Source of the DNA: Costus lasius
Lineage: Eukaryota; Streptophyta; Magnoliopsida; Zingiberales; Costaceae
NCBI GenBank assembly: GCA_027563935.2
Contig: CM050449.1
Location: forward strand, 72,940,556 to 73,004,555
Length of the DNA stretch: 64,000 nt
Direction: 5' to 3'
In this document: positions 1-64,000 of the stretch, one piece after another
Position numbering within the stretch: the first letter of the stretch is position 1
Layout of the letters: each line of letters starts with the position of its first letter
The notes under the pieces: generated by a model
What the model was told of the DNA's origin: nothing
Databases searched by the model: none
Seen by the model: only the letters and a program-made list of their open reading frames with translations
Program-made: the position numbers and the translations under genes

Positions 1-2968
1 TCCTTAACCATGCCTTCACAGCCTGCATTTCAGGAATGTCATTTCCAATGATCAAGATATCATCGACGTAGAGGACTAGGAAAGTAATTACGCTCCCACT
101 AAACCTCTTATATACACACGGGTCATCTTCGTTCTTGATGAAACCAAATTCAGTGACTGATTCATCAAAACGAATATTCCAGCTTCTCGATGCTTGTTTA
201 AGTCCATAAATAGACTTCTTTAACTTGCATATCTTATGACGATCTGATGGATTAGTGAAACCCTCTGGTTGTGTCATATACACATCCTCATCCAGATTTC
301 CATTAAGGAAAGCTGTTTTCACATCCATTTGCCAAATCTCATAATCGTAATATGCAGCTATCGCGAAAAGAATCCGAATAGACTTGAACATAGCTACAGG
401 TGAGAAAGTTTCATCATAATCTATCCCGTAGATTTGTTTGAAACCTTTCGCAACTAGCCTGCCTTTATAGGTAACCACGTTACCATCCATGTCAATCTTC
501 TTCTTGAAGATCCACTTACAGCCTATAGGGATAACTCCCGGAGGCGGATCAACCAAATCCCAAACTTGGTTATCTGACATGGAGTCCATCTCGGCGCGCA
601 TAGCTTCAAGCCATCTCGCTGACTCCGGTCCACTGACCGCATCCGCATAAGTGAGGGGTTCATCATTATCAATGATGTAGACTCCGTCATAGCGCTCAGG
701 CTGTCGACGAATCCTTCCCGATCTTGGCGGTTCCCGTGATATCTGAGCCTCAGGTTGTTCAATAACCTGATCTACTGGCTCAGGCTCATCCAACTGTGCT
801 TGAGCACTTTGTCCTTCCTCTGGATTCTCATCCAGTTTTATTTCTCTCCCACTGGCCTCTTGCAGAAGAAACTCCTTCTCAAGAAAAATGGCCGTCCGAG
901 CAACAAATACCTTGTTCTCTTTGGGATCGTAGAAATAATAACCCTTAGTTTCCTTAGGGTAACCGACAAAGATACATTTGTCAGATCTGCTCTCTAGTTT
1001 CCCAGAGGCGAGCTTTTTGACATAAGCCTCGCAGCCCCAGATCCTGATAAATGTCAAGCCTGGCTGTTTCCCATACCATAATTCATATGGCGTCTTTGAA
1101 ACGGCCTTGGATGGCACTCGGTTTAGTACTTTTGCAGCTGTTTCCAGTGCAAAACCCCAAAAGGAGTATGGAAGAGTAGCCTGACTCATCATAGAACGAA
1201 CCATATCAAGTAACGTTCTATTTCTCCTCTCGGACACACCATTCCATTGCGGTGTTCCTGGCGGAGTGAGCTGTGAGATAATCCCACACTCCTTCAGATA
1301 GTCAGTAAACGTATGACTCAAGTATTCTCCACCTCGATCTGAGCGAAGTGCCTTGATATTTCGGCCTAGCTGATTCTGTACTTCATTCTTGAACTCTTTG
1401 AACTTGTCAAAAGATTCACTCTTATGTCTCATCAGATAGACATAGCCATACCTACTGAAATCATCAGTAAAGGTAATGAAGTACTGATAGCCACCTCTGG
1501 CATGTTTACTAAATGGCCCACACACATCACTGTGTATAAGGTCAAGTAAACCTGAAGCCCTTTGTCCTTTGTTAGGAAAAGGTGACTTCGTCATTTTGCC
1601 CATCAAACAAGCTTTGCATGTATCAATCTCCTTGTAAGAGAATGATCCCAGCAGTCCATGATCATGCAACCGCTTAATGCGTTTCTCGTTAATATGGCCT
1701 AAACGACTATGCCATAGCAAGGTGCTGTCATCAGCATTCTTGGCTTTCTTAATATCAATTTTCTGTATAGAACATTCCATGTCCAACATGTATAACCCAT
1801 TGTTAATTGAACCAGTTGCATAAACAATATTATCATAAGATAAGACACACTTTGAAGTATTGCATTCAAAGGAAAATCCCTTCCTGACAAGAGCAGGAAT
1901 GGAGATAATATTTTTAGTAATACTGGGAACAAAATAACAATTGTCTAGTTCCAATACAATTCCAGATGGTAAAGAAATGAAATAGTCTCCTACAGCAACA
2001 GCAGCAACCCGTGCCCCGTTTCCAACTCGTACGTCCACCTCATGCTGTCCCACCTGCCTTCTTCTCTTGAGTTCCTGTACATTTGAACAAATGTGAACTC
2101 CACATGCAGTGTCCAACACCCATGATATAGAAGAAGAAAACATGACCTCAGTCACATAGATACCTGAGCCAGAAGCGAAGCTTCCCCTCTTATCTCCTTG
2201 GAGCGCTTTACAGTCCTTTTTCCAGTGACCTAGCTGGCCACAGTGGAAACACCTGTATTCCATGGACCGCTTCACCTTCTGCTTCAGAGCCTTGCTGTAG
2301 CTCTTGACAGGGGCTTTGCCCTTCTTCCCCTTCTTCTTGTTCCTGGAAGGAACCATTAAGACAGAGGTCGAAGGCTTTCCCTTCAGAGTCTCCTCTGTAG
2401 TGAGGAGCATATTCAGCAGCTCTGCCGGAGTACAATCGATTTTGTTCATATTAAAGTTAATAATGAACGCGTCGAATGAAGGCGGGAGAGACTGCAGAAT
2501 AATATCCACAGCAAGCTCCTGGTTGATGGTATGCCCCAGTTTCTCTAGAGCCTCCTTGTGCCCAATCATCTTGAGCACGTGAGCTCCCACTGGGCTCCCT
2601 TCAGCCAGTTTGCTCTGAAAGAACAGCTTAGTCAAATTATAGCGTTCTGTCCTCGCCTGTGCAGCATACAGCATCTTGAGGTTCGCTATAATCTGTATAG
2701 CCGACATATCCTCATGCTGACGCTGCAGCGGTGGCGTCATAGACGCTAGCATCAGGCAAGCGACATCAATGCTATCATTGACGTGCTTTTCATAGGCTTC
2801 CCGAACCGCCCTTGCGGCGTTCGGAGCGGGCTGAGGCGGTATCGCCGTCTCGAGGACATACAGTTTCCTCTCTGCCTTGAGAACAATCTTAAGGTGTCCA
2901 AACCAGTCAGAGAAGTTTGGCCCAGCAAACTTCTCCCTTTCCAGTAGGGATCGCACATTGAAGTTCAT
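1..2968 (-). CDS. copia gag-pol polyprotein (gag, protease, integrase, RT start), partial
   Basis: The frame opens at the ATG at 2966-2968 (MNFNVRSLLEREKF) and, translated by eye, has no stop for 989 codons to the window edge. Domains in order: gag with a CX2CX4HX4C zinc knuckle (CFHCGQLGHWKKDC, near 2215-2256); protease with WVLDTACGVHIC (D-T-A at 2105-2113); integrase zinc finger (HSRLGH...CKAC) and a DDE core with D in IHSDVCGP, D in LRSDRGGEY and E in VSERRNR; then RT with QMDVKTAFLNG and the catalytic YVDDI at 56-70. The polyprotein would form virus-like particles and copy and integrate the element. The protease triad is D-T-A where most aspartic proteases have D-T/S-G. The open frame suggests a young copy. 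Confidence 0.93.
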   Translation of the reverse strand, partial: MNFNVRSLLEREKFAGPNFSDWFGHLKIVLKAERKLYVLETAIPPQPAPNAARAVREAYEKHVNDSIDVACLMLASMTPPLQRQHEDMSAIQIIANLKMLYAAQARTERYNLTKLFFQSKLAEGSPVGAHVLKMIGHKEALEKLGHTINQELAVDIILQSLPPSFDAFIINFNMNKIDCTPAELLNMLLTTEETLKGKPSTSVLMVPSRNKKKGKKGKAPVKSYSKALKQKVKRSMEYRCFHCGQLGHWKKDCKALQGDKRGSFASGSGIYVTEVMFSSSISWVLDTACGVHICSNVQELKRRRQVGQHEVDVRVGNGARVAAVAVGDYFISLPSGIVLELDNCYFVPSITKNIISIPALVRKGFSFECNTSKCVLSYDNIVYATGSINNGLYMLDMECSIQKIDIKKAKNADDSTLLWHSRLGHINEKRIKRLHDHGLLGSFSYKEIDTCKACLMGKMTKSPFPNKGQRASGLLDLIHSDVCGPFSKHARGGYQYFITFTDDFSRYGYVYLMRHKSESFDKFKEFKNEVQNQLGRNIKALRSDRGGEYLSHTFTDYLKECGIISQLTPPGTPQWNGVSERRNRTLLDMVRSMMSQATLPYSFWGFALETAAKVLNRVPSKAVSKTPYELWYGKQPGLTFIRIWGCEAYVKKLASGKLESRSDKCIFVGYPKETKGYYFYDPKENKVFVARTAIFLEKEFLLQEASGREIKLDENPEEGQSAQAQLDEPEPVDQVIEQPEAQISREPPRSGRIRRQPERYDGVYIIDNDEPLTYADAVSGPESARWLEAMRAEMDSMSDNQVWDLVDPPPGVIPIGCKWIFKKKIDMDGNVVTYKGRLVAKGFKQIYGIDYDETFSPVAMFKSIRILFAIAAYYDYEIWQMDVKTAFLNGNLDEDVYMTQPEGFTNPSDRHKICKLKKSIYGLKQASRSWNIRFDESVTEFGFIKNEDDPCVYKRFSGSVITFLVLYVDDILIIGNDIPEMQAVKAWLR

Positions 2969-4773
2969 GGTGTTCGTTGCTGCAGGTATCTACAACAATG
3001 CAAGAACAGCAAGGTCAGTATCAATGTTAAGAATCAATCAGGACTTAAGAAAGATTCTTTTTCTCACTATTTTATCTGACTGAAAAATCCATTAAACAGT
3101 CCGAAAGAGTAAAACACTCTTTTAGTGAGATGGGATCCAGATTTCATACTTGGTCTCCGCGTCCCGCTCAGGCGAGATAAGATGCACAGAGAGTACAAGC
3201 ACTAATCTCTGGTAGGCTGTCCCAGCCAATCGCCAACCCGTGCGATTCCCCTTCATCTGGGCAATCCAGCAGACTGTGCCAACTGAGTTGGTACAACACA
3301 GTCTCTGATCCCACAGATGGCTGCCTCCATGTGCTACCATATGCACCACATATGTAGCCTACATGGTCAAGCTGACCCGACCTACTCCCTGGACCACCAT
3401 GTGCTATGCTGAGCAACGAGAAGGGATAAATCCCTACTCTGTAACACACAGGTGTAATCCCACACCGTCTGAAGATAGATGGACGTGCCCACTGAGTGGG
3501 TACAACACGGCTCCAACGATAGTCAGAACAGTGAGGTTTCGCGTCAGAAGGCTTACGAGCTTGATATTTTAGCGTTGGATTTTAACGGTCTTTTATCTTC
3601 CTTACTATCAAGCAATTCCTATGGTGATAGCAGAAGATAAACTAATCATGCAATTCTAATATTTAAACAATAAATAAAAGAAAGCATGAATCTTATGTGG
3701 TAAAAGCCCATAGCCCTAGTAAGACCTTAATTTAACTTAAGTCTTGACTTGCTTTTGCTTCATGGGGCTTTTGCTGCTCATCTGGCCCAAACCAGGGCCC
3801 AAGCGCCAACTGCAGTACAGGTGCGCCCACCAGGTAAACGCGCTTGGTCCCAGAGTCGAACCCTGGACCTCCCACCTGGTCTAGCCACTGCTGCATGCGC
3901 CTCTGCCAAGTGTGCTCTGTGCTCTTGTCTAATTAAATTACAAATTTAACTATCTAGACAAGATTGACACGCAGGTCAATTACACATTATAAATTAATTA
4001 AACTGTGATTCGCAGATCACAAAAATAAAAATTAATTTACAATTAATTCCCAGGCACGCAGGCCCCAGCACAGCACACATTAAGAACGGGCAGCCCACAT
4101 AAGAATAAATAGACAAACACATGGCATCAATCAACATGTGATCCAGTCATTAAAATAAAATTTTCGAAAAACCCCATGGGCATCAATTTTATTTTGCTTA
4201 TATGCCCTACAACCTTACAACGGTCCATTACTAGGGATCCACTCATCCAACCTAGTCAGATCCACTGCCCTTACATGCACCAAGTCCTAACTGACTTGAG
4301 TCGACCATAAGGTCAACCATGCATGCGCCAGGGCTGAACAACCACAATGAGGTCTGGCAAGCGGGTGTGACCCCGGGCCTAACTCATGTGCGTTCATGGG
4401 TTGCCTCAATCAGACATCGCTACACGCCTGTCTGCAGCCGACCTGTAGCCACCACGTGCTTGCGCACAGGTGCTACCTGGTCAACCCATCAAGGCTGTCA
4501 GATGGTCTGATCAGACTTTTGGATCCAACCTAGGGGGTGACTTCAACCCTAATAACCCGTCTAAGGGTTTACTGCAAGGCCTTAGATCTAATAATGTCGC
4601 GCAAGTGAAATGGTTTTTAAAACATAACATCATGCGCCAACAACATGCGCCAAGGAAACATACATATAGTTTCGGATATGCAAACTTAACATGTAAGTTT
4701 TCGCATGGTGAAGATCTAAGCATACAAATGAATACATGGATCACACAGCAATCATATGATCATATAAAACTCG
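2969..4773 (-). other. copia-1 untranslated leader
   Basis: This is 1.8 kb between PBS and gag without a convincing ORF. The part near 3040-3600 is recognisably similar to 58840-59400, the leader of another copia copy (shared phrases such as tttctcactattttat and tagtgagatgggatcc), so it is a conserved leader of related copia families. A stretch near 3838-3880 resembles a pol III B box read on the minus strand, without a cloverleaf. Confidence 0.7.
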
Positions 4774-4785
4774 GCTCTGATACCA
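4774..4785 (-). promoter_or_regulatory. primer-binding site of copia-1 (initiator tRNA-Met)
   Basis: Plus-strand GCTCTGATACCA is the complement of TGGTATCAGAGC, the standard plant copia PBS that pairs with the 3' end of initiator tRNA-Met. Two bases (AT) separate it from the LTR end at 4788. It fixes the element's orientation and the inner LTR boundary. Confidence 0.95.
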
Positions 4786-4787
4786 AT

Positions 4788-6465
4788 TGTAGGGACCCCT
4801 AGACAAGGGGGTCGAAACCCTAATAGGTGGCGCAACAATGTCTCTAGCGGAATCTAGGGCTTCTAATAGATCTTTATATGTCATATAATCAACTTTAGTA
4901 TGATTGAATAGAAGAAACGAATTCATACCATAGCCATTTCAAGATGGCGCCTTGGAAGCAAAAGTTGCAAGCGCCTCTTCTCCAAAGTCTCGCACACAAG
5001 ATGAACAATGTGCTTCTTCCTTGGTGCTCCTTGTGCTAGCAAGGTTCCAAGGTTGTCTTGCCGAATGGAAAGGAAAGGAGATGATGATTTCTTCTCTTGG
5101 CCGAATCCTCCTCAACGTCAAAGCGTCGCCACACACGAAAAACGTTAAGAGGAATAATCCCGAGTGGCGAGAATAGAGAGCACTCTATTCGGTCGTGAAC
5201 CATCTCCAAGTGGAGATCATGGTTACTAAAAATAGCAACCACGCATCGCCCCAACGTTCACGCCAAGTGAACATGTCGCCACACCTTGAACCATGCGCTC
5301 ATTTCATGAGCCGGTTCAATTTTGGTTCGGTTTAAGAACCAATCAAGCCAAGCAATCAAGTCTAGATCTCAAATAAACCCTAAGGCTCCAGATCTAACCG
5401 TTCATCTCTTGATGCTTCTGATCTGACCAATCTAGCATCCATTCTCTCGATCGAAGCTTACCGATCTCAAGCCCCAATCAATCAAACATGATCAGACTAG
5501 ATCTCACTTACAATCAGAGATAAAAACCTTTTAAACTGAACCTAACCAATTCAGTCCACTCGATCTGACTTAAGTAAGCCATATCATCAAATTGTGCGAC
5601 CCTGAGGGTTTCCTTTAAATGTCGGTAACGATAACTCACGTTATCATGATCAGTGAGGGGTATCTAGCAACACATCACCGTCTCCCGATATAAAAGAAAT
5701 AAGTCTTCCAAGACTACACCCAAAAACAACACAAGTGTGAATCAACTCACAAGGCATGCATACTTCCTTTGCCACTGGATTGTTCTTATTGGACAAGCGT
5801 GTCAAGCTTGTAATTCCAATATGATGAGCATGATTAGATCAGATGAACACTGTCATCTGGGTATGGCCATACACTTTTTCAATCATCTCATCCAGGGGGC
5901 CCCTTTAGAACATCACACTCCTTAAACAAGGAGACGGCAATCCTATGTCTATCACTAGTGCCCTAACCTGACTCAAGCTCATTATCCAAGATAGTCTATA
6001 ATCATTATGTTTCAAATGACATTGAACTACCTCAAAACAATGACAATCATCATTTAGAAAACACAAGTGATCTCAAGTCAGAGGAAATGTGCCACTTGTC
6101 ATATACAAGGAATATTCACATTGTGACAAGCAATTGAATATCCTAGTAGGGTCTGTCCAGCACATCCAATGTACCCATGAGTCTACATCTTATTCCATGC
6201 TCGAAGCATCCTATAAGATTAGAACACATATTAGTCTTAACCATATCAAGGCTGTCTCATGTTCACCAAGATACATCGACTAAGGACTTAACTGCATGTC
6301 AGCCCAGCTGAACAGCTTTGAGACATTATTCAGAAGAACATATATTGCAGCAGACAATGTAGCTAACTGAATAATAACCATGCCTTTATAAACATAAACG
6401 TTTATTACACGATACTGTTACAATCCCAAGGCCTCAAACATTAGGCTTAAGGGCATACCCCAACA
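4788..6465 (-). repeat. 5' LTR of copia-1 (1678 bp)
   Basis: Bounded on the plus strand by TGTAGGG (next to the PBS) and CCCCAACA; read as minus strand it starts TGTTGGGGTATGCCC and ends CCCTACA. It aligns over its whole length with the solo LTR at 27772-29447 on the opposite strand, which has the same start and nearly the same length (1676 bp). Confidence 0.93.
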
Positions 6466-6576
6466 TATATGGCTGCTTCTAAGCAGCCAAAGAAGCTGTT
6501 TGGATAAGGAAGTTCATTTCTAAACTTTAGGTGGTTCCAAGTGCAATGGATCCCATTGAGCTCTACTGTGACAATA
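6466..6576. other. unassigned junction between copia-1 LTR and element A
   Basis: After the candidate copia TSD (TATAT, 6466-6470) come about 105 bp matching neither the copia LTR nor the 5' end of element A's other LTR. Element A's LTR homology starts near 6577, so about 145 bp of its LTR start are missing here. Confidence 0.5.
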
Positions 6577-6702
6577 TTTTTCATATTTTTCAAGAGAAAA
6601 GGCACTATTTAAGGCATTTTCAAGCAAAATCAAATACATGGAAGAGTTACCATCATCAAGAGGAGATCACCCAAGAAATTTTATGCAAAACGGAGCAACT
6701 CA

Positions 6703-7073
6703 GCAAATTACGGCAGTGCTGTAATCCATTTTACGGTACCGTAATTTCAGACAGTACGATAAAATCCGAGCCCTGCCGTATTTTAAAGAATTTTCGAATA
6801 GAAAGTTTTCTAGATTTTACGGCACTGCCGTAAACCAATTTACGGTACCGTATTTCAAAGCGCTTCAGAATAGAGACTTTGCCTGATTTTACGGCACCAC
6901 CGTAAGGGATTACACGGTACCGTATTTTTCGGACAATTTCGAACAGAGAGTTCAGTCGATTTTACGCCACTACCGTAAACTAGATTACGGTGTTGTATTC
7001 CCCAGATGACATCAGAACAGAAGACTCGATCGATTTTACGGCAGTGCCGTGAACTATTACACTACCGTAATTC
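6703..7073 (+). repeat. ACGG/CCGT palindromic array in 5' LTR of A
   Basis: About five degenerate units of roughly 72 bp. Each holds two self-complementary cores, TTTTACGGCACTGCCGTAA (imperfect centre) and TTACGGTACCGTAA (perfect), then a spacer resembling CAGAACAGAGAGTTCAG. Equivalent arrays occur in every LTR of this group in the window and at 14358-14792 and 37379-37740. The role is unknown; in RNA the cores could fold or pair between molecules. Confidence 0.9.
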
Positions 7074-7440
7074 TGGTTTTGAACGCGACGCCCAGGTCAA
7101 TTTCCACGCCCGATTCTTGCAGAGATGATTGCGGACGATTCAGGGCTTTATATTAGACGCCGTAAGAAGCAACAAGGGAGTTTTGGAAGAGGGGAGCACG
7201 CACCGACGGAAAGCCCCAATTTTGATCCACTGTCGAGGGAGAAATCATCATCCATGCCGCTGCCTAGGGTTTCACCACCGTGCTCGATCCAGACGATCGC
7301 CGACCATGATTTTTATACTGAAGCTTCATCTGAAGGAGGAGACAATGTGCCAGAAGTTTCAGACAGAGAGGAGATCAATTGAAGGAGAAATCAAGGAAAG
7401 AAGAGGCGCCGACACTATTCATCGCCTCAAATTGGAAATT

Positions 7441-7466
7441 ATGGCTGTGAAATACTTCACAGCCAT
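7441..7466 (+). promoter_or_regulatory. 11-bp inverted repeat in 5' LTR of A
   Basis: ATGGCTGTGAA (7441-7451), loop ATAC, TTCACAGCCAT (7456-7466). The same place in the 3' LTR (19187-19212) and in element B (24338-24363) reads ACGGCTGTGAA/TTCACAGCCGT, so the one pair that differs changes on both arms. Function unknown; a hairpin in the LTR transcript or a dimeric protein site are both possible. Confidence 0.75.
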
Positions 7467-7869
7467 GGTGTATTTTCTAAACTTCTCCTTTACTTTGATT
7501 TTCGATCTTCTGAAACCATGGAATTCTGTAACTCCTTTACCATGATAGCTTAAACTACTCTTGGGACATGGGGGAGTAGTTCACTTAATTTCCAATGACT
7601 AGATAACTATTTTTTATATATTTCGTTGCATTTAATCATAGCATGATGATTTTGCTCATGTGATAATTGTGCTTAGACTCTCTATAAGTCCATGTTATTA
7701 ATTATGTTCTTAGAATTTTCGCTATTGTCTGAAAGGTAATTGCTTGAGAATTTGGAACCCTAGAATTGCATGTTAGGAACCCTTCCTTAGGTTTGATCCA
7801 ACTTGATCTGTTGTAGTAGAATTATTGCCATGATTATAACATGAATCTATAGATCGAGTCTATTTGTCA

Positions 7870-8120
7870 AACGTGGAGATCTTGCACGAAAGTGAGGATT
7901 GGAACGTTGCAGATCCATGAGTAAAATTAGTGTCGAGGCTCGAATGCGCGAAAGTGATCCTTGAGCTTCCGCTAGAGATTATCAACCTAGAATTTAGATG
8001 CATGAAAGTGATCCTTGAGTTCATAGATTGATAATTTACTTATCTTCAACGTTGGGACAAATCTTGCGCGAAAGCGAAGATAAATCCCTGCGTGATTGTT
8101 TGCACGAGAGTGAAACAATC
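7870..8120 (+). promoter_or_regulatory. array of five GNRA-tetraloop hairpins in 5' LTR of A
   Basis: Five stem-loops of one design. H1 7870-7908: outer AACGT/ACGTT, then ATCTT/AGGAT, bulged G, CAC-GAAA-GTG. H2 7938-7966: GCTC/GAGC, 3' TT bulge, GAAT/ATCC, bulged G, CGC-GAAA-GTG. H3 7990-8022: same plan. H4 8054-8088: GGGA/TCCC, ATCTT/AAGAT, bulged G, CGC-GAAA-GCG. H5 8094-8120: GATTGTTT/AAACAATC, bulged G, CAC-GAGA-GTG. The position about 350-600 bp before the LTR end would fit the transcribed R/U5 part and leader. Other LTRs keep the folds with paired changes. The role is inferred only: packaging or dimerisation signal, or translation control. Confidence 0.8.
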
Positions 8121-8397
8121 CTTTTATTAGGTAAATTGTATCTTCATCATGATAAAATTAAATTGACGAAATCCTTTTTCATATCTAGTCATAAAAGTTA
8201 AGTGAACGAAACCCTAGTCCCAGCTTTCTCTCCGACAGTTTTCTTTCGTGTGTTTGCGATATTTGCTTGACTTTCATTCGATTGCCTAGATAGTGAAAAA
8301 TCAATTATTCAGTACTTGACAACGTAGGTCCCTGTGGATTCGATACTCTCTTTATTACTTCGTGTACCCATGCACTTGCGGGATAACAACAAGTTTT

Positions 8398-8492
8398 TGG
8401 CGCCGTTACCGGGGATTAGTCCAAAGTATATGCTTGTCAAACTTGTAGTGTTACCTTACGGTACAACAAGTTTTTGGCGCCGTTGTCGGGGA
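8398..8492 (+). promoter_or_regulatory. duplicated tRNA-Asp primer-binding site of element A
   Basis: Two PBS copies 77 bp apart: inner 8398-8415 (TGGCGCCGTTACCGGGGA) and outer 8475-8492 (TGGCGCCGTTGTCGGGGA). Each differs by one base from TGGCGCCGTTGCCGGGGA, the complement of the plant tRNA-Asp 3' end. Both are preceded by ACAACAAGTTT. The inner copy is also present in the 3' LTR (20144-20161), followed by the same 50-odd bases and a terminal ACAACA, so it now belongs to the LTR. The outer copy is probably the working PBS. Confidence 0.85.
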
Positions 8493-8615
8493 CCTTAGTT
8501 TTGTCAATATTGAAGATATTGAGATTATTGCTAGACTAGGTTTTTATTTACTATTTTTTATTTTGTTTCTGTTATTTTCTATTTTTCTTGAAATCACTTG
8601 ATCGATTTACTTTGC

Positions 8616-10198
8616 ATGCGCAGGAGTCTTAGATCAGGACCACTTGTACCAATGGATCCTGAAATTGATAGAACACAGAGAGTGTGCAGGAAGTTGAGAT
8701 TAGAAGAAGAACTGCAAGAGACATCCCAACCGGAGTTACAAAAAGAAATATTAGAGATGGGAAACAATCAGAATAATAAGAGAACACTTAGGGATTATGC
8801 AACCCCTAATCCCCAAGAAATTCATTCAAGCATTGCTAGACCAGCAATAGAGGCTAACAACTTCGAGATTAAGCCTGCTTTTATTTCAATGTTTCAACAG
8901 AATCAGTTTGGAGGATCTCCTCTGGAAGATCCCAACCAACACTTGTCTTTATTTCTTGAATTAAGCGATACTATTAAATTTAATGGTGTTTCTAGCGATG
9001 CATTGAGACTAAGACTTTTTCCTTTCTCTCTTAGGGACCGGGCAAAGACATGGCTTAATTCACAACCAGCCGGTACCTTCACCACTTGGAATCAATTGTC
9101 AAATTCTTTTTTGAACAAATACTTTCCCCCAAGCAAGACACTGCAGATGAGGAATCAAAATACAAACTTTCAACAAAGAAGTGGGGAGTCGCTCAGTGAG
9201 GCCTGGGAGAGATTCAATGAACTGCAGCGAAAGTATCCTCACCATGTCATTGAAGATTGGAGTTTACTGCAAATTTTTTATTATACATTATCTGATCATA
9301 CTAAAATGATTATGGATGCTGCTGCAGGAGGAACTATTATGAGCAAAACCCCAAATGTTGCCTTCAGACTGCTAGAGGAGATGGCATTGAATCACAATCA
9401 ATGGACTGCTGAGAGAGGAGTACTTCACAAGCCTTCTCAAGGTAAGGGTGAAAGTGAAGGATGGAAATCCTTAGTAGAGAAGGTAGACTTTTTGTGCAGT
9501 AAGTTTAATTCTATGCAACCTGCTTCTGTTTCTGCTATCACTTGTGAAATTTGTGGCAATTATGGTCATACTGCTGAATATTGTAGAATAATTGTTGATC
9601 AGGGGAATGAGCATGTGAATGCCATAGTGAATTATAATCAAAGTAGACCTAATGATCCCTATTCTAGTACATATAACCCTTGATGGAGAAATCACCCCAA
9701 CCTTTCATGGAAAAACAATAACAATACAGGGGGAACACTAAGAATAAAGGATATCAAAGACCAAATCAGAACTTTAATCAAAATCAGAATTCAAATATAG
9801 AATCCATGTTTGAAAAACTTATGGCCAGTCAAAATCAATTTATGTCTAATCAAAAACAAACCATGTCAAACCAAAATAGAAAAATTGAAGAGTTTATGTC
9901 TAAGCAAGACCAACTCATGTCAAATCAAAATAGACAAATTGAAGAGTTTAAGGAAAGTTTTCATCAAATCAACTCTAGACTGGATAGAGTAAAAGCCCAC
10001 AACAAAATTCTTAAAAACCAAATTGCACAACATGCTAGTGTACCTTACAGACCCCATGGGAAATTGCCTGCAAAACCTGAGATAAACCCTAGGGAGCACT
10101 GTAATGCCATCATGACTAGAAGTGGGAAACAACTAGGAGAACCTAGAGGGAGGTTTGAAAACACTAAAAAGGGCTTGATGATAATGAAAGGGGATTAG
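8616..10198 (+). pseudogene. Athila-type gag of element A (broken)
   Basis: The frame starts at the ATG at 8616 (MRRSLRSGPLVP) and matches gag of elements B and C (RTLRDYATPNP, NQFGGSPLEDPNQHL, FPFSLRDRAKTWL). This is the retrotransposon gag domain that builds the particle. A zinc-knuckle-like CEICGNYGHTAEYC (CX2CX4HX4C) lies near 9543-9584. A TGA at 9681-9683 interrupts it, and a further frame at 9806-10198 continues with a Gln/Asn-rich coiled segment (repeated MSNQ), then CNAIMTRSGKQLGEPRG, the conserved linker before protease. Upstream TTG/ATC codons (8598) are not needed as a start, because elements C and B align from the ATG region. Confidence 0.85.
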
Positions 10199-10658
10199 AG
10201 TTAGGAGAATCTTCTTCACATGAGAAACCCCAAACTTGTTTACCACCTCAAAAGGGTGATGAACCAAAAGGGGAGGAATCATGTGAGAAAGACAATCCTA
10301 AACCTAATTTGCCTGCTCCTTACCAGCCACCAATACCTTTTTCTCAAAGGTTAGTTCAATAAACTAGACAAAAAGTTTGGCAAATTTCTTGAAATCCTGA
10401 AAAAGCTTTATGTTAACATTCCTTTTACTGAAGCTATTACTGAAATGCCATCTTATGCCAAGTTTTTAAAGGAGATTTTGTCTAGTAAAAGAAAATTGGA
10501 TGATTATGGCACATGTACTGTTACTTTAACTGAAGATTGTAGTGCTATCATACAGAACAAACTGCCACCTAAACTGAAAGATCCAGGTAGTTTTTCTATA
10601 CCTTGTTCAATAGGCACTATGGCTTTTAACCGAGCCTTATGTGACCTAGGTGCCAGTG

Positions 10659-13600
10659 TGTAAGATCCAAGGATCTTAAGTCCTGGTAAGCATTATTTTT
10701 GAATTAAATAAAATTATTGACTGTGATATTTTTCTATGTATTGGTTGTTAATAGTTAATTAACTAGAGATTTTTGGTTGTTAAATTATTGTAAATTAATT
10801 AGAGATTATTTGTTTAATTATTGGCTGTTAATTTATGATAAATTATTATTGGTTGTTCATGATAAATTAATTAGGATTTATGGGTTGTAAATTGTAAGTT
10901 AATTGTAAGTTATTTAATTAGAGTTTATTGCTTGTTAATTTAAGTTAATTAATTGTTAATTAATTGGAGTTATTGGTTAATTAAATCCTTATTGGATATT
11001 AATTACATCCTTATTGGATTTGCGTTTAAGTGAATTCATTAAGTGGATGTTAATTTAAGTTCTTATTGGATTGTCAATTAAACCATGGGTTATTGGGTTT
11101 AAAATTCAAATTTAGTTAGTTAAATGGTTAAACCCTATTTGAATTAATGGGTTAATGGGTTAAGAGTTAAAACCAAAAATTCAAATTGATATTTCGGTTA
11201 GGGTGGAATTTTTGGGCGAGATTTTGGCTTGAGAGAAAACTTTGGGCGACGGCTAGGAAGAAGGAGGCGACTTTGGTGTTCTTGGAATTTTGAGGTGATT
11301 TTCTTCATCTTCTTCCCTTGGTGATTTTCCTTGAAGTGAAGAAACTTCCTTGGCGAGTTCTTGAAGATTTTTGGGCGGCTTAAAGGCTTTAGACGAAATT
11401 GTTGGAGGGTTTTTTTCACCTTGTGTTCTCGGTTCAAGGTGAGTGGGTTGTCTAATTGATTTCTATCTATTTGTTTGTGTTAATTGATGAGTTAGATGAT
11501 ATATTCGCTTGTTGGAAATCTTACCATGCTAAAACCGAATTTTGTAAAGTTGATTATATGATGAAAACCGAATTTTGGTGTTTGTAGTTAATATGTTACA
11601 TGTGGTAATTTGTAAAGTAATTTATATGAATACTTGTTTTAAATTTTAAGTTGATTTTATGGATGCTTGATATGACTGTTTCTTGGTGTGTGTAATATGT
11701 TAAATAATTATGGTGTTATATTTATGGCTAAGTATCTGTATTTGAGAAACTTGAGTGACAACATAGCAAGGTTTGATTAAACTAATCAGCATGAAATTTA
11801 AGGACTACACTATATTCGGTGATATTCGAATATAAAATATTATGTGTTATGTTATATAATTTTGAACAATATGTGTGATCATGTGAATTTTGAACATTAT
11901 GTGTGATCTTGTGAATTTTGAACAATATGTGTGATTATGTGAATTTGGAAAATTATGGGTTATGTGAATTTGGAAAATTATGTGATTATGTGATGGTTAG
12001 GACTAAGGCTAGGTGTAACTATGAACTCAAGGGGATAGTCCTTATGTGTTATGTTAAGGGTTTGAATTTCAGCCCTGTATTGTGATATGTGAGGAGGTTG
12101 ATGTTCAGCCTGCCTATTATGATTATTGTGATGGGGGTTGATGTTCAGCCTGCCCGATATGATTTTTGTGATGACTATCCTAGAGTCTAGTTGACACTTA
12201 GGAGTCCACCTTTGTGAAATATGTTCACCTTTGTGAAATATGAAATAAGATATGTCTGTTGTCCAGTAGGAACCTTTTGGGAGAACGGGTTTTGACGCAA
12301 AGTGCCATGTCTTGGTCAGACAGGGGCCACCTCTTGATGTCATTACTCTTTTATGTTATGGGGTGATATAAGACGCAAAGTGCCATGTCTTGATCAGACA
12401 GGGGCCACCTCTTGATGTCATCACTCTCATTTTGTGATATGGGGTGTCGTAGAGCAAAGTGCCACGTCATGACCTGACGGGGGCCACCTCTTGAATCTAC
12501 ACACAATCCATCGATGTGTTTATGGGGTGTTTTAGAGCAAAGTGCCACGTCGTGACCTGACGGGGGCCACCTCTTGATTCTACTCACTATCCATGTTTAT
12601 GTGTTGCACGAGATTTTGCAGCTCCCAGTGCTTTGGCCAAGCCGGGTTAGACCATATTGGTCACTACTGAATATGCTGGACAACTAGGTTAATTAAGTAT
12701 GGTGTGTTTAGTTGGTTTAGAATATATGTGTTTAATTGGGTTAGAGTAAAACTCTAGAACCTGAATTTGTAATATGCTAGTGTGTACATTTAACTGTCTA
12801 TATGACTTCTGTTTCTTTATTTTGTTATATGTTGACATAATGTTCTGTTAAATATTTTAAAAATAATCTGCCTATATTTTTGAATGTATGTTAAGGATAG
12901 TCGATTTAGACTATCCACTCACTGGGCTGTGTAGCTCACCCCTCACTATTTTCAGGCATAGAGCAGGGGCGCATGTCTTGAGTGCTTTGGCGTGGATAAT
13001 TATGCTGTTTGCTGTTTTAAGAATTTTTATGCTTAATTCTTGGGGCCGGTTGTGGCCTTAACATAAATTATATGAACTATGTGAATCATGAGACTATGTG
13101 AACTATGTGAATTATGTTGCCGGTTATGGCAGTCTTATGAGTTTGATTTTTGTGTCACCGCGGGCTTCAGCCTGGTTTCGGTGTTTGATATGAGTTTATA
13201 AAATCGATTTTGTGATTTTGTTGTGAATTTCGATTTATGGTGTATTCTTTGTAATCGGTTTTGATATATCTGTAACTTGCATATGTCTAGTGCAAGTATT
13301 GCCTGGTGGCAGGTACCTTTTTGGATTTTATGGTTTTGATACGGATTTAATATAGCTGTGGATTTGATATAACTGTTGCCTTGCATATGTCTAGTGCAAG
13401 GATTGCGTGGTGGCAGGTACCCTTATGAGATTTATGAGATTTGAGTTTTGTGAATTTGTATGTATGAATTTATGGAAATTTTTCAGATCGTGTTTTCTTG
13501 AACTCGGTTTTACCTAGCATATGATCGATCTTATATGAAACATCCTGTATCATTTGTGAATTGTGCCATTTGTTTGGGGTTAAGAATGTGGGATGTTACA
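10659..13600 (+). mobile_element. solo LTR of another Ty3/gypsy-type family, 2942 bp, TSD CAGTG
   Basis: It starts TGTAAGATCC and ends GGATGTTACA, inverted ends with one mismatch, and is flanked by CAGTG at 10654-10658 and 13601-13605. Removing it with one TSD leaves the protease frame continuous, so the insertion is precise. No coding domain is visible. TGTAA..TTACA ends and this length fit LTRs of chromovirus (Tekay/Del-like) elements, but family is inferred from ends only, and strand is arbitrary apart from that. It contains repeated phrases near 11860-11990 (TGTGAATTTTGAACA) and a 40-odd-bp pair at about 13275 and 13381 (TGCATATGTCTAGTGCAAG). Confidence 0.9.
12290..12605 (+). repeat. tandem repeat, about 75-90 bp period, about 4 units
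   Basis: The phrase GCAAAGTGCCAYGTC followed by TGACGGGGGCCACCTCTTGA or a near variant recurs near 12299, 12375, 12454 and 12538. It lies inside the solo LTR. Local slippage or unequal exchange is the likely source. Confidence 0.85.
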
Positions 13601-14228
13601 CAGTGTGAGTCTAATGTCTCTTTCTACTTACAGGAAACTAAATCTTGGAGAGCTAAAGCATACATCCGTATCCTTACAGCTCGCGGATTCATCGGTGAAG
13701 TATCCTGTAGGTATATTAGAGAATGTTCCGGTACAAATTGGTAAGTTTTTCATTCCTACAGATTTTGTAGTGTTAGACATGGAGGAAAATTCTAGAAATC
13801 CTATAATTCTTGGAAGACCACTTTTGGCCACTACTAAGGCTAACATTTATGTGAAAGAAGGAAAGATTACTTTTGATATATGTGAGAACAAGATTGAATT
13901 TAATCTTAATGATTCATTGAACAAACTTTCATACTCAGGATCTTGTTGTAGTGTCGGGATATTTACTGGTGAAATTTATGATGTTTCAACTCTATTTGAT
14001 GAAACCCCAAATAATGAATCTAACAATCTTTCTGAGAGTATTGATGAGAAATTGCAGAAGAAAAAGACAAGGAGGAAGAGAAGAAGAGAAAGCTCTAGAC
14101 TGATTGGCAAAATGGAAGGGATTCTGAGCAAATTTGGATACTATTTCAAGATTGAGCCTTATGTTGGAAAATCAGGAGGGAAATTCTGGAGTTCACGATC
14201 AAACCCGAGTGCTAAAGGGTCAAGCTAA

Positions 14229-14357
14229 TGACCTTTAAATTAGCGCTTCTTGGGAGGCAACCCAACCTTTCTAACCTCTATTTTGTTTTCTTTAACTTAA
14301 TTTTAGCTTAATAATGATTTTTTCTTTTATTTTTGTAGGTAAATTGTGATTTGCTGC
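14229..14357 (+). other. post-gag/pol spacer of element A
   Basis: Contains AATTAGCGCTTCTTGGGAGG and following bases, nearly identical to 37216-37245 in element C, where they follow integrase. This is the anchor showing that pol was deleted from element A. Confidence 0.75.
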
Positions 14358-14792
14358 AAATTACGGCACTACCGTAAAGTATTTTATGGTACCGTATTTC
14401 CAGTCCTCTTTCGATCAGAAGGTTGTCTCGAAATTACGGTACCGCCGTAAGATAAATTACAGTACCGTATTTTGTATCCGAAATCAACCAGAGAGTTCCT
14501 TCATTTTTACGGCACTACCGTAAGTTCTTTTACGTGCCATATTTTCTGGAATTTATTTTTCGTTTTTCCATCATCAAAAAAAAAAATATATATTTTGCTG
14601 CTTGATTTTTACGGCAGGTACTGTAAGCTCCTTTACGGTACCGTATTTTTGTGTCATTTTTTATCAGAAGACTGTTGAGATTTTACTGCGGTACCGTAAG
14701 ACATTTTACGGTACCGTATTCTGCATCCTGTTTCGAACAGAAGGTAGTCGAGATATTACGGCTGTCCTGTAAGAAATAATACTATCGTAATC
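14358..14792 (+). repeat. ACGG/CCGT palindromic array between protease and env-position ORF (element A)
   Basis: Five to six units with the same cores as the LTR arrays (for example ACGGCACTACCGTAA, ACGGTACCGTA) and spacers like TTTCGATCAGAAGGTTGTC. The position matches 37379-37740 in element C, so an internal copy is a shared trait of this Athila group. Confidence 0.88.
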
Positions 14793-15439
14793 AGTTTTCT
14801 GGCACGTGAGCCCTATGCCGTATTTAGGGTTTCAACCGAACCATTTTTATGATTTTTACCCTCGATCTCACTCATTTTTGAGCCATCCTTGGATTTCCGA
14901 CCATCTCCGACCTTCAGTGGACGCCTGCGACCACTTCCGTTCAGTTTTCATCGTCGATTAGGTAACCGATTCTCCGATTTTTATGATTTGGCGAGTTTTC
15001 ACCAATTTTCGTCCCTTTCACTCGTTCTCGCTCGATCCTCCACCATTTTAAGTGATTTTTGTTTTTGTTCACTCGTGAGAGGATGAACTTTCAATCCCTT
15101 GTTGTTTGAAAAGAATTTGGGTCGATTTGATAGATGATTTGAACTGAAATAGGTTGAAACGTAGTAAAGTTACTATTCATTCACGGTTTTGATGATTTTT
15201 TAAGTTTGATCTGGAGTTATGAGTTGATTTTCGCTTCATATTTACTTAGTTAGTGTTATTCATGATGCTGAAACTATGATTCATACCTGCCATATTGATA
15301 TTGAGATTGAGATTACATGCTCTATTTATGCCCTGTTTTTATGATATTGGAACATGTTGAAGGATGCCATTTGACTTGAATTGAACTATATTATTGTTTT
15401 GCTGCCATTAAATTGTAAGATTGCAGCTTATTGACAAGC
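14793..15439 (+). other. spacer and possible 5'UTR of env-position ORF (element A)
   Basis: No gene seen. The composition is pyrimidine-rich (14820-15060), then AT-rich. A GTAAC at 14962 and a TTGCAG at 15421-15426, just before the ATG at 15440, could be splice donor and acceptor of a leader intron; this is a pattern guess only. Confidence 0.4.
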
Positions 15440-17037
15440 ATGCCAAGAACAAAGTCAATTTGTCAAAGAGAAATAGGGAGTTGAAAAGAAAAAGGGAAAG
15501 CCCCTGCAAGGTCGTCTCAACCACGAAACCCATATGGAATCATATTTAGGAATGAGATGCAGGAGGCTAGATACAACAAGCTGTTGGAAAGAAAAATTAT
15601 AAACACAAAGTATGCTGATCAAAGAACTCTTGAAGCCTTGGGGCTTTATGATGATGTACTTTGGATGTTTGAGAGAATCCAATCCAAGCAGTTCTTCCAG
15701 ATGACTCCGCACACCTATTTGCCACTTTTCTTGGAGTTCTTGAGTAGTTTGATAATTGAATTGAAGGAGTACTCTCATGGCCCTACAGAGGGAGAAATCA
15801 ATTTCAGATTAGCAAATGAAGAAAGAAAACTTACCTTGCAAGAAGTTAGAGACATCTTTGGACTGAGCATAGGAGAGTACACTAAGATACCCCTTGGATT
15901 CATGGAGAGCATATTTTGGAACCAGATCACAAATGAGAACCACTTCTATCCTGTGTCTGCCAGAGCCTCAAAAATCATGAACCCTTGTATTAAGTATGCT
16001 CATCAGGTTCTGGCACACACAGTATTTGGGAGAGGGGACAGTGACGGCATGGTCCGTCAACATGAGCTGTACTTTCTCTGGGGCATGCTCAAAGGATTCG
16101 CAGTGGATGTTGCTTATTTCATGGTTAAGCATATGGACAAGGTAGCCAGGGCAACTAGAGGGTCTGTGGTGATAGGAGGTTTGATTACTCCTATAGCTAG
16201 ACATTGTGGGATTGAGCCCTATGGAGTTGAGTTGGCAAGGGGAATGCAAGGCTCGACATCGAGTCTTGCGTAGCAATGAAGATGATCGTTAGAGAGGGTG
16301 ATACCTTTTGTTTGGTCCTTGGACCAGATGCCCCTACTCTTCCTTTACCCCATGTCCAGAAAACCACTGTCAGAGAAAGAGCCAACTAGAAGTTATCTCC
16401 CAGTGCAGCTGAAGTTACTCCACCACTGACCATAGTTCATGTTGACGGACTGCGAATCCTTTGAGCATGCCCCAGAGAAAGTACAGCTCATGTTGACGGA
16501 CCATGCCGTCACTGTCCCCTCTCCCAAATACTGTGTGTGCCAGAGAAAGTACAGCTCATGTTGACGGACCATGCCGTCACTGCCAGAGAAAGTACAGCTC
16601 ATGTTGACAGCCAACTAGAAGTTACTCCACCATTGACCATAGTTCCACCACCACCCACCTGGGGTGGAAGGGGTGATCCATATGGGATGGAGTCACCACC
16701 ACATGATTCTACACAGGCAGCCGGTCCTTCTTCACAGAGCACCAGAGGAGGTTTTGCTAGCCACCACGATCCAGGTTTCCAGGCGCTCACAGCACAAATG
16801 TATAATCAAGAACGCCACCAGGAGAGGATGGAAGAGACTCTAGGGCACATCCAGAGGGATATAGAGAGGTTATGTAATCATATGGAAGACATGGGTAACT
16901 TCCTCTTTAATTGTTTTGGTTATGCAGATCATAGAGATTATGGATACCAGGGTGATCAAGGAGGAACACCATATTATGATCCCATGGAGGCTGCTGCTAG
17001 AGATTCAGAGGCTACACGGTCAGATGGCGATGAGTAG
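15440..17037 (+). pseudogene. Athila env-position ORF of element A (broken, rearranged)
   Basis: From the ATG at 15440 the frame runs through a TGA near 15482 and on to 16273. It aligns with element C (GKAPA, TKYADQRTLEALGLYDDV, FLEFLSSL, ARATRGSVVIGGLITPIA). A 1-base loss near 16241 shifts frame, then 16437-16616 is scrambled, and 16537-17037 gives a Pro-rich linker (PPPPTWGG) and C-terminal helix (HMEDMGNFLFNCFGY). In Athila elements this ORF sits where retroviral env would be and resembles the ATHILA ORF-1 family. I see no signal peptide, clear membrane span or cysteine pattern, so an envelope role is not supported by sequence. Function unknown. Confidence 0.75.
16381..16665 (+). repeat. 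scrambled inverted copies of env-position sequence
   Basis: 16437-16616 holds the reverse complement of 16012-16102 once nearly whole (16451-16541) and twice in shorter form, joined at short matches such as AGAGAAAGTACAGCTCATG. It is flanked by a direct duplication of GCCAACTAGAAGTTA (16381 and 16610). This looks like one or more strand switches during DNA synthesis. Confidence 0.85.
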
Positions 17038-17040
17038 TTA

Positions 17041-18208
17041 CTTTGTGAGTACTGTTTTCCTTTACTTCTTCACCATACTGTGTTTTCCCATATATATCTC
17101 ATTGATTTTTCATATGATGAAGGGAGAGATGACGCTTCATGATCACCGCCACTGATTTTTGATTACTTGGTTTTCAATATGGTTGTATCTTGATGATGAT
17201 ACTGATTTCTGATTTTCAACATGGTTGTATGATGAATATTGATGTTCTGATTCACTTTTAGATATGGTTGTACTACATTGTGATGATATTAATTCTAGTT
17301 GACATGATGTGATGATGAAAATATTTTGATATATGATCATGTTTTGGCATGTGTTGATAAATTTTTGATGATGAATGAACTCAAATACTTGATTAGAGTT
17401 ATAGCCTCATCATGTTAAATTTATTTCTTCAACACATATTTGTCTATTGAAATATGACATTAGTTGATGCATAAAATTTTGGGTAGATGTATTGTTTGAA
17501 GAATAAAATCTAAAAGTGAAACTTTTCTTTCGAATTAAATGAGTATATGAGTATGATTTGCGAATTGATATCAATTGATCAACCTAATAGATATTTAGTC
17601 TATTTTGCTATTTGTTGGGAAGGAAGAATCCAAGATCCACAAAAATAGTGAGAGATTCCCCTACTTGGCACTATGTAAAATTGATAGTGGTACCTAAAAC
17701 ATGGGTTGAAGTCTACGCATGAAAAATAATGAGAGATCAAAAGAATAAGACTCCTCTACTTGGCACTGTGCAAAATTGACAGTGGTACCGAAGAAAGAGT
17801 TGAAGTCAAAAATAAAAAGTATGTGTCTATGTGGGTACATGCCGTCTTTACAAAAACAAACAAAATACAAAAAAAAAAATTATGTGTGGAAAAAGATCTT
17901 GGAAACCTAATTCCTGTAAACAAAAGCATGATAGATTTGAATTGAAATTGGGTGAAATCTTGAGATTGAAAATTCTAATTATTGTACATGTTGCGAAGCT
18001 TTATTTGATTGAATTGTGGATCTAGAGGATTGAGTTATAAAGATGATATATTTATTTGAAATTTTGTAAATCAATTGATCGAGTTTTTCATTGATGAGTT
18101 GTATTTTAGAAATTTATTGAGCATGAAAAGGCTATTCTTTTAATCAAATTTTGATTTCAAAATTTTGTTTTTTGCTTGAGGACAAGCAAAGTTTGAGCCT
18201 TATGTGTT
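17041..18208 (+). other. 3' noncoding region of element A
   Basis: AT-rich with no gene. It carries two copies (near 17658 and 17753) of a motif with CCTCTACTTGGCACT...CAGTGGTACC that is also found once near 22601 in B0 and near 40225 in element C. The last 40 bp (GCTTGAGGACAAGCAAAG) precede the LTR and include the likely polypurine tract. Confidence 0.6.
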
Positions 18209-20214
18209 TGATGACACCAAAATATGTAGTATATTTTGCTTCATTTTGGGTACCTTTTCATGCCAAATTGAGGATCTTTTACTTGCTTTTATGTTGAATC
18301 CATTAAATATTACAAAGTCTACTTCTATTTTAGTTTTTCATGTTTTTAGGCAAAAAGGCACTATTTAAGGTGTTTTAAAGCGAAACCAAATACATAGACG
18401 AGTTACCATCATCAAGAGGAGATCACCCAAGAAATTTCACGTAAAATGGAGCAACTCAGCAAATTACGACAGTGCCGTAATCCATTTTACAGTACCATAA
18501 TTTCATATAGTACCGTAAAATCCGAGCCCTACCGTATTTTGAAGAATTTCCCAACATAAAGTTTTCCAGATTTTACAGTACTGCCGTAAACCAATTTACG
18601 GTACCGTATTTCAAAGCGCTTCAGAATAGAGACTTTGCCTGATTTTATGGCACCACCGTAAAGGATTACACGGTCCGGACAATTTCAAACAGAGAGTTTA
18701 GCCGATTTTACGGCACTACCGTAAACTAGATTATGGTGCCGTATTCCCCAGATGACATCAGAACAGAAGACTTGACCGATTTTATGGCAGTGCCGTGAAC
18801 TATTACACTGCCGTAATTCTTGTTTTGAACGCGACGCCTAGGTCAATTTCCATGCCCGATTCTTGCGGAGATGATTGTGGATGATCCAGGGCTTAATATT
18901 CGACGCCGTAAGAAGCAACAAGGGAGTTTTGGACGAGGGGAGCACACACAGACGGAAAGCCCCAATTTTGATCCACTATTGAGGGAGAAATCGGCATCCA
19001 TGCCGCCGCCTAGGGTTTCGCCACCGTGCTCGATCCAGACGATCTCCGGACATGATTTTCATACTGAAGCTTCATCTAAAGGAGGAGACGATGTGCCAGA
19101 AGTTTTAGACAGAGAGGATATCAATTGAAGGAGAAATCAAGGAAAGAAGAGGCGCCGACACTGTTCATCGCCTCAAATTGGAAATTACGGCTGTGAAATA
19201 CTTCACAGCCGTGCTGTATTTTCTAAACTTCTCTTTTCCTTTGATTTTTGATCTTCTCAAACCATGGAATTCTGTAACTCCTTTACCATGATAGCTTAAA
19301 CTACTCTTGGGACATGGGGGAGTAGTTCACTTAATTTCCAATGACTAGATAACTATTTTTTATATATTTCATTGTGTTTAATCATAGCATGATGATTTTG
19401 CTCATGTGATAATTGTGCTTAGACTCTCTATAAGTCCATGTTATTAATTATGTTCTTAGAATTTTCGTTATTGACTGAAAGGTAATTGCTTGAGAATTTG
19501 GAACCCTGGAATTGCATGTTAGGAACCCTTCCTTAGGTTTGATCCAACTTGATCTGTTCTAGTAGAATTATTGCCATGATTATAACATGAATCTATAGAT
19601 CGAGTCTATTTGTCAAACGTGGAGATCTTGCATGAAAGTGAGGATCGGAACGTTGGAGATCCATGAGTAAAACTAGTGTCGAGGCTCGGATGCACGAAAG
19701 TGATCCTTGAGCTTCTGCTAGAGATTATCAACCTAGAATTCGGATGCATGAAAGTGATCCTTGAGTTCATAGATTGATAATTTACTAATCTTCAACGTTG
19801 GGACAAATCTTGAGCGAAAGCGAAGATAAATCCCTGCGTGATTGTTTGCACGAGAGTGAAACAATCCTTTTATTAGGTAAATTGTATCTTCATCATGATA
19901 AAATTATACTGACGAAATCCTTATTCATATCTAGTCATAAAAGTTAAGTGAACGAAACCCTAGTCCCAGCTTTCTCTCCGACAGTTTTCTTTCGTGTGTT
20001 TGCGATATTTGCTTGACTTTCATTCGATTACCTAGATAGTGAAAAATCAATTATTCAGTACTTGACAACGTAGGTCCCTGTGGATTCGATACTTTCTTTA
20101 TTACTTCGTGTACCTGTGCACTTGCGGGTTAACAATAAGTTTTTGGCGCCGTTACTGGGGATTAGTCCAAAGTATACGCGTGCCAAACTTGTAGTGTTAC
20201 CTTACGGTACAACA
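18209..20214 (+). repeat. 3' LTR of element A (2006 bp)
   Basis: Starts TGATGACACC after GTGTT and ends TTACGGTACAACA. Array of palindromes 18465-18817, inverted repeat 19187-19212, hairpins 19616-19866 and internal PBS copy 20144-20161 mirror the 5' LTR. A 12-bp block present at 6924-6935 is missing here. The next 5 bp, GCCAT (20215-20219), would be the TSD, but the 5' flank is lost. Confidence 0.88.
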
Positions 20215-21447
20215 GCCATCTCCTCCAGCACCAGAGCCTGAGGTTGTAGAGAGGAGATGAGCATGATTGCCACCTCCTGTTCTTACTCCTGACCCACGGC
20301 AGATCAGATATAGGAGTAGAGATCAGGAGAGGAGATACCAAGCTATGACAGCTCGAGGAGTTCTTTGCACCAGATACTGGGACAACCAAACATTGCAGTC
20401 CCTAGGATTATTCGATGACATCCAGTGGATGTTCTCGAACATGGGGTAGTAGGATTTTTACCATAAGAGGCATCCTCAGACGTGTTGTTGACCCTGGAGT
20501 TTTTCAGTTCTATCCAGATCACATTGCATAATTACGATGACAGAGACCCAGAGCGGATGGCATTCCGGTTAGGGAATCGGGACCATGTGCTTACACTGGA
20601 CCAGGTTGGTCATATTTTTGGATTCCTTCAGATGGTACTAGACATCAACCATGTGAGTACTCTGATGGGACTTTCTGGAGAGAGATATCTAGAGAGGGAG
20701 GATTTGATCCGAGGACCACCAGAGCTACACGTCTATCTAGCCCAGTATTCAAATACGTACATCGAGTACCCGCACACACTATCTTTGGGAGGGCAGAGAG
20801 CGATGGCATGGTCAGATCTTCTGAGTTATTTTTCTTAGGTTGACCGGATTCTGCGCCAGCACCCCATTTTACTGTGTAATGTAGATTCATAAGGCAGCTA
20901 GGGTGGAGAAGGGAGTCTTAGTGATGGGTGGTATGATCACCACCATGCCCTTGCCCTCGGTATTGACCCCTCGGGGTTGAACGAGGCGAAGGGCAATCCC
21001 AGATTGGACATGGACGCTTGCGTTGCAATTAAGATGATTACGAGGCTTGGGAGCTCGTATCATCCGATACTCAGGCATACAGATATTACCATGAGGCTGC
21101 CGAACATGAACCGTACTACGGATCGTGTTCAGTAGAAGTGGATCGTGGATCCCGCACGAGGGGGAGGCCCTAGGGAGGTAGCTTCTCCAGTCGTGTCGTC
21201 CACCATTGATAGGCCGTTTACATCTATTGGGCCATCTACTTCAGCACCGCTAGACCCTTCCCCAGAGCAGATACGAGCCAAGCAGAGGAGGATGCGCGAT
21301 GACATATCGCGCCTTGTGTACGGACAAACGAGGACACTCCAGTCATTACGCGCGATTGAGGAGCTATTGCGGTGATGTCTCCCGTCTTCATCGACCTAGC
21401 ATACTAGAGACGAGGAGGAGGATTCTGAGCACATAGAGACGAACTGA
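20215..21447 (+). pseudogene. Athila env-position ORF of element B0 (fragment, broken)
   Basis: Fragments in several frames align with the ORFs of A and C: RYQAMTARGVLCTRYWDNQ and LQSLGLFDDIQWMF (20267-20449), LEFFSSIQITLHNYD and HVLTLDQVGHIFGF (20482-20838), and a C-terminal piece with RMRDDISRLVYGQTRTLQSL (21145-21375). Stops and shifts show it is dead. Its 5' portion is cut by element A, so A probably inserted here. The sequence is clearly more distant from A and C than they are from each other. Confidence 0.72.
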
Positions 21448-23155
21448 TGAGTTTTGTATCTCTGCTATTTTATTTATTTTTATGCTTATATTCACTATTC
21501 CTTGGAAATATCTCACATACATTTTCTTGAGCAGGATTTGGTAGATTTGATCCTGATACAACCGTACACTGCTTTCCTATGTTTTATGTGTTTGTGCATT
21601 GTATTTTGATATTTTGTGGTTCATTCTTTGAGTTCTATGTGATACTTGATATTTCGATTGATATTGTATATACATGATGATGGTATTTGACTTTGGGATG
21701 CTGTACATGGTTGAGTTGTGATGGTATTATATATATTAGATGCCTACCATGTACCTGTGATGATTTGAAATGTTATGTTGATGATTTGGATTATTTTTCA
21801 ATGAATTTGACATGAGCTTGATATTAGATATGAATAGTGTATTGAATTGGTAAACTGCGATTTTGACAGTGAAACATGACGGTATTTGATATTTGAGACT
21901 TGTTTATTGTGTAAAATATGAATATCTTGGTTATGACATAGTTTCTGGATTTTTTTTCTGAGTCATGTTTTTATTTTTTGATATAATTGTACAAGATTTC
22001 GCCAATATTACAAAGGGAACTCTTGCAAAAAATTTTCTGAAATCCTTCTTTTATTTTATTAATATTTATATACATGCAATAATTTAAGTCTAGGGTGTCT
22101 TTCATGTTTTGGTATTCCTTCAAAGCTTTATAGATATGAATTTTGAATGTTTATGATTTTTTAAGGATACACAAATTGTTTGTATCCTTAATTTTGAACT
22201 TAGAAAGCATTTTGGGCATTTAATTTGATGACTTAGGAAATTTTTGAGATTTCATGTGGACATAAATTATTGAGTAAATTCGATTCTAGTATTGATAAAA
22301 TTCATATGTAGATTGCTATATGTTCGAACGACATGTGTATAGTGTTCTTACACTTAAAGTTTAATTTATTTATCTTTGCTTGATGAAAAATTTTTATGGA
22401 TAGGAAATTTGATGATATATCTTTAATTTGAGATTTGCTCCAACTCCTCCAGTTGAGTGATCTGAGGTTATGAGTTATATTATACCACAAGTTGATATAC
22501 TTTAAGTCTATTGCGATCAAGTATCGATAATGATTTAAATACCTTGCCACTGACCGGCTTTCTCCAGAAATAAAAAAATAGAGAAAAGAGAGAAAAGACT
22601 CCTCTACTTGGCACTACTAAATTTGGCAGTGGTACCGAAGACATGAGTTGAAGTCTGGAAAAAAAAGGGAGGAAAAAGCTATAGGTTAAGTGGACAACTC
22701 TGCTGACCTTACGATCGAGACTATGAGTTAAATTATAATACTTTGTGGTATACTTTAAATAATATTATGTTGCTAACCAAAAGAGCACATGATAGTTTAA
22801 AGACCAAAATGCTATAAAAATCTTTTATCTTTAAAATCACCAAATGACTTGAAGTAAATTTCTATCTATTGAGTAAGGAAGATTTATTAAGTCTAGTGTA
22901 TTTGATGCTTAATACATGAAGGATGAATATTATGACATGAATTTTGAGTTTTATCTTTCTTGTACTGTAAACTATTGACAATTTATCTCTTTAATGATTT
23001 TTCTTAAATTACTTGGGTTCTGAAAATTGATTCCTTGAACTGTGGACTAAGAGTTCCATTAATGGGAGAACAAATGTGTGTTCCTTATCTTAACATTCTA
23101 TATACATATCATAATATTGCTTGAGGACAAGAAAAATTCTAAGTCTAAGGTATTT
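21448..23155 (+). other. 3' noncoding region of element B0
   Basis: AT-rich, no gene. It carries the motif CCTCTACTTGGCACT...CAGTGGTACCGAAG near 22601-22640, as in the 3' noncoding regions of A and C. GCTTGAGGACAAGAAAAAT near 23120 is the likely polypurine-tract area before the LTR. Confidence 0.6.
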
Positions 23156-23346
23156 TGATGCGTTGTATTTACACCACATTTTTACCTATATTTTATACTA
23201 TATTTTAGGGTTATTTCATGATTTTATACTAATTTTTAGCATTTTTGCTTCACTTGGTATAGAATCTTTACTTTTCTTGGTTTTATTGAAAATGTAGGTA
23301 AAAAGACAAAAACAAATGATGGATTTCATGAGTTTTATAGTCATAG

Positions 23347-25286
23347 TGATGACACCAAATATATAGTATATTTTGTATCATTTTTTGATATCTTTTCATG
23401 CTAGATTGAATATCTTTTACTTGTTTTCATACTAAATTTATCGATTATTGCAAAGTCTACTTCTATTTTGGTTTTTCATGGTTTTCAGGTAAAAAGGCAC
23501 TATTTTTAGGCGTTTCCAAGCAAAATAAAATACATAGAAGGATTACCATCATCAAGAGGAGATCACCCAAGAAATTTCACGTAAAACGGAGCAAGGCAGC
23601 AAATTACTGCAGTGCCGTAATCCATTTTACGGTACCGTAATTCTAGACGGTACCGTAAAATCCGAGCCTTGTCGTATTTTGAGAAGTTTCCGAACAAAAA
23701 GATTTTTGGATTTTACGGCACCTGCCGTAAGCCATATTACGGTACCGTATTTCGGAGTGCTTCAGAACAGAAACTTCACCCGATTTTACGGCACTACCAT
23801 AAGAAACTACACGGGCCGTAATTTCTAGACATTCGCGAATAGAGAGTTCAGCCGATTTTAAGGCACAACCGTAAACCAGATTACGGTGCCGTAATTCCCC
23901 AACAACATCAGAACAGAAGACTCGAGTGATTTTACGGTAGTGCCGTAAGACATTACACTGCCGTAATTTCGGTTTTGAACACGACGCCCAGGTCAATTTC
24001 CATGCCCGATTCTTGCGGAGATGATTGCGAGCGATCTAGAGCCCTAAATCGAATGCCGTAAGAAGCAGAGGGGGATCGTTTCACGAGAGGATTACGGAGA
24101 GACCATAGGCCCCAATTTTCGTACACAGTCGATGGAGAAATCACGATCCACGCCGCCGCCTAGGGTTTGGCCACCGCGCTCGATCTAGACATTCTCCGGC
24201 CGTGATTTTCATACTGAAGCTTCATCGGAAGGAGGAGAGAACGTGCCAGAAGTTTCGGACCGAAAGGAGATCGATTGGAAGAGAAATGGAAGAAAAAGAA
24301 GTCGCCGGCACTGTTCATCGACGGTTCTTACAAAATTACGGCTGTGAAATACTTCACAGCCGTGCTGTATTTTCTAAACTTCTCTTTTACTTCGATTTTC
24401 GATCCTCTGAAACCATGATCTATTGTAATTCCTTCATGATAATAGCTTAAACTACTTTTGGGACATGGGGGAGTAATTCACTTGATTTCTAATGACTAGA
24501 TGACTATTTTTACTATTTCGTTGAGTTTAATATTACCATGATGATTTTGCTCATGCGATAATTGTGCTTAGACTCTCTATAAGTTCATGTTACTAATTAT
24601 GTTCTTAGAATTTTCGCTTGAGACCGAAAGGTTATTGCTTGAGAATTTGGAACCCTAGAATTGCATGTTAGGATCCCTTCCTTAGGTTAGATCTAATTTG
24701 ATCTGTTCTAGTAGATTAATTGCAATAATTATAACATGAACCTATAGATCGAGTCTATTTGTCATACGTGGAGATCTTGTGCGAAAGCAAGGATCGAAAC
24801 GTTGGAGATCCATGAGTAAAACTAGTGTTGAGACTCGGATGCACGAAAGTGATCCTCGAATCTCCACTAGAGATTATCAACATTGAATTCGGATGCACGA
24901 AAGTGATCCTTAAATTCATTGTTTGATGATTTACTTATCTTCAGCGTTGGGAAGAATCTTGCGCGAAAGTGAGGATAAATCCCTGTGCGGTTGTTTACAC
25001 GAAAGTGAACCAACCCTTTTTTTTTGTAAATTACATCTTCATCATGATAAATTTAAACTGACGAAATCCTCATTCATATCTAGTTCGTAAAAGTTAAAGT
25101 GAACGAAACCCTAGTCCCAGCTTTTCTCTCTGATAATTCCGTTTTTAGCATCCAATTTCTATTCTCATTACTTTGATTAGCCTAGATAGTAAGAAATCAG
25201 CTATTTAGTATTCGACAACGTAGGTCCCTGTGGATTCGATACTTTCTTTATTACTTCGAGTATCCGTGCACTTGCGGATCACAACA
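23347..25286 (+). repeat. 5' LTR of element B (1940 bp)
   Basis: TGATGACACC...CACAACA. Contains a palindromic array at 23603-23970, inverted repeat 24338-24363 and hairpin run about 24763-25016. H1 here has TGC-GAAA-GCA in place of CAC-GAAA-GTG, and H5 has GGTTG/CAACC in place of GATTG/CAATC, both paired changes against element A. Confidence 0.9.
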
Positions 25287-25447
25287 AGTTTTTTGCGCCA
25301 TTGTCGGGGACCTTAGTTTTGTCGATATTAAAGAGGTTGAGATTATTGTTAGACTATGTTTCATTTATGTTTTATCTTTTTATTCTTTTCTGTTTACTTA
25401 CATCAATTGATCAGTTTGCTCTAGCGCGCGCAAGAAATTCACTTCTA

Positions 25448-25880
25448 ATGGCTGAGCAAAGATCACTAAGGGACTATGCAACCCCTAATCCTCAAGGGAT
25501 ACACTTTAGCATTGCTAAACCTGCAATTGAGGCCACCAACTTTGAGATTAATCCTGCCCTCTTGACTATGATTCAGCAAAATCAGTTTGGAGGATCATCG
25601 ATCGAAGATCCTTATTTACACTTATATATTTTTCTTGAATATTGCAATACCATAAAAATTCATGGAGTTTCTGATGATGCACTAAAACTAATATTATTCC
25701 CTTTTTCTCTCAGGGATCAAGCACGATCTTGCTTGCATTCTCGTGGACCCAACACCTTCACACCGTGGGAACAATTATCAAAAGCTTTTCTCATGAAATA
25801 TTTTCCACCAAGCAACACTATCCAATTGAGGAAGCGAATCACAAACTTTCAACAAAGGAGCGGAGAATCACTCAGCGAGG
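25448..25880 (+). pseudogene. Athila gag of element B, truncated
   Basis: ATG at 25448 (MAEQRSLRDYATPNPQG) begins a clean gag frame matching elements A and C (NQFGGSSIEDPYLHLY, FPFSLRDQARSCL, NFQQRSGESLSE). At about 25875-25880 it jumps into LTR sequence; the junction shares GCGAGG/GTGAGG, a short microhomology. The frame then reads a meaningless tail to 25939. Confidence 0.85.
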
Positions 25881-26196
25881 ATAAATCCCTGTGCGGTTGT
25901 TTGCACGAAAGTAAACCAACCCTTTTTTTTTTTTTGTAAATTACATCTTCATCATGATAAATTTAAACTAACGAAATCCTCATTCATATCTAGTTCGTAA
26001 AAGTTAAAGTGAACGAAACCCTAGTCCCAGCTTTTCTCTCTGATAATTCCGTTTTTAGCTTCCAATTTCTATTCTCATTACTTCGATTAGCCTAGATAGT
26101 AAGAAATCAACTATTTAGTATTCGACAACGTAGGTCCCTGTGGATTCGATACTTTCTTTATTACTTCAAGTATCCGTGCACTTGCGGATCACAACA
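25881..26196 (+). repeat. 3' end of element B's 3' LTR
   Basis: Nearly identical to 24972-25286, from hairpin H5 to the terminal ACAACA, with a longer T run (25923-25935). It ends exactly at the TSD. Confidence 0.9.
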
Positions 26197-27473
26197 CATA
26201 GCATGATTTCTGAGGAGATCACGAGCTTACACGTCAAATTTGGAGCGAAAACAATGAAAAATGCAACATTTACGGCCTTGGCCGTAATTATCTTTCTGGT
26301 CGTAATTTTGGCGTTCAAACTGGTGAAAAATGGTTAAGTTAAAAAGTTCACAGAAACTTTCACAGGTGAGGCCGTGAATCCTTCACGGTCCGTGAAACTT
26401 TCTGTGTACATAGAGCTGTAGACACAAAACAATTACGGCCTCAGCCGTAAATACATTAGAGGTCGTGAATATTTTCGCCCTTCGAGTTTTTTCACTCGAT
26501 TCGACTACAAATCGAACCGGATTTGATCCAAATTCTCCAGATTCGTTCCTTGAAGGGTTTCGGACCGATCAAAGTATAAAAGGTTCAATTTTTTGAGGGT
26601 AAAAGAGGACTTTTCGGACAAAGACAATTGGCGGCGGCTACTAGGGCGAAAATCGAGTTCTAAGGCAGATTCTGGCGAGATTTCACACAAAAGAGAAGTT
26701 TGATCACCTCTTCTTCATCTTTAGATCGAGGGGAAGCTAATCTAATTGTTTTCTTAGTGAATTTCTTCCGATTACGAGAAGATCTTATGCTTGTTCATCC
26801 TATTCACATGCTGTTTCTTAAGAACATGAGCAAGTAACTTTTTGTTTTTGTATTAAGGGCATAACCCACTGATGATTATGAGTTAAATTGTATTCTCTTA
26901 CCCATTGAACATGATTTGATCAAAATTGTGCTTATTCCATAGTTTACACTGGCCACGTATAATTGCACTTTAGACGTTGCGAGAAGTACCGGGCGGTGAA
27001 TCGCAACGTCAGATCTGTTTTAATCAAACCTACGAATCCAATCACGAGAGTAGTTTGGATTCGTTTGAAGGATTTATTAGGTTTTTCACATAACTTAATG
27101 GGTCCAGGTATGTTAATTGTCACGAGAGTAGGGAGTTAACGTAGCTAGATATCGGGTTACGCTTCGAGAGGAGGTAACCCGTGTCTTAGGAAAAATCCCT
27201 TTCATGATCAAAATTTTCTATTCAAAGAGTTTTTTTTTTTAAGATTCATAATTGTCAGCATGGTGAAACGTTGAGTTTCGATCTTGCAAAACTTGAATCT
27301 CTCTAAATGTTGTTTTTCGTTTGCTTTTTGAACATAAAGCCTAAATCAAACAACCACTATTTGATTTGCATAGATTTAAACAAGTCAAAAAGTTGGTACT
27401 TAACCATCTAATCCTCGAGGGAACAATCTTAATTTTATTATTTCGATAAATCTGTGCACTTGCGGATGTATCA

Positions 27474-27771
27474 GTACACAATCGCAGATGTAGACAAGAC
27501 ATAACAGTGGCAATGCCAGCATGATATATATAATAAATATCAATGTCAAGTAGTACAAAGGATAGACCAACACTAGGTATCAGGGCATATACACCAACTC
27601 GTGTTGCTAATACAGACATATGGGTATATCTAGGTAGATATACTAGACCAAACCACCATGAAAATTTAACTTGGTGTCTCAAGTTAAAACTCACGGTGAC
27701 AAATGTACACTGGTCCTTTGACTCAAGGTCATTGACATATCTTTATAGTAAGTGGTACACTTTGATACAAC
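27474..27771 (+). repeat. copia LTR remnant, left part
   Basis: Related to copia LTR sequence at 43290-43400 and 49690-50236. TGGTACACTTTGATACAAC just before the solo LTR matches the reverse complement of 49830-49850. It continues after the solo LTR. Confidence 0.6.
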
Positions 27772-29447
27772 TGTTGGGGTATGCCCTTAAGGCTAATGTT
27801 TGAGGCCTTGGGATTGTATCAGTATCATGTAATAAACTCTTATGTTTATAAAGGCATGGTTGTTATTCAGGTTGTTATATTGTCTGCTGCAATAATTGTA
27901 CTTCTGAATAATGTCTCAAAGCTGTTCAGCTAGGCTGACATGCAGTTAAGTCCTTAGTCGAGATATCTTGGTGAACATGAGACAGCCTTGATATGATTGA
28001 GACTAATATGTGTTCTAATCTTATAGGATGCTTCGAGCATGGAATAAGATGTAGACTCATGGGTACATTGGATGTACTGGACAGACCCTACTAGGATATT
28101 CAATTGCTTGTCACAATGTGAATATTCCTTGAATGCGACAAGTGGCACATTTCCTCTGACTTGAGATCGCTTGTGTTTCTAAATGATGATTATCATTGTT
28201 TTGAGATAGTTCAATATCATTTGAAACATAATGATTATAGACTATCTTGGATGGTGAGCTTGAGTCAGGTTAGGGCACTAGTGATAGACATAGGATTGCC
28301 GTCTCCTTGTTTAAGGAGTGTGATGTTCTAAAGGGGCCCCCTGGATGAGATGATTGAGAATAGTGTATGGCCATACCCAGGTGACTATGTTCATCTGATC
28401 TAATCATGCTCATCATATTGGAGTTACAAGCTTGACACGCTTGTCCAATAAGAACATCCAGTGGCAAAGGAAATATGCATGCCTAGTGAAGTTGATTCAC
28501 ACTTGTGCTGTTTTTGGGTGTAGTCTTGGAAGACTCTTTTCTTTATATCAGGAGACAGTGATGTGTTGCTAGATACCCCTCACTGATCGTGATGACGTGA
28601 GTTATCGTTACCGACATTTAAAGGAAACCCTCAGGGTCGCACAATTTGATGATATGGCTTACTTAAGTCAGATCGTGTGGACTGAATTGTTCAGGTTCAG
28701 TTTAAAGGGATTTAATCTCTGATTGTAAGTGAGATCTGGTCTGATCATGTTTGATTGATTAGGGCTTAAGATCGGTAAGCTTCGATTGAGAGAATGGATG
28801 CTGGATCGGTGAGATCAGGAGCATCAGGAGATGAACGGTCAGATCAAATACCTTAGGGTTTTAATGTGATCTGGACTTATGGCTTGGTTTATTTGGTTAT
28901 TGAACCAAATTCAAGTGAACCGGCTCATGAATGAGCGCATGGTTCAAGGGTGAAGTGGAGTTTGCGATTGGGGTAAACCCAAGATCGCATGTGGAGAAGT
29001 TATATGCTATTTTTGGATAGCACTTCTCAACGTGACCACGTTTCACGTTTTCCCTCTTCACGCCTTCACGCTTTGTCGCCAATTCGGTTTTGGCTCTTGG
29101 GGCATTCTTGCGTGGAGGAGAGGAATAGACGATAAGGAAAAATCGCCAAGCCAAGAAGTTCTTTTTCCCTTCCACTCGACAAAGACATCTTTGGACCTTG
29201 CTAGCACAAGGATCGCAAGGAGGAGTAGGCGACATCAATTGTGTGCGTCACCTCTGGAGAAGATCCAGTTTGATCTTTGCTTCCAAGGCGCCATCTAGAA
29301 ATGGCTATGGTATGATCCTTCTCTATATGCAATCGGGTTCTTATTGTTAATCATATAGCATGCAAGATCTAGAAACCCCCTTTCCGCTGCTTGCATCTTC
29401 CATATGCGCCAATGCTTTAGGGTTTCGCCCCCTTGTGGGGACTTTCA
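27772..29447 (+). mobile_element. solo LTR of copia-1 family (1676 bp), TSD ACAAC
   Basis: TGTTGGGGTATGCCC...CTTTCA with ACAAC at 27767-27771 and 29448-29452. It matches the 4788-6465 LTR over its full length in opposite orientation, and no internal sequence is present. Homologous recombination between the two LTRs of a full element is the usual origin. Open frames within it are not conserved coding. Confidence 0.95.
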
Positions 29448-29708
29448 ACAACCCAATGCTCTGCCCTAGTAGATAAGTTATAATGGTTGTGATTGGGTGT
29501 ATCATGGGCAGTATGAGAGGTTCAATGAGCCAAGATAGGATTTTCTCTTCCTTAATTAGAAGCTTGATGTCCTTGGGCACCCCACATATGGATACATGAC
29601 TAAAAGTGCTTGGCCATACCTAGGTGAAAGCCTGATTTAGTCATGATCATAAGATTGGGTTAAATAAGTGTGGCACACTTGTCCAATCTATATATCAGCT
29701 TGGCAAAG
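29448..29708 (+). repeat. copia LTR remnant, right part
   Basis: Resumes the remnant interrupted by the solo LTR. GGTTCAATGAGCC near 29519 and CAATGCTCTGCCCTAG near 29454 match the reverse complement of 49738-49815, so this is the same LTR family as 49690-50236. Confidence 0.6.
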
Positions 29709-30056
29709 TGTTGGGAAATCTCGGGCAATTTTAAAACAGAATCAGAGCAAAAGTAGTGCCTGAAATAAATTTCCTAATTGAACAGGACTAGTCTGACGAG
29801 CGAGCCACCGGATGTAATAGAGCATTTACCTTTGTAAGTGAGTTAGGAGTGATCAATGACAACGTTGAGATGTGCAAATGCCCATCCTCTATGCTCGTGC
29901 ATACATAGGCTCCTTGAGATTCCTCTTTTCTCCATGCTTGGTGTTAGCCTCGGGAGAAGAGATTCATGTCTCTGGATTCTCACCACCTTGTTTGCGCCAC
30001 CAATGAGATGCACCAAGGTGTTAAGGTTGGAGTCACTTTCTTCTAATGTACACCAC
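29709..30056 (-). repeat. copia-2 3' LTR, first segment
   Basis: Starts TGTTGGGAAATC on the plus strand and matches 62668 onward and 52413-52815. Cut at 30056 by element C; it resumes at 42739. The two segments make a 1026-bp LTR. Preceding 5 bp is CAAAG. Confidence 0.8.
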
Positions 30057-31755
30057 TGATGACACCAAAATGTATAGTAATTTTCGTGTCATTTCATGAG
30101 TATTTTTGTGTCATATTCATAGACTTTGCTTATTTTTATGCCTTTTTATCAATTATTGCAAAATCTACTTCTATTTTGGTTTTTTATAATTTTTAGGTAA
30201 AAAGTGTAATATTTTGATGGATTTTGAAGGATTTGAGCGCACGAATGGATTCAGAACGTCAAAACGAAGCCGCACGCCAATTTTCATGCAAATCGGAGCA
30301 AGTTCAAAAATTACACCCTGGGTGTAATGAAAATTAAGGTACCATAATGAAAATTATGGCAGTGCCGTAAAGGATATTAGGATACCGTAATTTTGACCCA
30401 GAATTCACCTGAGAGATTTCAGACATTATGGCACTGCCGTAAAGATTTTTACGGCCGTAATTACAACTGAAAAATGTGAGTTTTCGGGCCTGAATCTTGC
30501 GCGGACCATATCTTTTGATTCAGATGTCCAAATTGAAATCCAAAAGTTGCTGCATACTCGTCTTTAAGAGAAGAAGACACATGAAGTGAAAGAACAAATG
30601 TTTATCCAGAATCAAGGGAGCAATTGATAGAGAGGCGTCTACAGTTTGGCCCTGCGCCGAGAGGCGTAGAGGATACCTCAGGCCTCAATTTTCACACAAA
30701 AGCTTCGTTTGGAGGAGACGACGACACACCAGAAGTTTCATGGAGAAAGGAGCCCAGACGGGGGAGAAATCAACACAAAACCGTGCGCTACCGCTGTTCA
30801 TCGCAGATTACGGCCGTAATCACCATTACAGCCGTACTGTAAATTGTTTTCTCTCTCTGTTTTGATCTCCTTTACCATGAATTATTGTAATCTTCCTTCC
30901 ATGCAAGCTTAAACATCTTTGGGACATGGGGAGTAATTCACTTGATTTTTAATGATTAGATAACTTTTTACCTTTGTCAGAATAGTTTTATGATGATAAT
31001 TTTATTTATGTGAATAATTGTACTTTGATTCTCCATAGATTAATGTTATTATTCATGTTTTAGAGTTCTCACAATAAGGACCAAAAGGTGACTTGCTTGA
31101 GAACTTGGAACTCTAGAATTGCATGTTAGGAGCTCTCTTAGGTTAGTTCTTATTATTTGATTTTAGTGATCTTATTGCTATGTTTGATAATTTGAATCTA
31201 AGGTTGAGTTATTGTATTAGACTTGATTTGATCTTGCACGAAGGTAAGGATCGAGTCGTCGGAAAACCATAAGTAGAACTTATGTTGAGTCTCGGATGCA
31301 CGAAAGTGATTCTTGAGATTCCACTCGAGACAATCAACTTAGAATTCGGATGCACGAAAGAGATCTTGGAATTCTTTGATTGATGATTTACTTATCTTCA
31401 GCGTTGGGATAGATCTTGTGCGAAAGCGAGGATCGATCCCTGCATGATTGTCTGCACGAAAATGAGATGATCCCTTTAAGAAGTAAATTAAGTCTTTATC
31501 ATAATAAAATTAGTCTGCTGACCTTTTCTTCATATCTAGTCATTGAAATTAGGGTGAATGAAACCCTAGTCCCAGTTTATCTCTCTGATTATCTTTCGTA
31601 TTCTTTCTATTGCTTACTTGCATCATATCCGGTTTACTTAGCTAGTGAGAATGCAACTATTTGGTACTTAACAATAAGGTCTCTATGGGATCGATATTTT
31701 CTTTATTACTTCGAGTATCCATGCACTTGCGGACACTACAAGTTTAGGGACAACA
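30057..31755 (+). repeat. 5' LTR of element C (about 1.7 kb)
   Basis: TGATGACACC to GGGACAACA; an earlier possible end is ACTACA at 31740. It has a short palindromic region (30312-30460) and hairpins near 31229-31472, where H4 keeps GGGA/TCCC, GATCTT/AGGATC and TGC-GAAA-GCG. It resembles the minus-strand LTR at 52816-54527 and the LTR of D more than C's own 3' LTR. Confidence 0.82.
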
Positions 31756-31761
31756 AGTTTC

Positions 31762-31902
31762 TGGAGCCGTGTCAGGGAGTGACAATAGCCCTGTGCACCA
31801 ATACTTAGGTTTTGGCCGTGACACCTGAAGCAAGTCTACCTACTTGTTTTTAAAATTGTGTCCTTTCAGATCACAATAAGTTTTTGGCGCCGTTGCCGGG
31901 GA
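31762..31902 (+). promoter_or_regulatory. doubled primer-binding site of element C
   Basis: A decayed PBS at 31762-31778 (TGGAGCCGTGTCAGGGA) is followed 123 bp later by a perfect tRNA-Asp PBS at 31885-31902 (TGGCGCCGTTGCCGGGGA). Both follow an A-C-A-A-(C/T)-A-AGTTT type LTR-end sequence. Confidence 0.8.
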
Positions 31903-32051
31903 CCTTGGTTTTGTTAATATTGATATAATTGTTAGTATTGCTAGACTAAGTTTTTGTTTGTTTTTGTTTTTTTGTTTTTTTTTTCTGTGATAGATTCTGA
32001 TTTTCTTTTAAACTCTACAAATTCTAAACTTTTCTGACTTACTACTTGTTT
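31903..32051 (+). other. leader of element C
   Basis: GACCTTGGTTTTGTTAATAT after the PBS is shared with leaders of A, B and D. A T-rich run (31950-31984) follows. No ORF. Confidence 0.6.
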
Positions 32052-33671
32052 ATGCGCAAAAATCATAGGTCAGGACCATTAGTTCCTTTTGATCCTAAAA
32101 TTAATAGAACTCTTAGATTGCGCAGGAAGTTGAGATTTGCAGAAGGGAGAGAAGAAGAATCCATCATGGCAGAGAGGAGAACACTTAGAGACTATGCAGC
32201 CCTGAGTACACATGAAATTCGATCCAGCATTACTAGGCCTGCTATAGATGCAAACAACTTTGAGATTAAACCAGTGTTCTTGTCAATGATCCAACAGAAC
32301 CAATTTGGAGGATCTCCTTTAGAAGATCCAAACCAACACTTATCTCTTTTCCTTGAATTTTGTCACACCATGAAAATTAATGGTGTATCTGACGATGCTC
32401 TTAGACTAAGACTATTTCCTTTTTCTCTCAAGGACAGAGCAAAAGCTTGGCTTCATTCACATCCAACTGGGAGACGTTTACTACTTGGGAGCGGTTGTCA
32501 AATGCCTTCTTGTAGAAGTATTTTGCTCCTAGTAAGATGATTTAGTTGAGGAACCAAATCTTAGGCTTTGCTCAGAGAGATGGTGAATCATTTAGTGAAG
32601 CATGGGAGCACTTCAATTAGTTACAACGGAAGTGCCCTCATCATGGATTAGAAGATTGGTGTTAATTCAAACATTTTATAATGGTTTGCTCTACAACACA
32701 CGCTTAACTGTTGATGCTGCTGTAGGGGGAGCACTGATGAACAAGACTATTGATGCTGCCTATGCCTTGATTGAGGAGATGGCGCTAAATCACAACCAGT
32801 GGGTTTCTAAGAGAGGAGTGCTTTATCGGCCTTCTCATGGTAAGAACGATGGTGATGGTTGGCATTCTCTTGCAGAAAAGTAGATTCATTATGCAACCAT
32901 TTTGATTCTTTTCAAATGCAAACCGCTGCTGTATCTTCTGCTATTTGTGAAGTTTGTGGGAACCATGGGCACTATGCTGAGGAGTGCAAGGTTATAGTTG
33001 ATCAGGAGAGTGAGCAAGTTAATGCAGTGGGGGGTTACAATCATGGTAGATCTAATGACCCTTACTCCAATACCTACAATCCTGGTTGGCGGAACCATCC
33101 TAACCTGTCTTGGAAGGGTAACAATCAAACTAGTGGGCAAAATGAGAATAGGGGGTACAATCAGAGACAGTCAAACCAGAGTCAACCCCAAAAATCTAGT
33201 TTAGAAGAGATGTTTGAGAAATTCATGGGTAAGCAGATGAGCAAAAATGATGAGATTTCAGAAACCCTTAAGTAGATAAATTCTAGGTTGGATGGTGTTG
33301 TTGCTCATAATAAGATGTTAGAAACTTAGATAGCACAACAGGCTAGTGCACCTTATAGACCCCTAGGGAAGTTACCTGCAAAACCTGAACCTAACCCTAG
33401 GGAACATTGTAATGCCATCATAACCAGGAGTGGAAAACAGTTGGAAGATCTAAGGGGACCATTAGATGATGAAGAAGTTGAGCCTGATGTCATACCTAGT
33501 GATGAACCAGTTTTGGAACCACAACCCACACAAGTGTAGTCCCTTCCTAATTCTTCTCCTTCTAAGGAGGACGAGTCTTCACAGAAAGGTGACTTACCTT
33601 GTGAAGTTGAGGTACCTAGACCTAGTTCACCACCACCATATAGGACACCGATCCCTTTTCCCCAGAGGATT
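32052..33671 (+). pseudogene. Athila gag of element C (broken)
   Basis: Starts at ATG 32052 (MRKNHRSGPLVPFD) and continues RTLRDYA, NQFGGSPLEDPNQHL, FPFSLKDRAKAWL. A shift near 32475 moves to another frame (32602-32883: AAYALIEEMALNHNQW) and back near 32880. A zinc knuckle CEVCGNHGHYAEEC (CX2CX4HX4C) lies near 32949-32990. A TAG at 33273-33275 and further TAGs near 33328 and 33538 break the C-terminal part, which includes EHCNAIITRSGKQLEDLRG. The 33238-33671 part stays in the protease frame. Confidence 0.85.
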
Positions 33672-34541
33672 GTGCAAGCTAAGTTAGATAGGCAGTTTGG
33701 GAAATTTTTGGAAGTGTTGAAAAAGTTATACATTAATATTCCTTTTACTGATGCATTATCTCAAATGCCTACATATGCAAAGTTTTTAAAAGAGATTTTA
33801 TCCAATAAAAGAAAAATAGAGGACTATGGTACTGTGGCACTAACTGAAGAATGCAGTGCTCTTATTCAAAACAAGTTGCCACCAAAATTAAAGGATCCAG
33901 GTAGTTTCTCTATTCCTTGTTCAATTGGTAATGTTGCTTTCGATCTAGCCTTATGTGATCTAGGAGCTAGTGTGAGTCTTATGTCTTTATCTGTGTGCAG
34001 GAAACTGGATATGGGACCTCCTAAACCCACTTCAATATCTTTGCAGCTCGCCGATCGATCAGTAAAATATCCAGTAGGTATTCTAGAGGATATTCCTATC
34101 CAAGTTGGTAAGTATTTCATACCTACTGATTTTGTGGTGCTTGAAATGGAAGAGGATGCCAAAATTCCTATTATTCTGGGTAGACCGTTCATAGCCACTA
34201 CTGGAGCCCTTATTGATGTAAGGAACGGTAAACTTACTTTAAGAATTGACAATGATAAGATTGAGTTTGATTTAAATAATTCATTGAAAAAACCTGCATA
34301 TGCTAGTTCTTGTTGCACTATTCATGCTATTGATAACACGGTTTATGATATTAGTTGTTTATTTGATGATTCTTCTGTTGATGTTTCTATTTCTGATTCT
34401 TGTTCTGACTCTTTAGAAAATTCTTGTGAAAAAATTGATAAATCTGATTTTAATTCTAATTTTGATGATGATTTTGACGATGAAACTCATGATATTTTAG
34501 ATTGTGCTACATTTGATGATGAAAAAGAAAAAGGTTCCTAA
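33672..34541 (+). pseudogene. Athila aspartic protease of element C
   Basis: The frame is open here, continuing from gag (the track start at 33672 is GTG, not a true start). Motifs: CDLGASVSLMSLSVCRKL with the catalytic D-L-G-A-S, LADRSVKYPVGILED, FIPTDFVVLEMEED, IILGRPFIATTGA. A Ser/Asp-rich tail (34370-34530) ends the frame and overlaps the RT frame by about 38 bp at an A-rich run. As part of a dead element it is a pseudogene although this piece is itself intact. Confidence 0.85.
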
Positions 34542-35917
34542 AGGCGAGTTGAAAGCTTTACCTGATAAACTTAGATATAAATTTCTTGGTCCTAACTCTA
34601 CTTACCCTGTGATTGTGGATGCTCAATTAGATGTCAGGGAAACTGATCTGCTGTTGAAGGAGTTGAGAATTCATAGAAAGGTAATTGGGTATACCATTGA
34701 TGACTTGAAAGGAATTAATCCTTTTTTTTGTATGCACAAGATTCACATGGAGGACGAGCACAAGCCACATGTAGACTTTCAGAGAAGACTCAACCCATCT
34801 ATGAAGGAAGTGGTGAAGAAGGAAGTACTGAAATTGCTTGATGCATGTATTATCTACCCTGTCTCAGATAGTAAGTGGGTAAGTCCTGTACACTGTGTTC
34901 CTAAAAAGGGAGGTGTCACTGTAATGAAAAATAAGGATAATTAGTTATTACCTATTAGAACAGTCACTAGTTGGCATATGTATATTGATTATAGAAAATT
35001 AAATACTGCCACTAGGAAAGATCATTTTCCCTTGCCTTTTATTGATCAAATGGTTGAGAGACTTGCTAAACACTCTTACGTTTGTTTTCTTGATGGATAT
35101 TCTAGATTTTTTCAGATTCCCATTCATCCTGATGATCAGGATAAGACCACCTTTACATGTCCATATGGTACTTTTGCTTATAGAATAATGCCCTTTGGTT
35201 TGTGCAATGCACCTGCTACTTTTCAAAGGTGTATGATGGCAATTTTTTCTGAACTTATTAAAGATTTCATGGATGTTTTTATGGATGATTTTTCTATCTA
35301 TGGTTTCTCTTTTGATGACTGCTTGGCTAATCTGTCTCGAGTTTTACAGAGATGTGAAGAGACTTACCTTGTCTTGAATTCGGAAAAGTGTCACTTTATG
35401 GTTAGACAGGGAATAGTTTTGGGTCATCTTATTTCAGAGAGAGATATTGAAGTGGATAAATCCAAGAGATAAGTGATTGAAAAGTTGGCGCCACCCACCA
35501 CTGTCAAGGAGATTAGGAGTTTTTTTGGGACATGCAGGGTTTTACAGAAGATTCATCAGGGACTTCTCTAAACTTGTTAAACCCCTGACTGATTTACTTT
35601 GTAAAGATGCCAAATTTTGCTTTGATGAGAAATGTCTGTTTGCTTTTTAGGAATTGAAGAAGGCCTTGACATCAGCACCCATCATGCAACCACCAGACTG
35701 GGAGTTACCTTTTGAGCTTATGTGTGATGCCAGTGACTTTGCAGTGGGAGCAGTTCTAGGGCAAAGGAAGGAAAAGAAGCCTTATGTGATCTCTTATGCC
35801 AGTAAAGCTTCGGATGAAACACAAAGGAATTACACCACTACCGAGAAGGAGTTGTTGGCTATAGTTTTTGCATTTGACAAATTCAGATTAAGGCTCCTTG
35901 GAATGCAGATATTGTGA
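34504..35917 (+). pseudogene. Athila reverse transcriptase and RNase H of element C (broken)
   Basis: RT motifs: SKWVSPVHCVPKKGG, MYIDYRKLNTATRKDHFPL, SRFFQIPIHPDDQDKTTF, YRIMPFGLCNAPATFQRCM and the catalytic FMDDFSIYG. A TAG at 34942-34944 and a TAA at 35470-35472 lie in frame, and a shift occurs near 35520 (T run). RNase H starts MCDASDFAVGAVLGQR and runs through [23 protein letters not shown] at 35900, then is deleted: the next sequence belongs to the region before integrase. The copy could not make a working enzyme. Confidence 0.88.
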
Positions 35918-37206
35918 ATTATGTTGTTGCTAATATATTTCCTATTGATTTGAGTTCCCAAGGTAAGAAAAAAATTTTAGCAGATGTTAAACACTATTTT
36001 TGGGATGAGTCTTATGTGTTCAAAATATGCGCAGATGGAATATTTAGGAGATGTATCCCCGAATAAGAAATGAAAGACATATTATTGTAGTGTCATGGAT
36101 CATCATATGGAGGGCATGCTAGTACTGAGAAGATAGTTTTCAAGGTATTACAATCTGGATTTTATTAGCCCACATTATTTAAGGATGCAAGGAATTTTAT
36201 AATGTCTTGTGATAATTGTCAAAGGATGGGGAACATCAATAGAAGGAATGAGATGCCATTGTCCATGATACTTGAAGTTGAAATATTTGATGTTTGGGGT
36301 ATTGATTTCATGGGACCTTTCCCATCATCTGGAGGTAATAAGTATATACTTGTGGCGGTAGATTATGTTTCCAAGTGGGTAGAAGCCATTGCTTCTCCTA
36401 CTAATGATTATAGGGTTGTGGTGAAATTGTTTAAAAGAGTTATCTTTCCACGCTTTGGAGTACCATGAGTTGTGATTAGTGATGGAGGATCCCACTTTAT
36501 TGAACACAAATTCTCAGCTTTACTTAGAAAATATGGGGTGAATCATAGAGTTGCAACACCTTACCATCTCAAAACAAGTGGACAAGTAGAGATATCTAAC
36601 AGAGAGATTAAAAGGATATTGGAAAAGATAGTGTCAAGAACAAGGAAGGACTGGGCCTTCAAGCTTGATGATGCACTTTGGGCATACCAGACTGCTTTTA
36701 AAACACCAATAGATATGTCACCATTTCAATTAATTTATGGTAAATCATGTCACCTTCCTGTAGAGCTTGAGCATAAAGCGTTTTGGGCGATTAGAGAATT
36801 GAATTTTGACTTGAAAAGTGCAAGTGAAAAGAGAAAATTGTAATTGAGTGAGCTTGAAGAGATTAGGCTCTCTGCTTATGAGAATGTAAAGATCTACAAG
36901 GGAAGAGCCAAGAGATGGCATGATCGACATATACTCAGAAAAGAATTTCAACCAGGTGACTTCATTCTTTTGTTTAATTCTAGATTGAAACTTTTTCCTA
37001 GTAAACTTAATTCTCGATGGTCTGGGCCTTTTCAGGTGAAGAAGACTTATCCGTACGGAGCCATCGATATATGGAGTGAAGAGAAAGGAGTATACAAGGT
37101 TAATGGATAGAGATTCAAACACTACTATCATGGAGAACAGATTGAAGAAGGGGAGAATTATCTACTTGATGAAATACAAGCGAATCCAAGTGTGAAAAGG
37201 TCAAGC
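35918..37206 (+). pseudogene. Athila integrase of element C (broken)
   Basis: Zinc-finger remnant with [17 protein letters not shown] (36208 on). DDE core: D in [18 protein letters not shown] in [11 protein letters not shown] in [15 protein letters not shown], with normal Athila spacing. [18 protein letters not shown] is the family hallmark. Stops occur at 36466-36468 (TGA), 36841-36843 (TAA) and 37108-37110 (TAG), and several upstream near 36063-36170. The tail (FKHYYHGEQIEEGENYLLD) leads to 37206. No chromodomain is seen, as expected for Athila. Confidence 0.88.
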
Positions 37207-37378
37207 TAATGACCATTAAATTAGCGCTTCTTGGGAGGCAACCCATGCAAACAATTTTTTTTCCTTTTCATTTTGATTTTAGTTTGTTTTTGCCTTAAAT
37301 TGCTTTGTTTAGGGTCAGTTCTTCTTTTTCTCATTTTTTTACGATTTTTAGCGATCTTTTTTGCGCTTTTATTTGCAA

Positions 37379-37740
37379 AGTACGGCAGCACCGTGGACAT
37401 TTGCGCGACACCGTATTTTTTGTTGTTTCTTTACAGAAGGTTTTTACAAAATACATCACCACCATATTTTTGAGAGATATCAGCACGGTACCGTATTTTT
37501 CACCTTTTTCAAATAGATAATTTTTGTGATTTCACGGCGGTGCCACGGACATTTGCACGGTACCGTGTTTTTGGAAAGATTTGAACAGAGAGTTTTTGCA
37601 TTATACGGTACCACCGTGGGATAATGCACGGTGCCGTATTTGTCACGTTTTCCTGCATAAAATCTGTAGCCATTATACGGCACTGCCGTATTCTCCATAC
37701 GGTATCGTACTTTCATCAGACCCCACGTGTTCACGTGCCG
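37379..37740 (+). repeat. ACGG/CCGT palindromic array between pol and env-position ORF (element C)
   Basis: Units with cores such as ACGGTACCGTATTTTT, CACGGTACCGTG and ACGGCACTGCCGTA, spaced about 65-75 bp. Ends in TGCCGTATTTAGGGTTCA, nearly the same as element A at 14816-14835. Confidence 0.85.
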
Positions 37741-38172
37741 TATTTAGGGTTCAGCGCACTGTTCTTAGGGCTTCTTCACTCGATTTCCCACCGACCTTGC
37801 ATTTTTCTTTGAGCTTTCGCTTCCCTAGCCTTTGTATGACCTCTCTCTACAGCTTTCATCCGATTCCAAGCAAAGATCTTGATGATTTCAAGCTCGATCG
37901 AGCTCGTTTTCAGGCGCACTAAAGGTTTTCCGCCGCGATTTTGCCCCTTTCGATTCTTCCCGTCCGAACGACGATTGGCTTACCTCCAGGCTCAGAGATC
38001 TTCGAGGGAGGAAGGAGATCATACCCCAAGAGAATTTGAAGCTCAATCTTCCACCAGAAATCCAAATTCGAAGCGTAAAAACCAACCCTACTTCCAGCCG
38101 CGCGCAACCTTTGGTAACGTTTTCAGCTTCCGATTTTTCTTCAGTTGTAATTTGTTTCCCTTGCATAGTATC
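37741..38172 (+). other. spacer before env-position ORF of element C
   Basis: Pyrimidine-rich sequence with no conserved ORF. Shorter than the matching spacer in element A; likely 5'UTR or promoter of the next ORF. Confidence 0.45.
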
Positions 38173-39615
38173 ATGGCACCTACCAAGAAGATGTTGTCAA
38201 AGAAGAAAGGGAAAGCTCCCGCTAAATCTCCAATGCCACCACCGAATCCATTCGGTATCATGTTTAGGGTTGAGGAGCAAGAGCAGAGATATAACATGCT
38301 ACTTACTCGACGCTTTGTAAAAACGAAATACACCGATGTTAGAGCTTTAGAGCTCCTTGGACTGAAAGATGATGTATTTTGAATTTATGACAAGGTAGGA
38401 TTGAGAGAGTTTTTTGAGATGACACCTGAAACTTACTTACCTGTTGTTCTAGAATTTCTTAGTAGTTTGGAAGTTAGTTGGGATGAATACATGGACCACA
38501 CAGCTGAAGGAGAGATCAGATTTAGGATGATGAATGAGGAAAAGAGACTCTCATTTAAATAAATTCGGCGTATATTTCACTTCCCACGGAAGGGACGCAC
38601 AGAACTACCCATTGGATTCATTGAGCATATCTTTTAGAACTAGATATCATCAGACAGCAGATTTTCAGCATCAACAGTAGGAGCCTCAAGAGTATCAAAC
38701 CCCTGCATCAGATATGCCCACCGCGTTCTCGCGCACACCATATTCGAGCAAGGGGACAGTGATGGTATTGTCACTCGTGCTGAGTTATTCCTGCTTTGGA
38801 GCATGCTTCATGGTTACACAGTGGATATAGCTTTCTTTTTCATGAGACACCTGAGTAAAGTGTCAAGGGCTAAGAAGGGAGCTATAGTGATAGGAGGTTT
38901 TCTTACTCCTATAGCACTACATCTAGGGATTGTGTCTTATGGGATCGAAGTTGCTAGAGGCAACTCCAGAATAGATATTGAGTCATGCATTGCAATGAAG
39001 ATGATTCAGCGTGATGGAGACACATATTGTTTAATCTTTCAGCTTGGACTCCCCACGTTACCATTGCCTAACCCCGAACGGACCTCAGTGCAGAACCTCG
39101 AGAATTGGACGCTATCGCCGAGTTGTATATCTTATGCTACACCTACACCGGAGACATCATTTCCACCACCGCCTCCTACATGGGGTGATGACCCATTTGG
39201 TATGGGCATTGACTCCTCGCCACCTAGAGTCACCGAGCCACCACCGCATGGGGCCACCGGATCGTCCTCACAGCACGCAGCCCCAGATCAGAGAGATTGG
39301 GAGAGTTACCGAGTCCCAGGGTTTCAAACTATCACTGCACAGTTATTTGCATAGTTATATAGGCAGGAGCAGCGTATGGAGAGGGTGATGGGAGGCATAG
39401 GGAGGATACATGAGCAAATAAGTCACATGCATTTGGATGTCGAGGCGTTGGGAAACTATGTAGAGGACATGGGGAATTTCCTCTATGATCGTTTTGGCTA
39501 CGAAGACCCTAGGAGAGGTGATATCTATGGCGATGTAGGTGAGGGAGCATTTCACGATCCCATAGCTGTTGCCCCGGCTGAAGAGGACGAGGAGGAGACG
39601 CAATCAGATGAGTAG
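38173..39615 (+). pseudogene. Athila env-position ORF of element C (five in-frame stops)
   Basis: From ATG 38173 (MAPTKKMLSKKKGKAPAK) to TAG 39613-39615 the whole length stays in one frame, broken only by stops at 38380, 38560, 38635, 38641 and 39352. Parts: basic start, helical core (TKYTDVRALELLGLKDDVF, TYLPVVLEFLSSLEV, AKKGAIVIGGFLTPIA), Pro-rich linker (PPPPPTWGDDPFGMG), and an amphipathic C-terminal helix (HLDVEALGNYVEDMGNFLY) with an acidic tail. No signal peptide or clear membrane anchor. It aligns along its length with element A's copy. Function unknown; ATHILA ORF-1-like. Confidence 0.8.
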
Positions 39616-40812
39616 GATTTTGTGAGTATCTCATTCCTAGTTTCATACCTTATTTGAGTTCAATAATTCATGTTGATCTCAGCTTGTGTAGGAAATGATG
39701 ACTTTGCAAACTTCTTGTCTCCCACTACTATGGATTCTCACTTCTTAGTTTTTACTACTATATGATTTTGATTTGGTTGTACCAACATATTTGAATAATT
39801 TGCTATACTTACTATTCGATATGGTTGTAGTTGATGTTTGATATTTGATGTTTTGGATTGATATTATGATGTTTAGTATGTTATTTGATATTTGATGATT
39901 GTTATTGATGCACATGTGATTTGTTTATCTAAGAAAATACAACCGTTATCATGTCGAAATTTTTCTTGATGATTTACATATTATGATGAATTTGTTTCTC
40001 TAATACATATCTACCTATTGAAATTTTTCATTGATTGATAAATGGTGTTTTGAATGAACATATTGTCTGATGAGTTTGATTTTAGAGGGAAGTTATTTCT
40101 TTGAATAAAATCAACATATGAGTGTAATTTTTGAATTGATATTGATAGATTAATTTGGTTGATATTTATGCTATTTACTATTCGTTGGGAAGAAAGGTTC
40201 CTTGATCCAAATAAAGTAAGGACTCCCCTACTTGGCACAGTGGGAAAGCACAGTGGTACCGAAGGACATGGGTTGAAGTAATAAATAGAAAAAGTATGTA
40301 TCTATGTGGGTACATGCCATGAGAGGAATCAATCCACATAAACTCCGCTATCCTTGGTAAATTCTTTCCAATAAGAGGGTATGAGTTCTATTGCATTGGT
40401 TATGTGATCAATGCACTCTAATTTCGTCACCAAAAAAAAAAGAAAAAAAAAGGGTGGTAATCAAATTAGAGAATGTGAATGAAAAAAAAAATGAAAAGTT
40501 ATGAGTGGAAAAAGATCTTGGAAACCCTAATCCTGTAAACAAAACTTGATAGTTATGAATTGAAAACTAAATGAAGTCTTGAGATTGATATTCTACTTAT
40601 TATACAAGTTGTGAAGTTTTATTTGACTAAGTAATGAAACTTGAGGATCAAAATCAAAGGGTGATATGTCTATTTGAAATTCCATAAAACGGTTGATGAA
40701 AGTTTTCATTGGTGATTGTGTTTTAGAAATTTATTTGTCATGAGAAAGTTTTCTCTTTTGATCAATTTCTTGATTTTTGCTTGAGGACAAGCAAGATTGA
40801 GCCTTATGTGTT
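39616..40812 (+). other. 3' noncoding region of element C
   Basis: AT-rich. Contains CCCCTACTTGGCACAGTGG...CAGTGGTACCGAAGG at about 40226-40265, the motif shared with A and B0. Poly-A-rich 40430-40500. GCTTGAGGACAAGCAAGATT near 40780 precedes the LTR. Confidence 0.6.
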
Positions 40813-42733
40813 TGATGACTCTAAATTTCATAGTGTTTTTCATACTTATTTAGTAGTCTTTTGAACCATAATCTTACTCTCTTGCCTTATTTTTATACCT
40901 TTTTTACCAAAAACTTCAGAATCTACACAATCTTTGGATTTGACCAATTTCAGGTAAAAGGCCATCATTATCACTGGTTTTCGAGCAATATCAATGCATG
41001 AACGAGTTCTAAACATCAAGAGGAGTTTACACAACAAATTTCAAGTCGAAATGGACCTTCTAGAAGAAATACGGCACTACCGTATTTTTGGGCATGAATC
41101 ACACGGTACTGTATTTTGCATCAGACACTAACCAGAAGACTTGGGTGAAATACGGCACTACCATATGGAACTGCACGGTGCCATATTATTCAGCGTTTTC
41201 GACCAGAAAAGTTTGACAAGAATACGACACTGCCATATGAAGCTACACGGTACCGTATTTTCCATCAAATTTCAACCCGAGGACTTAGACAAGATACGAC
41301 ACTGCCATATGAAGTTACACGGTACCGTATTTTGTGGCAATTCTGACCATATGATTTTAGCAAAATACGGCACTGCCGTATAATTGGGCAACATGTATTT
41401 GCTGCCCAGAACTTACAGAAGGAAAATACGGCACTGTCGTAATCCAGATACAGTACCATATTTTGAAACCCAGAATTTCGAGTTTTTTGCCGCAAAATTA
41501 AAAACACGATTTCTCGAAACTTAGGGCACAAATTGAAGATCCGAAAAAAGGGGAAGATTCAGGATAAGAAGGCGGAGAGTTACAAACGAAGAATTTTCAC
41601 CGACGACTTAGGGAGAATTTGAAGAAATCGCCGCCGCGCTAGGGTTTGTCGCCGTTCGCTGCACAGACCATCTCCGGCCACGATTTTTGAAAGGAAGCTT
41701 CTCCTGAGGAAGAAGAACGCGCCACAGAAGTTTCAGAGTGAGAAGAGATCAATCGAAGGAGAAACAAAGCAAAAACACACTCGTGACATTGTTCATCGCG
41801 ACTGTGAAAGCAATTTCGGGTTGCAATTCTGTTGCAACCCTGTTTTGTAATTTTTACTGCTTCTTTACTGTCTCTAATCATTCAAAAACTATGCTTTGCT
41901 ATGAATCTTCCGTCATGCTAGCTTAATTTCCTCTTGGGACATGGGGGTGTTATTCTCTTGATATATCAATGACTAGATAACTTTTCTTACATCAATATAT
42001 TTTGCTATGGTTATTTTACTTAAGTGATTTATGCCTTTAATCATTTTTAGCATCATGCATTAACATGTTTTGGAGTTTTATGCTATGGACTGAGAAGATG
42101 ATATCATAGAACTTGGAACCCTATAATCTATAATAAGAACCCATCGCAAGAGATTGGTTGTGCTCTTATCTTTAGGTTTTAGAAGTTTATTTCTTGTTAA
42201 TGTTATGACCTAGAAATTATTATTGTTTCAAACATGAAAACATGCTAGAGATAGATGTTAGATTGTTAGAAAGCCTTAAGTAAAACCTGTGAAACTAAGG
42301 TGCGAGAGTGCTTTGTTTCGCTTGAGATCTTGGTATTGAGATGGAATGCACGAGAGTGATTCTTAATCTCTTTAACCAAAGTTCACTTATATTTAGCATT
42401 GAATTGATCTTACATGAGAGTGAGGATCGTTCTTTGCAAATTAACTGCACAAGAGTGAGTTAGTTTGTTTGTCAAGTGAATTATATCTTGACCATAACAA
42501 AAATAGATTGATGAATCTTTAATCATATCTAGTCATAAATATTAAGATGAATGAACCCCTAGTCCCGATTCTCTCATTCTGATTTTCTCCAATCACCGTT
42601 CGATTGCTATTTTCACGATTCTCGATTCGCTTAGCTAATGAAAACTCAATTGGTCAGTACTTAACAACGAGGTCTATGTGGTTCGATATCTTAAATATTA
42701 CTTCGAGTATCCGTGCACTTGTGGAGTACAACA
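40813..42733 (+). repeat. 3' LTR of element C (1921 bp, different subfamily from its 5' LTR)
   Basis: TGATGACTCTAAATTTCATA...AGTACAACA. Closest in the window to the solo LTR at 60516-62417 (same start and phrases such as TCTTTTGAACCATAATC). Palindromic array 41068-41463; hairpins about 42291-42466, where stem II is GAAT/ATTC instead of GGAT/ATCC and loops are GAGA. Confidence 0.88.
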
Positions 42734-42738
42734 ACCAC

Positions 42739-43416
42739 TACTAGAGTTCTGCCAAAGTGGAAGAAACACCTTCTTCAAAATGCACCACCACAAAGGGATG
42801 CACAGGAGATGAAGAAAAAAAAGCCTTGAAACTCTCCTTGTTCCCACAAATGAAGACTTGTCGCGTATGGGGAGAAGGGCAACAATCCATAAGCAATGGC
42901 AGCACAAATGATGATATGTGCCCCCTAGGTCTTCCTTATGTAACATTTCAGTCGCAGGTCCCACTGCTTAAGTCATGAATAAATATATTGTATTTATTCG
43001 TATTCATTAAATATAAATTTTTAATTATGAGCTTAAGCCATGGACCCCTCCAAATTATGCTAAAATAAGTCGTGAAGCCTTCGAATAAATTCGGTAACTT
43101 TTCATGTCACTTGACCTGTTGACTAGACCTAGTCAATAAGTCAACTAATTTCAAAGCATTATCCAATTCTATATAATCATTTCTTATCTCATCACATGCA
43201 TCTGTGATGCTTATGACTCCCAAATAGATTCGAATTATCCATAGATTTGATCTTAAGCTACCCGATCATCTTTAGGGACATCATTATATAAACATACATA
43301 TGTGCAGATGTATAAAAAAGCATGACAATGACAATGCCTAGATATCAATATAAAAAAAGGTCAGTATAGTACAAATGTTCATACCAGCAACTGGTTCTAC
43401 AGCATGTACACTAACA
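42739..43416 (-). repeat. copia-2 3' LTR, second segment
   Basis: Resumes after element C and one TSD copy. GGTCCCACTGCTTAAG, AGCCATGGACCCCTCCA and TCACTTGACCTGTTGACTAG match 54690-54860. Ends CACTAACA at 43416, next to ATCTCCCACTTGCAC, whose reverse complement is a typical copia polypurine tract. Confidence 0.8.
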
Positions 43417-43900
43417 ATCTCCCACTTGCACTAAGACTAGTTGTTGAGGAATCTTAACCGTTTGTCTCTAGTATGACCATCATGCTTTTGTTGCGCTAAA
43501 GCCTTGGTTAGTGTGTCTGGCAGATTGTTTTTAGTGTCAACTCTACATATCTTTACATCACCTCTGTTAATGATCTCTTAGATTAGTTGAAAGTGTCTGA
43601 GTATGTGCTTGGATCTTTGATGAGACTTTTGTTCCTTGGCTTATGTTATCGCACCATTATTATCATAGAAGAGCTTAATGGGATCCACACCACTAGGAAC
43701 CACTTGAAGTTTAGTGATGAACTTCTTGATCCAAACTACTTCTTGGCTGTCTTAGAAGTTGCAACATACTCTGTCTATGTCGTAAATCTGCTATAGTGGA
43801 ATGATTGAAGCATTTACAGCAAACAACACCACCATTCATGATTTGCACATACTTGCTAGCTTGGATGAGATTTAGGTGCCAAAACGTTCCATGTGATGCC
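43417..43900 (-). pseudogene. copia-2 RNase H remnant
   Basis: Read on the minus strand, scattered frames match the end of copia pol: QIMNGGVVCCKCFNHSTIAD, then a segment like the WIKKF..LGVVPSG region, then SHQRSKH-like and LTKALAQQKHDG. Stops and shifts throughout. It directly follows the polypurine tract and LTR in the expected order, so it is the 3' end of copia-2. Confidence 0.7.
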
Positions 43901-44670
43901 ATGATTTGAGAGAACAAATTAGTCAATCTTCGGTGATGGATAGCATTTTTTCCCTTCTTCGTTGGTGATTTCTTTAGCAATTGAGTTTAAAGTGTCTTCA
44001 TCTCCAAGTCTTCACTTGCATCTAGTTTGGAGTAAAACTTGACTATGGAGCTAGCTTGTGTGGAGTGAGCTAAGTCCTCATCTTTTGAGGAACTTGCCCA
44101 AAATATATTTAAGCAAGAAAATGCATAGTGTGCCCTAGCTCTATGATGATGCATGAGTTCTGTTTTGTTTTAGTGATTCAATATATACATGCTATAATAC
44201 ATAAACTACCGCCATATTTGGAATTACATACGTACCTATTATCCTGTATGCAAATATTTAATCTACAATGATGCATACAATGCATCAGAATCTCATAGAG
44301 GGTGCTCATACGAAATGGGGTATCCATGATTCCTCATGGATCTTCTTGGACTATGCCTTAGGCCTCAATGAGACTTGGACTGAACTAGGTTGCCTTTGAT
44401 CAAAATGGACTAAGCCATCTTGGGAATTACTGCCTCCTCTTTTGTTGAAAGCCTATATAGATTAAAAAAGGTTAGTTACTTCAGCTTGCTTTGGAGCATT
44501 CCTACTACCAATTATCTACTTCATCTACTATCTCCTTTAGTTAATATATAGTCTAATTTTTTCAAATCAAAATCAATCGATAGTGATTCATGTTTTTTTT
44601 TTTCTTTCTACTGCTAAAATCTATTCATCTATTGCTAGCCTAAAGAAAATATAGAACCAAGTTAACGGGT
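43901..44670. other. intergenic region downstream of PPR gene
   Basis: No gene or clear element seen. AT-rich; it holds the 3' side of the PPR gene (stop at 44671-44673). Confidence 0.5.
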
Positions 44671-46464
44671 TCACGTAAAATAATCTACTTTCATTTCCCT
44701 ATTCACTTGCTGCAACATATCATACAATTGTTCCGATTTCATGTTTACCCTCGCACTAGCCAAAAAAACATGAACGACCCCATCCACTTCAATTAGGCTG
44801 CATCCAGGGTTTTTCGTCATACCAAATCCCTCCATCATTCCCCTCATCTTGGTAACATCATCCCATCGGTTAGTCCAAGCAAACATGTTTGCAACGAGCA
44901 CATAAGCTCCACTAGATCTTGGCATCAAATCTACTATCTTCGATGATAGTTCTTTGTTGAGCATCTGATGTCGGCCATTCACCTGAAGCCCACCAAGTAA
45001 TGCCCCCCATACAAACTCATCAGGCTTGATCGGCATGGATTTGATAAGACCCCAGGCTTCCTCTATTAAATTCCCCCGGCTAAGGATATCAACAATACAG
45101 GTATAATGCTCAATCTTTGGTGTAATTCCGTAGTGTTGTTGCAACCGATTGAAAATGTCGCGTCCTTGCTCTACTAATCCTGCATGAGAACAAGCAGATA
45201 GCACAGCTACGATTGTGATATCACTTGGCCTGATCTCTAGTCCTTCCATCTCTCTGAAAGCTTCCAATGCCTCGAATGAATGACCGTGTACGGCGAACGC
45301 ATAGATTATTGAAGTCCAAGAGCAAACATCTCGCTTTGGCAATCCGTCAAACACAGACATAGAGCCTTGTAGCAAGCCACATTTGGCGTACATGTCGATA
45401 AGAGATGAGCCAAGAAAGTCATCCACCTCTATTTCCTTCCTCCTGATGTATTCATGAATCCACAAGCCCAGCTCAAGTGCACCTAAATGGGCGCAGGAGG
45501 AAAGGACACTGACGAGAGCAGACTGGTTAGGCCTTTGCCCATCGACCAGCATGTCCTTGAACAGATCGAGCGCGTCCATGAACCTTCCGCTCTGTGCGAA
45601 CCCCGATATTGCTGAGCTCCATGAAACGGCATTCTTCCGCGGAGCACGGGAAAGCAAATCTTGCGCGGCCATAACAGCTCCCGATCTGGCATGAGCTCCA
45701 ATCATCGTGTTCCACGAGACGATGTCCCTCTCTGGCATTTGGCTGAACAAACTAGATGCGCTATCCAATGAACCGAGTTTTGCGTAGCCTCCCAGGAGCG
45801 CGTTGTAGGTCGCAGCATTTCTGTGGGGCATCGCGTCGAACAGTTTGCGAGCGGACAAGAGATCGCCACATTTGACATACCCTCCGATCATTGAATTCCA
45901 CAAGACGACATCTCTTTCAGGGATTTCGTAGAACACTTGCTGAGCGGCGGCGATTTCATTGAACTCCGAATACATTCTTACCAAGCCGCTCCGGACATAG
46001 GGGTCAGAGTGGAATCCAAGGCGGAGGATGATCGCGTGGACAGATTCGCCGGCGGTGAGATCGACAGCGGAGGGGATAAGAGAGCAGGCTTTGAGGACGG
46101 AAGGGAAAGTGAAGCGGTCGGGAGGCACGCGCTCACGGATCATGCGGAGGTAAAGGAGGAGCGCACGTTCAGGGAGGCGCGCAGCCACGAGTCCCTGAAG
46201 CATAGAGTTGTAGGCGGCGCTGGAATGGACGGAGGCATGGGCGAACAGCAGAAAGGCAATATGGAGGTCGCCGATCGGGGAGGTGGCAGCGAAAGAAAGG
46301 AGGCGATCGAGGGCTGACTGGTAAGCAGTGGCTCCGGTGACGGTGATCTGGGCGAGGAACTGTTTAAGTTGGGACATAGAGAGGCAGTCGAGGTTGGAAA
46401 GCCAGTGGTGGAGGAATCGTGTTCCATGTCTCGCGGAGGAAGTAATTGACATCGACGAGCACAT
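44671..46464 (-). CDS. PLS-class pentatricopeptide-repeat protein with E/E+ region, no DYW
   Basis: A single exon of 597 residues, starting at ATG 46464 (MCSSMSITSSARHGTRFL); a second ATG lies 4 codons on. The N terminus is Ser/Arg-rich with few acids, as in organelle targeting peptides. About 12 PPR motifs from residue 90 on, with typical phrases VVLWNSMIGGYVKCGD, IVSWNTMIGAHARSGA, SSLIDMYAKCGLLQGS and TIVAVLSACSHAGLVEQG. It ends with an E/E+ region (FVWGALLGGLQVNGRH, NPGCSLIEVDGVVHVFLAS) and no DYW deaminase domain. Such proteins bind organelle RNA and usually guide C-to-U editing, recruiting a DYW partner. No breaks. It is the only intact host gene here, isolated among retroelements. Target RNA not predictable by eye. 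Confidence 0.93.
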   Translation of the reverse strand: MCSSMSITSSARHGTRFLHHWLSNLDCLSMSQLKQFLAQITVTGATAYQSALDRLLSFAATSPIGDLHIAFLLFAHASVHSSAAYNSMLQGLVAARLPERALLLYLRMIRERVPPDRFTFPSVLKACSLIPSAVDLTAGESVHAIILRLGFHSDPYVRSGLVRMYSEFNEIAAAQQVFYEIPERDVVLWNSMIGGYVKCGDLLSARKLFDAMPHRNAATYNALLGGYAKLGSLDSASSLFSQMPERDIVSWNTMIGAHARSGAVMAAQDLLSRAPRKNAVSWSSAISGFAQSGRFMDALDLFKDMLVDGQRPNQSALVSVLSSCAHLGALELGLWIHEYIRRKEIEVDDFLGSSLIDMYAKCGLLQGSMSVFDGLPKRDVCSWTSIIYAFAVHGHSFEALEAFREMEGLEIRPSDITIVAVLSACSHAGLVEQGRDIFNRLQQHYGITPKIEHYTCIVDILSRGNLIEEAWGLIKSMPIKPDEFVWGALLGGLQVNGRHQMLNKELSSKIVDLMPRSSGAYVLVANMFAWTNRWDDVTKMRGMMEGFGMTKNPGCSLIEVDGVVHVFLASARVNMKSEQLYDMLQQVNREMKVDYFT

Positions 46465-47329
46465 ATGCAATTTCCTGATGCGAAACTATTTCAAATGGAA
46501 AAAAAAAAAGCGAAAACCTCCAAAAAAAAACTTTCACACCGCCTCGTACTCTTTGAGAGTTACAATTACCTCCCTTGTACACCATTCAAATTTAGCATAT
46601 CTGGTAGGAATTTAAAATTAGCAGCGAGGTTGGAAAAAATGGCTTGGGTGCGCTTAGAAAATCTAGTCGTCCACGGATCTCAAAAGTAGTTGGCTGCCAT
46701 GCATATCTTGATACCCGAAATCACCGTTTCGGCACTGTGCCTAGCGATTACCGTCGTCCTCCTCCTCCCATAAACAGCTATTACCGTCACCCATCCATCG
46801 TCCATTACCTCTTTCTCCTTAACCCTGGTTAACGAGTTAGGGTTTACCGCTTTCGAAACCAAAAACCCGAGCCCACACCGTTTCGTCTTCCAAATCATCC
46901 CGAGCCCGTGTCATTTCGTCTTCGTGCACTAGCACCAGCGATTTTTTGTCTCCGTCTTTATCTATGACCAAGTCTCTCTTGTTCGTACTCTTTTCCCTCC
47001 GGCGAATGCTCATCGAGCATCCCAACTCTCATTCGACCTATAAGGCTTTCGTTCGTACTTATTAGGTATACTTTATTCATCATTTCTTCTTTTCTCTTCT
47101 TTGCTTTCTAAGTACTATCGTTTGCAGCTTAGATTTTTCATTACTGACAACTATCGTTGTATTCGAAGCTCACACCGTTTAGTCTTCATGCCCTAGCTCT
47201 GACGATTCTTCTCACTGACCTTGTCTATGCTAAGTCTGGCAAGGTTTGCTTTTTCCAATTATTTCTACAGCAATGAGTATGCTTTATTCATCATTTCTTC
47301 TCCTCTCTCTATTTATAATTGATAGATGA
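46465..47329. other. upstream region of the PPR gene
   Basis: No ORF with recognisable content. Contains an A run (46500-46528), a short direct repeat (CGAGCCCACACCGTTTCGTC at about 46869 and a variant near 46900) and two copies of TTTATTCATCATTTCTTCT (about 47071 and 47283). Likely promoter and 5'UTR of the PPR gene. Confidence 0.45.
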
Positions 47330-47880
47330 CATTTTATAGTCGATATAAGGTTTTTCTATAGTTGATATCAACCATATTATAGCTGATATCAATCATATAG
47401 TTGCCAGACGACCTTTTAGTCGATACAGGGTTTTTCATAGTTGATGTCAACCATATTATAGTTGATTTCAATGATGATATAGTTGATATTAACCATATAG
47501 TTGCTAGACGACCTTTCAGTCAATATAGGATTTTTTATACTTAATATCAACCATATTATTATTGATATCAATAATGATATAGCTAATATCAACTATATAC
47601 AACCCATACGACCTTTATAGACAATATAGAGTTTTTTTATACTTGATAGCAACTATATTATAGTTGATATCAACCATATTATAGCTAATATCAACTATAT
47701 ACAAACCCAAATGACTTTTACAATCGATATAGGGTTTTTTTTATACTTGATAGCAACCACATTATAGTTGATATCAACGATGAGATAGCTAATATCTACT
47801 ATATACAACCCAGACGACCTTTTACCAGCGATATAGGGTTGTTTATAGTTAATATCAACCATATTATATAGTTGATTGAC
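47330..47880. repeat. AT-rich minisatellite, about six units of 80-105 bp
   Basis: Units share TCGATATAGGGTTTTT, ATAGTTGATATCAACCATAT and ATATAGTTGCTAGACGACC, drifting along the array. Each unit holds several GATATCAA/TTGATATC-like inverted words. Confidence 0.88.
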
Positions 47881-49220
47881 TGTTCTCATCTTCTGCTAGA
47901 TTTTTGACAGACTTGTCATAATTAAAGAATTAGAAAAATGAGTAGCTCTAGTTTAGCCAATAGTGGTAAATATGAGTTGTTGTCGTGTATCCTGATAAAA
48001 GGGAGAAAGAAAGTAAAGGAAAGGAAGCGGCTGAACTTTAATAGCTACTCTATGTCAAGATCCATAGCTACATGAAAGAAATATCTGAGGGCAATAATTT
48101 AATTGAGATGTTGGCCTGGACCTCTCTCTTATTTAGGCGAGGAAGATAAAGTACCTGTTTCACCATTCACCAATTGAACCAGTTTCAGTCCGTTCCTTGG
48201 CATTCCCCCCAGCTAATGGAATGGTAGCTGCCAGTGGAGCAGTAGTAGCCCTTTTATGAGGAGTTCTTTTACATGCGAGCTAGTTCCAAGAGATCTTTTA
48301 CATGCGAGCTAGTTCCAAGAGAGTAGAAATAGTTGTTTAAGTACCTGCTTTCATAGCAGCCTCCGCTGCAGTCTCTTTTCCAGCTGTCCCATTTGATGTT
48401 CTTTTTCAGGAGCCCTCTTTGGCCATTTTTTACAACGTCCGACCATAGCTTTGGATATATTAGGCAACGAGTATTTGAGAGAAAACTGGAATGAGCAAAG
48501 GAAAGGATTCTTCATTAATGGAATTTTAGTATAATTCAACATTAAGGATGTGGTAGTCATCATAGGGCTATCCGGTGTTGGAGAGCTTGTTAAATTTGAT
48601 AATAAAAGTTTAGGTACAACATTCTACAACGAGTAATTTATGGGCTTATTAATAACAAGGCGAGTACTTGAGAGGAAGCTTAAGGGCCTGGTATGAGAGA
48701 ACGGTGAAATTTTAGATGAAGAGGAAATTCTAAAACATAGTTTTTTGTATATATTTTACACATTCTTATTATGTGGTGGTAGCTACACCCTAGATTCTTT
48801 ATTCATTAATTATGTGGAAGACTTGACAAAGCTCCTCACATATAATTGGACTAAGGCTGTACATAGATACCTTATAGAAGATATGTCAAGAAGCCTAAAA
48901 AATAAAAAGTCTATGCAATTCTCAGGGAGAGACATCCTACTTAATGTAAGTATCTCTTAGATCCTACTATGTATAATGAATGTCATAATATCTATCTAGC
49001 TGATAACTCATTTATTTACATGTGTGGTTATATGAGCACTACCAATTATTTTCCGATGTGAAGGTTGAGGGTGCGTATCCTCACCTATTTCGGTGGCCCG
49101 ATGTCAAGTTTAGAAGAAAAAAATATATTTTTTTAATTTATTCAAATATGTGAATAACTAAATGGTATGTATCGTAGCTTGTGTCCTTCTCATTAAGTCC
49201 CTTATTTAAATGTCTAATTA
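47881..49220 (+). pseudogene. weak remnant of a plant gene or mobile-element ORF
   Basis: Short open stretches only. 48745-48960 reads YTFLLCGGSYTLDSLFINYV, EDLTKLLTYNWTKAVHRYL and SGRDILLNV, which recalls the plant family often found fused to transposon-derived proteases or mobile domains (a leucine-rich line followed by a short NW motif). That likeness is from memory and weak. Surrounding sequence has stops in all frames. Confidence 0.3.
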
Positions 49221-49688
49221 AGATTTAATAGGTGTGAGCAAATTATTTTTGAGATTGATTCAAAAGCTGATGAGCAAGGATCATCGGGCAATAAGTTGTT
49301 AGACAAAGAAGAAGATATATGAAATGCAGATACACAGATAGTTGGATTTAATGAGCTTGTAGATAGACGAGCATGCATACAAGATATATGTACAACTATA
49401 GGAATAGAAAGGCTAAACAATGATTTAGTCATGGTAACTAAGGAGAGAGATGAGGTTCTCAACAGATTCTTTAATTTTGATTTGTCTGAAGAGAATAATT
49501 AGCTGAAAGCTACGCTGGATGAATTCGTGAGAAAAATAAACAGACTTGTTCAAGAACAAATGGATGCGCAAAAAGCCTTCAAGTCTCAAGCTGAATATTT
49601 TGAGTCTACAATAAAGGGGCTGAACGATGAGAAACAAAACGACATACTAGCTTCAAAAGCTCAAGTTAAAGAGTATGCAACCAAATAG
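49221..49688 (+). pseudogene. remnant of a coiled-coil protein ORF
   Basis: One frame reads coherent helical sequence across two stops: FEIDSKADEQGSSGNKLLD, VGFNELVDRRACIQDICTTI, VMVTKERDEVLNRFFNFDL, LKATLDEFVRKINRLVQEQ, KAFKSQAEYFESTIKGLNDE and ASKAQVKEYATK. Heptad-like spacing of Leu/Ile suggests a coiled coil. The family is not recognised. It follows the 48745-48960 remnant on the same strand and may be the same dead gene. Confidence 0.45.
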
Positions 49689-49689
49689 G

Positions 49690-50236
49690 GGCGCCATGGA
49701 CGTCAAGCTTCCTCGTAAGGAAAGGGCAAATTCTCAATTGGCTCATTGAACCTCTTATATGGTTTATGATATACCCAATGACAACCACTATGACTCCCCT
49801 GCTACGGCAGAGCGTTAGGTTGTATCAAAGTACACCACTTGCCATATCATAATGATAAACCATTATGACCTCAAGTCGAGGGCAAGTGTACCTTTATCAC
49901 TATGATACTTGACCTGTGACACCTAGTCAAATCTTCACGGCAAGTCAGTCTAGTATGTTTGTCTTGATATACTCATATACCTACATTAGCAACCCGTGCT
50001 CAACCAGCGCATATGCCGGTCTCAAGTGCATCATAGATGTCCCTTATCCACTATGATACTTGACCGGGGACAATCTTTTTAGACTAGATAAAATCTATCT
50101 CTAGAGACATTGTATATGCAAATGTACATATGACGCATATGTAACAAATGCACAACAATGACAATATTAGGATATATGTCACAAATGAATGTGACACACA
50201 TCGGACTAGCCGTAGGTCCTAGGGCATATACACCAA
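49690..50236 (-). repeat. copia LTR fragment (copia-3 family)
   Basis: GTAGGTCCTAGGGCATATACACCA at the right edge is the reverse complement of the LTR start at 55137 (TGTTGGTATATATGCCCTAG), and TTGGCTCATTGAACCTC matches 29519. Both ends are degraded. Confidence 0.65.
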
Positions 50237-52412
50237 AAGTTGGCACCTTGGCTTGATTTGGAAGTGGGAGTTGAATTGAATGCATGCATCCCTATCTTGA
50301 AGTCTTTAGTTGAAGTGGTTGAAGTGCTGATTTCCAATTTTGGAGCTTCTTTTGTTGAGGGGCTTGAGCTAAACTTCTTAGTGTTGCCTAGAGCTGAGTT
50401 GTACTTGCCATATTAGCTGTAAATGTAAATGCACTACCCTAGTATACAATGCACAACCAATCATGGGAAACTACATGATAATCTTGAAAGTAAAGATGCC
50501 TAACTGATGGAGGCAGTAGGCCTGCTCTGAGGAGACATGGTTGGACTCAGAGGAAACCTCCTCAACATGGGTTCTCTTAGAGCCCAGCTTTACCTTTAAT
50601 GTCTTGCACTGCATTCCATGGCATTTAAGTTAGTTTTATTCCAAAATAAACCATGCATCATGTAGTCATATATGACAAGTCCAAATGTAGTAGGTTGTGC
50701 ATTATACCCCATGAAACCCCTTTATGTACACTTGCATCATGGTAAACTAGTGCATCCTTGCATTGGTTACATTTTTGGCAAGTCATTCAAGCTAAAGGTC
50801 AACTCAAGCTTCACTCCAAGGTCAGCTCAAGCCCCACTCCAACTAGCTCAACTCAAGAAAGGAAAGAAGGCTTCAACTCCAAGTTCAATTCAAGGCCTTG
50901 ATATGCTCACTTGCCAACTAAATTTCCACATTTGTTGGACGCCTTCCCCTTTGAACCAACGGCCACCTCAGCCATCCAATGATGGATATGTGCCAATACA
51001 TCAACCAAGCGAAGAAAGAATTTGAAATCAACATCAATCAAGATCCAAAATCAGAGGAGAAGATACCATCTTAGCTTGCTGCCCAAACTCACATGGATGT
51101 TTTTCAAGATTCAAAGCATCCTAGATGCGCTAGCAAGAAGCAAGGGAAAGAGTCCCTCGCCAACACAAGGAGCAATGAAAGACACCCCCTTGCCAGCCCA
51201 CCACATTCAAATACATACCAAAGGAGGATCACCAAGTTAGGAAAGCTTTCAAATAGGATTTGCACCAGCCCCTTGTATTCAAAATTTGAAAATTCTCTCC
51301 ATCTTTGTAAAGGGCGCAAGGAAGCAAATGACTATCCTGCCCTAGCTTCCCCCTCACCTATAAGATGTAGCCCCTTTCATGTACTTCTTCGTTGTTGAAT
51401 GATATTGTTGAGTAGTTGCCTAGGAAGGTGCTTGTGTCACCTTTAGTGCTTGTGTCACTCTTTGATCTCCCATGGGCTGAGCCCCTCTTCTTCTTCTTCT
51501 TCTTTTTCTTCTTCTTCTTTTTCTTCTTCTTCTTCTTCTTCTCCTCCACCGAAAACCTAGAAGGATTTCTCCTATCTTCATGTGCGCAACACAAGGGACT
51601 CCTTTCATCCTCGGTTTGGAGCATGACAAGAAGTGGAAGCCTTTCCACTTTCGACATCATGAAGAACTCATCACTTTCGGCTAAGTCTTTCTCCCTCAAG
51701 TCTTGTTTTGATCCAAGAACATCTTCCTACAATAAATCTTAATTTGTTTGAACTTGAAGCTTGCGCAAGGAGTGGCACATCCCTCCTTTCCTTCTCCCCC
51801 CTCTCTCTTTAGTTAATTTAGGATTAGCAAGGCAATTTGTGAGGATTAACCTCCCCCTTGATCTTTTAATTTGTACTAAAATCTGTGACATGTATGGATC
51901 TAATTGTGAATGCTTGTAAGCTCCACCTCTACACCTTCCATCATAGTGGACCGGTGAAGATTCGGAAGCACAGTTCTTTAATTCTCAAGAACTTCACTGT
52001 AAGTTTATTTCCTGCATTTACAGCTTTCATTAGTGTAATTTCAGTTTTATCCTTTACTATTAAAACAACAAAAAATTAATTTCAAAATTTGTTAGTGAAA
52101 ATTGATTTTCCTTATTATCTATTTATTTATCAAATCCAATTTGCAAACTCGTTGTTTGAATGTGCTTACACCGATCACCTACATCACTACCCTACTAATG
52201 CATCCAATTGCAAATAAGGAAAGTACAAAGGGTGGCCTAGGATGGAAAGCCATTTTGGGAGGGCTTCCTCCTAGTCCTATGTGATCTTCGTGGAGCAGGG
52301 TTTGGCCCTCCATCAATTCTCCCCGGGTGGGGAGAAATCTCCTTTGGAGAAATATCCTTGTACCCTTGGAGTAGATCTAGAACAACCATGGTGAGCTCTT
52401 CCTCGGGTAGCC
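50237..52412 (+). repeat. unclassified LTR-like or intergenic region
   Basis: No coding domain. Features suggest a retrotransposon LTR on the plus strand: a TATAAG at 51359 after a pyrimidine-rich block, followed about 120 bp later by the CTT tract and then a transcript-leader-like stretch to about 52080. No clean TG..CA ends or TSD found. Long frames across 51358-51742 come from the CTT repeat, not from a gene. Confidence 0.35.
51486..51546. repeat. (CTT)n microsatellite
   Basis: Imperfect CTT/CTTTTT repeat of about 60 bp. It opens long artificial frames on both strands. Confidence 0.95.
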
Positions 52413-52815
52413 TATTGGGAAACCCTGGGCTAATTTAAAATAGAAATAAGAGTGGAAGCATTGGCCCGAAATAAATTTCCCAAGAAAACAAGGATCTTTC
52501 TTACCAGTGAACCACCAGATGTGTTTAGAGTGGTACCTTATGAGATTTTGGAGCTGATGACATAGACACACAAGGGATTGTCCTGTATAATAATGCACAC
52601 ACGGGCTTCTCGAGACCTCTCAAGCTCCATGCCTAGTGCTAGCCTTTAAAGGTGAGATCCATGCCTTTAGATGCTTTTACTTGTCAACTTGCACAACTTT
52701 TGATGAAAATGTGCCAAGGTGAGGAAGAAGGGAGTCTTTGGCCTCAACGAGTGTGAAGCACTCCCACATCTGCCTAAAGAAGATAAGGTAAGGCGCTAAG
52801 AAAAGAGGAGATCTT
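52413..52815 (-). repeat. copia-2 LTR copy, first segment
   Basis: TATTGGGAAACCCTGGGCTA and following sequence match 29709-30056 and 62668 onward. It is interrupted at 52816 by an Athila LTR; the continuation is at 54528-55136. Confidence 0.75.
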
Positions 52816-54527
52816 TGTTGTGTCTGCAAGTGCACGGATACTCGAAGTAATAAAAAATATCGATCCCACAAAGACCTATGTGCTAAGTGCCAAATAGTTG
52901 TATTCTTACTAGCTAAGCAATCGATTATAATGCAAATAAATGATAGGAAGAGTATAAAGATAAACAGAGAGAGAAACTGGGACTAGGGTTTCATCCGCTT
53001 TAATTTCTATGACTAGATATGAATAAAAGGTCGTCAGTCTAATTTCATCATAATAAAGACATAATTTATTGCAAAAAAGGATTATCTTACTTTCGTGCAG
53101 ACAATCATGCAGGGACTAATCCTCGCTTTCGCGCAAGATCTATCCCAACGCTGAAAATAAGTAAATCATCAAACAAAGAACTCACGGATCACTTTTGTGC
53201 ATCCGAATTCTAAGTTGATTATCTCAAGTGGAATCACAAGGATCACTTTCGTGCATCCGAGTCTCAACACAGGTTCTACTTATGGTTTTCCGACGTTTCG
53301 ATCCTTGCTTTCCCACAAGATCTTCCCATTTGACAAAATAACTCAATCCTAGATTCTTTTTATCAAACATGACAATTATTATTCTAAAATCAGGAAATAA
53401 GAACTAACCTAATTTCTTATAGTGAGTTCCTATTATTCAATTTTAGGGTTCCAAGTTCTCAAGCAAGTCACTTTTCAGTCTATTGCAAAAACTCTAGAAT
53501 CATGCATGATAATAAGAAAACTATGGAGAATCATAAAGCAATCTATCACATAAGTAGAATCATCATAATAAAACTATTCTGACGAAAATAAAAGTTATCT
53601 AGTCATAAGAAATCAAAGTGAATTACTCTCCCATGTCCTAAAATATGATTAAGTTAGCATGGAAGAGAAAATACAATCAACCATATTATCAAAGTGCTAG
53701 AAATCAAAGAAGAAGGAGAAATAACGTTACAGCACGGCTATAATGAAAATTACAGCTGTAATTTTGGTTGAAAACTTGCTGTGAACAGTGCCCGCAACCC
53801 TTCTTTCGTTGATTTCTCCTCCAACCGAGATCCTTTCACTCTGAAACTTCTGTGATGTCCTCCCCTCCACTAGACGAAACTTCAGTGTAAAATTCACTGC
53901 CTGAGGTGACCTCCACGCCTCTCGGTGCGCGGCCAAACCCTAGAGACGCCTCTATTGATTGCTCCCTGAATCATTCATAAAAATTAGGGCTTTTGCTCTC
54001 TTTATCTTCTACTCATTGAGATGAGTCTGTAGCTTCTTTCGGATCCCAATTTGGAGGTCTAGATCTCCAAAAATTGTCTGCGTAAAAATCGGGCCTGGAA
54101 AAATCACATGTCCAGGTAGTAATTACGGACGTAAAAAGCATTACGACAGTGCCGTAATTTGGTTATGTGAATTCTGGGTCAAAATTATGGTACCCTAATA
54201 TTCATTACAGCACTGCCGTAGTTTCTGGGTAGAAAATTAAGGTACCATAATTTTTATTAAACCCGGAGGTGTAATTTTTCAAACTTGCTCCGATTTGCAT
54301 GAAAATTGGCGGGCGGCTTCGTTTCGACGTCTGGACTCCATTCTTGCGCTCAAATCCTTCAAAATCTATCAAAATATAGAAGTTTTTACCTAAAAATCAT
54401 GAAAAATAAGAAATGGTGTAGATTCCACAATATTTGACAAATAAGGCTTAAAAACAAGCAAAAGATCATAAATATAACACAAAAAGATATATAAAATGGC
54501 ATGAAATTTACTATAAATTTTGGTGTT
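52816..54527 (-). mobile_element. Athila LTR on minus strand, probably a solo LTR, right end eroded
   Basis: On the plus strand it starts TGTTGTGTCTGCAAG, the complement of a normal LTR 3' end. The other end reads TTGGTGTTA where GGTGTCATCA is expected, so the terminal bases and TSD partner (left flank ATCTT) are lost. Hairpins at 53080-53303: H4 has CGC-GAAA-GCG with GGGA/TCCC, and H5 has GATTGTCT/AGATAATC. Palindromes at 54120-54280. No internal domain. Confidence 0.85.
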
Positions 54528-55136
54528 AAGGGCTTTTAGGATGAGAGATACATGTGATATGCGCAACCAAAGAAGAGAGGGGCGGCTCCACCAAGAGGGC
54601 GACCACTATGGCTTGAAGGAGATGAGTGGGTGGCAAGGGCTTTTAGGATGAGAGATACATGTGATATGCGCCCCTATGCCCTCTTATATAGAGTTTTAGA
54701 GTGGGTCCCACTGCTTACATCGCAAATAGATCTAATATAAATATTCATTATTGTGATTAAGCTATGGACCCCTCCAGTTACATTTAAATTAAGTCGACAA
54801 GCCTCCGAATAAATTAGGCACAAAATACATCACTTGACCTATTGACTAAACCTAGTCAACTAAGGTCAAATGTGGTCACTCGAAGGTCAACCAAGGCCAA
54901 CTGATGTCAAAACATAACTTGACTCTATGATCTTCTCCAACTCATCACATACATCCGCAATGCATTAGACTCCAAAATAGATTTGAATCAACCAAATGAC
55001 TCAATCAAGCCTATCCGATTAATATGAGATCTCGAGTGTCTAGGTGTACGACCTTGTAGGTTCCTTAGACGTTGGCAGTGATAACCACAGGTCATCAAAA
55101 GCAATGTGTGGCACCTAGCGCTACATCATTGTGTTG
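54528..55136 (-). repeat. copia-2 LTR copy, second segment, with 37-bp duplication
   Basis: AAGGGCTTTTAGGATGAGAG and following bases (37 bp) occur at 54528 and again at 54635, 107 bp apart. The rest (GGTCCCACTGCTTACA, GACCCCTCCAGTTACA, TCACTTGACCTATTGACT) aligns with 42940-43250. Confidence 0.7.
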
Positions 55137-55346
55137 GTATATATGCCCTAGGACCTATGGTTGGTCCGATATGTGTATTACATATAGTTGTGAAGTAGCA
55201 TATATCCTAGCATTGTCATTGTTATGCTTGTGATACATCTAATTCATACATTTGCATATACAGTGTCCCTATAGATAGATTTTATCTAATCTCAAAGGAT
55301 TGTCCCCGATGGAATATCATAGTTGATAAGGGACAACTATGACAGG
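55137..55346 (+). repeat. copia-3 LTR start, cut by element D
   Basis: TGTTGGTATATATGCCCTAG begins an LTR that matches the reverse of 50050-50236 for about 200 bp, then stops exactly at element D's TGATGACACG. The 5 bp before D is ACAGG. Confidence 0.7.
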
Positions 55347-57209
55347 TGATGACACGAAAATTCATAGTATATTTTGTGTCATTTAATTGGTCTTTTTTTG
55401 GCATATTTTATGCTATTTTGCTTGTTTCTAAAGCCTTATTTGTCAAATATTGCGGAATCTATATTATTTCTTATTTTTCATCATTTTTAGGTAAAAAGTG
55501 CCATATTTTGATGGAGTTTGAAAGGTCCGAGCACACTAATGAATTCTAGACGTCGAGACGAAGTTACCCATCAATTTTTATGCAAATCGAAGCAAGTTTG
55601 AAAATTACACCCCGGGTGTAATTTTTATTATGACTCGTAATTTCTGTCACAAAATGCACAGAGGCAAATTAAGGCAGTGCCGTAATAAAAATTACACTAT
55701 CGTAATATCTGCCTAGAAATACACAGAAAGAATTATGACACTGCCGTAATAATTTTTACAGGTTGTAATTGTTCCAGCAAAATTCACAGAAGATATTACG
55801 GCACTACCATAATAAAAATTACACTGCCGTAATTATATTCTTGAGTGAGTTTTCCGCTGCCTACAAAATGCAATTTTTTCGAAGCCAAATTAGAAAGATC
55901 CAAGGCACGATTTTAAAATTCGTTAAAATAGGATTGTTCTACAAGAGGAGGAGAAGATTTGAGTACAAGAATCATCCAATTTCATCACCAATCAAGGGAG
56001 AAATCGAGGAGGGCATCCTTAGGGCTTGGCCTCTCACCGAGAGGCATAGAGGCCACCTTAGGCCGTAAAATTTACAGGAGAGCTTCGCCCAAGGGAGGAG
56101 AGGATACACCAAAAATTTCAGATCGAACGGAGTTCAAACAAGGGAGAAATTCGAGAAATAAATTTTGGGCTGAAGCTGATTTTCACAATTTACTGTAGTA
56201 GCATACTATTCACAGACACTATAGCTGGTTACTGTAGGAGCACTGTAGCAACACTGTAGCAACCCGAAAATCTATAAAATCATGGGCTGCGAAATTTTTG
56301 ACACCTTTGTGATTATAGTAAACCCTTGTTCTCTCTTTTTATCTGAATTCTGATTTTTTATGAATTTTTATTGTATTTTTAACTCCATGGTTGCGTAACT
56401 TTTCTTGGGACATGGGGGTGTAATCCCCTTAATTTCATAATGAATAGATGATCCTTATTTCGTCATGATATTTTTGTTATGATAATTCTACTTAAGTGAT
56501 GATTGTCTTTAATCTCTTCTAGTTTCATATTGTCATCATGTATTAGAGTTTTTGTGATATGGATTGAAAGGTGACTTGCAAAAAATTGGAACCCTAGAAT
56601 CGTGATTTATGAACTCATCGTAAGAAATTAGGTTTGTTCTTATTTCTAGATTTTAGAAGTTTAATAACTTGTTGAAAATTTGATCTAGGAGACATTAATG
56701 AGTTAAACATGAAGATATTGTAAGAAATTAAGTATCGGATCGTTGTAGAACCTTAAGTAGAACATGTGAATCTTAAGTATAAAAGTATTTAGTTTTCAGT
56801 TGAGATAATTGACATAAAGATTGGATGCATGAAAGTGATCTTAAATCTTTTTGTCAATGATTTACTTATCTTTACCATTGAGTAAATCTTGTGCAAAAGT
56901 GAGGATTGGTTTTTTGTAAATTGTCTACACAAAAGCGAGATGATTTCTTTATAAAGTAAATTATATCTTTATCATAATAAGAATAAACAGATGATCATTT
57001 AATTATATCTAGTCATTGAAATTTAGGTGGAAGAAACCCTAGTCCCAGCTTTCCTCTCTGACTTTTTGTATACTTTTCGATCGTTCGCTTACATCATATT
57101 CGATTTGCTTAGCTAGTGAGAAAATAACTATTCGGTACTTAACACGTAGGTCCCTGTGGTTCGATATCTTTTATTACTTCGAAGTATCCATGCACTTGCG
57201 GACACAACA
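55347..57209 (+). repeat. 5' LTR of element D (1863 bp)
   Basis: TGATGACACG...GACACAACA. Palindromic array 55605-55835 is weak; hairpins near 56808-56967 keep the plan with loops GAAA or AAAA (for example AATCTTG-TGC-AAAA-GTG-AGGATT). Three near repeats of CACTGTAGCAAC occur at 56240-56265. Confidence 0.88.
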
Positions 57210-57215
57210 AGTTTT

Positions 57216-57233
57216 TGGTGCCGTTGCCGGGGA
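57216..57233 (+). promoter_or_regulatory. tRNA-Asp PBS of element D
   Basis: TGGTGCCGTTGCCGGGGA, one mismatch from the tRNA-Asp complement, 6 bp after the LTR end. Confidence 0.9.
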
Positions 57234-57603
57234 CCTTAGTTTTGTTGATATCAAAATAGTCGTTAGTATTGCTAGACTAAGTTTTATTTGTTTTAGATAT
57301 AACTTTGTTTTTTTATTTTTGCAAATTTTAGATTTTTCACAAGTTGTGACAGAACTATGATTTTTCACATTTTGTGTTTTGTGTTTTTTTTTTATATATT
57401 TTGACAAATTTTATTCTTAAAAAAAGAATTCTGATCAATTGGTGTTGGATAATCTTTCCGTTTCTATTCTGAAAATTATGAGTTTACACAATTCTTCTAT
57501 TTGTTTATACACAGGACTCTTAGATCTTGATAGATTTTATTTCTTGTGAATTCTAAGATCACAAATTTTTTTTAGTTGTGTAGAAAAGCTTTGGGTTGAA
57601 GAT

Positions 57604-58510
57604 ATGTCTTTTAATCAAAACTCATGGTGCACTGTTGCAGATAAATTAGATTATTTGGCTTATAAATTAGACTCTTATATGCATCCTGTTAAGACAACTT
57701 ATTCTTCTATTAGATGTGATATTTGTGGATGTTTTGATCATTATACTTCTGATTGCCAATTTTTAATTCCTCCAAATCCCAATTCACCATGGTCCAAAGA
57801 TGATCAATATTATTCTAGATGGGAAAATCAAACTTCTTTTTATGAGAATTGCTCAAACAATATTTCAGAACCATACTTTGAGGATACCGAGGAATCTAGG
57901 CTAAAATCCATACTTGAAAAATTCATGTCAAATCAAAATAAGGAATTTGAAGTTCTTATAGAAGAGATGAAACAACAAAGGGATACTATAAATCAGCTCA
58001 AGTCTCAAGTAGAATCTATATCTGCTAATACTAAAATGTTAGAAACCTAGATAGCACAACAAGGTTGTTTATTTGAGTTTGATTTGGAAACTGAGGAAAT
58101 TGATTTAGAAAAGTCCCCATCTGATTTTGGTAATTTTGAAATAGATTCTTTTGCAAAAATTAATGAATCTCACTCTGATTTTGATAATTTTGAAATTGAT
58201 TCATTTGATAAATTATTTGTGGAAAGGTTTTGAGGAAATGGATTTTGAAAAATCCCTTTTTGATTCTAGTGGTAGTTATGAAATTGAATCTTTTGATAAT
58301 ATATTATTTGTGGTTAAATCTGATGAAACATATGAGGAAACCGATTTAGAAAACTCTCACTCTGAAGTTGATTTTAATTTTGAATTGATAAATTATTTGA
58401 TGAAGTGCATGAGGAACTTGAAAAGGATTTGAATATTACAAACACTGATGAATCTCACTCTGATGTTTTGCCCATATCTACTGTTCAACCTTCTGATTTA
58501 TTTGAAAAAT
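57604..58510 (+). pseudogene. shortened gag of element D: zinc knuckle plus acidic repeats
   Basis: ATG 57604 starts MSFNQNSWCTVADKLDYLAY, which matches the part of gag before the zinc knuckle in A and C (MALNHNQW...LVEKVDFLC). Zinc knuckle CDICGCFDHYTSDC (CX2CX4HX4C) near 57714-57755, then a coiled-coil stretch (EVLIEEMKQQRDTINQLKSQ). The frame stops at 58050. Beyond, related frames carry repeats like DFDNFEIDSFDK and EETDLENSHSEVDF, an Asp/Glu-rich region with no match in A-C that I can see. The capsid-forming N-terminal part of gag is absent. Confidence 0.7.
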
Positions 58511-60515
58511 TATGCTTTATTTGGTCGCACTACTCTACTTCTTTTGAGCCCTTGCATACTTGTACAAATATGTGCTCCACATGCGGTATCGAGTAGCCAT
58601 ATGTTTGAAGTAGTCATGTTGACTTCAACCATGCAAATACTTGAGCCTAAAGACGAAGGAAGAATCCTTCTCTTCACCTATTTCTGGTGATGCCTTTTAC
58701 ATCTCTCGAGCTTGAGGTCACCCCTCACATTTTGACATCAGTCCAACTCATCCTCTAGGAGGATAGATCATAGTGATAATCCGCTATTGTTCATAGACAT
58801 AATGAAATATAACAAAAGATATGCAGATTAGTACTATATTTCAATCATTTAATCTGGACTTAAATAAATGATTGTTTCTCACTATTTTATCATATTGACA
58901 ACCCTCAAATGTCGACTCGGGAAGCCATAAAATTTCCACTAGTGAGATGGGATCCTTGTTCCTCACACAGCCTCGCATCCTGCGGGGGTGGGATATACAG
59001 CAAGAGATGGCGCATGTCTCCAAAGGTAGGCATGCCAGCCGATTGCATCTGGGAAATTCCCCTTCTCAAGACAGTTTAAGCACTTCGTATCCAACAGAGG
59101 TTTGATACAGCACAAAACCTTAACCTCTTGAGGCTGTCTCTAGAATCTTTCATCACGTGGGCAATCCACATATGAAAACTCTAGTCAAGTCCGACCTGAC
59201 CGTTATGCCTAGGGTCATGTCTAGAGTTTTAACCTGACTAGGGAAATCATTGTCATCTCACACCTCCTAAAGATAGATGGGTGTGTCCCACGGGGGTGGT
59301 AAACACTGCACAACACCATCGATCAATAGTTTAATGAGGGCTATACGTTAGAAGGCAAAAACTAGACTTGATATGATTTAGAGAGGGTTTGGGAGGTTTC
59401 ATACCACTTATTGTTTTATCTTACATCTGACAATACAGGCATGCACCCTATAGTGATAACACAAAATAAAACAAACATAGCATGATATCAGAAAGTAGTA
59501 AGTATGATATGGTTATAGCCCAACTCATGAAACAAGCCCCTGGACCTAGCACTACTAAAAGCCCTAAGCGTTTAGCCCATGATAGCAAGCTGGCGGCTCC
59601 TTGCACTGAGTGCTTTAGGCTCTTGCTCTAACCCTAGGTGCACCGCCTAGGTCCCTTGCTTTAGGGGTCAACCCCCAAACCCCTAGAGGCACCTCCTAGG
59701 TAACCCTAGGCACACTCTTAGGTTTTGGTGAGGCCTCTTATTGCACCTGTATCAGCTCGCAAACCCTAGGCTCCTCCTAGGGTTTAGCCAACACTCTCCT
59801 CTTCCCATGCCAACTCGCAAAACCTAGGCTCCTCCTAGGGTTCAGCCAACATAGGGGTGCCACCTGTTCTATACATGTTGCACCACCATCAAGGTGCGCC
59901 ACTCGCAAAGAAGGTTCAATAAGAGGGGGATGTTTGCACCACCTATGATCAACCCCTGAAACATGTTTGATGCGCCTCTAGGAAGCCCTAGAAATCATCA
60001 AAGTCTTGGCTAAACAATAGGTTCTGCAAACCCTTCTCATCAGCCCCTAATCCTCAAGGTGCGCCACTAGGGAAAACCCTATAAGCCACTGAGGATTGGC
60101 CCATCAAGAGGTTGCCACATCAAGGTTTAGATGCACCAAGGAGAAGCTATGATGTAGACTTTTTTCTTCCCCAATCTTCGATTTTGAATTTACAAAACAA
60201 GTATTGAAAATAGGGCGGCATGCATGCCTCACAGGAATACATCACAGGCATGCATAAGGGCTTGTCTATAACCATATCATATGCACAAGAAAAACACCTA
60301 AACATGCTCTTCTATATGCAATAAAAAACTATAATAAATCATATTTTAGTTTTTCATTAGAAAACATGTTCGTCAATGTTAGCAATCTCATCAAAAATTA
60401 TAAACTTACATTTCTCTCAGGAGTCTACAAGTGGCCATATATACCCCTTTATTGATACCACTTGCAATCCCTAATTTGTAAGGATTAGGGAAATCACCCA
60501 GTCCATGCACCACAT
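58511..60515 (-). pseudogene. copia fragment: protease tip joined to leader (gag deleted)
   Basis: On the minus strand 58510-58640 encodes WLLDTACGAHICTSMQG, the copia protease start (D-T-A at 58582-58590). Within about 200 bp this passes into leader sequence like 3040-3600 (TTTCTCACTATTTTATC, TAGTGAGATGGGATCC), so gag is missing. The rest is leader, rich in CCTAGG and GGGGTT words near 59560-59850. The fragment is cut at 60515 by a solo LTR and resumes at 62418. Confidence 0.72.
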
Positions 60516-62417
60516 TGTTGTGTCCGCAAGTGCACGGATACTCGAAGTAATAAAATAGATATCGAACCACAGAGACCTTGTTGTTAAGTACTGAATAATC
60601 GATTTCTCGCTAGCTAGGCAATCGAAAAATAGTGAATCAAACTATTGAAAAGGACATGGAAAAAATATGAGAGAGGAAATCAGGACTAGGGGTTCATCTA
60701 CTTTAATTTCTAATGGCTAGATTAAGATAAGTGTCTGTCAATCCAATTTTACCATGATAAAGGTATAGTTTACCTGATAAATAAATTGTTTCACTCTCGC
60801 GCAAACAATCGTACAAAGAACCGATCTTCACTCTCGTGCAAGATCTATTCAATGCTGAAAATAAGTAAACCATCAACTAAGAACTCAAGGATCACTCTCG
60901 TGCATCCGAATTCTAAGTTGATAACCTCAAGTGGAAACTCAAGATCACTCGCGTGCATCAGAGTCTCAACACAAGTTTTACTCAAGGTTTTCTGACGACT
61001 CGATACTCAATCTCTTGTAGCATCAAATCAAGTCTAAAATATTAACTCAATCCAAAGAATCATAAAACCAATAAGGCATTAAATTTCTCTAAGAATTAGA
61101 ATTCGAAGAATAACCTAATCTCTTACGATAGTTCCAAACTCGATAATTCCTAGGGTTCCGAATTTCAAGCAATCAACTTCTCAATCTATTTTACAAAATT
61201 CTAAATCGTGCTGATATTAAGAAACAGAGGAGAATTAAAGAACAATCAATTCACAAAAGTAAAATTATCACAATAAAATTAGTTTGACAAAATTAGGGTT
61301 TTCTAGTCATTAAGAAACAAAGAGATTACACCCCCATGTCCCAAAGAAAGATTAAGCTACCATGATGAAGGAATTACAATAAAACATGTTTCTGTATGAA
61401 TAGGAATCAAAAAGAGGAGAAAATAGTTACAAAACAGTGCTGTAATGAAATTACAGCACCGTAATCGCCTAGAACAACGCTGTCACCGCTGTTTCATTGA
61501 TTTCTCCTCCAATCGGAATCCTTTTGCTTTGAAACTTCCAATGTGAGTTCTCCTTCACCAGGTGAAGCTCTCTGCTAAATTTCGTGGCCGGAGGTGGTCT
61601 ACAGGCTGAGAACTGATGAACCCTAGAAATTCCACCTCTCTATCAATTTCTCCCTCAATACTGGATAAAAATTAGTCCTTTCACTTTTTCTGTCTTCTCC
61701 TCCTAAAGATGAGTCCGCAGCATCTTTCGGATCTCAATTTGGAGGTGTGGATCAAAAGTTATGGCCCGCGCAAGGATCGGGCCCGTAAAAATTACGTTTT
61801 TGACTGGAAATTACGGCCGTGTTATATGTTATAGCAGTTCCGTATTTTAGTTCTGTGCACCGTAGGTCAAAATTACGGTCCGTAAAATGCTTTATGGCAG
61901 TGCCGTAAAATTGGCTGAACTCTCTGGTTGAAGTCGTTTGGAAAATACGGTAGCGTAAAATGGTTTACAGCACTACCATAATTTCTACAAAAGTCTCTGG
62001 TATGAAGCGCTCCAAAATACGGCTGTGTAATTATTTACGGCAGTGCCGTAAAATTAGGAAAACTTTCTGGTCAGAAAAATCCTCAAAATACAGTAGTGGC
62101 TCGATATTACGGTAGAGTACGAAAATACGGTCCAGTAATATATATTACGACACTACCGTATTTTGGTGAGTTGCTCCGTTTTGCATGAAATTTGTCGGGT
62201 AGACTCCTCTTGATGTCTAGAACTCGTTCATGCGTTGGGATTGCTCAAAAACCGGTGATAATGATGCCTTTTTGCCTGAAATTGATCTAAAACCAAAGAT
62301 GGTGTAGATTCCGAAGCATTTGGCAAAAAAGGAATAAAAACGAAGCAAAAGAGTAAGATTATGGTTCAAAAGACTACCAAATAAGTATGAAAAACACTAT
62401 GAAATTTAGAGTCATCA
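60516..62417 (-). mobile_element. Athila solo LTR on minus strand (1902 bp), TSD CACAT
   Basis: Plus-strand ends TGTTGTGTCC and AGAGTCATCA; CACAT at 60511-60515 and 62418-62422. Same subfamily as element C's 3' LTR. Hairpins 60783-60990, all with GAGA-type loops (on the minus strand GGATG-CAC-GAGA-GTG-ATCC); palindromic array 61803-62165. No internal sequence. Confidence 0.95.
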
Positions 62418-62654
62418 CACATAATCCATACAAATCTCACACCATAGGTCTATCCTATGAGTGTGATGAGAAATTAATTCGCGCACATAGGGTCTATCCC
62501 ATATGTGCTAAAAAAAAATCATAGAATAACACGAGATGCGAGAAAAGATAAACCTATAATTTTTCTACGCATAAACCGTGGCATATCGATTTTCAAAAAT
62601 TTTTATGATAGGCGCATGCTAGAAAAACCAAATGCCGGTATATCTTGTATGTTG
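62418..62654 (-). other. copia leader, resumed after the solo LTR
   Basis: Continues the leader from 60515 to the PBS. No ORF of note. Confidence 0.6.
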
Positions 62655-62666
62655 GTTCTGAAACCA
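62655..62666 (-). promoter_or_regulatory. copia PBS (initiator tRNA-Met, one or two mismatches)
   Basis: GTTCTGAAACCA, compared with GCTCTGATACCA, lies directly before the LTR at 62668. It gives the fragment's orientation. Confidence 0.75.
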
Positions 62667-62667
62667 C

Positions 62668-62960
62668 TGTTGGGAATCCCTGGGCTATTTTAAAATTCTA
62701 AAATCAGCGGAAGCGAGCCCAAAATGGAATTCCTAATTCAATAAGACTGTGTTACAAAGAATACACCGGATGTGCTAGTATATACCTTAATCGTAAGTTA
62801 GAAATTGAGGATGACGATGATTTGAGATGCGCAATTGGCCCATCATCTATGCTCGTGCACACATGGACAACTTCGAGATTCCTCTTTCTCCACGCTTGTG
62901 CTGGCTTCGGGGTATCTCAATTTCAAATTGCGCCACTTGAAAGATTAGTACTAATGATGA
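62668..62960 (-). repeat. copia-2-type 5' LTR, recognisable part
   Basis: TGTTGGGAATCCCTGGGCTA and following sequence align with 29709-30000 and 52413-52700 (shared TCTATGCTCGTGCA...TTGAGATTCCTC). Beyond about 62960 the match fades; the far end was not found. Confidence 0.65.
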
Positions 62961-64000
62961 AGGATAGGATTTTTGGCCCTAGATCTCCTTAGGTAAGTAT
63001 CTCTACCAAGGTAATAGTAAGAACAAAACTATAGTGTGATGTTGTTAAGCATGCGGTTCTAAGGGTAGAGATGGGAAGAAGGCACCTGAGGCCCCCTTAA
63101 GGGAAGGGGGCTAAACCCCTTCTAAGTGCTGTGTGGCAGGGGCTTCAACTGGGGGATCTTCAAGAGTCTTAATGTTGCATCTTCAAGTTTCCAGCTTCAC
63201 CAATGAAGGATGATTATCGTGAGCTTCAACCAACCAATGGAACAGTAGCGGTGAGGGATTAATGGGGCATCGAAGGGTGAGGTTGGTTGACGGCAGGAAG
63301 AAGGTGGAACACTTAGAGGAGCAAGCACAACTCTAGGGGAGCAAGCTCAACCCACAACACACAAACGCTAACACAAGGTTTTAGTTCAAAATAGTCGATT
63401 CTAAGTGCCAAAGTGTACAAGTGCAAAGCTTTAAACCTAATCCACAATGATAGCAATTTAGGTGATTCTTGGCATTCTTTGGCTGAAAGTAACCGTTGGC
63501 TGATCAATGGCTATTTGCTCCTGGTTGACGTGAAGTAGACTCCTTGCGCATGCTGATGTGATAGCTTGTATCCGTTAGTGAAGGAAGCTGCTGGTAAGTG
63601 GGCTGATGTGTCCTTTGCTCCTTGGTTGATCTTCACGGTGAGTACTTGACTTGTAGTTCACTGATTTGGCCGAGATTGTCTGAGTGGTGACTGGAAGGCT
63701 GAGCTTGATTTGACTTGCGGTCACAACTTGACCATGGATGAGCTTGAATGTAACTTGGTCTCCAACGTTTGACGTTGACTGGGCTTGATTGTTAGCTGAT
63801 TCTATATGCCATTGCCACCTTGATGTTGAGGAAACTAGGTGCTTGTATGTGCATTATAGGTGTACATACCTAGGCTAAAACAACCTATTACATTTACTAA
63901 AAATAAAAACAAGGACTTCAAAATAAATCCTAGGCTACTCCTAGCTACACAATATTAATAGTTGAAGGTAAAGAGTGTTTGTAGCAACATTACAACAACA
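62961..64000. other. unassigned right end of window
   Basis: No gene, domain or repeat boundary recognised. It may be the rest of the copia LTR in diverged form or an unrelated insertion. Confidence 0.35.

What the first reader, a model, noticed from the sequence alone, without database searches (positions are those of the whole stretch)
7870..8120. Array of covarying GNRA-tetraloop hairpins in Athila-like LTRs
Up to five stem-loops per LTR share one plan: outer stem, often a 3' TT bulge, 4-5 bp stem, one bulged base (usually G), 3-bp stem, GAAA or GAGA loop. Copies differ by paired changes: stem III CAC/GTG, CGC/GCG or TGC/GCA (24779); stem II GGAT/ATCC against GAAT/ATTC (C 3' LTR); H5 GATTG/CAATC, GGTTG/CAACC (B) and TCT/AGA against TTT/AAA (53100). 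Found at 7870-8120, 19616-19866, 24763-25016, 31229-31472, 42291-42466, 53080-53303, 56808-56967 and 60783-60990. Paired change over eight copies suggests a selected fold; a packaging or dimerisation signal, or translational control, are guesses. I know of no description of this array.
Basis: partly seen in the sequence, partly recalled or inferred. Interest (0 to 1): 0.88.

Follow-up and report, generated by a model that had tools for sequence, protein, structure and literature searches.

The report
RNA hairpin array in plant retrotransposons
Athila retrotransposons in this plant genome carry a row of five or six look-alike hairpins whose stems change in matched pairs while the loop and one bulged base stay nearly fixed, so the row likely works as folded RNA and is predicted to be a docking site for the element's own coat protein.

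Summary
Eight LTR copies (seven insertions) of Athila Ty3/gypsy elements carry five sense-strand hairpins of one plan: stem II, one 5' bulged G, a 3-bp stem III and a GNRA loop. A strict search finds 24 in 2,202 nt of array against 0.2 in shuffles, and none antisense. Paired changes are strong: 28 of 82 pairs change on both sides in the window, and 31 of 81 in nine arrays, one per type, from window and genome (0 of 1000 shuffles as high). In three families sampled genome-wide bulged G and GNRA are the majority state at every hairpin; two more agree. I add a sixth hairpin (H0) in LTRs D-G, a stem enclosing H2 and H3, and a loop type (GAAA or GAGA) shared by nearly all hairpins of an element. 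Best reading: a multi-site binding platform in the genomic RNA, most likely for the element's zinc-knuckle Gag during packaging. The fold is well supported; ligand, transcription start and presence in other plants are untested. Nine paper searches listed no description. New variant of a known kind.

The parts
7878..7900 (+). H1 of LTR A5: GATCTT / bulged G / CAC-GAAA-GTG / AGGATT
   Evidence: further outer pairing 7870-7874 with 7904-7908 read from the sequence, in conflict with the foot of the closing stem
7935..7969 (+). H2 of LTR A5 with outer stem and 3' TT bulge
   Evidence: helix 4
7981..8032 (+). H3 of LTR A5 with two outer stems and 3' TT bulge
   Evidence: helix 5; helices 5-6
7905..8051 (+). 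Long closing stem (arms about 7905-7925 and 8035-8051) that encloses H2 and H3
   Evidence: RNAalifold; helices 2-3; inner part mostly invariant, so itself weakly tested; the single-sequence fold pairs this stretch otherwise
8054..8088 (+). H4 of LTR A5 with GGGA/TCCC outer stem
   Evidence: helices 7-8
8094..8120 (+). H5 of LTR A5: GATTGTTT / G / CAC-GAGA-GTG / AAACAATC
   Evidence: helix 9
19624..19866 (+). H1-H5 of LTR A3 (3' LTR of the same element as A5)
24773..25015 (+). H1-H5 of LTR B
25855..25925 (+). Array remnant of element B (second, truncated LTR piece)
   Evidence: R1 model match, 42.5 bits
31230..31472 (+). H1-H5 of LTR C
42239..42465 (+). H1-H5 of LTR D
42137..42166 (+). H0 of LTR D (loop 42150), sixth hairpin of the same plan; lower stem imperfect
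53080..53322 (-). H1-H5 of LTR E
53400..53429 (-). H0 of LTR E (loop 53416; bulge A)
56714..56945 (+). H1-H5 of LTR F (H2 decayed)
56611..56640 (+). H0 of LTR F (loop 56624)
60784..61024 (-). H1-H5 of LTR G
61106..61135 (-). H0 of LTR G (loop 61122)
7438..7469 (+). Separate 14-bp hairpin upstream, without GNRA, whose stem sequence differs by family (A 7438-7469, D 41818-41840, G 61434-61462); C and F gave no stem of 8 bp or more there
8471..8492 (+). Presumed primer binding site of element A (TTTTTGGCGCCGTTG tract after the LTR end at 8468)
   Evidence: its role and tRNA are recalled, not tested
8598..9683 (+). gag of element A (PF03732) with zinc knuckle CEICGNYGHTAEYC at 9543
15557..16273 (+). 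ATHILA ORF (PF03078) of element A, which names the lineage

Best explanation
The Athila LTRs carry a row of five or six sense-strand hairpins of one plan, whose stems change in matched pairs, and this row likely acts in the element's genomic RNA as a multi-site binding platform, predicted to be read by the element's own zinc-knuckle Gag to select that RNA for particles. Shown here: the hairpins, their shared plan, the paired changes, the sense-strand bias, the near-constant bulged G and GNRA loop, the fixed place 264-271 nt before the LTR end in six LTRs measured, and the loop type shared within an element. Inferred: that the array lies in the 5' leader (R-U5), that a protein reads bulge plus loop, and that this protein is Gag. 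The anatomy (short loop, 3 bp, a bulged 5' purine, then a longer stem, repeated five or six times) resembles operator hairpins bound by viral coat proteins (recalled).
For: Paired changes: 28 of 82 pairs in eight window copies (shuffled 13.3, sd 2.4), 32 of 81 in 14 arrays (shuffled 18.6, sd 2.4) and 31 of 81 in nine arrays, one per type (shuffled 14.4, sd 2.4; 0 of 1000). Slid registers give 33.8-48.1% paired cells and 34.0-48.2%, against 93.3% and 94.4%. Within-copy arms pair at 96.0% (316 of 329); arms crossed between copies pair at 85.8% (1669 of 1946), and 0 of 5000 permutations reach the observed value. Bulge and loop are kept while stems turn over: in families A (30 loci), G (30) and D (6), bulged G and GNRA are the majority state at all 15 hairpin positions. 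In 23 loci of families E and C a scan recovers 95 of 115 hairpins, 89 of them with bulged G and 92 with GNRA (the scan itself asks for a near-GNRA loop). Sense only in the window arrays: 24 against 0. The third loop base is shared within an element, 42 of 44 (0 of 20000 shuffles), although families with different loop types live in one genome; that fits an element-encoded reader better than a host one. Gag has a CCHC knuckle in A, in the element between LTRs C and D, and in one G-type copy. Two G-type elements of about 6 kb LTR spacing that show no RT or ATHILA ORF keep gag and protease, and their family keeps the array.
Against: No binding, transcript or probing data exist here. The transcription start is unknown: the TATA-like site at 7149 is missing from at least five sister copies (L003, L014, L026, L027, L030). 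All arrays come from one genome, and families are related, so shuffles overstate independence. The number of further pair types is not above shuffles (139 of 500, 226 of 500). The loop sharing may reflect one ancestral switch; A has H5 GAGA with the others GAAA, and Y_L020 has one odd hairpin. G-type elements keep gag, so they do not separate RNA signals from translation signals. No intact knuckle was seen in the gag of L068 or L069. In HIV-1, replacing the GGAG loop of Psi hardly affected packaging (PMC7599994, passage), so a conserved loop need not be the packaging contact.
Confidence: 0.45

Rival explanations
1. The array is a translation-control element of a long leader: it lets ribosomes bypass or enter near gag (shunt or internal entry), as structured leaders of caulimoviruses do.
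For: If transcription starts near 7150-7190 (untested) the leader is about 1.2 kb plus about 130 nt to the gag frame, and parts of it are structured (z -5.9 at 7275-7524, -4.6 at 7900-8149). Two G-type elements without RT still encode gag.
Against: Five near-identical small hairpins with a fixed bulge and loop look like repeated protein sites, not like one large bypass stem. The caulimovirus comparison is recalled.
Confidence: 0.2
2. The array is an RNA-RNA device: GNRA loops dock into stems or receptors, in cis or between two genomes, to compact or dimerise the RNA.
For: GNRA loops are standard docking loops (recalled); H2 and H3 sit inside a long closing stem.
Against: GAAA and GAGA are not self-complementary, so no kissing pair can be drawn; a bulged G at a fixed 3-bp distance is not explained. 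Receptors were not searched for.
Confidence: 0.15
3. A host RNA-binding protein reads the hairpins, for example for nuclear export or stability of unspliced RNA.
For: Repeated identical sites are also typical of export elements (recalled).
Against: Families in one nucleus use different loop types in nearly all their hairpins, which a single host reader would not predict.
Confidence: 0.13
4. The hairpins are old DNA inverted repeats (for example transcription-factor sites or leftovers of duplication) with no RNA role.
For: H1/H4 and H2/H3 resemble each other, so duplication probably made some of them.
Against: Two-sided changes above shuffles; G.U 81 against A.C 17 (biased upward because the structure was chosen with G.U allowed); better sense than antisense folding in 8 of 8 copies; strict hairpins only on the sense strand of the arrays.
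Confidence: 0.05

Closest known systems
Retroviral Psi packaging signals (HIV-1 Psi and DIS hairpins, MoMuLV tandem hairpins)
   Same: Several small stem-loops in a structured RNA region, some with purine tetraloops; HIV-1 nucleocapsid binds the GGAG loop tightly (PMC7599994, passages read). Long-range interactions also hold Psi together in MMTV and FIV (titles and abstract starts in listing).
   Different: Here five or six copies of one hairpin plan with a fixed bulged G, upstream of the primer site inside the LTR; Gag binding not shown.
MS2/R17 coat-protein operator hairpin and dispersed packaging signals
   Same: Short loop, a few base pairs, a bulged 5' purine, then a longer stem; several sites per genome (PMC4751978, listing and abstract start only; operator anatomy recalled).
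   Different: Bulged A two pairs below an ANYA loop there (recalled); bulged G three pairs below a GNRA loop here; unrelated element and protein.
BARE/BARE2 plant Ty1/copia elements
   Same: Plant retrotransposons with conserved dimerisation and packaging signals kept by a non-autonomous partner (PMC3735527, passages read).
   Different: Copia lineage; the passages read do not describe a hairpin array.
Yeast Ty3 genomic RNA
   Same: Same Ty3/gypsy group; the well-structured 5' end carries sequences for packaging and dimerisation (PMC11381356, passages read).
   Different: [quoted passage not shown] the word tetraloop does not occur in that text.
Sirevirus conserved LTR motifs
   Same: Highly conserved motifs in non-coding regions of plant retrotransposons (PMC2829016, listing only).
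   Different: Copia elements; no RNA fold claim seen in the listing.

Membership tests
Athila lineage (Ty3/gypsy, Metaviridae) LTR | LTRs flank gag-protease-RT-integrase and an ATHILA-type ORF | tested here: met
   PF03732, PF00078, PF03078 in window elements; gag, protease, RT and ATHILA matches in D-type copy L069; integrase only read by eye in its frames
Athila lineage (Ty3/gypsy, Metaviridae) LTR | Array lies inside the LTR, at a fixed distance from its 3' end | tested here: met
   264-271 nt from H5 to the LTR end in six LTRs (A5, C, D, E, F, G; first of the two LTR ends in A and C), from coordinates
Structured RNA with selected secondary structure | Paired changes above column-shuffled and slid controls | tested here: met
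   phylogenetic null (R-scape) not run
Retroviral-type packaging signal (Psi) | Present in the packaged genomic RNA | not testable with these tools
   LTR sequence must be in the genomic RNA at one end at least; transcript ends unknown
Retroviral-type packaging signal (Psi) | Specific binding of Gag/nucleocapsid | not testable with these tools
   Only a CCHC knuckle in Gag was seen
Retroviral-type packaging signal (Psi) | Kept by non-autonomous partners that lack coding parts | tested here: inconclusive
   Two G-type internal regions show no RT or ATHILA ORF but keep gag
MS2-type coat operator | Bulged A two base pairs below an ANYA tetraloop | tested here: not met
   Bulged G three pairs below GNRA; motif definition recalled
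Any Rfam family | Match at the gathering score | tested here: not met
   Only a snoR71 match elsewhere in the window

The most novel reading that the evidence does not exclude
This is a modular, multi-copy packaging code of plant Ty3/gypsy elements: five or six bulged-G GNRA hairpins that bind Gag together, in which co-resident Athila families tell their own RNA from others by switching nearly all loops at once (GAAA against GAGA).
Probability: 0.25. Interest if true: 0.8.

Novelty: new variant of a known kind. Interest (0 to 1): 0.62.

Why it matters
Athila elements are abundant in plant genomes (here thousands of first-look candidates per LTR query), and I found no account of how their RNA is chosen for particles. 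One LTR survey could not build models for plant Metaviridae because of their LTR length variation (PMC3601003, passages). A fold defined by paired changes gives a concrete piece to probe, to bind and to search for in other plants.

Tried and rejected
Related sequences from outside this genome: no match in plasmids; no relative of the Athila RT confirmed in viral contigs by a search that finds close relatives only. The whole-genome machine left 46 requests unanswered. The primer-site pattern search that would have sampled Athila LTRs more evenly did not complete. Families B and F could not be sampled beyond the window.

A TATA box at 7149 as start-site marker was rejected: at least five sister copies lack it (loci on the minus strand were not oriented there and say nothing). 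The idea that bulged A and AAAA loops are real variants was rejected for the D, G, C and E families, because most sister copies keep G and GNRA; several look like C-to-T decay at CG (by eye). A DNA-only repeat was disfavoured on sense bias and paired changes. A kissing-loop dimer site was rejected because GAAA and GAGA cannot pair with themselves.

Limits of my own tests: the structure tested was partly derived from the same copies (RNAalifold), which favours it over slid versions. One search chose the best register within 5 nt, which leans towards the plan; one search lists only hairpins that pass its thresholds (95 of 115 plan positions). The loop table was typed by hand; A, D and G are entered by family state. 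X_L014 and Y_L020 are single copies. The hairpin table leaves out F's H2. Only 6 of 40, 11 of 40 and 12 of 40 listed places were fetched for D, E and C, picked by hand for spread of identity in E and C.

Full report
What was claimed.

What is there. The window lies in a 1.28-Gb genome, G000:C4:72940556-73004555. Gag (PF03732), protease, RT (PF00078) and the ATHILA ORF (PF03078) place the elements in the Athila lineage. Of 2607 gag relatives, 120 were listed, and the named ones among these are flowering plants, the best in Asparagus. LTR starts read TGATGACAC in four LTRs (18209, 23347, 30057, 55347; A5 lacks its first part), and the ends read ...CAACA or a near variant. The array ends 264-271 nt before the (first) LTR end in the six LTRs measured from coordinates (A5, C, D, E, F, G).

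Is it more than chance. A strict descriptor (GNRA, 3 bp, one 5' bulge, at least 4 bp) finds 27 hairpins in the window on both strands; 24 of them lie on the sense strand of the eight arrays (2,202 nt), where 200 dinucleotide shuffles average 0.20 with a maximum of 2. None lies antisense in the arrays. Thirty shuffles of the whole window average 5.3, maximum 12. The arrays fold better than 60 shuffles each, z from -5.98 (A3) to -1.97 (F), with C weak at -2.32; the sense strand has the better energy and z-score in 8 of 8, by z only marginally in F and G. The array is not the only structured stretch of the LTR: 7275-7524 reaches z -5.88 in the same scan.

Anatomy. In A5: H1 7878-7900, H2 7935-7969, H3 7981-8032, H4 8054-8088, H5 8094-8120. 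H1, H4 and H5 have a continuous stem below the bulge; H2 and H3 have a 4-bp stem, a 3' TT bulge and an outer stem. Loop-to-loop spacings are 62, 54, 66 and 36 nt in A (L002) and 62, 54, 64 and 37 in a G-type copy (L060). A long stem encloses H2 and H3; its inner part hardly varies, and the single-sequence fold of A5 pairs it otherwise, so it is less certain than the hairpins. A sixth hairpin, H0, of the same plan occurs upstream in D (42150), E (53416, bulge A), F (56624) and G (61122). Of ten genome loci checked for it, eight have it and two (L020, L062) do not under the pattern used. A, B and C lack it through a short gap at the loop in the alignment.

Paired changes. Eight window copies: 93.3% of 631 cells paired, 28 of 82 pairs with a two-sided change (shuffled 13.3, sd 2.4), 42 cells (shuffled 16.0), 0 of 500 shuffles as high for these; the number of further pair types (59) is not above shuffles (139 of 500). 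Fourteen arrays (7 from the window, 7 from the genome, some closely related): 94.4% of 1098 cells, 32 of 81 pairs, 89 cells, again with further pair types at chance (226 of 500). Nine arrays, one per type (B, C, E, F from the window, five from the genome): 94.2% of 702 cells, 31 of 81 pairs, 51 cells, 0 of 1000. Examples: stem III of H1 is CAC/GTG (A, C family), TGC/GCA (B, E family), CTA/TAG (D), TAA/TTA (F), CAA/TTG (G); H3's outer stem is GAATTC/GAGTTC (A3), GAGAT/ATCTC (D), AAGATT/AATCTT (F); one H2 outer pair is G-C, A-U and U-A in different copies. Arms crossed between copies pair at 85.8% against 96.0% within copies.

Genome-wide check. The genome tool reports thousands of first-look candidates per query (9108, 6667, 5328, 10029, 8667), of which 40 were scored each time. 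In 30 A-type, 30 G-type and 6 D-type loci the majority state at all 15 hairpin positions is a bulged G and a GNRA loop; single positions fall as low as 20 of 30 for one loop spelling (G-type H2, GCGA, with GAGA in the other 10) and 25 of 30 GNRA (G-type H3). In 11 E-type and 12 C-type loci a scan finds 3 to 5 of the plan's hairpins in each, 95 of 115 in all, none on the other strand; 89 have bulged G and 92 GNRA (L078 and L079 also give one chance hit each, not counted). This sampling shows that several odd window hairpins are decayed copies. The R1 profile of H4-H5 finds 22 matches in the window at E up to 10, all in arrays or the array remnant at 25855, in LTR sense; the top eight are its training rows.

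Constant and changing parts. Stems change as pairs; bulge and loop hardly do. The third loop base is the same in nearly all hairpins of one element (A in B, C, E, F; G in D and G-type; A has one exception, Y_L020 one): 42 of 44 against a shuffled mean of 33.5, maximum 41 in 20000. D and G may share one ancestral switch, so this is a lead, not proof.

How it most likely works. LTR sequence is in the genomic RNA whichever part of the LTR it falls in. BLAST similarity of A to C and E begins at 7499 and 7540 and runs to the LTR end, with a separate upstream match of A to G at 6654-6979, and a loose alignment can be carried from about 7190; this hints at a conserved R-U5 and a leader position, but it is inference. 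A row of near-identical small hairpins with a bulged purine at a fixed distance from a short loop resembles coat-protein operators and retroviral Psi elements. Gag of A, of the element between LTRs C and D, and of one G-type copy has a CCHC knuckle; none intact was seen in L068 or L069. HIV-1 nucleocapsid binds the GGAG loop of Psi tightly, yet replacing that loop did not much affect packaging (PMC7599994, passages). I therefore commit to Gag binding for packaging, at 0.45, with translation control, RNA docking and a host reader as rivals.

Known or new. Nine paper searches were answered (one search served the MS2 comparison). The rows they listed, which are only part of the matches, show no paper on such an array in Athila or other plant gypsy LTRs. 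Only passages of PMC3601003, PMC6911290, PMC7599994, PMC3735527 and PMC11381356 were read; most subscription papers are not in the library. No Rfam family matches the arrays at the gathering score. I rate it a new variant of a known kind: structured cis-acting RNA of LTR elements.

Weak points. One genome only; no transcript, probing or binding data; no phylogenetic null; H2 of D and F is imperfectly aligned, which by eye lowers rather than raises the pairing counts.

Noticed in passing
8391-8471 and 20130-20214: The A-type LTR carries a PBS-like copy inside it: an LTR-like end at 8391 is followed by a PBS-like tract and a second end at 8468 before the presumed true PBS; the 3' LTR has the same 77-nt tail. 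C has a degenerate version near 31755-31785.
   Followed up: partly
6690-7060: Repeated palindromes of the type TTTACGGCAGTGCCGTAA / TTACGGTACCGTAA in the presumed U3 of A; similar stretches seen in D, F and G.
   Followed up: no
7438-7469, 41818-41840, 61434-61462: A long hairpin upstream of the array whose stem sequence differs by family (GGCTGTGAA, GGGTTGCAA, GGTGCTGTAAT) and stays paired in A, B, D and G; broken or absent in C and F.
   Followed up: partly
7561-7574: TTGGGACATGGGGG is nearly invariant in the eight LTRs aligned.
   Followed up: no
30057-42733: One internal region lies between a C-type LTR and a D-type LTR; its protease is 94% identical to a D-type copy (L069), so the 5' LTR is of another type: hybrid or nested element.
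   Followed up: partly
24968-25286 and 25874-26196: The end of LTR B is repeated at 96% identity 0.9 kb downstream: probably an internal deletion with a breakpoint inside the array.
   Followed up: no
32544-32649 (-): Rfam snoR71 match (54.4 bits, gathering 40) antisense within the gag region; perhaps a retrotransposon-derived seed in Rfam.
   Followed up: no
57715: Internal part of element F has a zinc knuckle (CDICGCFDHYTSDC) but no match to the A-type Gag at E 1e-3.
   Followed up: no
L067, L068 and LTR pairs: At least twelve G-, E- and C-type LTR pairs on one strand are only 5.7-6.3 kb apart; the two G-type internal regions read hold gag and protease but show no RT or ATHILA ORF: gag-keeping non-autonomous elements.
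   Followed up: partly
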